Assembly: GCA_030710605.1 (NCBI GenBank)
Contig: CP092876.1
Span: 67,456,115 to 67,520,114, forward strand
DNA length: 64,000 nt
Direction: 5' to 3'
Source of the DNA: Cordylochernes scorpioides
Taxonomy: Eukaryota; Arthropoda; Arachnida; Pseudoscorpiones; Chernetidae
In this document: piece by piece, positions 1 to 64,000 of the stretch
Layout: each line of letters starts with the position of its first letter
Position numbering within the stretch: position 1 is the first letter of the stretch
Made by a program: the position numbers and the translations under genes
The notes under the pieces: model-generated
The model's database searches: none
What the model was told of the DNA's origin: nothing
Seen by the model: only the letters and a program-made list of their open reading frames with translations

Positions 1-2
1 AC

Positions 3-650
3 TGCTTCACAACGAGCTACCACCCCCAGACTAACGGACTAACGGAACGGCTAAATAGAACTTTAATCAATATGATCAGCATGTATGTGAACACAGACCA
101 AAAGAACTGGGATGAAATCCTCCCTTTTATCACCCACGCGTATAATACCACGATTCAAGAAACCACAGGCTACTCTCCATTTTTCCTGTTGTTTGGAAGG
201 GAACCCATGTCCCTCTTAGACGACGAGAATATCCCAACGGACAGTAACATGGACGATTACGACGAATATATAGAAAACTACTTAGATAAAATAGCAAGGA
301 CGAGACAGGTAGTCATTAACAACACAGAGAAGACTCAGGAAAGAATGAAAAGAAACTATGACAAAAAACACAATGAGAAAATCTATGAACCAGGACATTT
401 AGTGGCAGTTTGGACACCAGTCAGGAAAATCGGAAAATGCGAAAAACTATTGAGAAAATATTTTGGCCCATATCGAATATTAAAGAAGCTGTCTAACGTA
501 AATTACTTAATTGAGCCGAAAGATAATCCTTGCCAAGACCCATTGATTGTCCATGTCTCAAGACTCAAACCCTATTTTGAGAGAATTGATGAGGTAACTC
601 ACGAGGACGTGACGACCTCTGGAGAGGGGGAAGTGTTACATCATGATTAA
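3..650 (+). pseudogene. Gypsy pol fragment: integrase C-terminal part
   Basis: The reading frame is open from base 3, so the gene enters from outside the window; the ATG at 72 is internal. The first residues (SYHPQTNGLTERLNRTL) are the end of the DDE integrase core and include its last catalytic glutamate (TER). Next come the usual post-core segment (YNTTIQETTGYSPFFLLFGREP) and an SH3-like C-terminal domain (FGPYRILKKLSNVNYLIEP). It ends in a TAA at 648-650, just inside the LTR. Such an integrase joins element cDNA to host DNA. No break is visible in this part; the rest is outside the window. Confidence 0.9.
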
Positions 651-954
651 TGGCGTATTTATTATATTATTTTTAATATATTTGAAATTTAAATTATATA
701 TTTATTTATTTTTATATTCTATGATATTTATTTAAAACAGATTATTTTTAGATTATCATCATTTGTATTTAGGTACACTGTGACTTCACTGCTCTCTTTG
801 ATGTGAGAAAATAAATAAATTATTCTGGTGGCTACATAAAGTAGACTAAAGTAGACTAAGTAGACTGGTTGAAACACGCTCTGGTAAGATGCAAAACCCA
901 GCACAGGAGAGAATCAAGGCTGAAGAGTCTGCCAAGCCGCAACCTGGTGCAACA
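634..954 (+). repeat. putative 3' LTR of the first Gypsy element
   Basis: A purine tract (GGAGAGGGGGAAG, 621-633) directly precedes TGTTACATC, the standard polypurine-tract/LTR junction. The segment runs to a CA at 953-954, giving a TG...CA repeat of 321 bp. It contains AATAAA near 811 and a short AGTAGACTA repeat at about 839-866. The partner LTR is outside the window, so the right end is inferred from the CA and from the Helitron start nearby. Confidence 0.6.
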
Positions 955-963
955 ATATATATA

Positions 964-1475
964 TCTATATATATAAAAATGAATGTTTGTCTGTTTGTCT
1001 GTCTGTATGTCCGGTATACAAATTCGCAGTAGTTCACTAATTCAAACCAAAATTTCCATACATAGGTAAAAATATACGGGAAGACGATAGGCTATTTTAA
1101 AAAAATATATAAATCAATTATTAAAACTATATATTTTTAGTCAGAAAATGATGATGACGATATTGCTGTATCATGTTTGATTACCAGATACAAAATTATA
1201 TCGGGAAAAATTCCAAAAAGCAGAGACCACGGGTGAAACCAGTTCATTATTTTGTATGCAGGAACAAAATTCTAACAGAAAAACATTCATTCGAGCAGAA
1301 AACAAAAGACAGATCATCTTTCTATAAAAATATCGCTTCTCAGACACAAAGTTTGGAGCGGGACATTTCACAAGAGTAACATCCACGGCGCCAATTTATA
1401 ATTGTAACGAATAGTATTTGAATAGGGTACATTTAATAGGGTAAAACCCGGGCGTTGCCCGGGTCATTCGGCTAG
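964..1475 (+). mobile_element. non-autonomous Helitron, family A, copy 1
   Basis: It begins with TC after an A, followed by a TATA-rich run and a TGTTTGTCTG microsatellite. It ends with the hairpin CCCGGGCGTTGCCCGGG at about 1448-1464, then CTAG (1472-1475) followed by T. Helitrons start with TC, end with CTRR behind a GC hairpin, and insert between A and T, so all hallmarks are present. Near-identical copies lie at 20940, 25121 and 33847. The 68-residue ORF inside it has no recognisable domain and looks incidental. Confidence 0.85.
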
Positions 1476-1491
1476 TATATATATATATATA

Positions 1492-1793
1492 TGTCGTAAA
1501 AAAAGACGTATTCTAGGTACGTTACCAATTCATTCATGCAGTCGTGGATTGAAATGAATGATAACTTTTATTTTCCAAAATTGTATTTATTTTTTTATTT
1601 GATTATATTTCTAAGACAAACAGTTTTCATACATTCAATTAAAAGATGATATTATCTAAGTATATACAAAAAAACATCTTGGGTTGTACTCCTTTTGTTG
1701 AGGATTTTAAAAATCAACTCTGTGTTTGGTTCTATGATTATTTAAAATATAATTATATTAATGAATAATAAAAATCATATTTTTATTATGTCA
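1492..1793 (-). repeat. Gypsy-A 3' LTR
   Basis: It matches 6486-6785 almost base for base; visible differences include the A-run length near 1670 and T/G at about 1626. On the minus strand a polypurine tract (GGAGGGAAGAAA, read from 1805 down to 1794) abuts it, which makes this the 3' LTR of a minus-strand element. Confidence 0.9.
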
Positions 1794-2499
1794 TTTCTTC
1801 CCTCCAAGGATAAAAATTAGGGAGTAATTTTCAAAGTAAAAAAAAAGTATCATTATTATTTACATAGATTATCAATTAAGATGGAGGATACCAATTGAAA
1901 CTATATCAATGATGCCCTTTATTTCTTCTACATATTCCTATTAGTACCTTTTTTTTCTTGACAGTAGCTGAAAAATCCAATCTTATTTGAATTTATAGGT
2001 GTCTCCTTCCTATAATTCATAAGGGGATTTACCTCATGAATTGAGTAGGCCTTCTTAGGCTCTCAAGATTCAAAAGGTATTTTGCCACATGCCAAAAAAT
2101 ATATATCTTTGAAAATCACAAATTTATTTCTCATAATGACGAGTGGTATCCAACATCTTGTTTCACATTTATTTGGTTTGATCAGAATAAAAACATAAAA
2201 TAATGGGTTATTTACTTCCACATAATGAAAAATATTTACACAAGAAGTTTTATTATTTACATAAAAAAAAGAATGTTCGAATATGAAATGTTCCATATAA
2301 AATTTGTGAGGGAAAATGTATAGAATCATATGAGTGAATTTCTCAACAAATAAAATCAAAATGTAAAATATTTACAACAATTGAAAAGAAAAGTGTCAAG
2401 TTATATCTTATGTGTGCACAAAAATTATATTCTCAAGGCTAAATTTTTAGGCGTAGTTATTTTTGATATTGTCTTATTTATATTAAGATTTCCCTACCA
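1794..2499 (-). other. Gypsy-A non-coding tail between integrase and 3' LTR
   Basis: AT-rich sequence of about 700 bp holding the polypurine tract at its low-coordinate end. Short open frames on both strands show no domain. No env-like gene is seen. Confidence 0.6.
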
Positions 2500-3480
2500 T
2501 TATTTAGTAAGAAGAGGGATTCTACTTTTCAGTACCTTAGGTGCCACTTGTTGGCTTGGTATTTTCTCTAAAGTGGGTATTTTACTTTTTGTCAGTTTTA
2601 ACTCAAATCCTTTTCTTGGGTAGTATGGCCTCAATTTGGATGAATGAATTACCATGGTAGTTTTTCCTAAATTAGATTGGGGTTTATCAATTTCATAATT
2701 GACTGGGGATATCTGTTTTAAGATTGTAAATGGCCCAGACATTGGAGGCATTAATTTTCGGTTATCTGGATGGTAAAAGGTTTGCAACCAAACTTTATCG
2801 CCTACTTTAAAGGTGGAAGGTTGATAATGTTGATCATATCTAATTTTATTTATCTGATGAAATTTTAATGTATTATTATAGGCATTTGTTCTGGCAGTGT
2901 CTATAGGGGGGTAAAATTCTGATTCTTTTAAGGGGGGATCATAAGGGAGCTTACCATACAAAAGGTAAGTAGGAGTATAGCCTGTTATGGAATGGGGAGT
3001 ATTATTATATTCATTTAGTACTGAATCTAACAATGGTATTGATTTTCCTTTCAAGTTATTGAATTTACATCTTAACCTGGTTATTATAGTTTGGTTAAGT
3101 CGTTCATTTAACCCATTACACTGAGGTCTTGATGATGAAGTCAATAATTGTTTAATGTTATTGTTAATCAAATATTTTCTAAATCTTGGTGAAGTAAATG
3201 ATGGTGCCCTGTCACTTAAAAATTGTTTTGGTTTTTGTATTTGAAAAATTTTGTTTAGGCAATTTATATATGAGTCAGTAGTTTGACTTTTTGAGGGGAA
3301 AGCCCAAATGTATCTAGTAGCATGATCTACGATGATGTGAAGGAATTTCTTTGTGGAATTATAGTAATTTAGTCCACCTACTGTGTCTATAGACACAAGA
3401 TCAAAAGGATCCTTAGCTGGGGGGAGACTTTCCAACAGACCAAATTTCTTCTGGTGAGATATCTTATTGAGTTGACACAC
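2500..3480 (-). pseudogene. Gypsy-A integrase
   Basis: Integrase core of a Gypsy Pol. The catalytic triad is visible: SIDTVGG (first Asp), LSDRAPSF (second Asp) and NERLNQT (Glu). It continues with YNNTPHSITGYTPTYLLYGKLP and a C-terminal SH3-like fold (MSGPFTILKQISPVNYEID), then a basic tail. The apparent start at 3480 is not a true start: the upstream part of the domain lies in another frame, so a frameshift sits near 3481. It would integrate element cDNA if Pol were intact. Confidence 0.9.
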
Positions 3481-4852
3481 CTATTATCATCAAATTGAGC
3501 TTGTTTTAGTTCTGGGTCAGAAACAAAATGAGCTATGGGGTATCTGCTGAGAAAATCAGCTTCTTTATTTTCAGTTCCTCTTATGTGTTTTATCTAAAAG
3601 GCAAACATTGAGAGCTTTAAACTCCATCTAAATAATCGTCCTTTTGGGTTCTTTATGTTCTTCAAGTACTTAAGACAAGCATGGTCTGTATGGATGGTGA
3701 AATGCACGCCATCTAAGTAGGGTAAAAAGAAATCCACAGCATCAATAATAGCAAGGCATTCTTGCTCAGTTACACAATAGTTTGATTCATAAGATGTCAT
3801 TCTACGGCTTCTATACGCTATTGGCTTTAAAAGCCCATCGGGTTGTTCTTGTTTTAGGATAGATCCGATCTGTTCTTGGCTAGCATCTGTGTAAAGGTGT
3901 ATAGGGTATTTAGAATTATAGATAGCCAATATAGGTTTTGAGGTTATTATATTTTTTAATTTAGAAAATGCGGTTTCGCATTCTTCGTCCCATTTCCATT
4001 TTACATCTTTCTTCAACAAATTATTCAAAGGGAGTCTGAGTTTAGCATAATTAGGGATAAATTTCGAGTAAATGTTGATAGATCCTAAAACTCGTTGTAA
4101 ATCCTTTTTATTCCTTGGGGAATTCAATTTTCTAATCGTTTCTATATTATTAGTGCTGGGTGAAAATTGATGGTTTGATATTTCATACCCTAGAAAAGAA
4201 ATCTGATAAGTAGCGAATTTACATTTACTTAGTTTTAGCTTAATATTTTCCTTTATGCAAATATCTAAAATTACTTTTAAATGGGTCAAATGTTCCTGAA
4301 AATTATTTGAAAATATAATGAAGTCATCGAAATAATTCATGCAAAAATCAACATCATATTTATTTAAAATTTGCCTTAAAACTCTTTGGAATTGACTTGG
4401 ACTATTTTTTAATCCAAAAGATATAGTTTATTAAATTCGTAAAGTCCGTGAGTGGTAGTAAAAGCTGTGTATTCTTTATCATCTGGGTGTATATCTAAAT
4501 GGTGATAACCTGATAAAAGATCTAGTGTAGTGAAGATATTAGCTTCTGAAAGCTTATCTTATATAGAATCTATTCTTGGTATGGGCTCAAAATCTCTTTT
4601 TATTATATCATTTAATTTTCTGTAGTCTATTACTAGTCGAATTTTACCTTCATTTCGCTTATTCACCAACATAGCAGGGGATGCATAGGAGGAATAAGAT
4701 GGTCTAATGACATTATATTTTAAAAGTTCTTCAATCTGTCTTTTAATTTCAATGTTGTCCGAGAAGGAAGGTCTAAAAGGCTTTAATGAAATAGGTGTTT
4801 GTGAGGTAAGTTTAATTCTAATTGGATCTGCTTTAATATGTCCTATATCCAT
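3481..4852 (-). pseudogene. Gypsy-A reverse transcriptase and RNase H
   Basis: The RT N-terminal part (4559-4852) shows VIRPSYSSYASPAMLV and IRLVIDYRKLN. A stop at 4559 interrupts it. The same domain continues below (TLDLLSGYHH, then a frame change near 4425) into 3594-4340, where MNYFDDFIIFSNN holds the catalytic YxDD motif. RNase H follows (HLYTDASQEQIGSILKQ, YCVTEQECLAI, TIHTDHACLKYL). A stop at 3594 separates it from the linker to the integrase. So there are at least two nonsense changes and two frameshifts. The order and motifs are of the Ty3/Gypsy type. Confidence 0.9.
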
Positions 4853-4937
4853 TTTATGGGCAGCAAACGCTTCCTTATTTTCCTTAATTAATTTTATTAA
4901 ATCAGATTTTTCATATGGTGAAAGTTTTCATCAAATT

Positions 4938-5372
4938 CTACACTATTAAAATTTCTAAAATCATTTTCATTATAGGAGGAATAATAGATTTAAATAAAGG
5001 AATTACATTATGATGTGTATAATTATTATTATTAGGGTTATGGTAATTAACATTAAGAATTCTACTAAATTGAGTAATTTTAAAACTTTGAAAATCAATG
5101 TCTAATTTAAATAATCTTATATGGTGTAAAGAAAGCAATACATATGGCAAATTAATATCAGAGGAATAAAAATCAATATCTCTAACAACAGATCCTATAG
5201 TTGTATTAACATTAATTTTTGAATTTATATTTAGCATACCGGATGTCTGTTTAATAAGAGGTAAATTATTAAAAACAACATAGTTTGGTTGAATCTTATC
5301 TATCATATGTTGAGGAATTATAGAGAAGGTACAGCCAGTATCCATGAGAGCTACAATACTGATATTATTCAT
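4938..5372 (-). pseudogene. Gypsy-A aspartic protease
   Basis: A retropepsin-like segment with the active-site motif VALMDTGCTFSII near its N-terminus, followed by the usual beta-rich stretch. It lies in the same frame as gag. Between the two, a TAG at 5457-5459 and a further in-frame TGA near 5400 interrupt the frame. These may be decay or a stop-codon readthrough site; the second stop makes decay more likely. Confidence 0.8.
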
Positions 5373-5456
5373 ATTTAGATTTATATACAGACCTTGGCGT
5401 CAGGAGTGTTGAGGCGGAGCTGGTCGGCATTCGCTCGAAGGGGCTGTTATCTGCGT

Positions 5457-6191
5457 CTAGGTGTCCATGGATCGAGACGGCACGGACATGAAGCTTGCAG
5501 CGGTGGGGGCTTGCACGGCCCTCTCGCGAAACCAGCACCTATTCTCAGGATGGAAGCGTCCGGCATGTCCCCTGTTCAGGCAAATTCGGCAGGGGCGTCT
5601 TTTAGAACTATAGTCCATAGGGCTTCTTCCTGGATGTCCCCATTGCTTTTGTTGTAATTCCATTCTTGGGGCTGTTTCCCTTTTAAAAGATGACTCCTCC
5701 ATTTTCTTATGTCGATCAATCATTTCTAGTTTAGATACTAACTCTATCCATTCTTCTGGAGTGTCCACCTTTGATGTAATAACTAGTTTTCTAAAATCAG
5801 TTGTTAACCCATTTGTCAGGCCTTCTATTAAATTTTCTTTTGAAATCTTTGCTTTAGAAGCTAGGGACGTTTTTTCCTTAAAATAATCTTCAATCCCTTT
5901 TTCTGGATCATATTTCAGTTCAATAAAAGCTGTAAATGGATTAACTTCTTGTTTGTAAAAATGAGACACTAATTTACCCTCTAGTTCAGGCCAACTTGTA
6001 ATATCCAAACAAGTTTCCACATAAAAATCAAAAGCCTCTTCTACTAAAAAATCTCCAATATTTCTCAATTTCCAGGTATCATTTAATTCTTCTATGAAAG
6101 CCTTATGGTTGAAATATTTGAGCCACGATTTTAGGGCTAGACTTCCATTAGGGTTAAATTTACATACGTTTAATTTATTTTTGTCTGACAT
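5457..6191 (-). CDS. Gypsy-A gag
   Basis: 244 codons from an ATG at 6191, open throughout. The N-terminal and central parts are capsid-like and alpha-helical (LKSWLKYFNHKAFIEELNDT; a retrotransposon Gag signature around YFKEKTSLASKAKISKENLI). The C-terminus has one zinc-knuckle-like cluster (CRICLNRGHAGRFHPENRC) in a basic region. It would form the particle and bind element RNA. The last 250 bp are strikingly GC-rich compared with the AT-rich rest of the element. Confidence 0.8.
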   Translation of the reverse strand: MSDKNKLNVCKFNPNGSLALKSWLKYFNHKAFIEELNDTWKLRNIGDFLVEEAFDFYVETCLDITSWPELEGKLVSHFYKQEVNPFTAFIELKYDPEKGIEDYFKEKTSLASKAKISKENLIEGLTNGLTTDFRKLVITSKVDTPEEWIELVSKLEMIDRHKKMEESSFKRETAPRMELQQKQWGHPGRSPMDYSSKRRPCRICLNRGHAGRFHPENRCWFRERAVQAPTAASFMSVPSRSMDT

Positions 6192-6422
6192 ATTTTTTTT
6201 CTATTTGCAATGCGTTACTTTTATCTTTGTCTTTTAATTTTGGCATTTATATTTAATATATAAAGAAATTTAATTTTCAAGTTGTAATTTCGAATTTTAT
6301 AGTTGAAAAATTTACATCTTTAAAATAATTCCATTTTCGTCTTAACGTAAGACGTCTTTAAATAATAATCAATTATATATTTCTATTTCTATTTTCAAAA
6401 AAGCTTTTCTTTTTTATATACA

Positions 6423-6473
6423 GCTTGGAAATCCATTGGGGGTTTCCCGCACAGGTTCGAATCCTGTCGACTA
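6423..6473 (+). tRNA. tRNA-Ser-like 3' half beside the 5' LTR
   Basis: The plus strand reads like the 3' half of a eukaryotic tRNA-Ser: the 3' side of an anticodon stem (ATCCAT), a long type-II variable arm (TGGGGGTTTCCC), a perfect T-arm (ACAGG TTCGAAT CCTGT) and an acceptor-like CGACTAT. There is no CCA and no 5' half, so it is not a functional gene. It lies 12 bp inside the 5' LTR of the minus-strand Gypsy-A, where a primer binding site is expected, and on the strand where a PBS would show tRNA sequence. Confidence 0.65.
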
Positions 6474-6485
6474 TTAAATTTTAGT

Positions 6486-6785
6486 TGTCGTAAAAAAAGA
6501 CGTATTCTAGGTACGTTACCAATTCATTCATGCAGTCGTGGATTAAAATAAATGATAACTTTTATTTTCCAAAATTGTATTTATTTTTTTATTTGATTAT
6601 ATTTCTAAGACAAACAGTTTGCATACATTCAATTAAAAGATGATATTATCTAAGTATATACAAAAACATCTTGGGTTGTACTCCTTTTGTTGAGGATTTT
6701 AAAAATCAACTCTGTGTTTGGTTCTATGATTATTTAAAATATAATTATATTAATGAATAATAAAAATCATATTTTTATTATGTCA
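6486..6785 (-). repeat. Gypsy-A 5' LTR
   Basis: Pair of the repeat at 1492-1793. It begins TGTCG and ends TGTCA, then runs into (TA)n. It lies upstream of gag on the minus strand and is therefore the 5' LTR that would carry the promoter. Confidence 0.9.
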
Positions 6786-7207
6786 TATATATATATATAT
6801 ATAAATAAATAGTTGTTTAGTTTTATAGTTTAGTTTTGTATTAAAATTATCTTCACTACTTTGATTATTTAAATTCAAATTATAAAATTTGTAAATTGTT
6901 ATTATTTAATAGAGAGAGAGAGAGCAAAAAAAATCCTTTACTTCTTACACATCATCCATATATATTTATAATTAATAACAATAAAATTTAACAACATAAC
7001 GTCTTTTGCAGTCGGCTTTTACACGTCATTTAGACATACTCTAATTTGTATATAGAATAATAGAAGTGAGAATATATTTAATAGTATAGATTTTAGTATT
7101 TAGAGAGAAAAGAGAGAAAGACAGAACCATGCACTTTTATTCAAACTAATAATAGGAAAAAAAATTGTAAAGAAGGTAGATAAGATTGTTAGTATATATA
7201 TATATAT
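6786..7207. other. AT-rich spacer with simple repeats
   Basis: Begins and ends in (TA)n runs and contains a short (GA)n at about 6911-6923. I see no gene or known element in it. Confidence 0.5.
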
Positions 7208-7351
7208 TAATTAAGAAAAAGGCATCTCCTTATCATGCAACTGAAAGTTGATGATGGCTGGCGCCATCTATCGGAATAAATATCAACTATTCTCGTTGAT
7301 TTTTAATTATTCCAGAATTGGCCAAATACCCATTCTTGATTAATCAAGAAA

Positions 7352-7405
7352 AGCTAACCACGGACGCGTTTCGGGCTGTTGACCCTCATCAGCGTGGTGC
7401 AAGCT
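7352..7405 (-). ncRNA. hammerhead ribozyme, type I, minimal stem III (copy 1)
   Basis: Read on the minus strand: ACCACG, CUGAUGA, a GGG/CCC hairpin with loop UCAACAG, GAAA, then CGCGUC and CGUGGU. All conserved core bases are present. Stem I is ACCACG/CGUGGU (6 perfect bp), then a small internal loop and an AGCU/AGCU helix. Stem II has 3 GC pairs plus a possible U-G. Stem III is only A-U and C-G with a 2-nt loop, so ACGCGU could instead pair between two ribozymes. Cleavage is expected after GUC, between 7363 and 7362. This geometry is the one described for Penelope-like elements, small metazoan retrozymes and some animal satellites. Activity is inferred. Confidence 0.88.
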
Positions 7406-7689
7406 GTACCTCAACGACCAAAAAATTGGTCATTAAGGCATCCTGAAAAATCATGAAACGGGTAGTTAAGGCCAGAATTGCGTGAGGACGCTACACAATG
7501 TGAAAAAATAGTACAAATGTAACATTGTACTGGGATAAGGTGCATAAATTAAGAAAAAGGCATCTCCTTATCATGCAACTGAAAGTTGCTGATGGCTGGC
7601 GCCATCTATCGGAATAAATATTAACTATTCTCGTTGATTTTTAATTATTCCAGAATTGGCCAAATACCCATTCTTGATTAATCAAGAAA

Positions 7690-7743
7690 AGCTAACCACG
7701 GACGCGTTTCGGGCTGTTGACCCTCATCAGCGTGGTGCAAGCT
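7690..7743 (-). ncRNA. hammerhead ribozyme (copy 2)
   Basis: Same core and stems as copy 1, exactly 338 bp further on; no change in any core position. Confidence 0.88.
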
Positions 7744-8027
7744 GTACCTCAACGACCAAAAAATTGGTCATTAAGGCATCCTGAAAAATCATGAAACGGG
7801 TAGTTAAGGCCAGAATTGCGTGAGGACGCTACACAATGTGAAAAAATAGTACAAATGTAACATGGTATTGGGATAAGGTGCATAAATTAAGAAAAAGGCA
7901 TCTCCTTATCATGCAACTGAAAGTTGCTGATGGCTGGCGCCATCTATCGGAATAAATATCAACTATTCTCGTTGATTTTTAATTATTTCAGAATTGGCCA
8001 AATACCCATTCTTGATTAATCAAGAAA

Positions 8028-8081
8028 AGCTAACCACGGACGCGTTTCGGGCTGTTGACCCTCATCAGCGTGGTGCAAGCT
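8028..8081 (-). ncRNA. hammerhead ribozyme (copy 3)
   Basis: Intact core and stems, 338 bp after copy 2. Confidence 0.88.
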
Positions 8082-8365
8082 GTACCTCAACGACCAAAAA
8101 ATTGGTCATTAAGGCATCCTGAAAAATCATGAAACGGGTATTTAAGGCCAGAATTGCGTGAGGACGCTACACAATGTGAAAAAATAGTACAAATGTAACA
8201 TTGTACTGGGATAAGGTGCATAAATTAAGAAAAAGGCATCTCCTTATCATGCAACTGAAAGTTGCTGATGGCTGGCGCCATCTATCGGAATAAATATCAA
8301 CTATTCTCGTTGATTTTTAATTATTCCAGAATTGGCCAAATACCCATTCTTGATTAATCAAGAAA

Positions 8366-8419
8366 AGCTAACCACGGACGCGTTTCGGGCTGTTGACCCT
8401 CATCAGCGTGGTGCAAGCT
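8366..8419 (-). ncRNA. hammerhead ribozyme (copy 4)
   Basis: Intact core and stems, 338 bp after copy 3; the last of the first direct block, about 130 bp before the first inversion junction. Confidence 0.88.
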
Positions 8420-8570
8420 GTACCTCAACGACCAAAAAATTGGTCATTAAGGCATCCTGAAAAATCATGAAACGGGTAGTTAAGGCCAGAATTGCGTGAG
8501 GACGCTACACAATGTGAAAAAATTGTACAAATGTAACATTGTGTTGGGGATTTTTTGGTCGTTGAGGTAC

Positions 8571-8624
8571 AGCTTGCACCACGCTGATGAGGGTCAACAG
8601 CCCGAAACGCGTCCGTGGTTAGGT
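8571..8624 (+). ncRNA. hammerhead ribozyme, plus strand (copy 5)
   Basis: First copy in the inverted block. Core and the proximal 6 bp of stem I are intact. The distal AGCT on the 3' side reads AGGT, so the outer stem I helix is weakened. Confidence 0.85.
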
Positions 8625-8907
8625 TTTCTTGATTAATCAAGAATGGGTATTTGGCCAATTCTGGAATAATTAAAAATCAACGAGAATAGTTGATATTTAT
8701 TCCGATAGATGGCGCCAGCCATCAGCAACTTTCAGTTGCATGATAAGGAGATGCCTTTTTCTTAATTTATGCACCTTATCCCAGTACAATGTTACATTTG
8801 TACTATTTTTTCACATTGTGTAGCGTCCTCACGCAATTCTGGCCTTAACTACCCGTTTCATGATTTTTCAGGATGCCTTAATGACCAATTTTTTGTCGTT
8901 GAGGTAC

Positions 8908-8945
8908 AGCTTGCACCACGCTGATGAGGGTCAACAGCCCGAAAC
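8908..8945 (+). ncRNA. truncated hammerhead ribozyme (copy 6)
   Basis: The 5' stem I strand, CTGATGA, stem II and GAAAC are present. The sequence then switches to unrelated filler at 8946, so the GUC cleavage site and the 3' strand of stem I are missing. It cannot cleave itself. Confidence 0.85.
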
Positions 8946-8968
8946 AAACGTATGTAAAAACGTATGTA
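8946..8968. other. filler at array rearrangement junction
   Basis: Two near-copies of AAACGTATGT lie between the truncated inverted unit and a direct unit that starts midway. Short repeated filler like this is typical of end-joining repair, which is an inference here. Confidence 0.5.
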
Positions 8969-9081
8969 AACTGAAAGTTGCTGATGGCTGGCGCCATCTA
9001 TCGGAATAAATATCAACTATTCTCGTTGATTTTTAATTATTCCAGAATTGGCCAAATACCCATTCTTGATTAATCAAGAAA

Positions 9082-9135
9082 AGCTAACCACGGACGCGTT
9101 TCGGGCTGTTGACCCTCATCAGCGTGGTGCAAGCT
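9082..9135 (-). ncRNA. hammerhead ribozyme (copy 7)
   Basis: Intact minus-strand copy in the short direct block, exactly 716 bp after copy 4; it belongs to a duplicated block that includes the inversion junction. Confidence 0.87.
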
Positions 9136-9286
9136 GTACCTCAACGACCAAAAAATTGGTCATTAAGGCATCCTGAAAAATCATGAAACGGGTAGTTAAG
9201 GCCAGAATTGCGTGAGGACGCTACACAATGTGAAAAAATTGTACAAATGTAACATTGTGTTGGGGATTTTTTGGTCGTTGAGGTAC

Positions 9287-9340
9287 AGCTTGCACCACGC
9301 TGATGAGGGTCAACAGCCCGAAACGCGTCCGTGGTTAGGT
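9287..9340 (+). ncRNA. hammerhead ribozyme, plus strand (copy 8)
   Basis: Intact core. It carries the same AGGT change in distal stem I as copy 5, exactly 716 bp away, showing that the two were copied together. Confidence 0.86.
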
Positions 9341-9624
9341 TTTCTTGATTAATCAAGAATGGGTATTTGGCCAATTCTGGAATAATTAAAAATCAACGAG
9401 AATAGTTGATATTTATTCCGATAGATGGCGCCAGCCATCAGCAACTTTCAGTTGCATGATAAGGAGATGCCTTTTTCTTAATTTATGCACCTTATCCCAG
9501 TACAATGTTACATTTGTACTATTTTTTCACATTGTGTAGCGTCCTCACGCAATTCTGGCCTTAACTACCCGTTTCATGATTTTTCAGGATGCCTTAATGA
9601 CCAATTTTTTGGTCGTTGAGGTAC

Positions 9625-9678
9625 AGCTTGCACCACGCTGATGAGGGTCAACAGCCCGAAACGCGTCCGTGGTTAGCT
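9625..9678 (+). ncRNA. hammerhead ribozyme, plus strand (copy 9)
   Basis: Intact core, both stem I helices (ACCACG/CGTGGT and AGCT/AGCT) and stem II. Confidence 0.88.
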
Positions 9679-9962
9679 TTTCTTGATTAATCAAGAATGG
9701 GTATTTGGCCAATTCTGGAATAATTAAAAATCAACGAGAATAGTTGATATTTATTCCGATAGATGGCGCCAGCCATCAGCAACTTTCAGTTGCATGATAA
9801 GGAGATGCCTTTTTCTTAATTTATGCACCTTATTCCAGTACAATGTTACATTTGTACTATTTTTTCACATTGTGTAGCGTCCTCACGCAATTCTGGCCTT
9901 AACTACCCGTTTCATGATTTTTCAGGATGCCTTAATGACCAATTTTTTGGTCGTTGAGGTAC

Positions 9963-10016
9963 AGCTTGCACCACGCTGATGAGGGTCAACAGCCCGAAAC
10001 GCGTCCGTGGTTAGCT
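9963..10016 (+). ncRNA. hammerhead ribozyme, plus strand (copy 10)
   Basis: Intact, 338 bp after copy 9. Confidence 0.88.
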
Positions 10017-10300
10017 TTTCTTGATTAATCAAGAATGGGTATTTGGCCAATTCTGGAATAATTAAAAATCAACGAGAATAGTCGATATTTATTCCGATAG
10101 ATGGCGCCAGCCATCAGCAACTTTCAGTTGCATGATAAGGAGATGCCTTTTTCTTAATTTATGCACCTTATCCCAATACAATGTTACATTTGTACTATAT
10201 TTTCACATTGTGTAGCGTCCTCACGCAATTCTGGCCTTAACTACCCGTTTCATGATTTTTCAGGATGCCTTAATGACCAATTTTTTGGTCGTTGAGGTAC

Positions 10301-10354
10301 AGCTTGCACCACGCTGATGAGGGTCAACAGCCCGAAACGCGTCCGTGGTTAGCT
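10301..10354 (+). ncRNA. hammerhead ribozyme, plus strand (copy 11)
   Basis: Intact, 338 bp after copy 10. Confidence 0.88.
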
Positions 10355-10638
10355 TTTCTTGATTAATCAAGAATGGGTATTTGGCCAATTCTGGAATAAT
10401 TAAAAATCAAAGAGAATAGTTGATATTTATTCCGATAGATGGCGCCAGCCATCAGCAACTTTCAGTTGCATGATAAGGAGATGCCTTTTTCTTAATTTAT
10501 GCACCTTATCCCAGTACAATGTTACATTTGTACTATTTTTTCACATTGTGTAGCGTCCTCACGCAATTCTGGCCTTAACTACCCGTTTCATGATTTTTCA
10601 GGATGCCTTAATGACCAATTTTTTGGTCGTTGAGGTAC

Positions 10639-10692
10639 AGCTTGCACCACGCTGATGAGGGTCAACAGCCCGAAACGCGTCCGTGGTTAGCT
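10639..10692 (+). ncRNA. hammerhead ribozyme, plus strand (copy 12)
   Basis: Intact, 338 bp after copy 11; last copy before the array ends in (TA)n. Confidence 0.88.
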
Positions 10693-10881
10693 TTTCTTGA
10701 TTAATCAAGAATGGGTATTTGGCCAATTCTGGAATAATTAAAAATCAACGAGAATAGTTGATATTTATTCCGATAGATGGCGCCAGCCATCAGCAACTTT
10801 CAGTTGCATGATAAGGAGATGCCTTTTTCTTAATTTATGCACCTTATCCCAGTACAATGTTACATTTGTACTATTTTTTCA

Positions 10882-11716
10882 TATATATATATATATATTT
10901 TTTATAATTTTATATTTTATCCTTTTTTTTTTAATGATTTTTAAATTTTTTTATTTTAAAATATTAATATATCTAGTTGTATTTAGTAATATATCTATAT
11001 TATGAATTAACTTTTGTTATAATTTTGATTATTATGTTTTGAAACCCTAATGGTAGACCAGACATATACAAAAAATTTAAATTGAAATAATTAGTGGAAA
11101 AAGAGATCTGCTGGACCGGGGATTTTCAAATAGAAATCCAGCTGACATTTCACCCCTGCTCTATTATGTCATAGATCTCTCTTCAACCGGGTTTTATGTG
11201 TTAATATTAAGTTGCTTCAGTGAAACATTTATATGAACAAATCCAACAAATACAAGTGTTAAGAAATTCCAACTGTAAACCTACCTCGTCCGCGACGCCC
11301 TCCTCTGTAAACAGCTATTTCTGGCTGACATATGTTGCGGGGGGGACACATGTCGTTCCTTCAAAATTAGACCGCTTATTCAGAAATTTTAGAACAACAA
11401 GACAACCAAAGAAGAACGAAAAATTAGTTAAGGGAAGAAAGCCAAACTTTATAATCTTTACAGTTAGTTATATTAATATAACTGATTCAACCATTATTTA
11501 TCTTTCAATATTCCTTTAAAAAGGCAAATTATTAGATGATTAATAAAGCTATTATTTGTGAAAATTCATTTTTATTTAATTTCCATTTTCCTCCCCAGAA
11601 ATTGGAGATTAAATAAAATGAATTCTATACAATATCACTTTAAAAATCTTGTGAAAAATCTTCAAATCACTTATATAATTTAAGTTTGATCAACTGTTAA
11701 AGATTATAAATTTGTA
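10882..11716. other. AT-rich flank between satellite and Penelope-like element
   Basis: A T-rich stretch (10882-11035) is followed by mixed sequence. A less AT-rich part (11098-11350) includes CTCGTCCGCGACGCC. A plus-strand frame at 11220-11519 (99 codons) has no domain I recognise. I looked for a GIY-YIG endonuclease at the 3' side of the neighbouring Penelope-like ORF and saw none. Confidence 0.4.
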
Positions 11717-12618
11717 TTAGTTATTATTGAGAGAAATTATAGAAAGTTGATTTAATAAATGGATACTTCCATTTATTTTTTTAAAGTATTTTATAATTGA
11801 TATACTGTTGAAATATTTTACTTGTCTAATACTAAATTTGTTTTTAATAAATTCCATGTTTAAATTTTTAACATCTTCTATGAAATTTTCTAATATATTA
11901 TTTATTCTATAAAATCTTAGAAACTGACCAAAATATATACCTTTACAGCAATTTAATGATATATTAGAATTTATATTACAGTATTTTATAATATTGAAAT
12001 TATAATTACTTTTTTTATTATAAATTTTAATAGCATTATTTGTAAGGTCTATATTTAGGTCTAAAAAGTTAACTTTTTTGTTTCTATTAATTTTTTCATT
12101 GTTCTTAAGTTTCAAGTATTTAGGATATATTTCAGGTATTATGTTTTTAAACTGTGGGTTATTAAATATAATAATGTCATCTACAAAACGGAACATTTGC
12201 CAATTAACATTATTTTGTAGAAAGTATTCTCTTTCGTACCAGAATAGTATTAGATTGGCTAATAAAGGACTTGATGAAGTTCCCATGGGAACGCCTTCTG
12301 ATTGAATATATATATTTTATATTTAAATTCTATATAGTTAAAATTTAAAAATGTTTCCAGTAGAGTTTTTGCTGTTTTAAGATCTAATTTAATTGTTTTA
12401 TATCTGTCATGAATAATTTTAATGTAGAAAGTTTTGTCATTAATGAATTCGTTAAATAAATTGGTTATTTTATTATTTAGATCTCTTAAATTTATTTTAG
12501 AATATAGGTCCTCAAAGTCAAATGTGTGTACTGTTTCAATGTTTGTCCAATTGTTCATTAAATAGTTAATGATTTTTTTATTTGAGTCGATAAATTTATA
12601 AATATATTTATTAGTTAA
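11717..12618 (-). pseudogene. Penelope-like reverse transcriptase, C-terminal part
   Basis: Two minus-strand frames overlap at 12259-12286. The upstream one has TFDFEDLYSKINL, the palm motif A region of Penelope-type RTs (typically DVxxLYTNI). The downstream one has MGTSSSPLLANLILFWYE (motif B) and FRFVDDIIIF (catalytic motif C, with VDD). A one-base loss at about 12285 breaks motif B. After motif C a thumb-like, lysine- and isoleucine-rich region runs to a TAA at 11717. No GIY-YIG endonuclease follows, so this copy looks endonuclease-lacking or truncated. Confidence 0.75.
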
Positions 12619-13322
12619 CTAGCGGACGTACCCGGCTTCGCCCGGGTTTTACCCGAGTAAAAGTTTGTCTAACGAATCTCTCGATAAAGTGAACATTTTT
12701 TCCCGGTCCCTTGAAAAATACTCGATAAGTTGAATAAAATCAATATTAATTGGTTCCCTCGGTAATTGGAAGTTAAAGGAATAGTATCTTGCCTTGGAAT
12801 TGTATCATTATTCTTGTATGGATGTACCCGGCTTCGCCCGGGTTTTACCCGAGTAAAGGTTTGTTTAACGAATCTCTCGATAAAGTGAACATTTTTTCCC
12901 GGTCCCTTGAAAAATACTCGATAAGTTGAATAAAATCAATATTAATTGGTTCCCTCGGTAATTGGAAGTTAAAGGAATATTATCTTGCCTTTGAATTGTA
13001 TCATTATTCTTGTCTCAAATAAATTGCCGTGTCATCCTGAATTTTGTCTTTCCTAATTTTCTACATTACAAAATCATCGTATCATCATGATAATATTTAG
13101 AGCAGATTGTTGAATTATAACAGATAAATTAGAATATTTATCTTGATTATTTCTAGGCGAAAAGTTATTTCAAAAATTTTATTGGCTAGAAACCTTCCCA
13201 GTACTATACTAAATAACTTCCCAAAGTTTCATGGCGATCCAATGAGTGGTTTGGTCAGGCATAAAGGACAAACAAACAAACAAACAAACAGACACACATA
13301 CATTCATTTATATATATATAGA
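12619..13322 (-). mobile_element. non-autonomous Helitron, family B, copy 1, inside the Penelope-like ORF
   Basis: On the minus strand it starts with TC (13322-13321), has a TGTTTGTTTG-type microsatellite, and ends with hairpin CCCGGGCGAAGCCGGG and CTAG (12622-12619). It lies between A and T. The 3' terminal segment is present twice: the hairpin block at about 12627-12655 recurs at about 12825-12853, with the roughly 200 bp after it also repeated. The Penelope-like frame resumes on both sides, so the insertion came later. Confidence 0.88.
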
Positions 13323-14275
13323 TTTATTTATAATAAATTGTAGTGTTGAAGCTAATTGTATATCAATGTTTTTTATAACTGAATTTATACCAGATGTGAT
13401 TGTTCTGAAAGAAATAGGTTTTTTGTGTAGTTTAGGAATTATATAGAACTTTGGTATGTTTGGATTTTTGTAGTAATTATAAATTTTTAGTGAATTTTCA
13501 ACGTTTTTGATGTCTTTTTTGATTTTTGTTGCTGTATTTCTAGCAAAAGTGTATTTGTGATTATTATCAATTTCCTTTTTTAGTATATCGTGGTATAGAT
13601 TTTTACAAATTATAGATAAGTTATTGGAACATTTATCTATAGGAGTGATAATAAAGTCCTTCTGTAAATTAATTATATTTTCTTTAAATGAAGGAATATC
13701 TGAATTAGGTTTTGTGTATTTAAGTGTATTATTATAATAATTTATAATTTCCTTTTTAATATTATGTTTCCATTCCAGAAAAGTAAATTCTGGAATACTG
13801 TATTTTATACTAGTTTTATTTATGAAAATATCTATATCTTTTAATATAGATTTAATTGTATTATTATAATTGTGTTTAATTTGAGGTATATATTTATACC
13901 CTTTATTTAAAATATCCTGATATTCTGGATTTAAAAAAGAAAAATTGCTAGTTAATATATGACCTGAGAACTTATATCTATCAATATAGTTGTTGCAATT
14001 ACATTTAATTTTTTTTTAAATTTGCCAAATTATTAATAAATTGGTTATAATTGCAAACTAAACTACCTATATTTTTGTTGTATATCCAGATTGTTTTAAA
14101 ATTTAAATTTCTTATAGGGAAAAGATTATTGATGTTTTGGTTATTAAAAATATCATTAAATTTAATATGATTAAATAAATTGTTATTAAATTTAATGATA
14201 ATATTAATGTTATTAGTAGATTGTTTAATTTTTCTGTATTTTTCTGTATTCTTATCAGTTTAATCTTTAAATTTT
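13323..14275 (-). pseudogene. Penelope-like reverse transcriptase, N-terminal part
   Basis: Too broken for one ORF but readable on the minus strand. From high to low coordinates it shows IWIYNKNIGSLVCNYNQF, KCNCNNYIDRYKFSGHILTS, IPEFTFLEWKHNIKKEI, DFIITPIDKCSNNLSIIC, FYIIPKLHKKPISFRTITSG and SVIKNIDIQLASTLQ. The PKxHK motif followed by FRxIxS is the fingers signature of Penelope-like RTs, and the ITPxDK motif precedes it as expected. The frame reaches the Helitron and continues beyond it at 12618. A stop and frame change near 14017 break the N-terminal end. Confidence 0.75.
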
Positions 14276-14290
14276 AAATATAGAATCACT

Positions 14291-14689
14291 ATTATATTTT
14301 TATTATATAGTTTTTACACTATATATATATATATATATATTCACAATTGCCCCCAGTAAATGACACAAAAATGATGATCGATTATCAAATTATATACATA
14401 TTTCAAAACAGTTTAAATAGCCTCCGAAAGATGGCGGGACAAGTCCAGGGAATGTTACAGCTAATTAAAACAACCGTCATTTTATTTGTTTACAAAATTA
14501 AATATATAAGAAATATATAACATTACATATTTATATTAGTCCCTTTGAATTATAAAAATAATTTGGCAATATTATCACACAAATTGTACTGTTTAAATAT
14601 ATATCTAGACTTTAAACATTTATAAGCTAAAACATATTTCAAAGTCCAGTCAAAATCAAAATCCCAGACATTCTAGAGCATTAGACAAC
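14291..14689 (-). repeat. probable 3' end region of the Copia element
   Basis: Starts with a (TA)n run (about 14320-14340), then non-coding AT-rich sequence up to the Copia RNase H. Part of it is probably a 3' LTR, but no partner copy is in the window, so its ends cannot be fixed. Confidence 0.35.
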
Positions 14690-15488
14690 TTATTTTTAGT
14701 TAAAGCTTTAGTTAAAAAATCAGAAAGATTATTTTCAGATTGTATATATTCTAAAATGAAATTATTTGAAATAATTTGTTCATGTAAGTAAGAAATAACT
14801 CTGATCATATGTGCTGAATTAGCAGATATATTAAAATTTGTACAAAGTTTTATAGCTGAAATATTGTCACAGTATATTTTAGTGGGTTGATAGCCATTTT
14901 CTAATTAAAATAGTTCCTCAATAATGTATTGTAAATGGATTGACTTCTTACAGCAACTTAACAATGCTTGTAATTCACTGTCACAAGTAGAAAGTGAAGG
15001 TTGTGCTTGAAATTTAGAGTTCCAAGATATCAAATTGTCTCCAACAGTAAACAAATATTCAGTAAATGATTTCTTTTTGCACTTACCATCTCTCCAGCTA
15101 GAATCAGAAAATCCTGTAAGTTGGGTATTACCTTTATTGTAACATAAGGCAAAGTTAATAGTTTTTTTCAAGTATCCAAAAATTCTTTTGATACATTAAA
15201 ATTAATTTCTCTAGGATCCTGTGAATATTTTGAAAGCTGTGTCAGAGGAAAAGATAGGTCAGGTCTTGTCTTTACACTTAGAAACAGCAAATTTCCTAGG
15301 ATTTCTTGGTATTTTTTTGGATCACATTTCTTGGAGTTTTCATATTGTGAAAAATCAATATTTACATCTAAAGGTGTTGACTTAGTTTTGCAGTTTTCCA
15401 TTTCAAATTTTATTAAGATATTTTTAATATAAGCTTTCTGGTTAATGAATATTTTGCCATTTTCTTTGTATATTTCCATTCCTAGCAA
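14690..15488 (-). pseudogene. Copia reverse transcriptase end and RNase H
   Basis: The frame at 15168-15488 has LGMEIYKENGKIFINQKAYI and KTRPDLSFPLTQLSKY, the C-terminal part of a Copia RT (RVT_2). The frame at 14905-15171 has LTGFSDSSWRDGKCKKKSFTE and STCDSELQAL, a Copia RNase H. Its end is still readable down to about 14690 after a stop at 14905. Adjacent frames overlap, so a frameshift lies at about 15170. Confidence 0.85.
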
Positions 15489-15797
15489 ATTGGTATTTTT
15501 AGTATTTTCCTAGAGTTTGAATTTATTTTCTATTTTTGATATGGCTTGATTTAGTATATTTGTGTGAATCTGAATATATGGCAAGAATATCATCCACATA
15601 TATTTCCAGAATTAACTTAGAATTGTTCTTCTCATATAAAAAAAAACACATTTATCTGAGGTTAGATTTTTAAAACCTTCATCTAAAAGATGACTTTTGA
15701 GGGTGTCATAAAATACTTTGGCTGATTGATGAAGACCATATATTGCCTTTTTGAGCTTGCAAACCATGTTTTTATCATCCATTTCAAAACCTTCAGG
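15489..15797 (-). pseudogene. degenerate middle of the Copia reverse transcriptase
   Basis: No long frame, but minus-strand pieces are readable: VCKLKKAIYGLHQSAKVFYD just after the stop at 15798, then a YxDD-like palm segment near 15590 in another frame. These join 15798-16910 to 15168-15488 as one broken RT. Confidence 0.7.
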
Positions 15798-16910
15798 TTA
15801 TAACATATATTGTTTTTCTTGGAGGTCACCATACAAATATGCTGTTTCAATATCATAATTTTTAAAATCATAATTTTGCATTGCAGCATAACAAAGTAAT
15901 ATTCTGAGTGTATCAGAACTTATAACTGGTGAAAATGTTTGATAGTAATCAATTCCATATTTTTGAGAATAACCAGCTACAACCAATCTGGCTTTGTATC
16001 TTTTTCCTATTGTGGGGTCATTTTTAATGGTAAAAATCCATTTGCTTTTGATTGGTTTTGTTCCTTTAGGAAGTGTTTCAATGTCCCATACATGGTGTTC
16101 TAATAAATAATTTAATTCTTTTTTCATGGCTTCTGTCCATTTACTTGCTTGTGGGCATTCAATTGCTTCTTTATAAGTTTTTGGTATATGATTTTGATAC
16201 TGAGTCATTAATAGAGTATCATTTGGGGCTTGAATAATTGAATTTTCTTCATATTCTTCACTCAAACTTGGTTCATAATAGAAGCCTGGTCTTTGTGTGT
16301 GTCTAAAGTTGTATCTTGTATTTGATGCTGGATTCTTAATTTCAACAGAGGATTCTTCATCTCCTGATGATGAATTTGTTTCTTCTTCTGCAGGTCCATC
16401 TATCTTGATGATTGAGTAATCTGTGCTGTCTTGTTCATTAGAAGTTAATAGTTCTGCACCTTTTTGATTTTCTAAAAAGGCAACATCTCTTGTTTCTGTA
16501 ATTGTAAAATTTTCTGGGTTGCAAATTCTATATGCTTTTCTGCATGAAGAATATCCCACAAAAATGCCTGTTTTAATATTTTTTTCAAATTTATATCTTT
16601 TATGTTTAGGTTTCCAGAATTCTACTTTGCAACCAAAATCCTTTAAGTGAGAGACTGTAGGTTTTCTTCCAGTGAACATTTTTTCTGGAGTCTTGTTAGT
16701 ATTATGGTAAGAAGGAGTTCTGTTTTTAAGGTATGCAAAGGTATTCATAGCTTCAGCCCAAAATTTTATTGGTATTCCAGATTCTATTAATAGGGCTCTT
16801 GTTCCTTCTATTAGGCTTCTGTTAGCTCCTTCACATCTTCCATTTTGAGCAGGGGAAAAAAAGGTAGTCCTTTGATGTTCTATTCCTTTCCTTTTCAGAA
16901 AGGATTCCAA
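15798..16910 (-). pseudogene. Copia integrase end and start of reverse transcriptase
   Basis: The N-terminal part is the end of the integrase core (NGRCEGANRSLIEG holds the catalytic Glu). Then come the Copia-type post-core motif (LKDFGCKVEFWKP, GIFVGYSS), an acidic linker, and the RT start: ASKWTEAMKKELNYLLEHHVW, KSKWIFTIK, YKARLVVAGYSQKYGIDYYQ, YDIETAYLYGDLQEKQYM. A TAA at 15798 cuts the RT. The second integrase Asp (SDNGTEF) is readable only in another frame near 16930. Confidence 0.88.
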
Positions 16911-16938
16911 TTCTTGGTTGTTGAATTCAGTACCATTA

Positions 16939-17784
16939 TCACTCCTGAATTTTTAATCCTTTTTTGGTGGTGTTCTCTATATATTCTATAAATTCTTTAA
17001 GTATTTCTTGAGTTTCTGATTTTGCTTTTAAGAATCTAGTGAATAATTTCCTTGAATAGTCATCTACTATAGTAAGAATAAATCTTGCTTTACCAATAGA
17101 TTCTTCTTTTATGGGCCCAATTAAATCAATATGCAAAAGTTTTAATGATTGTGAGGTTTGAATTTTTTCAATTCTTTTAAAAGGTTTTCTTGAGTATTTA
17201 GATTTAATACATGTAATGCAATCATTTAAGTCTCCTTTAGATATGCAATCAAATTTGTATACAAAGTTTTTGTTTTTCATTATAGTCAGGTAATTTTCAT
17301 TAGGGTGGCCCAATCTTTTATGCCAAATATCCCAATTAACTTTGAAGACTTTATCTTCTTCATCCCTTGAATCAGAGGAGTTTATTATATAAAAATCATC
17401 AATTTTTTGAGCTTCCAATATGACTTGATCCTTGAAATCTATTATAGTACATTTGTCTTTGCTAAAAATTATTCTTTGGTAGTCTTGTACTAATTTTCCT
17501 ACAGACAACAAATTTCCTTTGATTTGTGGTACAAATAGTACATCTTTGAGGATAAGTAAATTTTCTTCTTTTGTTTTGATTTTTACATTTCCTATAGCTT
17601 TGGATTCAATTTGAGTGTCATCAGCAAGGATTATTTTCTTTTCCTTATTTTCTGAATCTTTTAAAAGTTCAAAACAGGATATCATATGGCTTGTAGCACC
17701 ACTATCAATTATCCATTCCTGTTCACTCTTTTCTTGATTTTTGGCTATCAGACAATTTGATTCGCCGCCAGGAGGCCAAGGCAA
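16939..17784 (-). pseudogene. Copia protease and integrase N-terminal part
   Basis: EWIIDSGATSHM is the Copia aspartic protease motif. HKRLGHPN and CITCIKSKYSRKPF form the integrase zinc-binding region. LLHIDLIGPI and LTIVDDYSRKLF start the catalytic core. The order protease, integrase, RT identifies Ty1/Copia. The frame is lost at 16939. No gag is present: the element ends abruptly at a short GC-rich patch (about 17763-17795) and different sequence follows, so it is truncated. Confidence 0.88.
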
Positions 17785-17931
17785 GCGGCCGCATTGAAAA
17801 ACGCTCCCGAATAATTTGTAAGTAATTTATGTTTTTTCTTAGTTAAAGCGGATAATTACTGAAAAAAAGGGGAAAAGCTAAGTTATAACTTATTTAGAAG
17901 ATAATAATAATAAAACTGTTGTAAGGACGAG
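17785..17931 (+). other. junction between Copia and CR1/L2-like LINE
   Basis: Holds a GC-rich patch with a GCGGCCGC octamer at about 17786-17793, then AT-rich sequence that probably serves as the LINE 5' UTR. Confidence 0.4.
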
Positions 17932-18897
17932 ATGAAAATTCCGAAATTTGCATACTTGTTGCTAGTTCTCCATATCATAATTTGTTTCAAACGGCCAGAA
18001 TACCTAATCCAAGAGTTTGTTAAACGCAAACTGAGAATGTATCGGAAATCAAACGATGGATTTGGATGTGATGGCACTCCTATACTACTACTACCGAACA
18101 TATCCAGTGGCTATTGTATCCAGGTCATTTGGTTACTCCTAATGATCAGTGGTATTGAGCCTAACCCTGGCCCCAAAAAGCAGACAACTTCGTTAACAGA
18201 GCCAACCCCCACAGGGAAGGAATCGGCTGATACTGAGTTGAAGACAATGATCGTCCAAATGTCATCAGAGATCAGAAATCTTGGCGAGAGAATAGATAGG
18301 AGATTGTCAAACATCGAGAAAAGAATGATAGAGTGGCACCAGAGACTTCTTGGAGTTGAAATGAAGTTAGCAACTTGTGTGGAAACCTCGGCTGCTACGA
18401 ACGAGAAAGTCTCTGAGAATGTAACTAAGTTAAGGGAAATTGAAGCCAGGACCGACTTTCTAGAGATGAAGCTGCGGGAGCCAAATCTCGTTTTCTACGG
18501 AGTTGAGGGAGAAGCGAATGAAGGACCAGCTGAAAGTCTTCAAAAAGTTAAATCTATTATAAAAGAAAAAATGCTGATTCTAGAAAATATAAGTATAACT
18601 AAATGCCATAGACTTGGAAAGGCTAATAAATCGCCTATTTTGATTTCATTGCCTGAATATGAGGACAGAATTAAATTATTCAAAAATACGACTAAACTTA
18701 GAGATAGCAAAATTTACATAAACAAAGATTACAGTAAAAAGATTAGAGATCAACGGCTTATTCTTATTGATAAAAGGAAAGAACTTTTTGAAAAAGGCAC
18801 TCGATCAAAGTTGAGAGATAACAAACTTATTGTAAACGGTGTAGTTTATGAAGCTGTAAATGGCCAAGTTGTCAATACTAATGGAAATAAGATATAG
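17932..18897 (+). CDS. CR1/L2-like LINE ORF1 protein with 2A-like motif
   Basis: 321 codons, open. Residues 7-19 are hydrophobic. Residues 67-81 read IWLLLMISGIEPNPGP, with the EPNPGP core at 76-81 (bases 18157-18174), matching the 2A ribosome-skipping consensus (D-[VI]-E-x-N-P-G/P) except that the Asp is absent. Such motifs occur near the N-terminus of ORF1 in several CR1/L2 and trypanosome LINEs. A coiled coil follows (residues about 100-180), then an L1 ORF1-like RNA-binding domain (PNLVFYGVEG; KCHRLGKANKSPILISL; the basic stretch YSKKIRDQRLILIDKRKELF). It would coat element RNA. Confidence 0.8.
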   Translation: MKIPKFAYLLLVLHIIICFKRPEYLIQEFVKRKLRMYRKSNDGFGCDGTPILLLPNISSGYCIQVIWLLLMISGIEPNPGPKKQTTSLTEPTPTGKESADTELKTMIVQMSSEIRNLGERIDRRLSNIEKRMIEWHQRLLGVEMKLATCVETSAATNEKVSENVTKLREIEARTDFLEMKLREPNLVFYGVEGEANEGPAESLQKVKSIIKEKMLILENISITKCHRLGKANKSPILISLPEYEDRIKLFKNTTKLRDSKIYINKDYSKKIRDQRLILIDKRKELFEKGTRSKLRDNKLIVNGVVYEAVNGQVVNTNGNKI

Positions 18898-19290
18898 CAA
18901 AAACAGAACATAACATTGAATGTAAATAAGACTTTCCAGATTGATAATCAGATTTCTAATATAGTGTCCATACAGCCTCTTTATGATAAAACACTAACGG
19001 CTAAAACTTCTAAATTTAAAAACACAAAGGTTACAAAAAATATATCAGAGAGAGATACAACTAAAATCAGATATCCACATACGATAAACTGTGAATCGGC
19101 AATAAGAGACAAACAAGTAACCCAGGTCAAACATATAGAAACTAAGATTAAAATGTTACAATTGGAATATAAATGGATTTAATAGAATAACATCAATATT
19201 TCCACTCTCTGAATACCTAAAAAAAATACGAACTTTTGCACTGAGTGAAACATGGATTACTAATGATTTCGAATTATTCTCATCTTAAAT
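18898..19290 (+). pseudogene. LINE ORF1-ORF2 junction and start of endonuclease
   Basis: A weak frame at 18916-19182 has no domain. At about 19221-19287 a frame reads IRTFALSETWITNDFELF and then stops; the SETW block is the catalytic-Glu motif of LINE apurinic endonucleases. Nothing of the endonuclease or RT follows. The LINE copy therefore ends within ORF2, an unusual 3' loss. Confidence 0.6.
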
Positions 19291-19871
19291 ATTTTATTGA
19301 ACTCTATTTAACATTTAAAAAAAAATCATATTTCCACTATTTATTTTTTTTTCGTTAATAACCACAATACCCTATAGCTTCACATTGCAATCTTATATTT
19401 TAAATTCCCAAACTTTTAGTATTTTGATCTTTTCTTATTTAATCTGATTTCACAATGTTTTTGTTTTTAGGATTTGTATTTTTACGCACTTTACCTTTTT
19501 CATATGTAATTATATCTAAAAGCGTACCTAACTATGTAAATTTATCATTACCAACATATGTAAATTTTAACTTTTGTTTTTGTCCACCTTGATTCTTTTT
19601 CTTCAAAATGACCATTCTTTATTCCTGCCATTACTTTAAAAAAATATATTTACATGTTCATTCTTATTTACATATTTTCCTTTTGTATATATTACCTTTT
19701 GCCCACTGATTATTGCTTTTTCACAAATGCCTTTTATTTTTCTTATAATCATCATATGTTTTCCACTTATCCTTTGTTAATGTAATTTTCATATTGTTTC
19801 CAATGTTCTTCATATTCTCATGTTATACTTTTGTATTTATCATTCATTTTATTTTTCTTCCTCATTAATGA
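19290..19871 (-). mobile_element. inverted fragment of the LARD-like LTR element interior
   Basis: T-rich non-coding sequence. Its reverse complement matches 32090-32720 in several stretches, for example the block with GTGAAGCTATAG and ATTGTGGT (here at about 19365-19390). No gene is present. Confidence 0.6.
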
Positions 19872-20045
19872 TGTTGTGTCGCCTCCCAGTAGTAGTCACG
19901 ACACGCAGCCTATATTTACTGGTCAATTTCTCTTTTATTGCACCGTTAATGTTCTATATATATATACAAATATATATTTACATATTAATAATAAAAAAAA
20001 CATGAAAAATACATACAGATATTTAACAATTTACATACACAACAC
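19872..20045 (-). repeat. LTR of a further minus-strand LTR element
   Basis: On the plus strand it starts TGTTGTGTCGCC and ends ACACAACA, then a pyrimidine tract (TCTCCCCTCTT), which on the minus strand is a polypurine tract before a TG...CA LTR. It contains two (TA)n-like runs. No second copy is in the window. Confidence 0.55.
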
Positions 20046-20204
20046 ATCTCCCCTCTTAATAGTAGTGCAGCCGGTCTGGCGGTCTTCTGGATCGCTGCGG
20101 TCTTGGACTGCGCACAGGGACAGGGACAGCCGCAGCAGCAGGGCCCGGTTCTGGTTCTGGAGTGTCCTCTTGTGCTGAAGACTCCGCTCCTTTCAATTCT
20201 TCGA
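20046..20204 (-). pseudogene. C-terminal tail of an LTR-element pol
   Basis: On the minus strand a frame reads GAESSAQEDTPEPEPGP, an Ala/Val/Pro run, then RPQRSRRPPDRLHYY and a stop just before the polypurine tract. A proline/arginine-rich end directly before the PPT is typical of Gypsy Pol polyproteins. The sequence then switches at 20205 to the LARD-like element, so only the last 50 or so codons remain. Confidence 0.5.
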
Positions 20205-20926
20205 TTGTTATGGTTATGGCTGGAGTGGATTTTCCGGGAGATGACTGACGCTGGGCGGAAGATGAGATGGCTGGAGTTGGAAGGAAGAAGGCTGCTTGAA
20301 ATTGCTGGATATGGAAGGAAATGGGTATGTTTGATTGTAGTGGCTAATCCCGCTTGGAGATGGGCATGTTGACTTGAATTTGGCTATTTTTGCTTGAATT
20401 GGGCTATTGTTTGATTGAAGATCGGTATTTTTGATTGGAAAAGTTATTTTTGGTTAAGATGGCTATAGTTGATTGTAGAGATTTGCATATTAGTTTTGCT
20501 TTTGTTCACACAAGTTTCAGGTATCCTGTCGACTTATATTATATTTTTTTAAAAAAAGTTGAGTGAGTTTCTGCTTGATATTTTGGATCATGTTGAGGAT
20601 TATTGTAATGGTGGTGCAGTCGTGGCTATAATAATAATAATGGTTTTGATCAGAGTTTTCTTTTATTTGAGCCTAAAAATACATACAAAACATAATTTGG
20701 GTAAGTACTGGTAAATATTATTTACATAATTACATATGGTTTGAGCCGAACCAACGGGGAAGAACAACAATGAGATTTTATATGGGAAGCATGACCTCTG
20801 GCAGTCGATTCAAACAGAGTATTTATATCTATGACTTTATAATTTTAAATAAAATAACAGTTTAACATAATTTTCTAAATAAAATATTTTAATTTAACAT
20901 TTTAAATAAATTATTTTAATATAACA
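20205..20926 (-). mobile_element. LARD-like LTR element: 5' LTR and adjoining interior, partial copy
   Basis: Matches 33085-33831 nearly base for base. The interior (20205-20526) has a TGG/GCTGG-rich patch with no ORF. The LTR (20527-20926) starts TGTCGACTTATATT and ends TAATATAACA; it lacks about 30 bp present in the 33402 copy near GTAAGTACT. The high-coordinate side abuts Helitron-A copy 2. Confidence 0.8.
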
Positions 20927-20939
20927 TATATATATCTCT

Positions 20940-21452
20940 TCTCTATATATAAAAATGAAGGTTTGTATGTTTGTCTGTTTGTTTGTATGTCCGGTATACA
21001 AATTCGCAGTAGTTCACTAATTCAAACCAAAATTTCCATACATAGATAAAAGAATACGGGGAAGACGATAGGCTATTTTAAAAATATATAAATCAATTAT
21101 TAAACTATATGTTTTAGTCAGAAAATGATGATGACGATATTGCTGTATCATGTTTGATTATCAGATACAAAATTATATCGGAAAAATTCCAAAAAGCAGA
21201 GACCACGGGTGAAACCAGTTCATTATTTTGTAGGCCGGAACAAAATTCTAACAGAAAAAACATTCATTCAAGCAGACAACAAAAGCCAGATCATCTTTCT
21301 ATAAAAATATCGCTTCTCAGGCACAAAGTTTGGAGCGGGACGTTTCACAAGAGTGACATCCAAGGCGCCAATTTATAATTGTAACGAATAGTATTTGAAT
21401 AGGGTACATTTAATAGGGTAAAACCCGGGCGTTGCCCGGGTCATTCAGCTAG
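20940..21452 (+). mobile_element. non-autonomous Helitron, family A, copy 2
   Basis: TC start at 20940 followed by CTATATATAAAAATGAAGG; hairpin CCCGGGCGTTGCCCGGG at 21424-21440; CTAG at 21449-21452 followed by T. Very similar to copies 1, 3 and 4. Confidence 0.85.
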
Positions 21453-22715
21453 TATATATATATAACAATCTATACACAATTTTTTCTTTATTTTTCACTT
21501 CGTGTAACACACTTGTTTCTATTCATCAAATGTTAATGGTTCTATTTATTTTTCAATTCACTCAATTTTCCAATTGTAGGTTACCCAGGTCACTCGGCTA
21601 GTATTATTATAGTCATTTTATGACTGAAAATTTTTGAATTGATACATTATTTGATTGATTTGAATTTTTCTTGGTTGAAATTATGAAAAATACTTACTTC
21701 CATATTTAACTCTAAGGTATTCCTATGCATAAATGCTTCTCTTGCTGTCAATATTTTAATTGTTTTAAGTTATTCACTGGACAAAAATATATATTTTTTT
21801 TCCATTTTACTTAGGATGTTTGATACTCAGTTGTTATTGATGTTGTTTTTCTAGTGTCGAATAAAGAGCCTCAGATGTCTTCATCTATCTCTATCACAGT
21901 ATTTGCAATGTCCATTATCTTGGGTGTGTAAAGCTGCTGCTCTGGGTTAATACCAATTTTCCGCAAGACTGAGGACATAGCTGGACATGAGAATATGTGG
22001 GTAGGTGTTAGTTTCACACCAGGCCATTTGATACTTTGTTATCTACAATATAATTTTATATGGGTAACATGTTATAAAAGACGAATAAAATTATTCTGAA
22101 GTATTTATAGAATATTAAATAAATATAGGAAACAATTTATGACATTAGAAATTGTGCAGTGATGGAAGGCTGGTAAAGGCGCTAGCCTTCTCACTGTCAC
22201 CATCTGACCAGAGATGACATTCTGGGACATCTAGGTGGGAAACGTGGCATGATACATACATCAAAAAATATCCATTGAGTGAATGTGGTTATGGTTGTTA
22301 TGGCGCTGGGATGTGTTTAGATCGATCCCAATAGAGCCGCGTTTTTTTTTTTATTAAAATTTTAATTAAAATACATCTTGAAAATTTAAAATATTTTAAA
22401 ACCATTCTATTATATACCTATACAGACAGAATAATTCACTGTTATTTTTATACTCATACATATTTTAATAAAATGGATGTGTGTGTTTAATAGTTATATA
22501 TTATATTGGAATATGACAAAAATTTCAAATAATTGCATTTTCACACATGGAAAGTTAATAGTTTGGAAAATAATACTGAAATATTTTAATTTATATGATT
22601 CGCTTTTATATGCCTCAAAATGAGGGTATTGGGTACCATATGTCTTCATATATGGGGAGTTTAGATTAAATAATTATCTTAAACATTATATAGGGCTAAT
22701 CAGTTTTTATCATTA

Positions 22716-23416
22716 ACTAGCGGACGTACCCGGCTTCGCCCGGGTTTTACCCGAGTAAAGGTTTGTCTAACGAATCTCTCGATAAAGTGAACATTTATTT
22801 CCCGGTCCCTTGAAAAATACCCGATAAGTTGAATAAAATCAATATTAATTGGTTCCCTCGGTAATTGGAAGTTAAAGGAATATTATCTTGCCTTGGAATT
22901 GTATCATTATTCTTGTATGGATGTACCCGGCTTCGCCCGGGTTTTACCCGAGTAAAGGTTTGTTTAACGAATCTCTCGATAAAGTGAACATTTTTTCTCA
23001 GTCCCTTGAAAAATACTCGATAAGTTGAATAAAATCAATATTAATTGGTTCCCTCGGTAATTGGAAGTTAAAGGAATAGTATCTTGCCTTTGAATTGTAT
23101 CATTATTCTTGTCTCAAATAAATTGCGGGGGCATCCTGAATTTTGTCTTTCCTAATTTTCTACATTACAAAATCATCGTATCATCATGATAATATTTAGA
23201 CAGATTGTTGAATTATAACAGATAAATTAGAATATTTATCTTGATTATTTCTAGGCGAAAAGTTATTTCAAAAATTTTATTTGCTAGAAACCTTCCCAGT
23301 ACTATACTAAATAACTTCCCAAAGTTTCATGGCGATCCAATGAGTGGTTTGGTCAGGCATAAAGGACAAACAAACAGACACACACACACACATACATTCA
23401 TTTTTATATATATAAA
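22716..23416 (-). mobile_element. non-autonomous Helitron, family B, copy 2
   Basis: Same structure as 12619-13322, including the doubled 3' terminal block (hairpins at about 22724-22752 and 22922-22950). Comparison with an empty copy (near 26990, CATTAATTCGAAAT) shows insertion exactly between A and T, so the ends are 22716 and 23416. The 5' TC has become TT. Confidence 0.88.
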
Positions 23417-23860
23417 TTCGAAATTTTTTTTTTCATAATTTCAATTAAAATACATCTTGAAATTTTGAAACAGCATTTTATAGTATACATATACAGATAT
23501 ATAAATTCATTTAGGGAAAATCTGGTATTTGCCCTGTTTATTTTCTACTTGTACATATTTTAATAGAATGGATGTGTGTTCAATAGTTCTTTTATTTCAA
23601 AATATGACAAAAATTTCAAAAAAACTACATTTTCACACATAGAAATGGAATAATTTGATAAACATATTGAAATATATTTAAATTTATAAGATTCGCTTCA
23701 TATGCCTTGTAATGAGGGTATTGGGTAGCATATGTCATCATATATGGGGAGATTAGATAAAATAATTATATTAAACATTATATCGGGATAATCAGTTTCT
23801 CTCATTAATTCGGAAAAATGGATTTAAATTAGTGAAATATGTAGTCTGACGCTAAATATA

Positions 23861-24037
23861 TAGTTAAAACTGTCTATAGCGCTCCCTCTCTGAACTCACC
23901 AAAATAGGGTGTTATAGAGTGGGGGTGCTATAGACAGGTCACTTCTAATGTAAATCGCATCATACTACGTATATAAAATTGGGCTCTATAGAAAGAAAGG
24001 CGCTATTTAGAGGAAGCGCTATAGAGAGGTTTAACTG
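23861..24037. mobile_element. TIR/TA MITE (in unit 1)
   Basis: Imperfect terminal inverted repeats of about 28 bp: TAGTTAAAACTGTCTATAGC on the left and the reverse complement of CAGTTAAACCTCTCTATAGC on the right, flanked by TA. It has no coding capacity. The terminal CAGT and TA target suggest a Tc1/mariner or pogo-like origin. The same element closes every full unit of the array. Confidence 0.7.
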
Positions 24038-25105
24038 TATATATATATAACAATCTATACACAATTTTTTTCTTTATTTTTCACTTCTCTCTTGTAACAC
24101 ACTTGTTTCCATTCATCAAATGTTAGTGGTTCTATTTATTTTTCAATTCACTCAATTTTCCAATCGTAGGTTACTCGGGTCACACGGCTAGTATTATTAT
24201 AATCATTTTACGACTGAAAATAATTGAATTGATTCATTATTTGATTGATTTAAATTTTTCTTGGTTGAATTTATGACAATTACTTCCTTCCATATTTAAT
24301 TCTAAGGTATTCCTATGCAAAAATGCTTCTCTTGCTGTCAATAATTTAATTGTTTCAAGTTATTCATTGGACACAAATATATATATTTTTTCCAATTTTA
24401 CTTAGGATGTTTGATACTCAGTTGTTATTGATATTGTTTTTGTAGTGTCGAATAAAGAGCCTCATAGGTCTTCATGTATCTCTATCACAGTATTTGCAAT
24501 GTCTCCTATCTTGGGTGTGTAAAGCTGCTGCTTTGGGTTAATACCAATTTTCCGCAAGACTGAGGACATAGCTGGACATGAGAATATGTGGGTAGGTGTT
24601 AGTTTCACACCAGGCTATTTGATACTTTGTTATCTACAATATAATTTTATATGGGTAACATGTTATAAAAGACGAAAAAAATTATTCTGAAGTATTTATA
24701 GAATATTAAATAAATATAGGAAACAATTTATGACATTAGAAATTGTGCAGTGATGGAAATTGGTAAAGGCGCTAGCCTTCTCACTGTCACCATCTGACCA
24801 GAGATGACATTCTGGGACTTCTAGGTGGGAAACGTGGCTTGATACATACATAATGATGACTGTATAAACTGTTGGTAACCTATCTCATTAATTCGGAAAA
24901 ATGGATTTACATTAGTGGAATATGTAGTCTTACGCTAAATATATAGTTAAAACTGTCTATAGCGCTCCCTCTTTGAAATCACCAAAATAGGATGCTATAG
25001 ACAGGTCACTTCTAATGTAAATCGCATCATACTACGTATTTAAAATTTGGGCTCTATAGAAAGGTAGGCGCTAATTAGAGGAAGCGCTATAGACAGGTTT
25101 AACTG
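24038..25105 (+). repeat. composite repeat, unit 2, internally deleted
   Basis: Begins like unit 1, but after the TATAAACTGTTGGTAACC block (about 24865-24883) jumps directly to the end of the second AT-rich module and the MITE (24944-25105). The T-run and most of both AT-rich modules are missing. Confidence 0.85.
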
Positions 25106-25120
25106 TATATATATAAAAAC

Positions 25121-25630
25121 TCTATAAATATAAAAATGAATGTTTGTCTGTTTGTCTGTTTGTTTGTATGTCCGGTATACAAATTCGCAATATTTCACTA
25201 ATTCAAACCAAAATTTCCATACATAGGTAAAAGAATACGGGGAAGACGATAGGCTATTTAAATATATATATATAAATCAATTATCAAAACTATATGTTTT
25301 AGTCAGAAAATGATGATATTGCTGTATCATGTTTGATTATCAGATACAAAATTATATCGGGAAAAATTCCAAAAAGCAGAGACCATGGGTGAAACCAGTT
25401 CATTATTTTGTACGCCGGAACAAAATTCTAACAGAAAAACATTCATTCGAACAGAAAAAAAAGCCAGATCATCTTTCTATAAAAATATCGCTTCTCAGAC
25501 ACAAAGTTTTGAGCGGGACGTTTCACAAGAGTGACATCCAAGGCGCCAATTTATAATTGTAATGAATAGTATTTGAATAGGGTACATTTAATAGTGTAAA
25601 ACCCGGGCGTTGCCCGGGTCATTCGGCTAG
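25121..25630 (+). mobile_element. non-autonomous Helitron, family A, copy 3
   Basis: TC start at 25121, hairpin at about 25601-25617, CTAG at 25627-25630 followed by T. It separates unit 2 from unit 3. Confidence 0.85.
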
Positions 25631-27603
25631 TATATATATAAAACAATCTATACACAATTTTTTTCTTTATTTTTCACTTCGTGTAACACACTTGTTTCTA
25701 TTCACCAAATGTTAGTGGTTCTATTTATTTTTCAATTCACTCAATTTTCCAATTGTAGGTTACCCAGGTCACTCGGCTAGTATTATTATAGTCATTTTAT
25801 GAATGAAAATATTTGAATTGATACATTATTTGATTGATTTGAATTTTTCTTGGTTGAAATTATGAAAAATACTTATTTCCATATTTCTCTCTAAGGTATT
25901 CCTATGCATAAATGTTTCTCTTGCTGTCAATAATTTAATTGTTTTAAATTATTCACTGGAGACACAAATAAATATATTTTTTCCATTTTACTTAGGATGT
26001 TTGATACTCAGTTGTTATTGATGTTGTTTTTCTAGTGTCGAATAAAGAGCCTCAGATGTCTTCATCTATCTCTATCACAGTATTTGCAATGTCCCCTATC
26101 TTGGGTGTGTAAAGCTGCTGCTTTGGGTTAATACCAATTTTCCGCAAGACTGAGGACATAGCTGGACATGAGAATATGTGGGTAGGTGTTAGTTTCACAC
26201 CAGGCCATTTGATACTTTGTTATCTACAATATAATTTTATATGGGTAACATGTTATAAAAGACGAATAAAATTATTCTGAAGTATTTATAGAATATTAAA
26301 TAAATATAGGAAACAATTTATGACATTAGAAATTGTGCAGTGATGGAAGGCTGGTAAAGGCGCTAGCCTTCTCACTGTCACCATCTGACCAGAGATGACA
26401 TTCTGGGACATCTAGGTGGGAAACGTGGCATGATACATACATCATGATGACTGTATAAACTGTTGGTAACCTATCAAGCCTATCAGCCCTGGATGATCAC
26501 GACTACATCACAAAATATCCATTGAGTGAAAGTGGTTATGGTTGTTATGGCGCTGGGATGTGTTTAGATCGATTCCAATAGAGCCGCGTTTTTTTTTATT
26601 TTTATTAAAATATCAATTAAAATACATCTTGAAAATTTAAAATATTTTGAAACCATTCTATTATATACCAATACAGACAGAATGATTCACTTCGGGAGAA
26701 TCTGGTAGTTGCCCTGTTATTTTTATACTTATACATCTTTTAATAAAATGGATGTGTGTTTAATTGTTATATATTATATTGGAATATGACAAAAATTTCA
26801 AATAATTGCATTTACACACATGGAAAGTTAATAATTTGAAAAATAATACTAAAATATTTTAATTTATATGATTCGCTTTTATATGCCTCAAAATAAGGGT
26901 ATTAGGTACCATATGTCTTCTAATATATGGAGGGATTAGATTAAATAATTATCTTAAACATTATAAAGGGCTAATCAGTTTTTATCATTAATTCGAAATT
27001 ATTATTATTTTTTTAATAATTTTAATCAAAATACATCTTGAAATTTTGAAACAGCATTTTATAGTATACATATACAGCCATAAAAATTCATTTTGGGAAA
27101 ATCTGGTATTTGCCCTGTTGATTTTCTACTTATACATATTTTAATAGAATGGATATGTGTTCAATAGTTCTTTTATTTCAAAATATGACAAAAATTTCAA
27201 ATAAATACATTTTCACACATAGAAATGGAATAATTTGATAAACATATTGAAATATATTTATATTTATAAGATTCGCTTTTTATGCCTTGAAATAAGGGTA
27301 TTGGGTAGCATATGTCATCATATATGGGGCTATATTAGATAAAATAATTATATTAAACATTATATCGGGATAATCAGTTTCTCTCATTAATTCAGAAAAA
27401 TGGATTTACATTAGTGGAATATGTAGTCTGACGCTAAATATATAGTTAAAACTGTCTATAGCGCTCCCTCTGTGAACTCACCAAAATAGGGTGCTATAGA
27501 CAGGTCACTTCTAATGTAAATCGCATCATACTACGTATTTAAAATTGGGCTCTATAGAAAGATAGGCGCTAATTAGAGGAAGCGCTATAGACAGGTTTAA
27601 TTG
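25631..27603 (+). repeat. composite repeat, unit 3, complete
   Basis: All landmarks are present without insertions; length 1973 bp. LINE-derived block about 26020-26215, hairpin block about 26337-26380, T-run at 26590, module ends near 26883 and 27290, MITE at 27443-27603. A good reference copy. Confidence 0.88.
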
Positions 27604-27621
27604 TATATAAATATATATATA

Positions 27622-28044
27622 TATATTATATTAAAAAAAAAAAGTTGAGTGAGTTTCTGCTTGATATTTTGGATCATGTTGAGAGGATTATTGTAATGGT
27701 GGTGCAATCGTGGCTATAATAATAATAATGGTTTTGATTAGAGTTTTCTTTTATTTGAGCCTAGAAATATATACAAAACATAATTTGGGTAAGTACTGCC
27801 TGGCTTAAGGCGTAATAATAAATAAAACAAAAATATTATTTACATAATTACATATGGTTTGAGCCGAACCAACGGGGAAGAACAACAATGAGATTTTATA
27901 TGGGAAGCATGACCTCTGGCAGTCGATTTAAACAGAGTATTTATATCTATGACTTTATAATTTTAAATAAAATAACAGTTTAACATAATTTTCTAAATAA
28001 AATATTTTAATTTAACATTTTAAATAAATTATTTTAATATAACA
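27622..28044 (-). repeat. LARD-like 3' LTR
   Basis: Direct repeat of 33402-33831. Its high-coordinate end is AATATAACA. The low-coordinate end merges with a (TA)n/A-run and lacks the TGTCGACTT start, so it is slightly damaged. Confidence 0.8.
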
Positions 28045-28348
28045 TTTACCCCCTGTGAAGAGAATAATATGGGGTAATTAAGAGTAAAGTGGTAAAAAAT
28101 ATAGCTTTAAAAAATATGAAATGATTAATGGAAAGAAAATAATGTGAGAGGCGATATTCACTTATCATATTGGTTTTTGTATGGTAACCAATAGACAGGA
28201 AAGTACAAAATTATATAAATGATAAAAATGTGAATAATAACAAAACAATTGGGAGCAAGTGAAAATAAAAATGTGATAATCCATAATCATATTGGTTTAT
28301 TGTTAACCAATAGATTGGAAATTACAAAGTGTGAATGATAATAACAAA
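28045..28348 (-). other. LARD-like interior, 3' part
   Basis: Non-coding, A-rich. Holds the polypurine tract and two ATTGGTT...AACCAAT hairpins. Confidence 0.6.
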
Positions 28349-28648
28349 AATATTTATTTATTTATTTATCAAATCAGACGCGATATCCCCACAAGGGATG
28401 CTTGCGTCAATAACAACACTAAATTCAGATACTATATTACAAAAAAAAAATAATAATAATAAAATAATTACAAGATTTGAAAAGATAAGAAAGAGAACAT
28501 TAAATCATTCTTGATTTTACATCACAACCAACAAAATAAACAAACCAAAATATACAAATAGGTAATAATTAAGGTTTTTTTAACCAAGAGAGAAAATCAT
28601 AAATGTATTTACAGAATTTTCTAAATTTAAAATACGAGTCCTTACTAT

Positions 28649-30229
28649 TTACAAACATAAAAGATCCTTGTATTCGATGTTTTCCCGGTTTCTGTAGTTC
28701 TGGAAGATTGGGCACTCAAGAAGCAGATGACTGGAATCCTGCTTTCTCTTTCCACATAAACATCCCGGATCGTCTATAGCTCCTATTCGAAACAGAAAAT
28801 CTCCGAAATTCCCATGACCAGTAACGAATTGCACATTGTAAAAGTTAGGGCGGAAATATTTTGGAATGCCCAAAGGGAAAAAGAGACGAAAGTGATCACT
28901 TGTATTAGAAAACATATCTTCCATTCTTGTTCTTAAAAATCCATTTATTATTGAAGGAGGATGTGGACTGAACGTTCGTTGGTCTTCCTCGCTTAGTTGG
29001 TCCAATTCATATTTAATCAATCTTGATTCGATAAAATCAGTCAGGAATGGGATCTCTGCCAGACAGTGGACACAAATTGAGGAAGATGTTTTAAACGATC
29101 TAGTAGCCCAAAGAACAATTTGGTATTGCATCGAATTTAATTTCTGTTTACAGCGGTTATTTATTTGGTAAAACCAAATTTCAGCTCCATATGTTAGAAT
29201 AGGTCTAATTAGCGTCTTATACAAAATTAACCTTTTATTAGAGTTTATACCCAATATTTTGCCGCTGAGGGAAAAAAGCAGATTTTTCATGCGATGCGCT
29301 TTATGCAAAATCTCATTGATGTGCGGGGTGAAATTTATTTTTGTTCTGAACCTGTGATTAGATAATTTCATTCCCAAAATTTTGATTTCATTTGAAGGCT
29401 TTATGACTGTTTTTTGAAATTCCAACTGGAACCTATGGAAATTATGAAAGTGAATCAAGTTTGTTTTTTCTGGATTTATTTTTAACTTGTTTGAGCGACA
29501 CCATTGAGTGACATAGTTTAGGGTGTTCACTAATTCAGTTTTTAGACCCTCTAAATTATAATGCCAACATATTATAGAGATGTCGTCCGCGTAGCAAATA
29601 ATTTCAGCGTTTGTTGATTTAAAATTCATTAAAATATCGTTTAGCAAGATGTTCCATAATACCGGTGACAGTGGACTACCCTGAGGACATCCCTTAGTAA
29701 GGTTTTTGGAGACCGTTTTGCCACCGTATGACAGACAAACTGTCCTTTTATTATTCAAATAGGATTGGATGATTTGAATCAGAGAGCTGGGAACGTTGTC
29801 TAAATCCATTCTTTTTATTATAGCTGGCCACCATGCATTATTAAAAGCCCCTGATAAGTCCACTGCGATCAACGCCGTCAGTTCTCTTTGCTTGTGTTCC
29901 AGAATAGTTTCAGTCAGCTCTTTCATAGCAGTAATTGTTGATTTATGCCTGGAGAAGCCATGTTGTTTATGACTCATCAAATTGCTTTCGTCATAAAAGG
30001 TAGTAAGTTTATTTTTAATTATATTTTCGAAAATCTTTGAAATGTTTGATAGCAAGGAAATTGGTCTGTAGCTTTTACTAACATCATAACTAGTTTTATC
30101 TACTTTAGGAATGATTTTCACAAAAGAGAGAGAGTTTTTCCAATAATCTGGGAAATATCCCAAATTTATACATTTTTCGAATATTTGATGGAGGATTATG
30201 GAAATCCTAGGGTAGGCGTATTTTATCAT
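28649..30229 (-). pseudogene. LINE ORF2: reverse transcriptase and C-terminal domain
   Basis: 526 codons. RT motifs in order: SYRPISLLSNISKIFENII, HGFSRHKSTITAM, LIAVDLSGAFNNAWW (catalytic Asp), KGCPQGSPLSPVLWNI, ICYADDISII (catalytic YADD), KINPEKTNLIHF. The C-terminal CLCGKRKQDSSHLLLECP is the Cys/His motif of this LINE group. No RNase H domain is seen, which fits R1/Jockey rather than I. The natural frame continues upstream of 30229 to about 30262, where a frameshift in a T-run separates it from the linker frame. Confidence 0.9.
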
Positions 30230-30649
30230 ATTATTGCTAATATTATCTGATCCAGGTGCTTTCTTATATTTTTCAATAATACAATAATTGATTCAATATC
30301 TTTTAGGCTTATGATCACTTTGTTTCTATTATTGTAAATTGGCGAGTAATATCTAGTTGCTTTGTGAAGTTCCTCCTCGGAAGAAATATCATCGTCCGTG
30401 AAAAGATCGTTCAATAAACTTTCCATTTTTGAAGTCCTAGCAAAATCCGGTGCGTTGTCTATCAATGGAATCCCTGTTGTGTTAAATGATGCTTTTAAAG
30501 TTTTGAAAGTTTTATAAGTGTTCCCAAAAGGATTAATTGATTCGTTTTCTTCGAGAAAGAATCTCCAGCTTTTAAATTTTGCCCTGTTAATGGCTTTATT
30601 ATATTTGTTACGAGCAGCTTTAAAAAAATTTGCATTAATTATTTTGCCT
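30226..30649 (-). pseudogene. LINE ORF2 linker between endonuclease and RT
   Basis: An open frame (visible part 30226-30465, continuing upstream without ATG) includes AINRAKFKSWRFFLEE and ESLLNDLFTD. A (CG)n run at 30650-30661 coincides with a frame change relative to the endonuclease, probably a slippage mutation. Confidence 0.7.
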
Positions 30650-31636
30650 CGCGCGCGCGCGATAGAATAAATTTCTTATATAATTAAAATAATTTTTCAT
30701 TTTTTCAAGTTTATTCGTCCACCACTTGAATTTGACTTTGTTTTTGTTTATGGTTAATTTTAACTTGAGGGATGCGTAAGCTGCTTCACTGATAATATCT
30801 GTGAGTTTTAAAACAGCTCTATCAACACTTTCGGAATTTTTTATTTGGTTTGCCTCATCCACGAGGCTTAGCAATTCGGGGGAGGACAAATTTTCATAAA
30901 ATGCATTCCAGTTTGCGTCAGTTTCGCTGAATTTCCACGTTGATTTATATCCGTCTATATGACTGTTGTCTTTACTAACGATCTCGTAGGTTATTGTCAC
31001 GTGATTGGAGGTGTCCGTCATTATGGATGTATTCCAGTTTTTTAATAGACTAATTGAATTTCTGTTGGAGATAGTGAGGTCGATCACGCTAGAATTACGA
31101 CACGTTGTAGTTTTAATATTATGGACGAAGAGATTGTGTTGGTTCACTATTGAATGAAGTTTGTGACCGTTTGAGTTTGTCTTTCGATCATACCAGACGG
31201 GATGCCTAGAGTTAAAATCCCCACAAAGCAGAATCGGTTGAATTTTGAAAGTTTCCAAAATTTCCTCAATAAACTTTTGATGGGCTTCTGAGAAAGAATT
31301 GGGGAGAATGTAAAAATTCGCTATAATAATATTTGACTTTGATAAAAGTATTGAGCTTGTAGTACAAAATGAGTTGGTGAATTGATCTATCTTATTGTAT
31401 TTTAATCCTTTATTTAAAATTATTGTTGCCGAGTTTATCTTGTTTCCTTTAGCTGTTAAAACTGAATGCTCGTCTCCGCCAAAAATAACAACATCGTTCA
31501 CTGTGTAGGGCTCCTGGATAAATAATATGTCTGGTGGGTCGTTAGCTATCTGAGCCAGGAGCTCATTTGTTGCGTTTATGCTTTTTCTTAAATTTTGTTG
31601 CACACACTTAATTAATGGAGCTTGCATTATATACAA
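30635..31636 (-). pseudogene. LINE ORF2: apurinic-like endonuclease
   Basis: Endonuclease/exonuclease/phosphatase fold: VQQNLRKS (Asn), IQEPYT (catalytic Glu), LCGDFNSRHPVWYD (Asp/Asn), SVIDLTIS, and SNHVTITY (the SDH-like final His motif with Asn for Asp). It would nick the target to prime reverse transcription. It ends at the (CG)n frameshift. Confidence 0.88.
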
Positions 31637-31654
31637 TAGTACTAATAGTACTAG

Positions 31655-31985
31655 TTAGTTACTTGACTGTTCAGTTGGGAAATAACTTGTTCTTTCAATT
31701 ATTCTGTCTATTTGTGTTTTATACATAGGACATTCCTCTGAGTTTGCTCTGTGTGATGAGGGCCTTTTTTTATACTTAGGAGGTTGTGAACAATTGAAAC
31801 ATTTAGGAATTCCCGAGCAATCATGAACTCCCTGAACTCCACATGTCCTGCATATTGGGGTGTTAGGGCATTCTGCCGTTTTGTGGGTGGGGTTAAATTT
31901 CAGACATTTCTGGCATTGTTTCACCAGAAACCGATCTACAACAACGCAGCGTTCACAATCAGTGTAGATTTTATTATAAATATGG
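31655..31985 (-). pseudogene. LINE ORF1 C-terminal zinc knuckles
   Basis: Cys/His clusters CQKCLKFNPTHKTAEC, CRTCGVQGVHDC and CFNCSQPPKYKKRPSSHRAN-SEEC, typical of the end of Gag-like ORF1 in R1/Jockey/I LINEs. The first residues of the open frame (MIMEYHIFTLYHIYN) come from LARD sequence; LINE homology begins at about TDCERCVVVDRF. The element is 5'-truncated here. Confidence 0.8.
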
Positions 31986-33401
31986 TAAAGAGTAAAAATA
32001 TGATATTCCATAATCATATTGGTTTGTTATTAACCAATAGATTGGAAATAGATACAATAAAAAATGCACATATATAACATCAAAAATGAGGAAGGAAAAT
32101 TTAAAGAAAATATAAAATTAAAAACAAAATAATTGCAAAAGTATGTGAATGAAAAATAAAGAAGAAAAACATAGAAAACAATATTAAAAAAATAATTGGC
32201 AAAAATATATGGAAATGCTAAAAACATTTGATGATTATAAGAAAAAGGCATTTATGAAAAGTAATTAAGGGCAAGGGTAATATTATGTAAAAAAGGCAAA
32301 ATGTAAAAAAAAGGAATGACATGTAAAGATAAATGCATTAATGGTAAGAATAGAAAATGATCATTTGAAAAAAATATTCAAGGTGAACAAAACAAAAGTT
32401 GAAATTTACATATGTTTACTACGGTAAATTTACATGTTTGTTAGGCGAAATGAGAAACATTAAATAATTATGGCATTTAAATAGAAATTTAAAAGGGGGT
32501 AAAAATGAAAATTTTGTAAATAAAACATTTTTTATGAGATTAACTAAGAAAATAACATCAAAAGTTAGGGAATTTTAAATATAAATGTGAAGCTATAGAG
32601 GATATTGTGGTCATATGATAAGCAATAGGGAATTTTGAACATATTGAAAGAGAAAAATTGAAAAATATGAAAAAAAAACATTAAAGTTTAGCTAATTTTT
32701 TAATAAAGAAATTTAATGTTGTGAGAAATATGTTAATTTGTTTTTGTTGTCCCCCCTCCCGGCCGACTGTTTTACATTAAGAATTATAAAAACGATAAGG
32801 TGCAAATGCTTTAATTGAAAATGTTTTTAAAATAAAATATAGAATTAAATATATCTAGAAGAGAGAGAGAGAGAACTAATTATACAAAGAAATAAAAGGT
32901 TTAAAATAATTAAAAGGTGTGGCTCTAAGGCTCTATGGCTATGGCAAAATTGGTATCTAAAATAAATTTGAAAAGGGAGTATATAACTATAATAGGCGAT
33001 TGAAACTATTGTAAATATTGGATGAAGATTAAGAAGTTAAGAGATAAATAAGTAAAAAGGTAGATACAAAGTACCTTGAAAAGGATGGTTATGGCTGGAG
33101 TGGATTTTCCGGGAGATGACTGACGCTGGGCGGAAGATGAGATGGCTGGAGTTGGAAGGAAGAAGGCTGCTTGAAATTGCTGGATATGGTAGGAAATGGG
33201 TATGTTTGATTGTAGTGGCTAATCCCGCTTGGAGATGGGCATGTTGACTTGAATTTGGCTATTTTTGCTTGAATTGGGCTATTGTTTGATTGAAGATCGG
33301 TATTTTTGTTTGGAAAAGTTATTTTTGGTTAAGATGGCTATAGTTGATTGTAGAGATTTGCATATTAGTTTTGCTTTTGTTCACACAAGTTTCAGGTATC
33401 C
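31986..33401 (-). other. LARD-like interior, 5' part
   Basis: Non-coding. A-rich to about 33070, with a C-rich tract at 32748-32762 and (GA)n at 32864-32873, then a GC-richer GCTGGAGT patch (33085-33260). It matches 20205-20526, and inverted 19290-19871. Confidence 0.6.
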
Positions 33402-33831
33402 TGTCGACTTATATTATATTTTTTTAAAAAAAGTTGAGTGAGTTTCTGCTTGATATTTTGGATCATGTTGAGGATTATTGTAATGGTGGTGCAGTCGTGG
33501 CTATAATAATAATAATGGTTTTGATCAGAGTTTTCTTTTATTTGAGCCTAGAAATACATACAAAACATTATTTGGGTAAGTACTGCCTGGCTTAAGGCGT
33601 AAGAATAAATAAAGCAAAAATATTATTTACATAATTACATATGGTTTGAGCCGAACCAACGGGGAAGAACAACAATGAGATTTTATATGGGAAGCATGAC
33701 CTCTGGCAGTCGATTTAAACAGAGTATTTATATCTATGACATTATAATTTTAAATAAAATAACAGTTTAACATAATTTTCTAAATAAAATATTTTAATTT
33801 AACATTTCAAATAAATTATTTTAATATAACA
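33402..33831 (-). repeat. LARD-like 5' LTR
   Basis: Starts TGTCGACTTATATT and ends TAATATAACA on the plus strand. Near-identical to 20527-20926 and 27622-28044. Confidence 0.85.
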
Positions 33832-33846
33832 TATATATATATCTTC

Positions 33847-34368
33847 TCTATATATATAAAAATGAAGGTTTGTATGTTTGTCTGTTTGTCTGTTTGTTTG
33901 TATGTCCGGTATACAAATTCGCAGTAGTTCACTAATTCAAACCAAAATTTCCATACATAGGTAAAAGAATACGGGAAAGACGATAGGCTATTTTAAAAAA
34001 TATATAAATCAATTATTAAAACTATATGTTTTAGTCAGAAAATGATGATGACGATATTGCTGTATCATGTTTGATTATCAGATACAAAATTATATCGGGA
34101 AAAATTCCAAAAAGCAGAGACCACGGGTGAAACCAGTTCATTATTTTGTAGGCCGGAACAAAATTCTAACAGAAAAACATTCATTCAAGCAGACAACAAA
34201 AGCCAGATCATCTTTCTATAAAAATATTGCTTCTCAGACACAAGGTTTGGAGCGGGACGTTTCACAAGAGTGACATCCAAGGCGCCAATTTATAATTGTA
34301 ACGAATAGTATTTGAATAGGGTACATTTAATAGGGTAAAACCTGGGCGTTGCCCGGGTGATTCGCTAG
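33847..34368 (+). mobile_element. non-autonomous Helitron, family A, copy 4
   Basis: TC start at 33847, hairpin at about 34341-34357 (one mismatch: CCTGGGCGTTGCCCGGG), CTAG at 34365-34368 followed by T. It stands between the LARD-like LTR and unit 4, exactly as copy 2 does at unit 1. Confidence 0.85.
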
Positions 34369-36240
34369 TATATATATATAACAATCTATACAAAATTTTT
34401 TTCTTTATTTTTCACTTCGTGTAACACACTTGTTTCTATTCATCAAATGTTAGTGGTTCTATTTATTTTTCAATTCACTCAATTTTCCAATTGTAGGTTA
34501 CCCGGGTCACTCGGCTAGTATTATTATAGTCATTTTATGACTGAAAATATTTGAATTGATACATTATTTGATTGATTTGAATTTTTCTTGGTTGAAATTA
34601 TAACACATACTTACTTCCATATTTAACTCTAAGGTATTCCTATGCATAAATGCTTCTCTTGCTGTCAATAATTTTATTGTTTTAAGTTATTCACTGGACA
34701 CAAATATATTTATATTTTTCCATTTTACTTAGGATGTTCGATACTCAGTTGTTATTGATGCTGTTTTTGTAGTGTCGAATAAAGAGCCTCAGATGTCTAC
34801 ATCTATCTCTATGACAGTATTTGCAATGTCCCTTATCTTGGGTGTGTAAAGCTGCTGCTCTGGGTTAATACCAATTTTCCGCAAGACTGAGGACATAGCT
34901 GGACATGAGAATATGTGGGTAGGTGTTAGTTTCACACCAGGCCATTTGATACTTTGTTATCTACAATATAATTTTATATGGGTAACATGTTATAAAAGAC
35001 GAATAAAATTATTCTGAAGTATTTATAGAATATTAAATAAATATAGGAAACAATTTATGACATTAGAAATTGTGCAGTGATGGAAGGCTGGTAAAGGCGC
35101 TAGCCTTCTCACTGTCACCATCTGACCAGAGATGACATTCTGGGACATCTAGGTGGGAAACGTGGCATGATACATACATCATGATGACTGTATAAACTGT
35201 TGGTAACCTATCAAGCCTATCAGCCCTGGATGATCACGACTACATCACAAAATATCCATTGAGTGAATGTGGTTATGGTTGTTATGGCGCTGGGATGTGT
35301 TTAGATCGATTCCAATAGAGCCGCGTTTTTTTTTTTTTTTTATTAAAATTTTAATTAAAATACATCTTGAAAATTTAAAATATTTTAAAACCATTCTATT
35401 ATATACCTATACAGACAGAATAATTCACTGTTATTTTTATACTCATACATATTTTAATGAAATGGATGTGTGTGTTTAATAGTTATATATTATATTGGAA
35501 TATGACAAAAAATTCAAATAATTGCATTTTCACACATGGAAAGTTAATAATTTGGAAAATAATACTGAAATATTCTAATTTATATGATTCGCTTTTATAT
35601 GCCTCAAAATGAGGGTAATGGGTAACATATGTCTTCATATATGGGGAGATTAGATTAAATAATTATCTTAAACATTATATAGGGCTAATCACTTTTTATC
35701 ATTAATTCAAATTTTTTTTTATAATATCAATTAAAATACATCTTGAAATTTTGAAACAGCATTTTATAGTATACATATACAGCCATAAAAATTCATTTAG
35801 GGAAAATCTGGTATTTGCCCTGTTTATTTTCTACTTGTACATATTTTAATAGAATGGATGTGTGTTCAATAGTTCTTTTATTTTAAAATATGACAAAAAT
35901 TAAAAAAAAAACTACATTTTCACACATAGAAATGGAATAATTTGATAAACATATTGAAATATATTTAAATTTATAAGATTCGCTTCATATGCCTTGTAAT
36001 GAGGGTATTGGGTAGCATATGTCATCATATATTAGGAGATTAGATAAAATAATTATATTAAACATTATATCGGGATAATCAATTTCTCTCATTAATTCGG
36101 AAAAATGGATTTACATTAGTGAAATATGTAGTCTGACGCTAAATATATAGTTAAAACTGTCTATAGCGCTCCCTCTTTGAACTCACCAAAATAGGGTGTT
36201 ATAGAGTGGGGGTGCTATAGACAGGTCACTTCTAATGTAA
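34369..36240 (+). repeat. composite repeat, unit 4
   Basis: All landmarks are present. The MITE starts at 36148 and is cut at about 36240, where unrelated sequence begins. Confidence 0.85.
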
Positions 36241-36392
36241 AATTACATCTTTCTCACATATTCACACACAATCTTGATTAATGATTAAAACTAATCTTTA
36301 GCATTGTTTATTATACTTCATAATATATAATATTCGTTAGGCAAACTTTCACACGGATAAAACCCGGGCGAAGCCGGGTACACATCCGCTAG
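36241..36392 (+). mobile_element. Helitron 3' end with attached fragment
   Basis: The last part (36357-36392) has hairpin CCCGGGCGAAGCCGGG and CTAG, like family B. The first part (36241-36335) is the reverse complement of 41767-41850. The 5' end of this Helitron is not recognisable, so the fragment may have been captured or truncated. Confidence 0.6.
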
Positions 36393-37566
36393 TATAATAT
36401 ATACCTATTAAACACAAATCCATTTTATTAAAATATGTATGAGTATAAAAATAACAGTGAATTATTCTGTCTGTATAGGTATATAATAGAATGGTTTTAA
36501 AATATTTTAAATTTTCAAGATGTATTTTAATTAAAATTTAATAGAAAAAAAAAAAAAACGCGGCTCTATTGGAATCGATCTAAACACATCCCAGCGCCAT
36601 AACAACCATAACCACATTCACTCAATGGATATTTTGTGATGTAGTCGTAATCATCCAGGGCTGATAGGCTTGATAGGTTACCAATGTATCATGCCACGTT
36701 TCCCACCTAGATGTACCAGAATGTCATCTCTGGTCAGATGGTGACAGTGAGAAGGCTAACGCCTTTACCAGTCTTCCATCACTGCAAAATTTCTAATGTC
36801 ATAAATTGTTTCCTATATTTATTTAATATTCTATAAATATTTCAGAATATTTTTTTTCGTCTTTTATAACATGTTACCCATATAAAATTATATTGTAGAT
36901 AACAAAGTTTCAAATGGCCTGGTGTGAAACTAACACCTACCCACATATTCTCATGTCCAGCTATGTCCTCACTCTTGCGGAGAATTGGTATTAACCCAGA
37001 GCAGCAGCTTTACACACCCAAGATAGGGGACATTGCGAATACTGTGATAGAGATACATGAAGACATCTGAGGCTCTTTATTCGACACTACAAAAACAATA
37101 TCAATAACAACTGAGTATCAAACATCCTAAGTAAAATTGGAAAAAATATATATATTTGTGTCCAGTGAATAACTTAAAACAATTAAATTATTGACAGCAA
37201 GAGAAGCATTTTTGCATAGAAATACCTAAGAATTAAATATGGAAGGAAGTAATTGTCATAAATTCAACCAAGAAAAATTTAAATCAATCAAATAATGAAT
37301 CAATTCAATTATTTTCAGTCATAAAATTATTATAATAATACTAGCCGAGTGACCCGAGTAACCTACGATTGGAAAATTGAGTGAATTGAGAAATAAATAG
37401 AACCACTAACATTTGATGAATAGAAACAAGTGTGTTAAGAGAAGTGAAAAATAAAGAAAAAAAATTGTGTATAGATTGTTATATATATATACAGTAAAAC
37501 CTCTCTATAGCGCTTCCTCTAAATAGCGCCTTCCTTTCTATAGAGCCCAATTTTAAATACGTAGTA
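36393..37566 (-). repeat. composite repeat, unit 5, inverted and partial
   Basis: Landmarks appear in reverse order and reverse complement: T-run/GCCGCG near 36560, hairpin block at about 36740, LINE-derived block about 36930-37080, Helitron-like end at about 37345, then the start of a MITE (37491-37566). Confidence 0.85.
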
Positions 37567-38428
37567 AATATGTAGGTTTAATAGTTATATATTATATTTG
37601 AATATGACAAAAATTTCAAATAATTGCATTTTCACACATGGGAAGTTAATAATTTGGAAAATAATACTGAAATATTTTAATTTATATGATTCGCTTTTAT
37701 ATGCCTCAAAATGAGGGTATTGGGTATCATATGTCTTCATATATGGGGAGATTAGATTAAATAATTATCTTAAACATTATATAGGGCTAATCAGTTTTTA
37801 TCATTAATTCAAAATTATTTTTTTTTATATATTTTCAATTAAAATACATCTTGAAATTTTGAAACAGCATTTTATAGTATACATATACAGCCATAAAAAT
37901 TCATTCAGGGAAAATCTGGTATTTGCCCTGTTTATTTTCTACTTATACATATTTTAATAGAATGGATGTGTGTTCAATAGTTCTTTTATTTCAAAATATG
38001 AAAAAAATTTCAAAAAACTACATTTTCACACATAGAAATGGAATAATTTGATAAACATATTGAAATATATTTAAATTTATAAGATTCGCTTCATATGCCT
38101 TGTAATGAGGGTATTGGGTAGCATTTTTATCATATATGGGGAGATTAGATAAAATAATTATATTGAACATTATATAGGGATAATCAGTTTCTCCCATTAA
38201 TTCGGAAAATGGATTTACATTAGTGAAATATGTAGTCTGACGCTAAATATATAGTTAAAACTGTCTATAGCGCTCCCTCTTTGAACTCACCAAAATAGGG
38301 TGTTATAGAGTGGGGGTGCTATAGACAGGTCACTTCTAATGTAAATCGCATCATACTACGTATTTAAAATTGGGCTCTATAGAAAGGAAGGCGCTATTTA
38401 GATGAAGCGCTATAGAGAGGATTAACTG
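37567..38428 (+). repeat. composite repeat, unit 6, second half only
   Basis: Direct orientation resumes inside the first AT-rich module and runs through the second module to a MITE (38252-38428). Confidence 0.85.
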
Positions 38429-40494
38429 TATATATATAAAACAATCTATACACAATTTTTTTTCTTTATTTTTCACTTCTTGTAACACACTTGTTTCCAT
38501 TCATCAAATGTTAGTGGTTCTATTTATTTTTCAATTCACTCAATTTTCCAATCGTAGGTGACTCGAGTCACTCGGCTAATATTATTATAATCATTTTACG
38601 ACTGAAAATAATTGAATTGATTCATTATCTGATTGATTTAAATTTTTCTTGGTTGAATTTATGACAATTACTTCCTTCCATATTTAATTCTAAGGTATTC
38701 CTATGCAAAAATGCTTCTCTTGCTGTCAATAATTTAATTGTTTCAAGTTATTCACTTGACACAAATATATATATTTTTTCCAATTTTACTTAGGATGTTT
38801 TATAGTCAGTTGTTATTGATATTGTTTTTGTAGTGTCGAAAAAAGAGCCTCAGATGTCTTCATGTATCTCTATCACAGTAATTGCAATGTCCCCTCTCTT
38901 GGGTGTGTAAAGCTGCTGCTCTGGGTTAATACCAAGTTTCCGCAAGACTGAGGACATAGCTGGACATGAGAATATGTGGGTAGGTGTTAGTTTCACACCA
39001 GGCCATTTGATACTTTGTTATCTACAATGTAAATTTATATGGGTAACATGTTATAAAAGACGAATAAAATTATTCTGAAGTATTTATAGAATATTAAATA
39101 AATATAGGAAACAATTCATGACATTAGAAATTTTGCAGTGATGGAAGGCTGGTAAAAGCGCTAGCCTTTTCACTGTCACCATCTGACCAGAGATGACATT
39201 CTGGTACACCTAGGTGGAAACGTGGCATGATACATTGGTAACCTATCAAGCCTATCAGCTCTGGATGATCACGACTACATCACAAAATATCCATTGAGTG
39301 AATGTGGTTATGGTTGTTATGGCGCTGAGATGTGTTTAGATCGATTCCAATAGAGCCGCGTTTTTTTTTTATTAAAATTTTAATTAAAATACATCTTGAA
39401 AATTTAAAATATTTTAAAAACATTCTATTATATACCTATACAGACAGAATAATTCACTGTTATTTTTATACTCATACATATTTTAATAAAATGGATGTGT
39501 GTGTTTAATAGTTATATATTGAAAATAACATTTTGAAAATTTAAAATATTTTAAAACCATTCTATTATATACCTATACAGACAGAATAATTCACTGTTAT
39601 TTTTATACTCATACATATTTTAATAAAATGGATGTGTGTTTAATAGTTATATATTATATTGGAATATGACAAAAATTTCAAATAATTTCATTTTCACACA
39701 TGGAAAGTTAATAATTTGGAAAATAATCCTGAAATATTTTAATTTATATGATTCGCTTTTATATGCCTCAAAATGAGGGTATTGGGTACCATATGTCTTC
39801 ATATATAGGGAGATTAGATTAAATAATTATCTTAATAATTATATAGGGCTAGTCAGTTTTTATCATTAATTCAAAATTATTTTATTTTTTTTATAATTTC
39901 AATTAAAATACATCTTGAAATTTTGAAACAGCATTTTATAGTATACATATAAAGCCATAAAAATTCATTTAGGGAAAATCTGGCATTTGCCCTGTTTATT
40001 TTCTACTTATACATATTTTAATAGAATGGATATGTGTTCAATAGTTCTTTTATTTCAAAATATGACCAAAATTTCAGAAAAACTACATTTTCACACATAG
40101 AAATGGAATAATTTGATAAACATATTGAAATATATTTAAATTTATAAGATTCACTCCATATGCCTTGTAATGAGGGTATTAGGTAGCATATGTCATCAAA
40201 TATGGGGAGATTAGATAAATAATTATATTAAACATTATATCGTGATAATCAGTTTCTCTCATTAATTCGGAAAAATGGATTTACATTAGTGAAATATGTA
40301 GTCTGACGCTAAATATATAGTTAAAACTGTCTATAGCGCTCCCTCTTTGAACTCACCAAAATAGGGTGTTATAGAGTGGGGGTGCTATAGACAGGTCACT
40401 TCTAATGTATATCGCATCATACTACCTATTTAAAATTGGGCTCTATAGAAAGGAAGGCGCTATTTAGAGGAAGCGCTATAGAGAGGTTTAACTG
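38429..40494 (+). repeat. composite repeat, unit 7
   Basis: Complete unit of 2066 bp with MITE at 40318-40494. It has an extra internal tandem duplication of about 140 bp (39395-39530 repeated at 39533-39660). Confidence 0.88.
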
Positions 40495-42486
40495 TATATA
40501 TATATAACAATCTATACACAATTTTTTTTTCTTTATTTTCAACTTCTTGTAACACACTTGTTTCCATTCATTAAATGTTAGTGGTTCTATTTATTTTTCA
40601 ATTCACTCAATTTTCCAATCGTAGGTTAATCGAGTCACTCGGCTAGTATTATTATAATCATTTCACGATTGAAAATAATTTAATTGATTCATTATTTGAT
40701 TGATTTTAATTTTTCTTGGTTGAATTTATGACAATTACTTCCTTCCATATTTAATTCTAAGGTATTCCTATGCAAAAATGCTTGTCTTGCTGTCAATTAT
40801 TTAATTGTTTCAAGTTATTCAATGGACACAAATATATATATTTTTTCCAATTTTACTTAGGATGTTTGATACTCAGTTGTTATTGATATTGTTTTTGTAG
40901 TTTCGAAAAAAGAGCCTCAGATGTCTTCGAGAATCTATATCACAGTATTTGCAATGTCCCCTATCTTGGGTGTGTAAATCTGCTGCTCTGTGTTAATACT
41001 AATTTTCCGCAAGACTGAGGACATAGCTGGACATGAGAATATTTGGGTAGGTGTTAGTTTCACACCAGGCCATTTGATACTTTGTTATCTACAATATAAT
41101 TTTATATGGGTAACATGTTATAAAAGACGAATAAAATTATTCTGAAGTATTTATAGAATATTAAATAAATATAGGAAACAATTTATGACATTAGAAATTG
41201 TGCAGTGATGGAAGGTTGGTAAAGGGGCTAGCCTTCTCACTGTCACCATCTGACCAGAGATGACATTCTGGGACATCTAGGTGGGAAACGTGTAATGATA
41301 CATACATCATGATGACTGTATAAACTGTTGGTAACCTATCAAGCCTATCAGCCCTGGATGATCACGACTACATCACATAATATCCATTGAGTGAATGTGG
41401 TTATGGTTGTTATGGCGCTGGGATGTGTTTAGATCGATTCCAATAGAGCCGCGTTTTTTTTTTATTAAATTTTAATTAAAATACATCTTGAAAATATAAA
41501 ATATTTTAAAACCATTCTATTATATACCTATACAGACAGAATAATTCACTGTTATTTTTATACTCATACATATTTTGATAAAATGGATGTGTGTTTAATA
41601 GGTATATATTATATTACAATGGATGTTATGTTTATGATATCAAGTTAAATAAAAACAAAGATAAAATTTGCATATGTTGGTCACTATAAATTTGTATATT
41701 TGTTAGGCGAAATTAGAAACATGATAAAACAATTGGGTATTTAAAAACAAATGTAGAAATAAAAGTTGAAGTATAATAAACAATGTTAAAGATTTGTTTT
41801 AATTATTAATCAAGATTGTGTGTGAATATGTGAGAAAGATGTAATATCGTTGTTGTTTTCTTGGCCTACTGTTTTACATATGGTGTTATCTTGAAATTGC
41901 TTGTTTTAAATATTTTTTAAATTGAGATTATTAGCTAGTATGTAAAAAAATTAAATCTGTTGAAATTTAATTTTGTATTTATATATAAATAAAATTAACT
42001 CTGTTGATTTTTTTGTATTTAATCGATAACAGCGAAGTTATGCATGTTAATATTAGGAAATATATTTTGATGTTAAGCAAAACCTGCTCCATCTCGTTTT
42101 ACATAAATGTTGAAAATTTGGTTGAAATTGATGCATTGTAACGAAAGTATTTAGTGATGTCCACTTATGAAATTTCCATTTATTAATATAGATTGGAATA
42201 TGACAAAAAATTCAAATAATTGCATTTTCACACATGGAAAGTTAATAATTTGGAAAATAATACTGAAATATTTTAATTTATATGATTCGCTTTAATATGC
42301 CTCAAAATGAGGGTAACGGGTACCATATGTCTTCAAATATGGGGAGATTAGATTAGATAATTATCTTAAACATTATATAGGGCTAATCAGTTTTTATCAT
42401 TTTAATTCAAAATTATTATTATTTTTTTATAATTTCAATTAAAATACATCTTGAAATTTTGAAACAGCATTTTATAGTATACATAT
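40495..42486 (+). repeat. composite repeat, unit 8, first part
   Basis: Normal to about 41616. A foreign fragment (41617-42190) and then Gypsy-B (42487-48339) interrupt it. The rest of the unit follows at 48340-48888. Confidence 0.85.
41617..42190 (+). mobile_element. fragment related to the LARD-like interior
   Basis: Non-coding insertion inside unit 8. Parts match LARD interior (TTTGTTAGGCGAAAT at about 41700, as at 32438) and, inverted, 36241-36335. No terminal repeats are recognised. Confidence 0.55.
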
Positions 42487-42707
42487 TGTTGGCTTCCGTA
42501 GGCGTTTCTTACTGGGAAAAAGAAAGAGAGGATCCAATGAAATAATTTAGTAGCGTTTATTAAAACAAAATCATAATAGTGAACAACACATATAACAGAG
42601 AGTACCGTCGTCTTCCGGGTATTCCTTCTAATGGGGAGCTCGGATTCTATATCCTGTGCGTTTATAATCTGTTTATCTGTGGCTCTCTGGTCGGGATGGC
42701 GCCTACA
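42487..42707 (-). repeat. Gypsy-B 3' LTR
   Basis: 221 bp, TG...CA, near-identical to 48119-48339. The integrase frame stops at 42703, inside the LTR edge. Confidence 0.92.
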
Positions 42708-43374
42708 TTCGGCCATTCCTGGATTTCAATCGTCCTCGATTGAACCTTGCGTTGCAGGAACGTCGTGGGTTGCGTCGGGGGTTATCTTCTACTTCTGGCT
42801 CCTCGTCCGGACTTTCTTCTGTAGCTGAATCATCTTCTTCACTGTGCCAAGACTTCAGTTGACTGATATGGGCCGTTGTCGTGTAGAACCGTCCACTGGT
42901 TCTTTCGCTTAACTGAGTCACTCTATACGTGTCGCTTGGCAGAACCTCGGTAATTATCAAAGGTCCTCGATATTTGGGTTGTGCCTTGGTTGGTTCACCC
43001 GTCATTTTGGGTACATGCCTCATCACTACAATTTCTCCTACTTCGAATTGGATTGTACGGCACCTCTTCTTATCGTAGTATGTCTTCATAATTTCTTGTT
43101 TGTTCTCAATTTGGGATCTCACACTCTCTTGAATTCTATCCGGCTCGGTCCATGGGTCCACGTCTTCGTCGGCTAATCTTCTAAGTATCCCATCTTGGAA
43201 TCGAGGAGAATAGCCGTGGAGTGTTTCGATTGGTGTTTTATTCGTCGTCTTGTTCACCGCATTGTTCAGGTCTCGCTCTACCTCCTTGATCTTCAGGTCC
43301 CAATCCTTCCGTCGCGGATCCTCGATACTGGTTGCTATAGTGGACAATACTGGTCGGTTCACTCTTTCGACCAT
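42703..43374 (-). pseudogene. Gypsy-B integrase, C-terminal part
   Basis: MVERVNRPVLS includes the catalytic Glu region; then NKTTNKTPIETLHGYSP, YDKKRCRTIQFEVGEIVVMR, a chromo/SH3-like stretch (KYRGPLIITEVLPSDTYRV) and an acidic then Arg-rich tail. A frameshift near 43459 separates it from the rest of the integrase. Confidence 0.88.
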
Positions 43375-43403
43375 CCCGTTCCCTTGCAGATGTTTCGTAG
43401 AGT

Positions 43404-44603
43404 TCAGAGTATGATGTATTCCATTTCCTCGACAGAATTCTTCAAATTGCCTTGAGGTAAAAATGACCCTCTGTCGCTGATGATCTTGTCGGGTAGTCCG
43501 AAATCATTCAAAAAACTTTTCATTACCTTCAGGACGTTCTGCGTCGATGTATTCCTTACAGGGCTTAATCGGACAAATCTTGTCAGATTATCGACAATCA
43601 CTAAAAGTTCCTGGTTACCTTTTGTACTTCTCACGAAGGGGCCTACGTGGTCCATGTGTACGATGGAAAACGGTCTCTTGCCTGACTTAATGGGATGTAG
43701 GAAGCCTTGTTGTTTTCCACCGGGAACTTTGTTAAATAGACACTCGAGACACATAGCCACATGGCGTCGAACGTACCTCTTCATTGAAGGAAACCAGTAC
43801 AATTCCTTAATTTTGTTGACAGTCCTATCAGTCGCAAAATGTCCCATTGGATCATGGAATTTGACAACTAAGCTTTTCCTCATACTTTTGGGTATAACAT
43901 ACAGGGCTCGTTCCTCTTCTCCATTTTTCACCATGCTGAAAAGTCTGCCTCCTTTGTAGCTGTAGTCGTTAATTCTATTTTGTTCTCCTACTGTCCTATC
44001 ACACGGGTCCTTTCGAAAGATCTGGATCAGGTCTCTCAATTCAGGGTCGGAATGCTGAATCATGAAGATTTGTTCTTCCAGTGTGATTGTGAGGCACACT
44101 TCAAGGTTTTTCTCCACGATTTCCTCCATCGTGTCTCTAGGGTCGTCGACTGGAGCTCTACTCATTCCGTCTACGTGGGCCATCTTCTCCCCTGGTTTAT
44201 GTCGAATTTCGAAATCGTATTCCTGAATCAGATTGTACCATCGCGCTATCTGAGGATTTGTAGTCTTCTTCGCGTTCATGTAGACCAGTGCTTGGCAATC
44301 TGTAACCACTGTAAACTTGATTCCTACGAGGAACTGACGTAGTCGATCCAAGGTCCACACTATCGCCATCAGCTCCAATTTGCTTGAGTGGTACATCTTC
44401 TCGGCCTCTGTTGTCTTCTTGCTCACACAGTAGACCAAGCGCCATTTGCAGTCTTCGTCCATCTGTAGCACCATTCCTGCTAATCCCTCAGCACTCGCGT
44501 CGCAATCTACTTCTGTCTTGAGTTCAGGGTTGTAATGAGCTAGTACCGGATATTCGACCAGATCCTTTCGTAGTCCTCCAAATGACCTTCGCTGTTCTTC
44601 CCT
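43404..44603 (-). pseudogene. Gypsy-B RNase H and integrase N-terminal/core
   Basis: In frame with the RT above it, separated only by a TGA at 44604; the ATG at 44474 is internal. RNase H: VDCDASAEGLAGMVL, YHSSKLELMAIVW, VVTDCQALVYM. Integrase zinc finger: HDPMGHFATDRTV...CLECLF (HHCC). Core: VHMDHVGPF (Asp) and IISDRGSF (Asp). The frame is lost just after the second Asp by a one-base loss near 43459. Confidence 0.9.
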
Positions 44604-45587
44604 TCATTCAAATTGTGAACCTTTCTTCGTAAGTCTGCTTAGCGGTTCTGCTTTCCTCGCGAAGTCCTTTACAAATCGTCTGAAGAAGTTCGTCAGTCCC
44701 AGAAAGCGTCGTATGTCGTGGACATTCTTGGGTTCTGGAAATTCTTCTATCGCCTTAATCTTTCTTGGGCCTGGCTTAAGTCCGCCTGTACTGATGACAT
44801 ACCCTAAGAACTCAACTTCCCTCCTTCCGAACTCACATTTGGAGGGTTTCAGTGTCAACTTCGCTGATCTTATTCTTTCGAGGACTTCCCTCAACCTTTC
44901 GATCATCTCCCGCCAATCCTTTGCCGGGATAATCACGTCGTCGAGATAGCAGAATGCCTTCTTGTTCAGCAGCGGACCTAGGACAGTGTGCATCAGTCTT
45001 TGGAATTCAGCTGGTGCGTTGGCGAGTCCAAAAATCATCCTTTCGAATTGACCTGTATCATCTGGGGTGATGAATGCTGTCTTTAATTTTGCCTTATCGG
45101 TCAGTGGTATCTGCAGATATCCATGCGCCAGATCCAGAGTGGTGAAGAATTTCGCATTCCTTAGGCCTTCCAGAAGGTCGTCTATCCTTGGTAATGGGAA
45201 CTTGTCCTTAACTGTTTGAATGTTGAGTCTCCTATAATCTACCACCAGACGATGATCTCCAGTTTTCTTCCTCACAAGTAGGACGGGACTAGCGTAGGGT
45301 GATCTAGTTTCCGTGACTATTCCATTGTCCTTCCACTCTCTGACAATCTCCCTGATTGCTTCGCGTTCACTTGCAGTCGTCTTATACGGTCTCAGACAGA
45401 CTGGCTTGCTTCCATCAACCTCCTTAATGTCCATCTTGGTGACATCGGTGCACCCTAATTCCTCCATGCCAAGAGCGAAACAGTCTCTATACTCGTTTAC
45501 TACATCTAGGATTTCTTGTCTCTCTTTCGAAGTCAGAGAATGATTGACGTTGATGTCCTCAGGCAGTATGGGGCGCTTACGTTTCAT
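44604..45587 (-). pseudogene. Gypsy-B reverse transcriptase
   Basis: RT with YASPVLLVRKKTGDHRLVVD, TTLDLAHGYLQIPL (catalytic Asp), FGLANAPAEFQRLM and FCYLDDVIIPA (catalytic YLDD), then KCEFGRREVEFLGYVIS and a connection domain. Its ATG (45587-45585) overlaps the gag-protease stop as ATGA, a different frame, so expression could use re-initiation or frameshifting. The TGA at 44604 replaces a sense codon between RT and RNase H. Confidence 0.92.
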
Positions 45588-47560
45588 TTGGTCTTGTCCT
45601 TCCCTCTTCTCTTCATTTTTAGTCTGAAACGAATCCTCTGCGACTCCAGGTTAACAACAATATCATCAAGGTTCAGTAGTTCAACTCGCCCTACACATTG
45701 GTTCTTCCTTACTCTCAACTTGCCCTTGCCAGCTGAGATGATGGGTACGGTCGTCTTTCCGTCGACCACTTCCAATAGGGAATCGACACAGGCGTCATCT
45801 ACTCCTGTGAACAATACATATCCGTCCTTTACCTCGTCTGTGATTGCACTTGTAAAGTTAATGGAGTCACTCTCCAACTGAACAGTTTCGGTTGCTCTCA
45901 GTTCGATGCGACGCGACTTGATTTCTTCTTGCAGATTAGCAAACGGAAATTCGGATGAATAGCCAATATGCAAGTTTTTACCAATTCTGGCGAAGGATAC
46001 GTAGGGCAGATCTGTCCATGTTCTTCCAATTAATAGGTCATAGGGTTGGGCATCATCGTTGACAATGAATACAGTGATTTCCCTTCCGACGATGCCATCA
46101 ATCTCCAGGTCGACTGTCGTCTTCCCAACGGTCCTGGCAGCTGGTGCAGTCTGGTTACCGATGCCGTACAGACTAGTCGAGTCTGGTTCGATGTCGACGC
46201 TGATCCTCCTTGCGACCGATTCTCTCATTAGACAACTGCTGCTCCCGGTGTCTATCATTGCCTTCACGGTTTCCTTGTTGTCGATCTTGACATCCTTCAA
46301 ATATACATCTGGCGGGACAGTCTCCAGTCCTTCGACTTCCAGGTTGGCTACTTTTAGTCCTTCTTTGGGTCTTGTGCAATTCCTTTCCTTGTGTCCCGTT
46401 TGACCGCATCCTCGGCATGTCAACGTAGTCCTGGGTACTGGGCAGTCTCTGGCAATGTGTCCAAACTGATTGCAGTTGAAGCACTTAGGTTCTCCCTTGT
46501 CGTTTCTGATCGTACGGTTGACCATTCTCCTCAAGGTGTTAGGGTACGTTTCACTGATTTCGTTCCTTGCAGCGTCTTGACCCGAAACATTCGTTCCTTG
46601 TTTAGTCTCTTTAACTTCGCTTTGGTTGGGGAAATTCGCAGATTTCTGCTGAAACGACGGTGGTATGAGGTGTTTCGCATTCCAATGCGGAGGTCCCATC
46701 TCGGTGCGAACATTTTCGTACTCGTCCAGTTTATCCGCCAACTCATCTGGGTTGTTTAACTTGGTCCAATCGTCAATGAGATGATTACGCAGCACATTTG
46801 GAACTTTTTTCTTTAGCTGGTTAGTGACGGACAAATCCTTTAGGGCGTCGAAATTTTCCACGTTCATTCCTTCGATCCATTCGTTGAAATATCCTCGCAA
46901 TTCGAAAGCGAAGTCTCTCCAGGAACCCTTTTGAGATCTCTCGTGCTTCTCGAATTTTTGTCTGAATTGTTCGGGGCTCAACTTGTACCGTTTTAGGAGC
47001 AACCTTTTCACGAACCTATAATCGCCGCTTTGTTCTTCTGTCTCCCGAGCGATTAATTGAGTCATTTCGTAAGGTAGCAATCCTAGGAGGCTGAACGCCC
47101 ATTGGTCTTCATCCAATCCTAGTCGCTTTGCCTGTCTTTCGAAAAGAATTAGGTAAAAACTCAAATCATTGTCCTTCGACTCGTACTTGGGCATCAGTTT
47201 ACGTATCTCGTAATGTGCGTCATTGCTGGTACTTCGAGACGTATCGTTGTTTCCGCGTGTAGTCTGGATGCGCAGCTTCTCAAGCTCGAATTCCATTACC
47301 ATTTGTTCTTTTCGTTCCCGTTCGATTCGTTCCCGATCCTCGATTCGTTTCCGATCCTCGATTCGTTCCCGCTCCTCGATTCGTTCCCGATCCTCGATCA
47401 GAGTCTCCAACAGTTGCTTTGCGAACTCTTCTTCGTAAGATTGGCTATTCAAAATAAGGTGTTTTAAGTCGACGATCCTGCTCTCTGACGGTACTACCTC
47501 GCCGAGTTCATACGCCAACTTGCTCAAATCGCATTTCCTTACTTTCGCTAAATAAGTCAT
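45584..47560 (-). CDS. Gypsy-B gag-protease polyprotein
   Basis: The frame is open from 47665, but the start chosen is the ATG at 47560 (MTYLAKVRKCDLSKLAYELG). Order: N-terminal helix; a repetitive Arg/Glu stretch (ERERIEDRKRIEDRERIERE); capsid-like domain (HYEIRKLMPKYESKDNDLSFY through YKLSPEQFRQKFEK); two CCHC knuckles (CFNCNQFGHIARDC, CRGCGQTGHKERNC); an aspartic protease (VKAMIDTGSSSCLM, YDLLIGRTW). It forms the particle and processes it. The frame is intact over 658 codons, consistent with recent insertion. Confidence 0.9.
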   Translation of the reverse strand: MTYLAKVRKCDLSKLAYELGEVVPSESRIVDLKHLILNSQSYEEEFAKQLLETLIEDRERIEERERIEDRKRIEDRERIERERKEQMVMEFELEKLRIQTTRGNNDTSRSTSNDAHYEIRKLMPKYESKDNDLSFYLILFERQAKRLGLDEDQWAFSLLGLLPYEMTQLIARETEEQSGDYRFVKRLLLKRYKLSPEQFRQKFEKHERSQKGSWRDFAFELRGYFNEWIEGMNVENFDALKDLSVTNQLKKKVPNVLRNHLIDDWTKLNNPDELADKLDEYENVRTEMGPPHWNAKHLIPPSFQQKSANFPNQSEVKETKQGTNVSGQDAARNEISETYPNTLRRMVNRTIRNDKGEPKCFNCNQFGHIARDCPVPRTTLTCRGCGQTGHKERNCTRPKEGLKVANLEVEGLETVPPDVYLKDVKIDNKETVKAMIDTGSSSCLMRESVARRISVDIEPDSTSLYGIGNQTAPAARTVGKTTVDLEIDGIVGREITVFIVNDDAQPYDLLIGRTWTDLPYVSFARIGKNLHIGYSSEFPFANLQEEIKSRRIELRATETVQLESDSINFTSAITDEVKDGYVLFTGVDDACVDSLLEVVDGKTTVPIISAGKGKLRVRKNQCVGRVELLNLDDIVVNLESQRIRFRLKMKRRGKDKTK

Positions 47561-47665
47561 GTTTTCAAAAGGAAAAATGAACAAAGCAAAAAATTTTAAA
47601 ATAAACAAATAAAACTGACTAAACCAGATACGTACTGTTTCAATTATTTCTTTAAACGAAATCAA

Positions 47666-48118
47666 CTTTTCTTTAGTAATTTTGAGACAATACTTTTTTT
47701 TTTCTTTTTACCGCGATACTTTGCGATAATACTTTTTATCGAGATGATTTTGCAATAATACTTTTACCGCGATACTTTGCGATAATACTTTTGTCGAGAT
47801 GACTTGCAATAATACTTTTACCGCGATACTTTGCGATAATACTTTTGTCGAGATGACTTGCAATAATACTTTTACCGCGATATTTTGCGATAATACTTTT
47901 GTCGAGGTGACTTGTAATAATACCTTTACCGCGATACTTTGCGATAATACTTTTGTCGAGGTGACTTGTAATAATACATTTAGGAATAGGTAATTAAATT
48001 TCGTACATACCATGCAACTCCTCTTACGTTGATCGGTCACCGCGCCACGTCCTTCTCGTTTCCAAATTATTCCAGTGAATCTTCAATTTTCTTCAGGACC
48101 ATCCCACTTCTGAATTTC
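47666..48118 (-). other. Gypsy-B 5' leader
   Basis: Non-coding between 5' LTR and gag; most of it is the minisatellite described separately. I did not identify a clear primer binding site at 48118. Confidence 0.55.
47710..47985. repeat. 54-bp minisatellite in the Gypsy-B leader
   Basis: Five copies starting at 47710, 47766, 47820, 47874 and 47928 (spacing 56, 54, 54, 54). Each holds two related halves, GCGATAATACTTTTGTCGAG and GCAATAATACTTTTACC. Open frames across it are by-products of the 54-bp (multiple of three) period. Confidence 0.9.
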
Positions 48119-48339
48119 TGTTGGCTTCCGTAGGCGTTTCTTACTGGGAAAAAGAAAGAGAGGATCCAATGAAATAATTTAGTAGCGTTTATTAAAACAA
48201 AATCATAATAGTGAACAACACATATAACAGAGAGTACCGTCGTCTTCCGGGTATTCCTTCTACTGGGGAGCTCGGATTCTATATTCTGTGCGTTTATAAT
48301 CTGTTTATCTGTGGCTCTCTGGTCGGGATGGCGCCTACA
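48119..48339 (-). repeat. Gypsy-B 5' LTR
   Basis: Pair of 42487-42707 with two differences over 221 bp. Confidence 0.92.
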
Positions 48340-48888
48340 ATATACAGCCATAAAAATTCATTTAGGGAAAATCTGGTATTTGCCCTGTTTATTTTCTACT
48401 TGTAAATATTTTAATAGAATGGATATGTGTTCAATAGTTCTTTTATTTCAAAATATGACAAAAATTTCAAAAAAACTACATTTTCACACATAGAAATGGA
48501 ATAATTTGATAAACATATTGAAATATATTTAAATTTATAAGATTCGCTTCATATGCCTTGTAATGAGGGTATTGGGTAGCATATGTCATCATATATAGGG
48601 AGATTAGATAAAATGATTATATTAAGCATTATATCGGGATAATCAGTTTCTCTCATTAATTTGGAAAAATGGATTTACATTAGTGAAATATGTAGTCTGA
48701 CGCTAAATATATAGTTAAAACTGTCTATAGCGCTCCCTCTTTGAAATCACCTAAATAGCGTGTTATAGAGTGGGGGTGCTATAGACAAGTCACTTCTAAT
48801 GTAAATCACATCATACTACGTATTTAAAATTGGGCTCTATAGAAAGTAAGGCGCTATTTAGAGGAAGCGCTATAGAGAGGTTTAACTG
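48340..48888 (+). repeat. composite repeat, unit 8, second part
   Basis: Continues unit 8 after Gypsy-B: second AT-rich module and a MITE (48712-48888). Confidence 0.85.
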
Positions 48889-49090
48889 TATATATATATA
48901 ACAATCTATACACAATTTTTCTTCTTTATTTTTCACTTCTTGTAACACACTTGTTTCCATTCATCAAATGTTAGTGGTTCTATTTATTTTTCAATTCACT
49001 CAATTTTCCAATCGTAGGTTACTCGAGTCACTAGGCTAGTATTATTATAATCATTTTACGACTGAAAATAATTGAATTGATTCATTATTT
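48889..49090 (+). repeat. composite repeat, unit 9, first part
   Basis: Start of unit 9 up to the hAT insertion; the last 8 bases (CATTATTT, 49083-49090) are its target duplication. Confidence 0.85.
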
Positions 49091-49270
49091 CAGTGTCGGG
49101 CAACCTTTTTCGAGTTGCGGCGCACTAAGCTTAATTTCTTTTTTTCGCGGCGCACCTGTGGTTCTCACTATAAATTTCCGCGTAGGTAATTAAAATACAA
49201 CAATAAATACTAGTAAAAATTTAAACATATATATCACATTTTATTAATTTTCAATATTAAATTAATATAA

Positions 49271-51108
49271 TCAATGAGAGCATTGCGATTGTTTTTGAAA
49301 GCATATCAAATCAATACGGGGATCTACTTGTGAAAGACAAACGCGCATCTCCTCATCTATCATTTGAAGTCTTTCGCGCTTCTTAGACTTCATTTCTGTG
49401 AGTGTTGAAAAACCTTGCTCACACAGGTAGGAACTTCCAAATGGCAACAATGATTCGATGGCCGCATTACTAAGTTTAGGAAATTTGGAGTTTAAGCACA
49501 ACCAAAACTCAAATAGCTCCATTTCAGTGAATAGTCTTTTGAAAACTGAATCGTTTTTTAAATCAATTAAGTTTTCTTGCATTTCTTTTTCCAGATGTTG
49601 AATTTCACAGTGCATAAATGGGTTAACTACCCATTCCATCTTTTCAAAGTCCAAGTTAGGAAAATATATATCAAAAGAAGGGAATAGTAATGTCAAAGTT
49701 TCTTCGACTTCTTTTTTGATAATAGATTTTGATGGATTCTCTTGAACCATCGGAAAAGATGCAAAATTTCTTTAGCAATGTTTAAATTCCATAAACTGAG
49801 TTTTTCCTCAAACGCTTTCAACTTGGTGGAGATAGTGATAATGTTCTCCTGAGCACCTTGCAAATTCAAATTAAGGCTGTTTAATTTGTCGAAAATATCA
49901 CCCAAAAATGAAACTCGTAACCACCAAACATTATTCATCATGAAAGGAAAATTAATCTCTTCGTTATCAATGAATGCCATTATTTCATTTTTCATTGAAA
50001 TAAATCGATTTAAAACTTTGCCTTTCGACAACCATCTGACTTCAGTATGAAACAATAAATTTTTATAATCGGAATCCATTGCTTCACAAAATGTTGAAAA
50101 AATTCTCGATCGAAGAGCATTTGATTTGATGTAATTGACTACTTTGACAACTTCATCTAGAGTTGTGACAAGGATGGGAGGAACCGACTTTGACACTAAC
50201 ATTTCTCTATGATTCATACAGTGAACAAATTTGATATTTGGATTTTTTTTTATGACATGTGCTATCAATCCCTTTCTTGAACCTTTTATAGCTGGAGCTC
50301 TATCGGTACAGACGCTAACACAATTTTCCCATCTCAAGTTAGACTTCATAACATTTTCATCAACTAATTCAAAAATGTCCCCACCAGTCGTTCTTTGTTT
50401 TAATTCTTTACAAAAAAAAAGTAGTTATTCACAATTTTTCCTGTATCGACGAACCTCAAAAATGCCAGCAATTGAGCTTTATTACTAATATCTGTGGTTT
50501 CATCAAGCTGTATAGCCCATTTTGTTGATGAATCATTAAAATATTGTTTTATTTGCAACTCAATATCTTCTGACATATCTTCAATTCTTCTCGCAATAGG
50601 TTTTGATGATAGTGGAATTTTCGTAACCTTCTCCATAGCATCATTCGTTAACATACATCCAGCCACAATTTTTAAAGCAGGCAAGATAATTTCCTCTGCT
50701 TCCGCGTGAGCTTTCTTCTTTCGAGCGATGAGTTGAGCTATCATGTAACTAGCTGTTTGAGCTTCATCTGAGGTGGTCATAAATTTCTTGAATTTTTTTG
50801 ATTGCTTTTGAAAACTTGATCGTATATTTTCAAAGTAGCTTATTGGATTGTTCATCTGCTCCTGATGATTTGTCTCAATATGTCGAAGTAGTTTACTTGG
50901 CACCATTGTTTTGTTGCTGAGGGTTTTTTTGGGAAATTAAGCAAAACGGCAGTGATGGATCATTAACAGATGGTATAAATCCATATTTGAGATAATCTTC
51001 AACGTATTTCCTCTTATTTCCAGTTGATTTTACTATTTTCTTATCTTCTTTATTTTCGTTTTGATTTTGTTTATCACTGGCACCTTCTCTAATTAGAAAT
51101 CTCTCCAT
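49271..51108 (-). pseudogene. hAT transposase, frameshifted
   Basis: Four overlapping or adjacent minus-strand frames make one protein. 50893-51108: N-terminal basic region and YLKYGFI, start of a BED-like finger. 50400-50906: LLRHIETNHQEQ (end of the finger), then LDETTDISNKAQLLAFLRF (catalytic Asp region). 49693-50349: VSVCTDRAPAIKGSRKG (second Asp), FVHCMNHREMLVSK, EVRWLSKGKVLNRF. 49271-49750: dimerisation domain with SSYLCEQGFSTLTEMKSKKR (catalytic Glu). Three frame changes (about 50900, 50405, 49760) inactivate it. Family resemblance is to ZBED5/SCAND3-type hAT transposases. Confidence 0.92.
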
Positions 51109-51426
51109 CTAGTTTTGAGAGAATTTAGAAAAAAAAACAAACAAATATAATAATAAAATGTTTAAATAAAGTTACCTTGAGTTAAAAGTGAGTGAGAATT
51201 TCGTAACAAAAATATTTTTTCCTTTTTTAACCAACAGATTTTACGGTGTACAAAACTTATTGTGTGAATGTGTGTGTGTTTTACAACATGCAAAAAAATG
51301 AAGAATTACTACAGCAATACTTTGATGAAAACTCCGAATAAATTTTATAAATAAATTTATAAATTTTTTGTTTTCTTTTTTTTTAAGCTTTGTAGCTTTG
51401 AGTCTCTATTAATAAACAGCTGTGAC

Positions 51427-52065
51427 ATGTATGCTGCTCCAGTATGGGAGGGGAGCTGCCACACGAAGCTAATAGACACACAACTAAATTCTACCTTACG
51501 AATTATAACAGGGGTTTGCCAACCTACAAGAATCGACTGGCTTCCAGTTCTTGCTCACATCTCTCCGCCTGAGCTACGCAGAAAGGAAGCCACCAAGAAA
51601 ATGTACCAAAAACTCTTGGATTCACCCGACCTCGAAATTAACCCAATCCTACAGTCTCCCCCAAAACATAGACTAAAATCAAGGAATCCGATATGGTCCA
51701 GAGGAAACCAACTTCTCTCCCAAAATTTTAATATCTCAGAAGCATGGACAAATTCCTGGATCAGCTCCGATATCCCAAACAAGAACCTCATCACAAGCCC
51801 AAGTGTCAAGATCCCAGGTTTTTCCCTCCCTCGACGAGAATGGGTGCTTCTAAACCGCTTTAGGACAGGACAGGGAAGGTGTGCAGAGCTGATGAAGTTA
51901 TGGGGCTACACCAAAGATCCAAATTGTGCCTGCAACGTCCCACAATCAATGTCCCATATACTAGATGACTGCCCGCTGTACAAATTTAATGGAGGAATCT
52001 CCAATCTCCACTCTGTCACCCCGGAAGCCCTGAACTGGCTGAAGGCCTTGCCTCTCAGACTTTAA
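51427..52065 (+). pseudogene. C-terminal part of a Jockey-type LINE ORF2
   Basis: The open frame starts at a chance ATG made partly of the target duplication. MYAAPVWEG is the end of the RT thumb (YxxxVW); LNSTLRIITGVCQPTRIDWLPVLA follows, and later LLNRFRTGQGRCAELMKLWG with the Cys/His motif CACNVPQSMSHILDDCPLY. Catalytic RT motifs are missing because of 5' truncation. Confidence 0.88.
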
Positions 52066-52162
52066 TGACCGAGAAGTCCTCACTTCTTTTTTCTAGATTT
52101 GATTCATTTTGTCTCCTCTCTTATTGTAAAGACGTTGCTGTATCACCTCATAAGCATAAATA
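51428..52162 (+). mobile_element. 5'-truncated LINE fragment inside the hAT element
   Basis: Bounded by AATAAACAGCTGTGACA (51411-51427 and 52163-52179), a target duplication of 14-17 bp, with a short TAAA-type tail at the right end. This is target-primed insertion of a 5'-truncated LINE into the hAT. Confidence 0.88.
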
Positions 52163-52659
52163 AATAAACAGCTGTGACAAAGATTGTAAATGACGGTTAA
52201 GTTTGGACATATTATTTTAAAAATTGGGTATTTTCCCGCAGTATGTATTCAACTTTATTAAATAAAATTGCTTTCGCGGATTGTTTTTTTTTAACTTATG
52301 ATTTTAAATAGGTCCGTACCTATTTGCATTTTTATTTTTTAACAATGGCACGTGCCAGTTATGTACATCAAGATTATGTACATACGTTATATGAAATATA
52401 AAATTATGCAAACTGTTGTAATTATAATACCAAAATAAGTTTTATATAAAATGAAATTTGCTTTTTTTTTATTTCATTTTTTATATGAAAATTTTTGAAA
52501 AAAAATATTAAAATTGAATAAAAATTATAAAAAGTATTTTTTGAAACATTATTTTTAAATTTAACCAAAAGTTCTAAATACCTACAAAAATGTTCGCGGC
52601 ACACCTAGAATTCTTCGCGGCACACCAGTGTGCCACGGCACACCGGTTGCCCGACACTG

Positions 52660-54432
52660 CATTATTTGATTGATATAAATTTTTCTTGGTTGAATTTATG
52701 ACAATTACTTCCTTCCATATTTAATTCTAAGGTATTCCTATGCAAAAATGCTTCTCTTGCTGTCAATAATTTAATTGTTTCAAGTTATTCACTGGACACA
52801 AATATAAATATTTTTTCCAATTTTACTTAGGATGTTTGATACTCAGTTGTTATTGATATTCTTTTTGTAGTGTCGAATAAAGAGCCTAGGATATCTTCAT
52901 GTATCTCTATCACAGTATTTGCAATGTCCCCTATCTTGGGTGTGTAAAGCTGCTGCTCTGGGTTAATAACAATTTTCCGCATGACTGAGGACATAGCTGG
53001 ACATGAGAATATGTGGGTAGATGTTAGTTTCACACCAGGCCATTTGATACTTTGTTATCTACAATATAATTTTATATGGGTAACATGTCATAAGAGACAG
53101 ATAAAATTATTATGAAGTATTTATAGAATATTGAATAAATATAGGAAACAATTTATGACATTAGAAATTGTGCAGTGATGGAAGGCTGGTAAAGGCGCTA
53201 GCCTTCTCACTGTCACCATCTGACCAGAGATGACATTCTGGGACATCTAGGTGGGAAACGTGGCATGATACATACATCATGATGACTGTATAAACTGTTG
53301 GTAACCTATCAAGCCTATCAGTCCTGGATGATCACGACTACATTATAGAATACACAATATCCATTGAGTGAATGTGGTTATGGTTGTTATGGCTCTGGGA
53401 TGTGTTTAGATCGATTCCAATTGAGCCGCGTTTTTTTTTTTTTTTATTAAAATTTTAATTAAAATACATCTTGAAAATTTAAAATATTTTAAAACCATTC
53501 TACTATATACCTATACAGACAAAATAATTCACTGTTATTTTTATACACATACATATTTTAATAAAATGGATGTGTTTTTAATAGTTATATATTATATTGG
53601 AATATGACAAAAATTTCAAATAATTGCATTTTCACACATGGAAAGTTAATAATTTGTAAAATAATACTGAAATATTTTAATTTATATGATTCGCTTTTAT
53701 ATGCCTCAAAATGAGGGTATTGGGTACCATATGTCTTCATATATGGGGAGATTAGATTGAATAATTATCTTAAACATTATATAGGGCTAATCAGTTTTAT
53801 CATTAATTCAAAATTATTATTTTTTTTTTATAATTTCAATTAAAATACATCTTGAAATTTTGAAACAGCATTTTATTGTATACATATACAGCCATAAAAA
53901 TTCATTTAGGGAAAATATGGTATTAGCCCTGTTTATTTTCTACTTATACATATTTTAATAGAATGGATATGTGTTCAATAGTTCTTTTATTTCAAAATAT
54001 GACAAAAATATCCAAAAAACTACATTTTCACACATAGAAATGGAATAATTTGATAAACATATTGAAATTTATTTAAATTTATAAGATTCGCTTCATATGC
54101 CTTGTAATGAGGGTATTGGGTAGCATATGCAATCATATATGGGGAGATTAGATAAAATAATTATATTGAACATTATATCGGGATAATCAGTTTCTCTCAT
54201 TAATTCGGAAAAATGGATTTACATTAGTGAAATATGTAGTCTGACGCTAAATATATAGTTAAAACTATCTATAGCGCTCCCTCTTTGAACTCACCTAAAA
54301 AGGGTGTTATAGAGTGGGGGTGCTATAGACAGGTCACTTCTAATGTAAATCGCATCATACTACGTATTTAAAATTGGGCTCTATAGAAAGGAAGGCACAA
54401 TTTGGAGGAAGCGCTATAGAGAGGTTTAACTG
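52660..54432 (+). repeat. composite repeat, unit 9, second part
   Basis: Continues unit 9 after the hAT: LINE-derived block (about 52850-53035), hairpin block at 53171, T-run at 53430, both modules and a MITE (54256-54432). Confidence 0.87.
52827..53045 (-). pseudogene. LINE ORF2 C-terminal remnant in the composite repeat (example copy)
   Basis: On the minus strand the frame reads LTSTHIFSCPAMSSVMRKI, INPEQQLYTPKIGDIANTVI. The THIFSCPA part resembles the His/Cys motif at the end of LINE ORF2 proteins (compare SHILDDCP at 51427-52065). The block is present in every full unit, for example 21845-22035, 26030-26220, 34770-34960. Confidence 0.45.
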
Positions 54433-56298
54433 TATATATATATAACAATCTATACACAATTTTTCTTCTTTATTTTTCACTTCTCTTGTAACACACTTGT
54501 TTCCATTCATTAAATGTTAGTGGTTCTATTTATTTTTCAATTCACTCAATTTTCCATTCATAGGTTACTCGGGTCACTCGGCTAGTATTATTATAATCAT
54601 TTTACGTGTGGAAATAATTGAATTGATTCATTATTTGATTGATTTAAATTTTTCTTGGTTGAATTATGACAATTACTTCCTTCCATATTTAATACTAAGG
54701 TATCCCTATGCAAAAATGCTTCTCTTGCTGTCAATAATTTAATTGTTTCAAGTTATTCACTGGACACAAATATATATATTTTTTCCAATTTTACTTAGGA
54801 TGTTTGATACTCAGTTGTTATTGATATTCTTTTAGTAGTGTCGAATAAAGAGCCTCAGATATCTTCATGTATCTCTATCACAGTATTTGCAATGTCCCCT
54901 ATCTTGGGTGTGTAAAGCTGCTGCTCTGGGTTAATAACAATTTTCCGCAAGACTGAGGACATAGCTGGACATGAGAATATGTGGGTAGGTGTTAGTTTCA
55001 CACCAGGCCATTTGATACTTTGTTATCTACAATATAATTTTATATGGGTAACATGTTATAAAAGACGAATAAAATTATTCTGAAGTATTTATAGAATATT
55101 AAATAAATATAGGAAACAATTTATGACATTAGAAATTTTGCAGTGATGGAAGTTTGGTAAAGGCGCTAGCCTTCTCACTGTCACCATCTGACCAGAGATG
55201 ACATTCTGGGACATCTAGGTGGGAAACGTGTAATGATACATACATCATGATGACTGTATAAACTGTTGGTAACCTATCAAGCCTATCAGCCCTAGATGAT
55301 CACGACTACATCACATAATATCCATTGAGTGAATGTGGTTATGGTTGTTATGGCGCTGGGATGTGTTTAGATCGATTCCAATAGAGCCGCGTTTTTTTTT
55401 TTTTAATTAAAATTTTAATTAAAATACATATTGAAAATGTGTGTTTAATAGTTATATATTATATTGAAATATGACAAAAATTTCAAATAATTGTATTTTC
55501 ACACATGGAAAGTTAATAATTTGGAAAATAATACTGAAATATTTTAATTTATATGATTCGCTTTTATATGCCTCAAAATGAGGGTATTGGGTACCATATG
55601 TCTTCATATATGAGGAGATTATATTAAATAATTATCTTAAACATTATATAGGGCTAATCAATTTTTATCATTTAAATTCAAAATAATATATTTTTTTATA
55701 ATATCAATTAAAATACATCTTGAAATTTTGAAACAGCATTTTATAGTATACATATACAGCCATAAAAATTCATTTAGGGAAAATCTGGTATTTGCCCTGT
55801 TTATTTTCTACTAATACATATTTTAATAGAATGGATGTGTGTTCAATAGTTCTTTTATTTCAAAATATGACAAAAATTTCAAAAAACTACATTTTCACAC
55901 ATAGAAATGGAATAATTTGATAAACATATTGAAATATATTTAAATTTATAAGATTCGCTTCATATGCCTTGTAATGAGGGTATTGGGTAGCATATTTTAT
56001 CATATATGGGGAGATTAGATAAAATAATTATATTGAACATTATATAGGGATAATCAGTTTCTCCCATTAATTCGGAAAATGGATTTACATTAGTGAAATA
56101 TGTAGTCTGACGCTAAATATATAGTTAAAACTGTCTATAGCGCTCCCTCTTTGAACTCACCAAAATTGGGTGTTATAGATTGGGGGTGCTATAGACAGGT
56201 CACTTCTAATGTAAATCGCATCATACTACGTATTTAAAATTGGGCTCTATAGAAAGGAAGGCGCTATTTAGAGGAAGCGCTATAGAGAGGTTTAACTG
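54433..56298 (+). repeat. composite repeat, unit 10
   Basis: Complete except for a deletion in the first AT-rich module (about 55435, GAAAATGTGTG). MITE at 56122-56298. Confidence 0.87.
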
Positions 56299-56455
56299 TA
56301 TATATATATAACAATCTATACACAATTTTTCTTCTTTATTTTTCACTTCTTGTAACACACTTGTTTCCATTCATCAAATGTTTATGGTTCTATTTATTTT
56401 TCAATTCACTCAATTTTCCAATCGTAGGTTACTCGGGTCACTCGGCTAGTATTAC
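56299..56455 (+). repeat. composite repeat, unit 11, start only
   Basis: Runs to the Helitron-like end (CGGCTAGTATT) and stops there. Confidence 0.8.
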
Positions 56456-56750
56456 ACTGGTCAACAAGATTTTTGCACAAGAGAACCTGATTTTGTTTCT
56501 TGTGTAACTTTTCATGCTGAACTCAAAAATCTAATCAGAAATTTCCCATCACGTATGGTTTTTGCGTGACGGTCTTTTTTTAGTATTGGCATAAATACAG
56601 TAAAAAAATGCAAACAATGTCACGTAACTGGTTTATCAAAAAATATTTTTCTTTGTCCACAAAGAAATATCATCTTATCTACATGTCCTGAATCCAAATA
56701 TACCATTAGTTTTTTCTATTACGCAATATTTCTGAGATACACGTAGTACG
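56456..56750. other. unclassified 295-bp insertion between array units
   Basis: Unlike the rest of the array. Begins ACTGGTCAACAAGATTTTTGC. No ORF, no obvious terminal repeat, one copy in the window. Confidence 0.4.
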
Positions 56751-57225
56751 ATGCGATTTACATTAGAAGTGACCTGTCTATAGCACCCCCACTCTATAAC
56801 ACCCTATTTCGGTGAGTTCAAAGAGGGAGCGCTATAGACAGTTTTAACTATATATTCAGCGTCAGACTACATATTTCACTAATGTAAATCCATTTTTCCG
56901 AATTAATGAGAGAAACTGATTATCCCTATATAATGTTCAATATAATTATTTTATCTAATCTCCCCATATATGATGACATATGCTACCCAATACCCTCATT
57001 ACAAGGCATATGAAGCGAATCTTATAAATTTAAATATATTTCAATATGTTTATCAAATTATTCCATTTCTATGTGTGAAAATGTAGTTTTTTTTTTAAAT
57101 TTTTGTCATATTTTGAAATAAAAGAACTATTGAACACACATCCATTCTATTAAAATATGTATAAGTAGAAAATAAACAGGGCAAATACCAGATTTTCCCT
57201 AAATGAATTTTTATGGATGTATATA
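56751..57225 (-). repeat. composite repeat, unit 12, inverted and partial
   Basis: Reverse complement of a MITE (from about 56751, cut on its outer side) and the second AT-rich module, ending near the CATAAAAATTCATTTAG landmark. Confidence 0.85.
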
Positions 57226-57435
57226 TGTTATATTAATATATTATTTGAAATGTTATATTGAAATATTTTATTTAATAATGTTATATGTTAAAATGTTGTT
57301 TTATTTAAAGTTATAATTTCATTGATATAAATACTCTGTTTTAATCGACCGCCAGAGGTCACGCTTCTACTATATAAACTTCTCTTATGGCCAATTAGTC
57401 TCAACAACAATAAATAATAATAAATTCCCCGTTGG
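57226..57435 (+). repeat. LTR fragment related to the LARD-like LTR
   Basis: Starts TGTTATATT, as the LARD LTR does when read on its own strand. It keeps the order AT-rich stretch, GATATAAATACTCTGTTT, CGACCGCCAGAGGTCACGC (57349-57367) and CCCCGTTGG. A TATA-like TATATAAA lies at 57371-57378. Moderately diverged from the three other LTRs. Confidence 0.65.
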
Positions 57436-58987
57436 TTTGTTGGTAGTATGTCAGAAAATAGGTCGCTTTGTCATTATACCAATATACGTTAGATCGTTGG
57501 TCACAACAATTTGCTCCTGCCATGGCTCCTAGGAAGAAGAAGAAGAATGCCGAGAATGCCGAGAAGCCCCTCGTAACCCTCGCCCAACTGGAGATGGAGA
57601 ACGAAGAGGTGAAGCAGAACTTCGAGCAGAAAATACAGAATACTTACCCTACCTCCCGATTTTACCTGTTCCAAAGCCTAATGGAATTCATCAACTTACG
57701 GTCTGAGCAGATCAAGGCCCTCATTGCCGAGGTAGAGAACCTCTCTGGCACCCTCGCGTCCTTTAAGGAACTGGACGAAATCAAGCCACAGACAGCCTGC
57801 CACAGCACTCAAACCAGCCCTTCTCCCTCCTGCAAGGAAACCAGCACTCAGACTGACCCCACCAAGCCCGCCACTCCCGCTCCAACCAAAAGGAAGCAGC
57901 CTGAGGCTCCCTACCCACCCGCAAAGAGGACCAACCTCAATGGTCCCGCAAAACCTGCGCCCTCCCGAGTCCCCAAGCCTGCGGCCGCCCAAGTGGTCCT
58001 CCATGGGGAAAAATCGGCGGCCCACACAGTGGTCATCTCTGATGACCCACAGGCTGACCCAAGAGCAATGCTTAAAGCTGTCCGCGCTGCCCACACTCTA
58101 CCCCAAGGCGTTTGGGCCTCCCTGCGAACCAAAGGGAAGCTTGTCCTCCACTCCAGCAACCCCGATACCATCCCAGCTGTTACCACCTCCCTGGCCAACA
58201 AGCTGGATGGCATGAAGGTCCGCCAACAGAAGGTGATCCTGCCTCGCATCTGCCTCTTCAAAGTGGATGAGGAAACATCCAACTCCACCATTGAAGAGAC
58301 GCTGCTGGAAACCCCTGCTGTCAGCCAACTCCCTGGGGACAAGGTGGTGCGCGTGGCGCATCGCTCTGCACCCAGAAACGGGACCTGCACCGCCTTCATC
58401 GAGGTGGACCTCACGACCTTCAGAGCTCTGGGAAATCGTGGAAGGATCGTGGTGGATGGTGTGATCCTCAACTTCGAGGAGTCCATCCGCGCACGAGTCT
58501 GCTTCCGCTGTTGTGGCTTCGGCCACAACTCTGCCCAATGCACCAGAGCTCCCACGTGCTTCCACTGCGGTGAAAGCGGCCATGAAGGCCGTGCCTGCCC
58601 CTCAGTTGCCGACTGGCACACTTCCAAGTGCGCCAACTGCTGTGCCAAGGGCCTCCCAGACAAGCACGAGGCGAGAGCCTCAAGCTGCCCCATCTTGAAG
58701 CTTAGAGCCCTCAAGTTCTAGGCTTCCAGGACCTCCTGCCTCCTCAACTGGCCTCCATCCAGGCTTCTCACCCATCAAGGCGCTGTTTCCTTGACCTCTC
58801 CAGCTTCCTCCCCCCTGCGATGACACCTCCACTGCCAGATCCTAGGATCCCTTGCGATGATCCCTGGCCACCCTTCCCCAGGCCCCCCAACTATGCTTTG
58901 TATATATTCCGCTTTATGCGTCCATCGGGGCTCAAAAATCATTCATTTTGGTTAGCAGCCCCGTAAAATAAAGATATTTTCTCTCTC
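57436..58987 (+). mobile_element. gag-only retroelement
   Basis: A 1552-bp segment bounded on each side by TTCCCCGTTGG (57425-57435 and 58988-58998), which also occurs in the LARD LTRs (as CCAACGGGGAA at 20751, 27872 and 33658), so it looks like a target duplication inside the LTR fragment. It holds one Gag-like ORF, a GC-rich 3' UTR and an AATAAAGA signal near its end. No RT is present. It resembles a LINE ORF1 unit moved in trans, or a HeT-A-like Gag-only element. Confidence 0.55.
57522..58721 (+). CDS. Gag-like ORF1 protein with three zinc knuckles
   Basis: The frame opens at 57468, but the ATG at 57522 (GCCATGG context, MAPRKKKK) is the better start: 399 residues. Order: basic N-terminus; a helical segment (residues about 20-90); a Pro/Thr/Lys-rich linker; a conserved Gag-like domain (AHTLPQGVWASLRTKGKLVL; LPRICLFKVDEE); knuckles CFRCCGFGHNSAQC, CFHCGESGHEGRAC and CANCCAKGLPDKHEARASSC. 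The layout is that of ORF1 in I/Jockey/R1 LINEs. The ORF is intact and very GC-rich compared with its surroundings. It would bind RNA. Confidence 0.85.
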   Translation: MAPRKKKKNAENAEKPLVTLAQLEMENEEVKQNFEQKIQNTYPTSRFYLFQSLMEFINLRSEQIKALIAEVENLSGTLASFKELDEIKPQTACHSTQTSPSPSCKETSTQTDPTKPATPAPTKRKQPEAPYPPAKRTNLNGPAKPAPSRVPKPAAAQVVLHGEKSAAHTVVISDDPQADPRAMLKAVRAAHTLPQGVWASLRTKGKLVLHSSNPDTIPAVTTSLANKLDGMKVRQQKVILPRICLFKVDEETSNSTIEETLLETPAVSQLPGDKVVRVAHRSAPRNGTCTAFIEVDLTTFRALGNRGRIVVDGVILNFEESIRARVCFRCCGFGHNSAQCTRAPTCFHCGESGHEGRACPSVADWHTSKCANCCAKGLPDKHEARASSCPILKLRALKF

Positions 58988-59117
58988 TTCCCCGTTGGTC
59001 TTTTTAGTGTTGGACGAAACCTGAAGTTAGTTTCAAAAATTCTGCTTATTCATTTAACTTTTTAGAAATTCGAAAATTAAAAAATATATATATATATAAT
59101 TTTTTTTTTTTTTTTTA
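58988..59117. other. short spacer before the I-type LINE
   Basis: Possible continuation of the LTR fragment, then (TA)n and a T-run (about 59101-59117). Confidence 0.4.
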
Positions 59118-59161
59118 CAACGACTGACTACCATAACAACCACGAAGAGACAAGATACAAG

Positions 59162-60424
59162 ATGGTCTTTACTCGCCGGCAGACGCGGGCCATGTCAGCT
59201 GACGACCCATTCCCACCTTTGGAGCCCTCCACAAGTCCTGGGACCGTGGCCGAAGAGGTCTCCGCTCCTATTAATAGGACTGCCCAAGGTAAGATCCCCC
59301 AGGCCCCTACTTCCATTCCTTCCTGTACCCATTCTGGATCCTCTGACTGCTGGGAAGAGATAGATTCTCTTTTCAACAAAAATTTTCATGAGGTAGCGGA
59401 TATCGCTGCCTCTAACCTTCCTGCTACCACCCGCACTGGGTTATCTGACTCAGTGAAAGACGATGTAAGGCGTATTTTTAACGCTTTACAAACTGAAGTG
59501 TTAAGAATCTTCAAAAAAAATGTAAAAATAGTTGAAAATGAGGTCATCCAACTTAGGAAAAGGTTGGCCAAGCCTCCCTCTCCTCCTAACCCCGTTAAAA
59601 TGATCCCCCAACCTGATACTTCTGCTATCCAAATTAGGTCCAACCAACCCACAACTGTACACCCTAGAGTGCCAGCGCGTTCAACCTACGCGCAGACGTT
59701 AAAGAACAGTGTAAACCATGTAAAAATTGGCTCAGACACCTTATCTTTCGAGGCCATCAGAGCCAAAATTGCCAAGACTCCACAGTTGAAGAGTTGTGAT
59801 GTGACGGCGGTAACTGGGAAGGACAAAAAACTTGTCCTTCACTTTCCCAATTCTGCAGAATCAAAGCGGTTTGTGGACGGATTTAAGACCGCCAACATTG
59901 ACGGACTTAAAGTCCTACCAAACCCGACATTCAGGCCCAGGTTGGCAATTTTCGGCATCCCTGTCGAAAAATCTGAATCTGATCTGGTGTCTGATCTGAT
60001 GGAAAACCCTGTGATAGCCCCGCAGTTAATTAATAACAGCGGCGGCTTGAAGCTGGTTAAATTGATTAGGAAGGAAGGTTTGCCTTCCACCGCTATCATA
60101 GAGGTCAATAAGGGTATCGAGGAAGCTCTCCTTGCACGCGGCCGCGTCACTGTTGACTTCCTGTCCCTCAGGCTCGCCCAGGCGAAACGCGTCTTCCCAT
60201 GTGGTATCTGCGGTAGCCTCTCTCACAGGACGCACACTGATGGTAAAAAGTGCACCAATGCGCCCAAGTGCGCCAATTGTGCAGGTGCACATCTTACCAC
60301 TGCCTGTGAAAATAAAAGCGCGCTTAAGTGTCACAGGTGCGGTGACAAGCACAATGCCAACTCCATGATGTGCAAGCACATGCGAGATGCCCAGGATCAC
60401 TTCAATAAGTCGATAGTCAAATGA
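59162..60424 (+). CDS. I-type LINE ORF1 (Gag-like)
   Basis: 420 codons, open. A helical N-terminal half includes KDDVRRIFNALQTEVLRIF and KIVENEVIQLRKRL (possible coiled coil). Central RNA-binding-like domains include DTLSFEAIRAKIAKTPQLK, KKLVLHFPNSAESKRFVDGF and RPRLAIFGIPVEKSESDLV. The C-terminus has Cys/His clusters (CGICGSLSHRTHTDGKKC, CANCAGAHLTTAC, CHRCGDKHNANSMMC). The stop overlaps the ORF2 ATG as ATGA, suggesting translation of ORF2 by re-initiation. Confidence 0.9.
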   Translation: MVFTRRQTRAMSADDPFPPLEPSTSPGTVAEEVSAPINRTAQGKIPQAPTSIPSCTHSGSSDCWEEIDSLFNKNFHEVADIAASNLPATTRTGLSDSVKDDVRRIFNALQTEVLRIFKKNVKIVENEVIQLRKRLAKPPSPPNPVKMIPQPDTSAIQIRSNQPTTVHPRVPARSTYAQTLKNSVNHVKIGSDTLSFEAIRAKIAKTPQLKSCDVTAVTGKDKKLVLHFPNSAESKRFVDGFKTANIDGLKVLPNPTFRPRLAIFGIPVEKSESDLVSDLMENPVIAPQLINNSGGLKLVKLIRKEGLPSTAIIEVNKGIEEALLARGRVTVDFLSLRLAQAKRVFPCGICGSLSHRTHTDGKKCTNAPKCANCAGAHLTTACENKSALKCHRCGDKHNANSMMCKHMRDAQDHFNKSIVK

Positions 60425-62887
60425 TTGTTTTCAAGTGCCTACAAATCAATATAAGACGCTCTCAGCCTTGTTTGTATTCAGTATTGAATGATTGTCGTGA
60501 GGAGAACATAGATTTACTACTTTTACAAGAGCTCCCAGCCGCGCGCGGCAAAATCCCATCGCTGCCAATCCCATCTAACAGAGTTTGCTATGGCCCTATT
60601 ACAAACTCTAGGTTGGGAGCTATGGTCATTGTAGTAAATCCTAGCCTTAAATTTGTCCATTTGTCTCATTTGTCCAGTGTTAATGTCGTGTTTGTCATGT
60701 GTGAATTGAGTGGTAAAAGTATTCTTCTTTGTAATGTTTACCTTCCGCCATCATGTGATCCCTCCCCTCTTCTCGATAAGATAAATTTTAGCCTTAATTC
60801 TCTGAACTATGACGAGGTCATTTTTTGCGGCGATCTAAATGTTGAATCTTTTAGGTGGTCGGATAAACCTCTGCTCCTCAGGCATCACTCACCTAAGAGA
60901 GATCTAGTTGAAAACTTTATTGATGCCAACTATTTGCATGTGCTCAACACTCACGGCGCGGTGACGTGGGAGGAGGGCAACCGCTCTTCTTCCATCGACG
61001 TCACTTGCTGTAGTGCTGGCCTTGTAAATAGCGTTACCGATTGGCATCCTGAGTACCAGGAGTTGTCTGACCATAAACGCCTAGTCTTTAACCTCAATTT
61101 TGCTCCCTCTTCACAGGACAACACCAGATTTAAATTAAACAAATTTAGCCAAATATACTTCAGCTTTGGTCGCGCTGACTGGGATAGAGTTTTTGAACAT
61201 TTCAGCCAAAAAATAGAAAATATTAATCTTTTTTTAGAAAATGTGCGTGACTCATCCTCCCTCGACGATGTAATTAATTTACTCGGCGAAGAGATTTTTC
61301 ACACATGTCTAAACACCATTCCATCCCGTCCCAGAAGTGATAAATACCTCAAGTCCATCTCTTGGTGGAAATCTGATTTGAATCCTCTCAAAAGAGCCAC
61401 TCAAAAGGCACAGCGGGCCTTTATAAAGGCACGCGGTGTCGTTAAGGGTGTGCTGGAGGTCTTTTACAAAAGACTGAAGGCAAGATATCGCCGTGCGAGG
61501 AGACTGGCTAAGAAAGAAGCATGGAGGGCAGCCTGCTCGCGTTGCGAAATCAGCCCTTGGGGTGGAATCTACAGTTTCATCAAGGGAAATTTTAAGCGCA
61601 AACCCCTCTCAGCTCTCCCAGTTGGTAGCGGCTTCACTGAAGGTCCGCGGGACACATTAAATCACGTATTAGATTACTATTTCGGCCGCGTCCCGCCCGA
61701 TACCATGTTAGAACACAAAGATTTAAGCAAAGTCATCGCATCGTCATCTGATAACGACCCTTTGTTTACAGATAACGAGTTGTTGTTGACAGCGGATAAG
61801 GTAAACTTATCTTCTTCTCCTGGTAGTGATGGCATGCCACCTCTTCTTATCGTAAAACTAGTTAAACATTTTCGGACGTTTTTTCTAAGTATTTTCAACA
61901 TGTGTTTAACCACTGGCCACTTTCCATCTACATGGAAGCTGGGGGACGTCGTTCTCGTCCCCAAGCGAAGTGGGGAGGACTTTCTCGCATCACACCGTCC
62001 AATCACGATGCTGCCTGGTTTGGGCAAGATCCTTGAGCGTCTAATTCTTGCTAGGCTGTCGTGGATGGCCGATAGGATGTGTAAAGCGCCTCCTAACCAG
62101 TTCGGATTTAAGCCTTGTAGATCTACTACAGCCGCACTCTTAAATCTAAAATCTACTATAACCCGGACGATTAAAAATAGGAAATCTTGTCTTCTTCTTT
62201 CTTTTGATGTTAAAGGCGCTTTTGACAACGTGCTCCACTCCAGTATCTTGAGAGCGTTGCACAAAAGCGTCTGTCCCAGAAACATTTATCACCTGATAAA
62301 CTCGTTTCTATGTAACCGTGTTGTGAGACTATCTATGAATGGTTGTACTGTGTCGAGACGAATTTCCAAAGGATGTCCCCAGGGTTCAGTTCTCGGCCCA
62401 TTCCTTTGGAATATTGTCTTTGATGAACTCCTCACGCTGGACTACAGGAATAATGTTTTCCCGCAAGCCTACGCGGATGATCTGGTCGTGGTGGTCTCGG
62501 GATGCCGACCTAGTCAACTTCCCGCGGCCCAACACACCATAGATATGATCGCTAGGTGGTGCAGTTTGCATAAACTGGAACTCAGCGTGGGGAAGTGCCA
62601 GGCTATGGTTCTCCTCAGACCACACGGGAGACTGCCTGAACCGCGCCGGGATCTGGTTATCCACGGACGGCCAATCCAATGGTGCGACTCAATTAAGGTG
62701 CTGGGAGTGAGATTTGATCAACGTCTATCTTTCTACCAGCACGTAGTTGAAGTCTGCGCCAAGGTCCGCGGCATGTTGCCGCGTTTGACCGCAGCCGCTA
62801 ATCTCAACTTTGGTTTTGGTTACCGCGCCTTGAGAACTCTGTATCTGCAAGTGGTTGTTCCGGCCATTGCCTATGCCTCGGCGGTTG
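60421..62887 (+). pseudogene. I-type LINE ORF2: endonuclease and reverse transcriptase
   Basis: Endonuclease: LQINIRRSQPCLY, LLLQELPA (catalytic Glu), IFCGDLNVESFRW, SSSIDVTCC and LSDHKRLVF (final His). RT: SSSPGSDGMPPLLIVKLV, HRPITMLPGLGKILERLI, NQFGFKPCRSTTAAL, LLLSFDVKGAFDNVLHS (catalytic Asp), KGCPQGSVLGPFLWNIVF, PQAYADDLVVVVSG (catalytic YADD), KLELSVGKCQAMVLL. The thumb ends with AIAYASAV, where one T is missing at about 62887; the shifted frame stops at 62916. The rest continues in the next frame. Confidence 0.92.
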
Positions 62888-64000
62888 GTTTCCTAATCTT
62901 TCTCAACGCTCCTTGAATGTTCTACTGAGTGCTCAAAGGCCTTTCCTAGTGAGAGCTTGTAGAGCTTTCAGATCAACCAGCAACGCTGCTCTAATCTCCC
63001 TCTCCAGAGTCCTTCCTCTCAATCTGGAAATCTTGGCTAAAACTGAGCTATACCTTAAAAAGTATGGATTGGTTGACGCTGAAATTCCACTCGAGCCTCC
63101 TCCCTTTCCACATCCTCTCCCCTACCCCCCCTATTACTCCGCTCCCAGTAATATTCCTGCTCTTTTCTTCCACGTGGCATACTATACAGATGGTTCCAAA
63201 ACCAGAGATGGAGTTGGCGCCGGCGTGTACAGGTTCTCTTGTCTCGATTGTGCACCTGAAATACGTGAATCTCATGTTCTGTCCCCTCATTGTTCTGTCT
63301 TTCAGGCGGAAGCCCTTGGATTGGTTAAGGCTCTTGAAAACGCAACCACTTTACCTAATCATCTAACCTTAGGATTCTTCCTGGACAACCTCTCAGTCGT
63401 GAAGTCAGTTCTGAACTCTGAGACTGGTAATTACCTTATCGACAGAGCTCTGCTACTGATTTCGCGATTGAATCGCAACGGGAACAGATGCACCATACAA
63501 TGGATCAAGGGCCACAGTGGGAACGTGGGTAATGACATTGCGGACACACTCGCAAAGCGGGGTGCTGAATCTGCTGACCCAAGCTGTTACAAACTCGCTC
63601 CTTTGTCGTTTGTAAAATCGGCAATCTACGGCCGGGCGCGTGAAGCATGGGAAAGCAGATTCCTCTCTCTAGCTCCTTCTATCCACACCCGCTTTGGCCT
63701 TACTCCAATGAGTCTTTTAGACAAAAGGTATGCGTACATCGTCCCTAGCGAGCACATTGTGGTAGGCCTGCTAACGGGACACACGTGGACGGACAGTTTC
63801 GCCCACAGGATAGGCGTCATTGACGATCCTTCCTGCCCTTACTGCGACGCCGACAGGGAAGAAACTCTGTCTCACATCGTGCTTGAGTGCAGCAGCCTTG
63901 ATGCCCTTAGATTCCCCCTTCTTTCCACCTGTGCAGAAGAATTAGGGTACACTCCGCGGTCACTCAAAGACTTTATTTTCAACAGGAGCACTTGGCGAGC
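62888..64000 (+). pseudogene. I-type LINE ORF2: RNase H and C-terminal domain
   Basis: After the frameshift the frame is open to the window end. RNase H: YYTDGSKTRDGVGAGVY (Asp), FQAEALGLVKAL (Glu), LGFFLDNLSVVKSV (Asp), TIQWIKGHSGNVGNDIADTL (His/Asp). Then the C-terminal Cys/His motif CPYCDADREETLSHIVLEC. RNase H would remove the RNA strand after cDNA synthesis. No stop is reached by 64000. Confidence 0.88.

Follow-up and report, generated by a model that had tools for sequence, protein, structure and literature searches.

What kind of element is a 338-bp repeat with 12 copies of a hammerhead ribozyme core, located in a short stretch of a chromosome of the pseudoscorpion Cordylochernes scorpioides, and how did it come to be there? 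The array is likely to have arisen by insertion of an animal non-LTR retrozyme via a circular-RNA route that included dimeric cutting and priming on both strands. The host is new and the layout is unusual, but the element type is already known from other animals. A retrozyme-like array of type I hammerheads with possible dimer action, as put forward in the original prediction, remains the best-supported reading, whereas its minimal ribozyme and its single direct array do not survive. Its suggestion of a new family is unsupported, and the 338-nt linear or circular RNAs that it foresaw are an inference. The window, the whole stretch of 64,000 nucleotides (64 kb) that was analysed, contains the features collected in Table 1.

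The hammerhead array is real. The pattern CTGATGA-N13-GAAACGCGTC occurs 11 times in identical form in the window, 5 times on the minus and 6 times on the plus strand, compared with a mean of 0.20 and a maximum of 2 per window in 100 dinucleotide shuffles, and the full core predicted for 11 of the 12 copies is thereby confirmed. As far as GAAAC, the core is found 12 times; in the plus-strand copy with its core at 8921, the cleavage site and the 3' side of stem I are replaced by the filler at 8946-8968. A CUGANGA...GAAA...UH core, three helices and an open end on stem I, which together identify a type I hammerhead, are present in 11 of the 12 copies. A relaxed scan that left the loop size of stem III unchecked gave 11 matches in the array and none in the remaining window; when the window was shuffled 40 times the mean was 0.175 matches, and any match appeared in 8 of 20,000 shuffled units. 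In the covariance-model check against Rfam, on stretches of 67–699 bases, Hammerhead_HH9 (RF02275) was aligned over all 77 model positions with 22.7–23.0 bits (E 0.0004–0.004), which lies below the gathering score of 52 bits and misses the membership threshold of the family, and no hammerhead was listed for the whole window at E <= 1.

The expected 6-bp stem I (ACCACG/CGUGGU) is found in all 11 complete copies, and stem II of each consists of 4 bp including one U.G. The second AGCU/AGCU helix that had been described is intact in 9 of the 11, but the two copies adjoining the inverted junctions have a C>G in common by which one pair of this outer helix is lost. Stem I carries an internal loop in addition to the outer helix, which contradicts assignment to a minimal class. 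A normal stem III hairpin with the two pairs originally proposed is impossible because its loop would be 2 nt; helix III is instead one A-U pair closing a palindromic CGCG loop, and such a tetraloop on a single pair (A-CGCG-U) is the arrangement of the amphibian type.

The 338-nt circle has a predicted minimum free energy of -112.8 compared with -70.9 +/- 5.0 for 200 shuffles (z -8.4), a highly self-paired fold of the kind expected of a metazoan non-LTR retrozyme. Pair probabilities are 0.78–0.87 for stem I, 0.86–0.99 for the outer helix and 0.55–0.62 for stem II, and that of helix III in the circle is 0.0. The best circle fold mispairs the ribozyme core. The hammerhead without the helix III pair (-111.2) lies 1.6 kcal/mol above it and the hammerhead with this pair (-105.3) 7.5 kcal/mol above it, so that forming the single A-U pair intramolecularly adds 5.9 kcal/mol. 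A double hammerhead reaches -38.3; two hammerheads formed singly add up to -30.6, and two copies of the best single fold to -33.8. The best dimer fold (-38.8, versus -38.3) and the best monomer fold (-16.9, versus -15.3 for the hammerhead) both have the core mispaired. Because helix III is predicted to be unstable within one molecule, the ribozymes probably cut as dimers.

Newt satellite repeats were reportedly described by Forster in 1988. By their description in Cervera and de la Pena 2020 (PMC7229834), rather than by sequence, the newt satellite and the axolotl Rtz_331 with its ribozyme HHR_Amex1 resemble the present array in a unit of about 330 bp, a one-pair helix III, a palindromic tetraloop and an expected dimer, but the host here is an arthropod; HHR_Amex1 cuts efficiently only as a dimer. 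The same text states that helix III of invertebrate hammerheads is typically longer, that most hammerheads of invertebrate retrozymes cut efficiently, and that the fold of most metazoan retrozyme circles leaves the ribozyme free for its active form. Among arthropods, the Dolichopoda satellite pDo500 also contains a hammerhead for which single and double forms have been proposed (PMC2837043, excerpt). However, its unit is about 500 bp long, and its stem III forms within one strand with stems I and II across two, whereas the proposed pseudoscorpion dimer would have stems III and I across molecules and stem II local. The repeat-type hammerhead of Aedes aegypti (Perreault 2011, PMC3088659, excerpt) likewise has a palindromic stem/loop III suited to a dimer, but its dimeric stem is 10 bp rather than 6 bp; the RNA was inactive in vitro as tested, possibly for want of a dimer.

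Table 1 Features of the hammerhead array and its borders
Feature	Position	Strand	Basis
Left (TA)n run, with TATATATATATATATT as candidate 16-bp target-site duplication	7193..7208
Left arm; three full 338-bp units delimited by the cleavage sites of four ribozyme copies	7206..8548	-
Hammerhead copy 1, 54 nt with outer helix; core 7363-7392	7352..7405	-	Pattern scans; span counted on sequence
Hammerhead copy 2	7690..7743	-	Pattern scans; span counted on sequence
Hammerhead copy 3	8028..8081	-	Pattern scans; span counted on sequence
Hammerhead copy 4	8366..8419	-	Pattern scans; span counted on sequence
First head-to-head junction; unit position 167 (-) adjoins 275 (+), one extra G	8549
Partial block; one complete ribozyme and one ending after GAAAC	8550..8945	+
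Hammerhead copy 5; C>G at 8623 breaks outer helix pair	8571..8624	+
Truncated 12th hammerhead copy, without cleavage site	8908..8945	+
Filler at duplication breakpoint; a 12-bp sequence almost twice over	8946..8968
Partial block, 296/296 bases identical to 8253-8548	8969..9264	-
Hammerhead copy 6	9082..9135	-	Pattern scans; span counted on sequence
Second copy of head-to-head junction; 716 bp from first	9265
Right arm; four full 338-bp units delimited by the cleavage sites of five ribozyme copies	9266..10884	+
Hammerhead copy 7; C>G at 9339 breaks outer helix pair	9287..9340	+
Hammerhead copy 8; predicted cleavage after C9667	9625..9678	+
Hammerhead copy 9	9963..10016	+	Pattern scans; span counted on sequence
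Hammerhead copy 10	10301..10354	+	Pattern scans; span counted on sequence
Hammerhead copy 11	10639..10692	+	Pattern scans; span counted on sequence
Right (TA)n run; candidate duplication partner	10884..10899

The units lie in two opposite arms placed head-to-head, and the inverted junction between them is present twice via a 716-bp duplication. A single direct satellite with copies exactly 338 bp apart had been predicted, but the strand order across the array is that of four alternating blocks (-, +, -, +), and the 338-bp spacing is confined to the arms (three spacings in the left, four in the right; one spacing is 337). The array is composed of units and junction filler only, and the plus-strand partial block lacks one base of the unit near 8895. 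Inversion by a perfect snap-back is unlikely, as the junction joins two different unit positions rather than one. The unit is 338 bp long with a GC content of 0.402, and these values fall within those of non-LTR retrozymes (tandem units of about 150–450 bp with type I hammerheads; GC below 45–50%). Its longest stop-free stretch, when tripled, is 49 aa on either strand. Neither a B box (two patterns) nor TATA[AT]A was found on either strand of the unit, and the sense strand has four T runs of 5–6. T runs of such length would tend to end Pol III transcription.

Differences between the units are few. Only 21 of 3654 cells (one unit position in one unit) differ from the majority unit, a count that excludes the one-base deletion. 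Within the 54-nt ribozyme, 2 of 632 cells differ where about 3.6 would be expected if differences were evenly spread, and these two are one event that was duplicated. The unchanged core, noted in the original prediction, is therefore weak evidence of function, and the array cannot test selection on the ribozyme. Of the 15 variable unit positions, 11 vary in a single cell, 3 recur only via the 716-bp duplication and 1 is otherwise common: G>A at unit position 171 is found in three non-neighbouring units of both arms, and once more via the duplication. No variant is common to neighbouring units of one arm. This distribution is as would be expected if the units arose together, and unit identity would reflect recent amplification rather than proven selection. 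However, since G>A at position 171 occurs in distant units, one circle copied round leaves the pattern unexplained.

That pattern could be due to gene conversion in an ordinary satellite with a relic ribozyme, which would have grown by unequal exchange and inversion and would no longer be an RNA-borne mobile element. Homogenisation also yields near-identical tandem units, and a DNA-level duplication with filler did happen in the array. However, the core and stem I are kept in all 11 complete copies, a (TA)n run borders the short array at each end, and unequal exchange is poorly matched by the lack of variants common to neighbouring units. In addition, coral, mussel and axolotl repeats of such kind are transcribed and circular (PMC7229834, excerpt). 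An ordinary satellite is thus quite unlikely.

A reverse transcriptase (RT) fragment at 11717-14015, about 0.8 kb from the array, raises the possibility that the units are terminal repeats of a Penelope-like element (PLE) owning this fragment. We take the RT to be Penelope-like by its motifs, and it is weakly classified: its pieces, searched separately, gave one weak RVT_1 match under the Pfam cut-off and weak group II/retron matches. The piece 11717-12316 matches two C. scorpioides proteins (92% and 95% identity over 42% and 29% of this piece), the piece 13308-14015 has no homologue at E <= 0.001, and no GIY-YIG match was found in the three pieces scanned. PLE terminal repeats do contain hammerheads, but usually without helix III and tertiary interactions (PMC6155905, excerpt), whereas those of the array have a looped, extended stem I. 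The ribozymes of the right arm, which is the nearest, are antisense to the RT, and the array stops at a (TA)n run before it. Outside the array, blastn of the unit (word 7, E <= 10, >25 nt) gave only a 30-nt match at 36266 in the window. A terminal-repeat origin is therefore very improbable. PLE hammerheads at large are also type I with a short or missing helix III, and the elements form tandem and inverted, head-to-head structures in AT-rich DNA (PMC6155905, PMC11167929, PMC3846280), but the pseudoscorpion unit is distinguished by having no long ORF and by the internal loop and outer helix of its stem I.

Capture of a viroid-like or delta-like replicon is hardly credible: the unit is small, self-paired by prediction and free of a long ORF, but its ribozyme is in one polarity only (neither the pattern scan nor Rfam, run on 699 bases at E <= 10, gave one on the opposite strand), a test that applies to viroid-like RNAs with ribozymes on both strands and not to single-ribozyme ones, and for animal circles of such type DNA repeats are the published norm (PMC7229834, excerpt). 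In IMG/VR, a general core pattern gave 31 stretches, none of them with 3-bp stems I and II (shortest loop II per place), and the exact 25-nt core had no match in bacterial and archaeal genome contigs, where the host range makes the result weakly informative.

In unit size, GC, ribozyme type and self-pairing, the retrozyme reading agrees with what the available text of Cervera and de la Pena 2020 (PMC7229834) describes for metazoan non-LTR retrozymes: repeats of 150–450 bp with less than 50% GC and type I hammerheads, and circles of about 170–400 nt. Further traits given for the family are no LTRs, PBS or PPT, a target-site duplication of >4 bp when present, many dispersed genomic copies, and unit-length linear and circular RNA in tissue. 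The pseudoscorpion array shares the low GC, the self-paired predicted circle and a tandem unit of a few hundred bp in which there is a single type I hammerhead; it differs in its host and in its opposed head-to-head arms, a layout that the available text does not mention. With only one pair and a palindromic CGCG loop in helix III, the probable mode of cutting is a double hammerhead, in which adjacent ribozymes would pair through their ACGCGU segments. The resulting circle may be closed by a host RNA ligase, and an RT encoded elsewhere may travel round it several times to produce tandem cDNA. The head-to-head arms suggest that a single AT-rich target was broken, that each of its strands primed copying and that the resulting cDNAs were joined to each other in the middle of the array; the later 716-bp duplication at the DNA level would then have copied the junction.

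A Penelope-type enzyme could have left such a footprint by reverse-transcribing a ribozyme circle at an AT-rich cut, starting from each of the two strands, with two rolling-circle cDNAs meeting head-to-head. One PLE enzyme is described as cleaving AT-rich DNA and extending the two strands (PMC11167929), and in rotifer Penelope elements head-to-head is described as the most frequent inverted arrangement (PMC3846280, excerpt). However, ribozyme cleavage was unnecessary for insertion by this PLE enzyme in vitro and the authors place the RNA-binding motif within its own ORF (PMC11167929), and the excerpt of PMC3846280 gives no cross-mobilisation between rotifer Penelope families. Both outer ends of the array adjoin a (TA)n run, and the 16-bp candidate target-site duplication is indistinguishable from a split (TA)n run. 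The (TA)n ends are untelling in this window because an LTR-like repeat pair (1492-1794 / 6486-6786) has such runs at both outer ends too. That (TA)n flanks another element type and that two PLE papers tell against the use of foreign circles makes a Penelope-type footprint less probable; it is a tentative and rather unlikely reading.

In a limited literature collection, no paper joined a hammerhead ribozyme with a pseudoscorpion; two joined it with arachnids, neither of them on such repeats by title and abstract opening, and four since 2020 joined retrozymes and hammerheads with insects. The array would extend the amphibian-like, probably dimeric type of hammerhead to an arachnid. Animal retrozymes are abundant small RNA circles; which agent turns them into DNA again is a question raised in the 2020 paper, where PLEs are named as a strong candidate (PMC7229834). 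The opposite, back-to-back orientation of the copies hints at the mode of insertion, and since the array is short and young, its arms are opposed and its ends can be read, the question of retrozyme copying becomes testable by comparing insertion ends across the genome. If the Penelope-type footprint is true, the insertion ends of retrozymes would record the machinery that moves such elements in animals.

The hammerhead core predicted in 11 copies of the 338-bp unit was confirmed. The pattern CTGATGA-N{4,30}-GAAA-N{2,25}-GTC has 11 matches in the window, identical in sequence and all located inside the array of these units; 100 shuffles of the window give 0.20 matches on average. A relaxed scan, which requires at least 4 bp in stem I, 3 in stem II and, with loop size left unchecked, 2 formal pairs in stem III, recovers the same 11 copies and gives no hit in the window outside the array; 40 shuffled windows give 0.175 hits on average. 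Because the array copies are not independent, shuffling of a single unit is the fair control, and at least one hit is found in 8 of 20,000 shuffled units. The proposed covariance-model search agrees in part: Rfam lists no hammerhead at E <= 1 when the window is scanned as a whole. Stretches of 67, 101 and 699 bases return Hammerhead_HH9 with E-values of 0.00042 to 0.0044 and a score of 22.7-23.0 bits, the alignment spanning the whole model. Since this score is below the gathering score of 52, the fold is supported but membership of that Rfam family is not.

The ribozyme reads 5'-AGCU UGC ACCACG CUGAUGA GGGU CAACA GCCC GAAA CGCG UC / CGUGGU U AGCU-3', the slash marking the predicted cut 3' of GUC. 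The original prediction described it as minimal with a stem III of two pairs. Neither description holds: stem I has an internal loop and an outer helix, both features of looped canonical type I hammerheads, and helix III is one A-U pair closing CGCG. For ribozymes of Penelope-like elements (PLEs), the usual form is described as minimal, lacking both helix III and the tertiary interactions (PMC6155905). In an energy model with no tertiary contacts, the isolated 54-mer forms the hammerhead at -15.3 without helix III and at -9.4 with its single pair, and the core is mispaired in its best fold (-16.9). For two strands, a double hammerhead is placed at -38.3 compared with -30.6 for two single hammerheads. 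Helix III is predicted to be unstable inside one molecule and stable between two. The active dimer is not the single best fold of this model, in which a mispaired dimer of the ribozyme strands reaches -38.8.

The predicted 338-nt circle has a minimum free energy of -112.8; dinucleotide shuffles (n = 200) average -70.9 +/- 5.0, which gives z -8.4. Pair probabilities in the circle are 0.78-0.87 for stem I, 0.86-0.99 for the outer helix, 0.55-0.62 for stem II and 0.0 for helix III, and the hammerhead lies above the best fold by 1.6 kcal/mol without helix III and by 7.5 with it. Most metazoan circles are reported to leave the ribozyme free to fold, and plant circles are not (PMC7229834); the array circle is predicted to fall in between. 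The tripled unit contains no stop-free stretch longer than 49 aa.

Instead of the single direct satellite array that had been expected, placement of 11-mers and blastn pieces on the unit resolves four blocks (-, +, -, +) around two inverted junctions.

Features of the array and of neighbouring elements
Feature	Position	Strand	Remark
Left arm	7206-8548	-	11-mer/blastn mapping to unit
Inverted junctions, head to head	8549 and 9265	.	ribozymes point outward from each
Inner block	8550-8945	+	11-mer/blastn mapping to unit
Filler, 23 bp	8946-8968	.	block mapping
Inner block	8969-9264	-	11-mer/blastn mapping to unit
Right arm	9266-10884	+	11-mer/blastn mapping to unit
Broken reverse transcriptase	11717-14015	-	beside ribozyme array, 0.8 kb off
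Insert copies, 97% alike	12607-13324 and 22706-23418		196-bp sub-repeat, hairpin adjoining CTAGT

Seven complete units (3 left, 4 right) lie between consecutive same-strand cleavage sites. There are no differences between 8253-8548 and 8969-9264 (0/296) or between 8549-8894 and 9265-9610 (0/346), and the variants at unit positions u10, u171, u172 and u191 are repeated at a distance of 716 bp around both junctions. In the simplest history, the array would have been inserted once, in head-to-head form, after which a stretch of 716 bp spanning the junction was duplicated in tandem. Because the arms are 99% complementary across 1343 bp, a read-through transcript of both could form a long hairpin.

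Comparison with the majority unit shows differences in 21 of 3654 cells, spread over 15 unit positions. Those at the two extreme array ends (7208, 10882) are probably boundary bases. Eleven of the 15 positions are variant in one cell each, and 3 recur through the 716-bp duplication only. Such star-like variation would fit a simultaneous origin of the units, as in rolling-circle copying. However, a single pure template does not account for u171 G>A, which is present in three non-neighbouring units on both arms and once more as a duplicate.

The array ends adjoin (TA)n runs at 7193-7207 and 10881-10898. The 19 runs of at least 6 repeats occupy 0.4% of the window, or 0.6% with 3-nt margins. The two ends share a direct repeat of at most 16 bp, TATATATATATATATT, which could represent either a target-site duplication or a microsatellite that was split. 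Because other elements are also flanked by (TA)n, little weight can be placed on these runs: an LTR-like pair, taken as control, lies between outer runs at 1476-1492 and 6785-6803, and the CTAGT ends of the Helitron-like copies adjoin (TA)n too. Such tracts seem to serve commonly as targets or boundaries in this genome.

The pair consists of 300-bp direct repeats (1492-1794 and 6486-6786, 98% identical) around retroelement-like ORFs (2500-6200), one with an integrase domain, and they are likely LTRs of one element. By its motifs, the reverse transcriptase is probably Penelope-like, and its closeness to the array may be chance. Its piece 11717-12316 matches two C. scorpioides proteins (92% and 95%), and it is interrupted by the first insert copy, whose hairpin beside CTAGT looks like the 3' terminus of non-autonomous Helitrons. 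For a LINE-type ORF (60409-62916), 10 matches are listed at E <= 1e-20, one being the window's own protein; three other C. scorpioides proteins match with identities of 62%, 98% and 85% (query coverage 48%, 19% and 26%, respectively), and the remaining listed matches have 23-30% identity. These protein matches assign the window to C. scorpioides, a pseudoscorpion and thus an arachnid, or to a very close relative. A weak mir-124 hairpin call inside this ORF (61409-61438; 24.1 bits, gathering 49) is most likely chance. A large broken repeat region (20210-57323) has units of ~2.06 kb (37570-39520 vs 39632-41610, 94%; 53577-55438, 94%), inverted pieces, nested 0.4-kb sub-repeats (roughly 74-83% identity) and (TA)6 runs at the start of several pieces. 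A 54-bp tandem repeat (47706-47982; 5 copies, 95%) lies immediately upstream of the long ORF 45584-47707 (-), which looks like a retroelement polyprotein.

In the published retrozyme cycle, transcription and self-cleavage are followed by ligation by a host ligase, and the circle templates the reverse transcriptase of an autonomous element, for which PLEs are named a strong candidate (PMC7229834). Insertion by a PLE is favoured by the purified Poseidon enzyme, reported to cut AT-rich DNA and extend both strands (PMC11167929), and by rotifer Penelope elements, where head-to-head is described as the most frequently observed inverted structure and the described copies have AT-rich targets and target-site duplications of 8-10 bp (PMC3846280). 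However, the Poseidon enzyme is described as not needing ribozyme cleavage, as using RNA mostly unprocessed and as thought to bind a motif within its own ORF (PMC11167929), and the rotifer study sees no cross-mobilisation between families, although a host gene captured between terminal repeats is described there (PMC3846280). The authors of that study attribute head-to-head copies to self-priming at palindromes. Two separate cDNAs would suit the asymmetric junction, which joins unit positions 167 and 275, better than such self-priming. L1-like twin priming would yield the same polarity.

The array is real, well built and recent. On its sequence, it is best read as an addition to the non-LTR retrozymes of animals, which are small-circle ribozyme elements. 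Its host is an arachnid, and both its amphibian-like helix III and its head-to-head arms are unusual.
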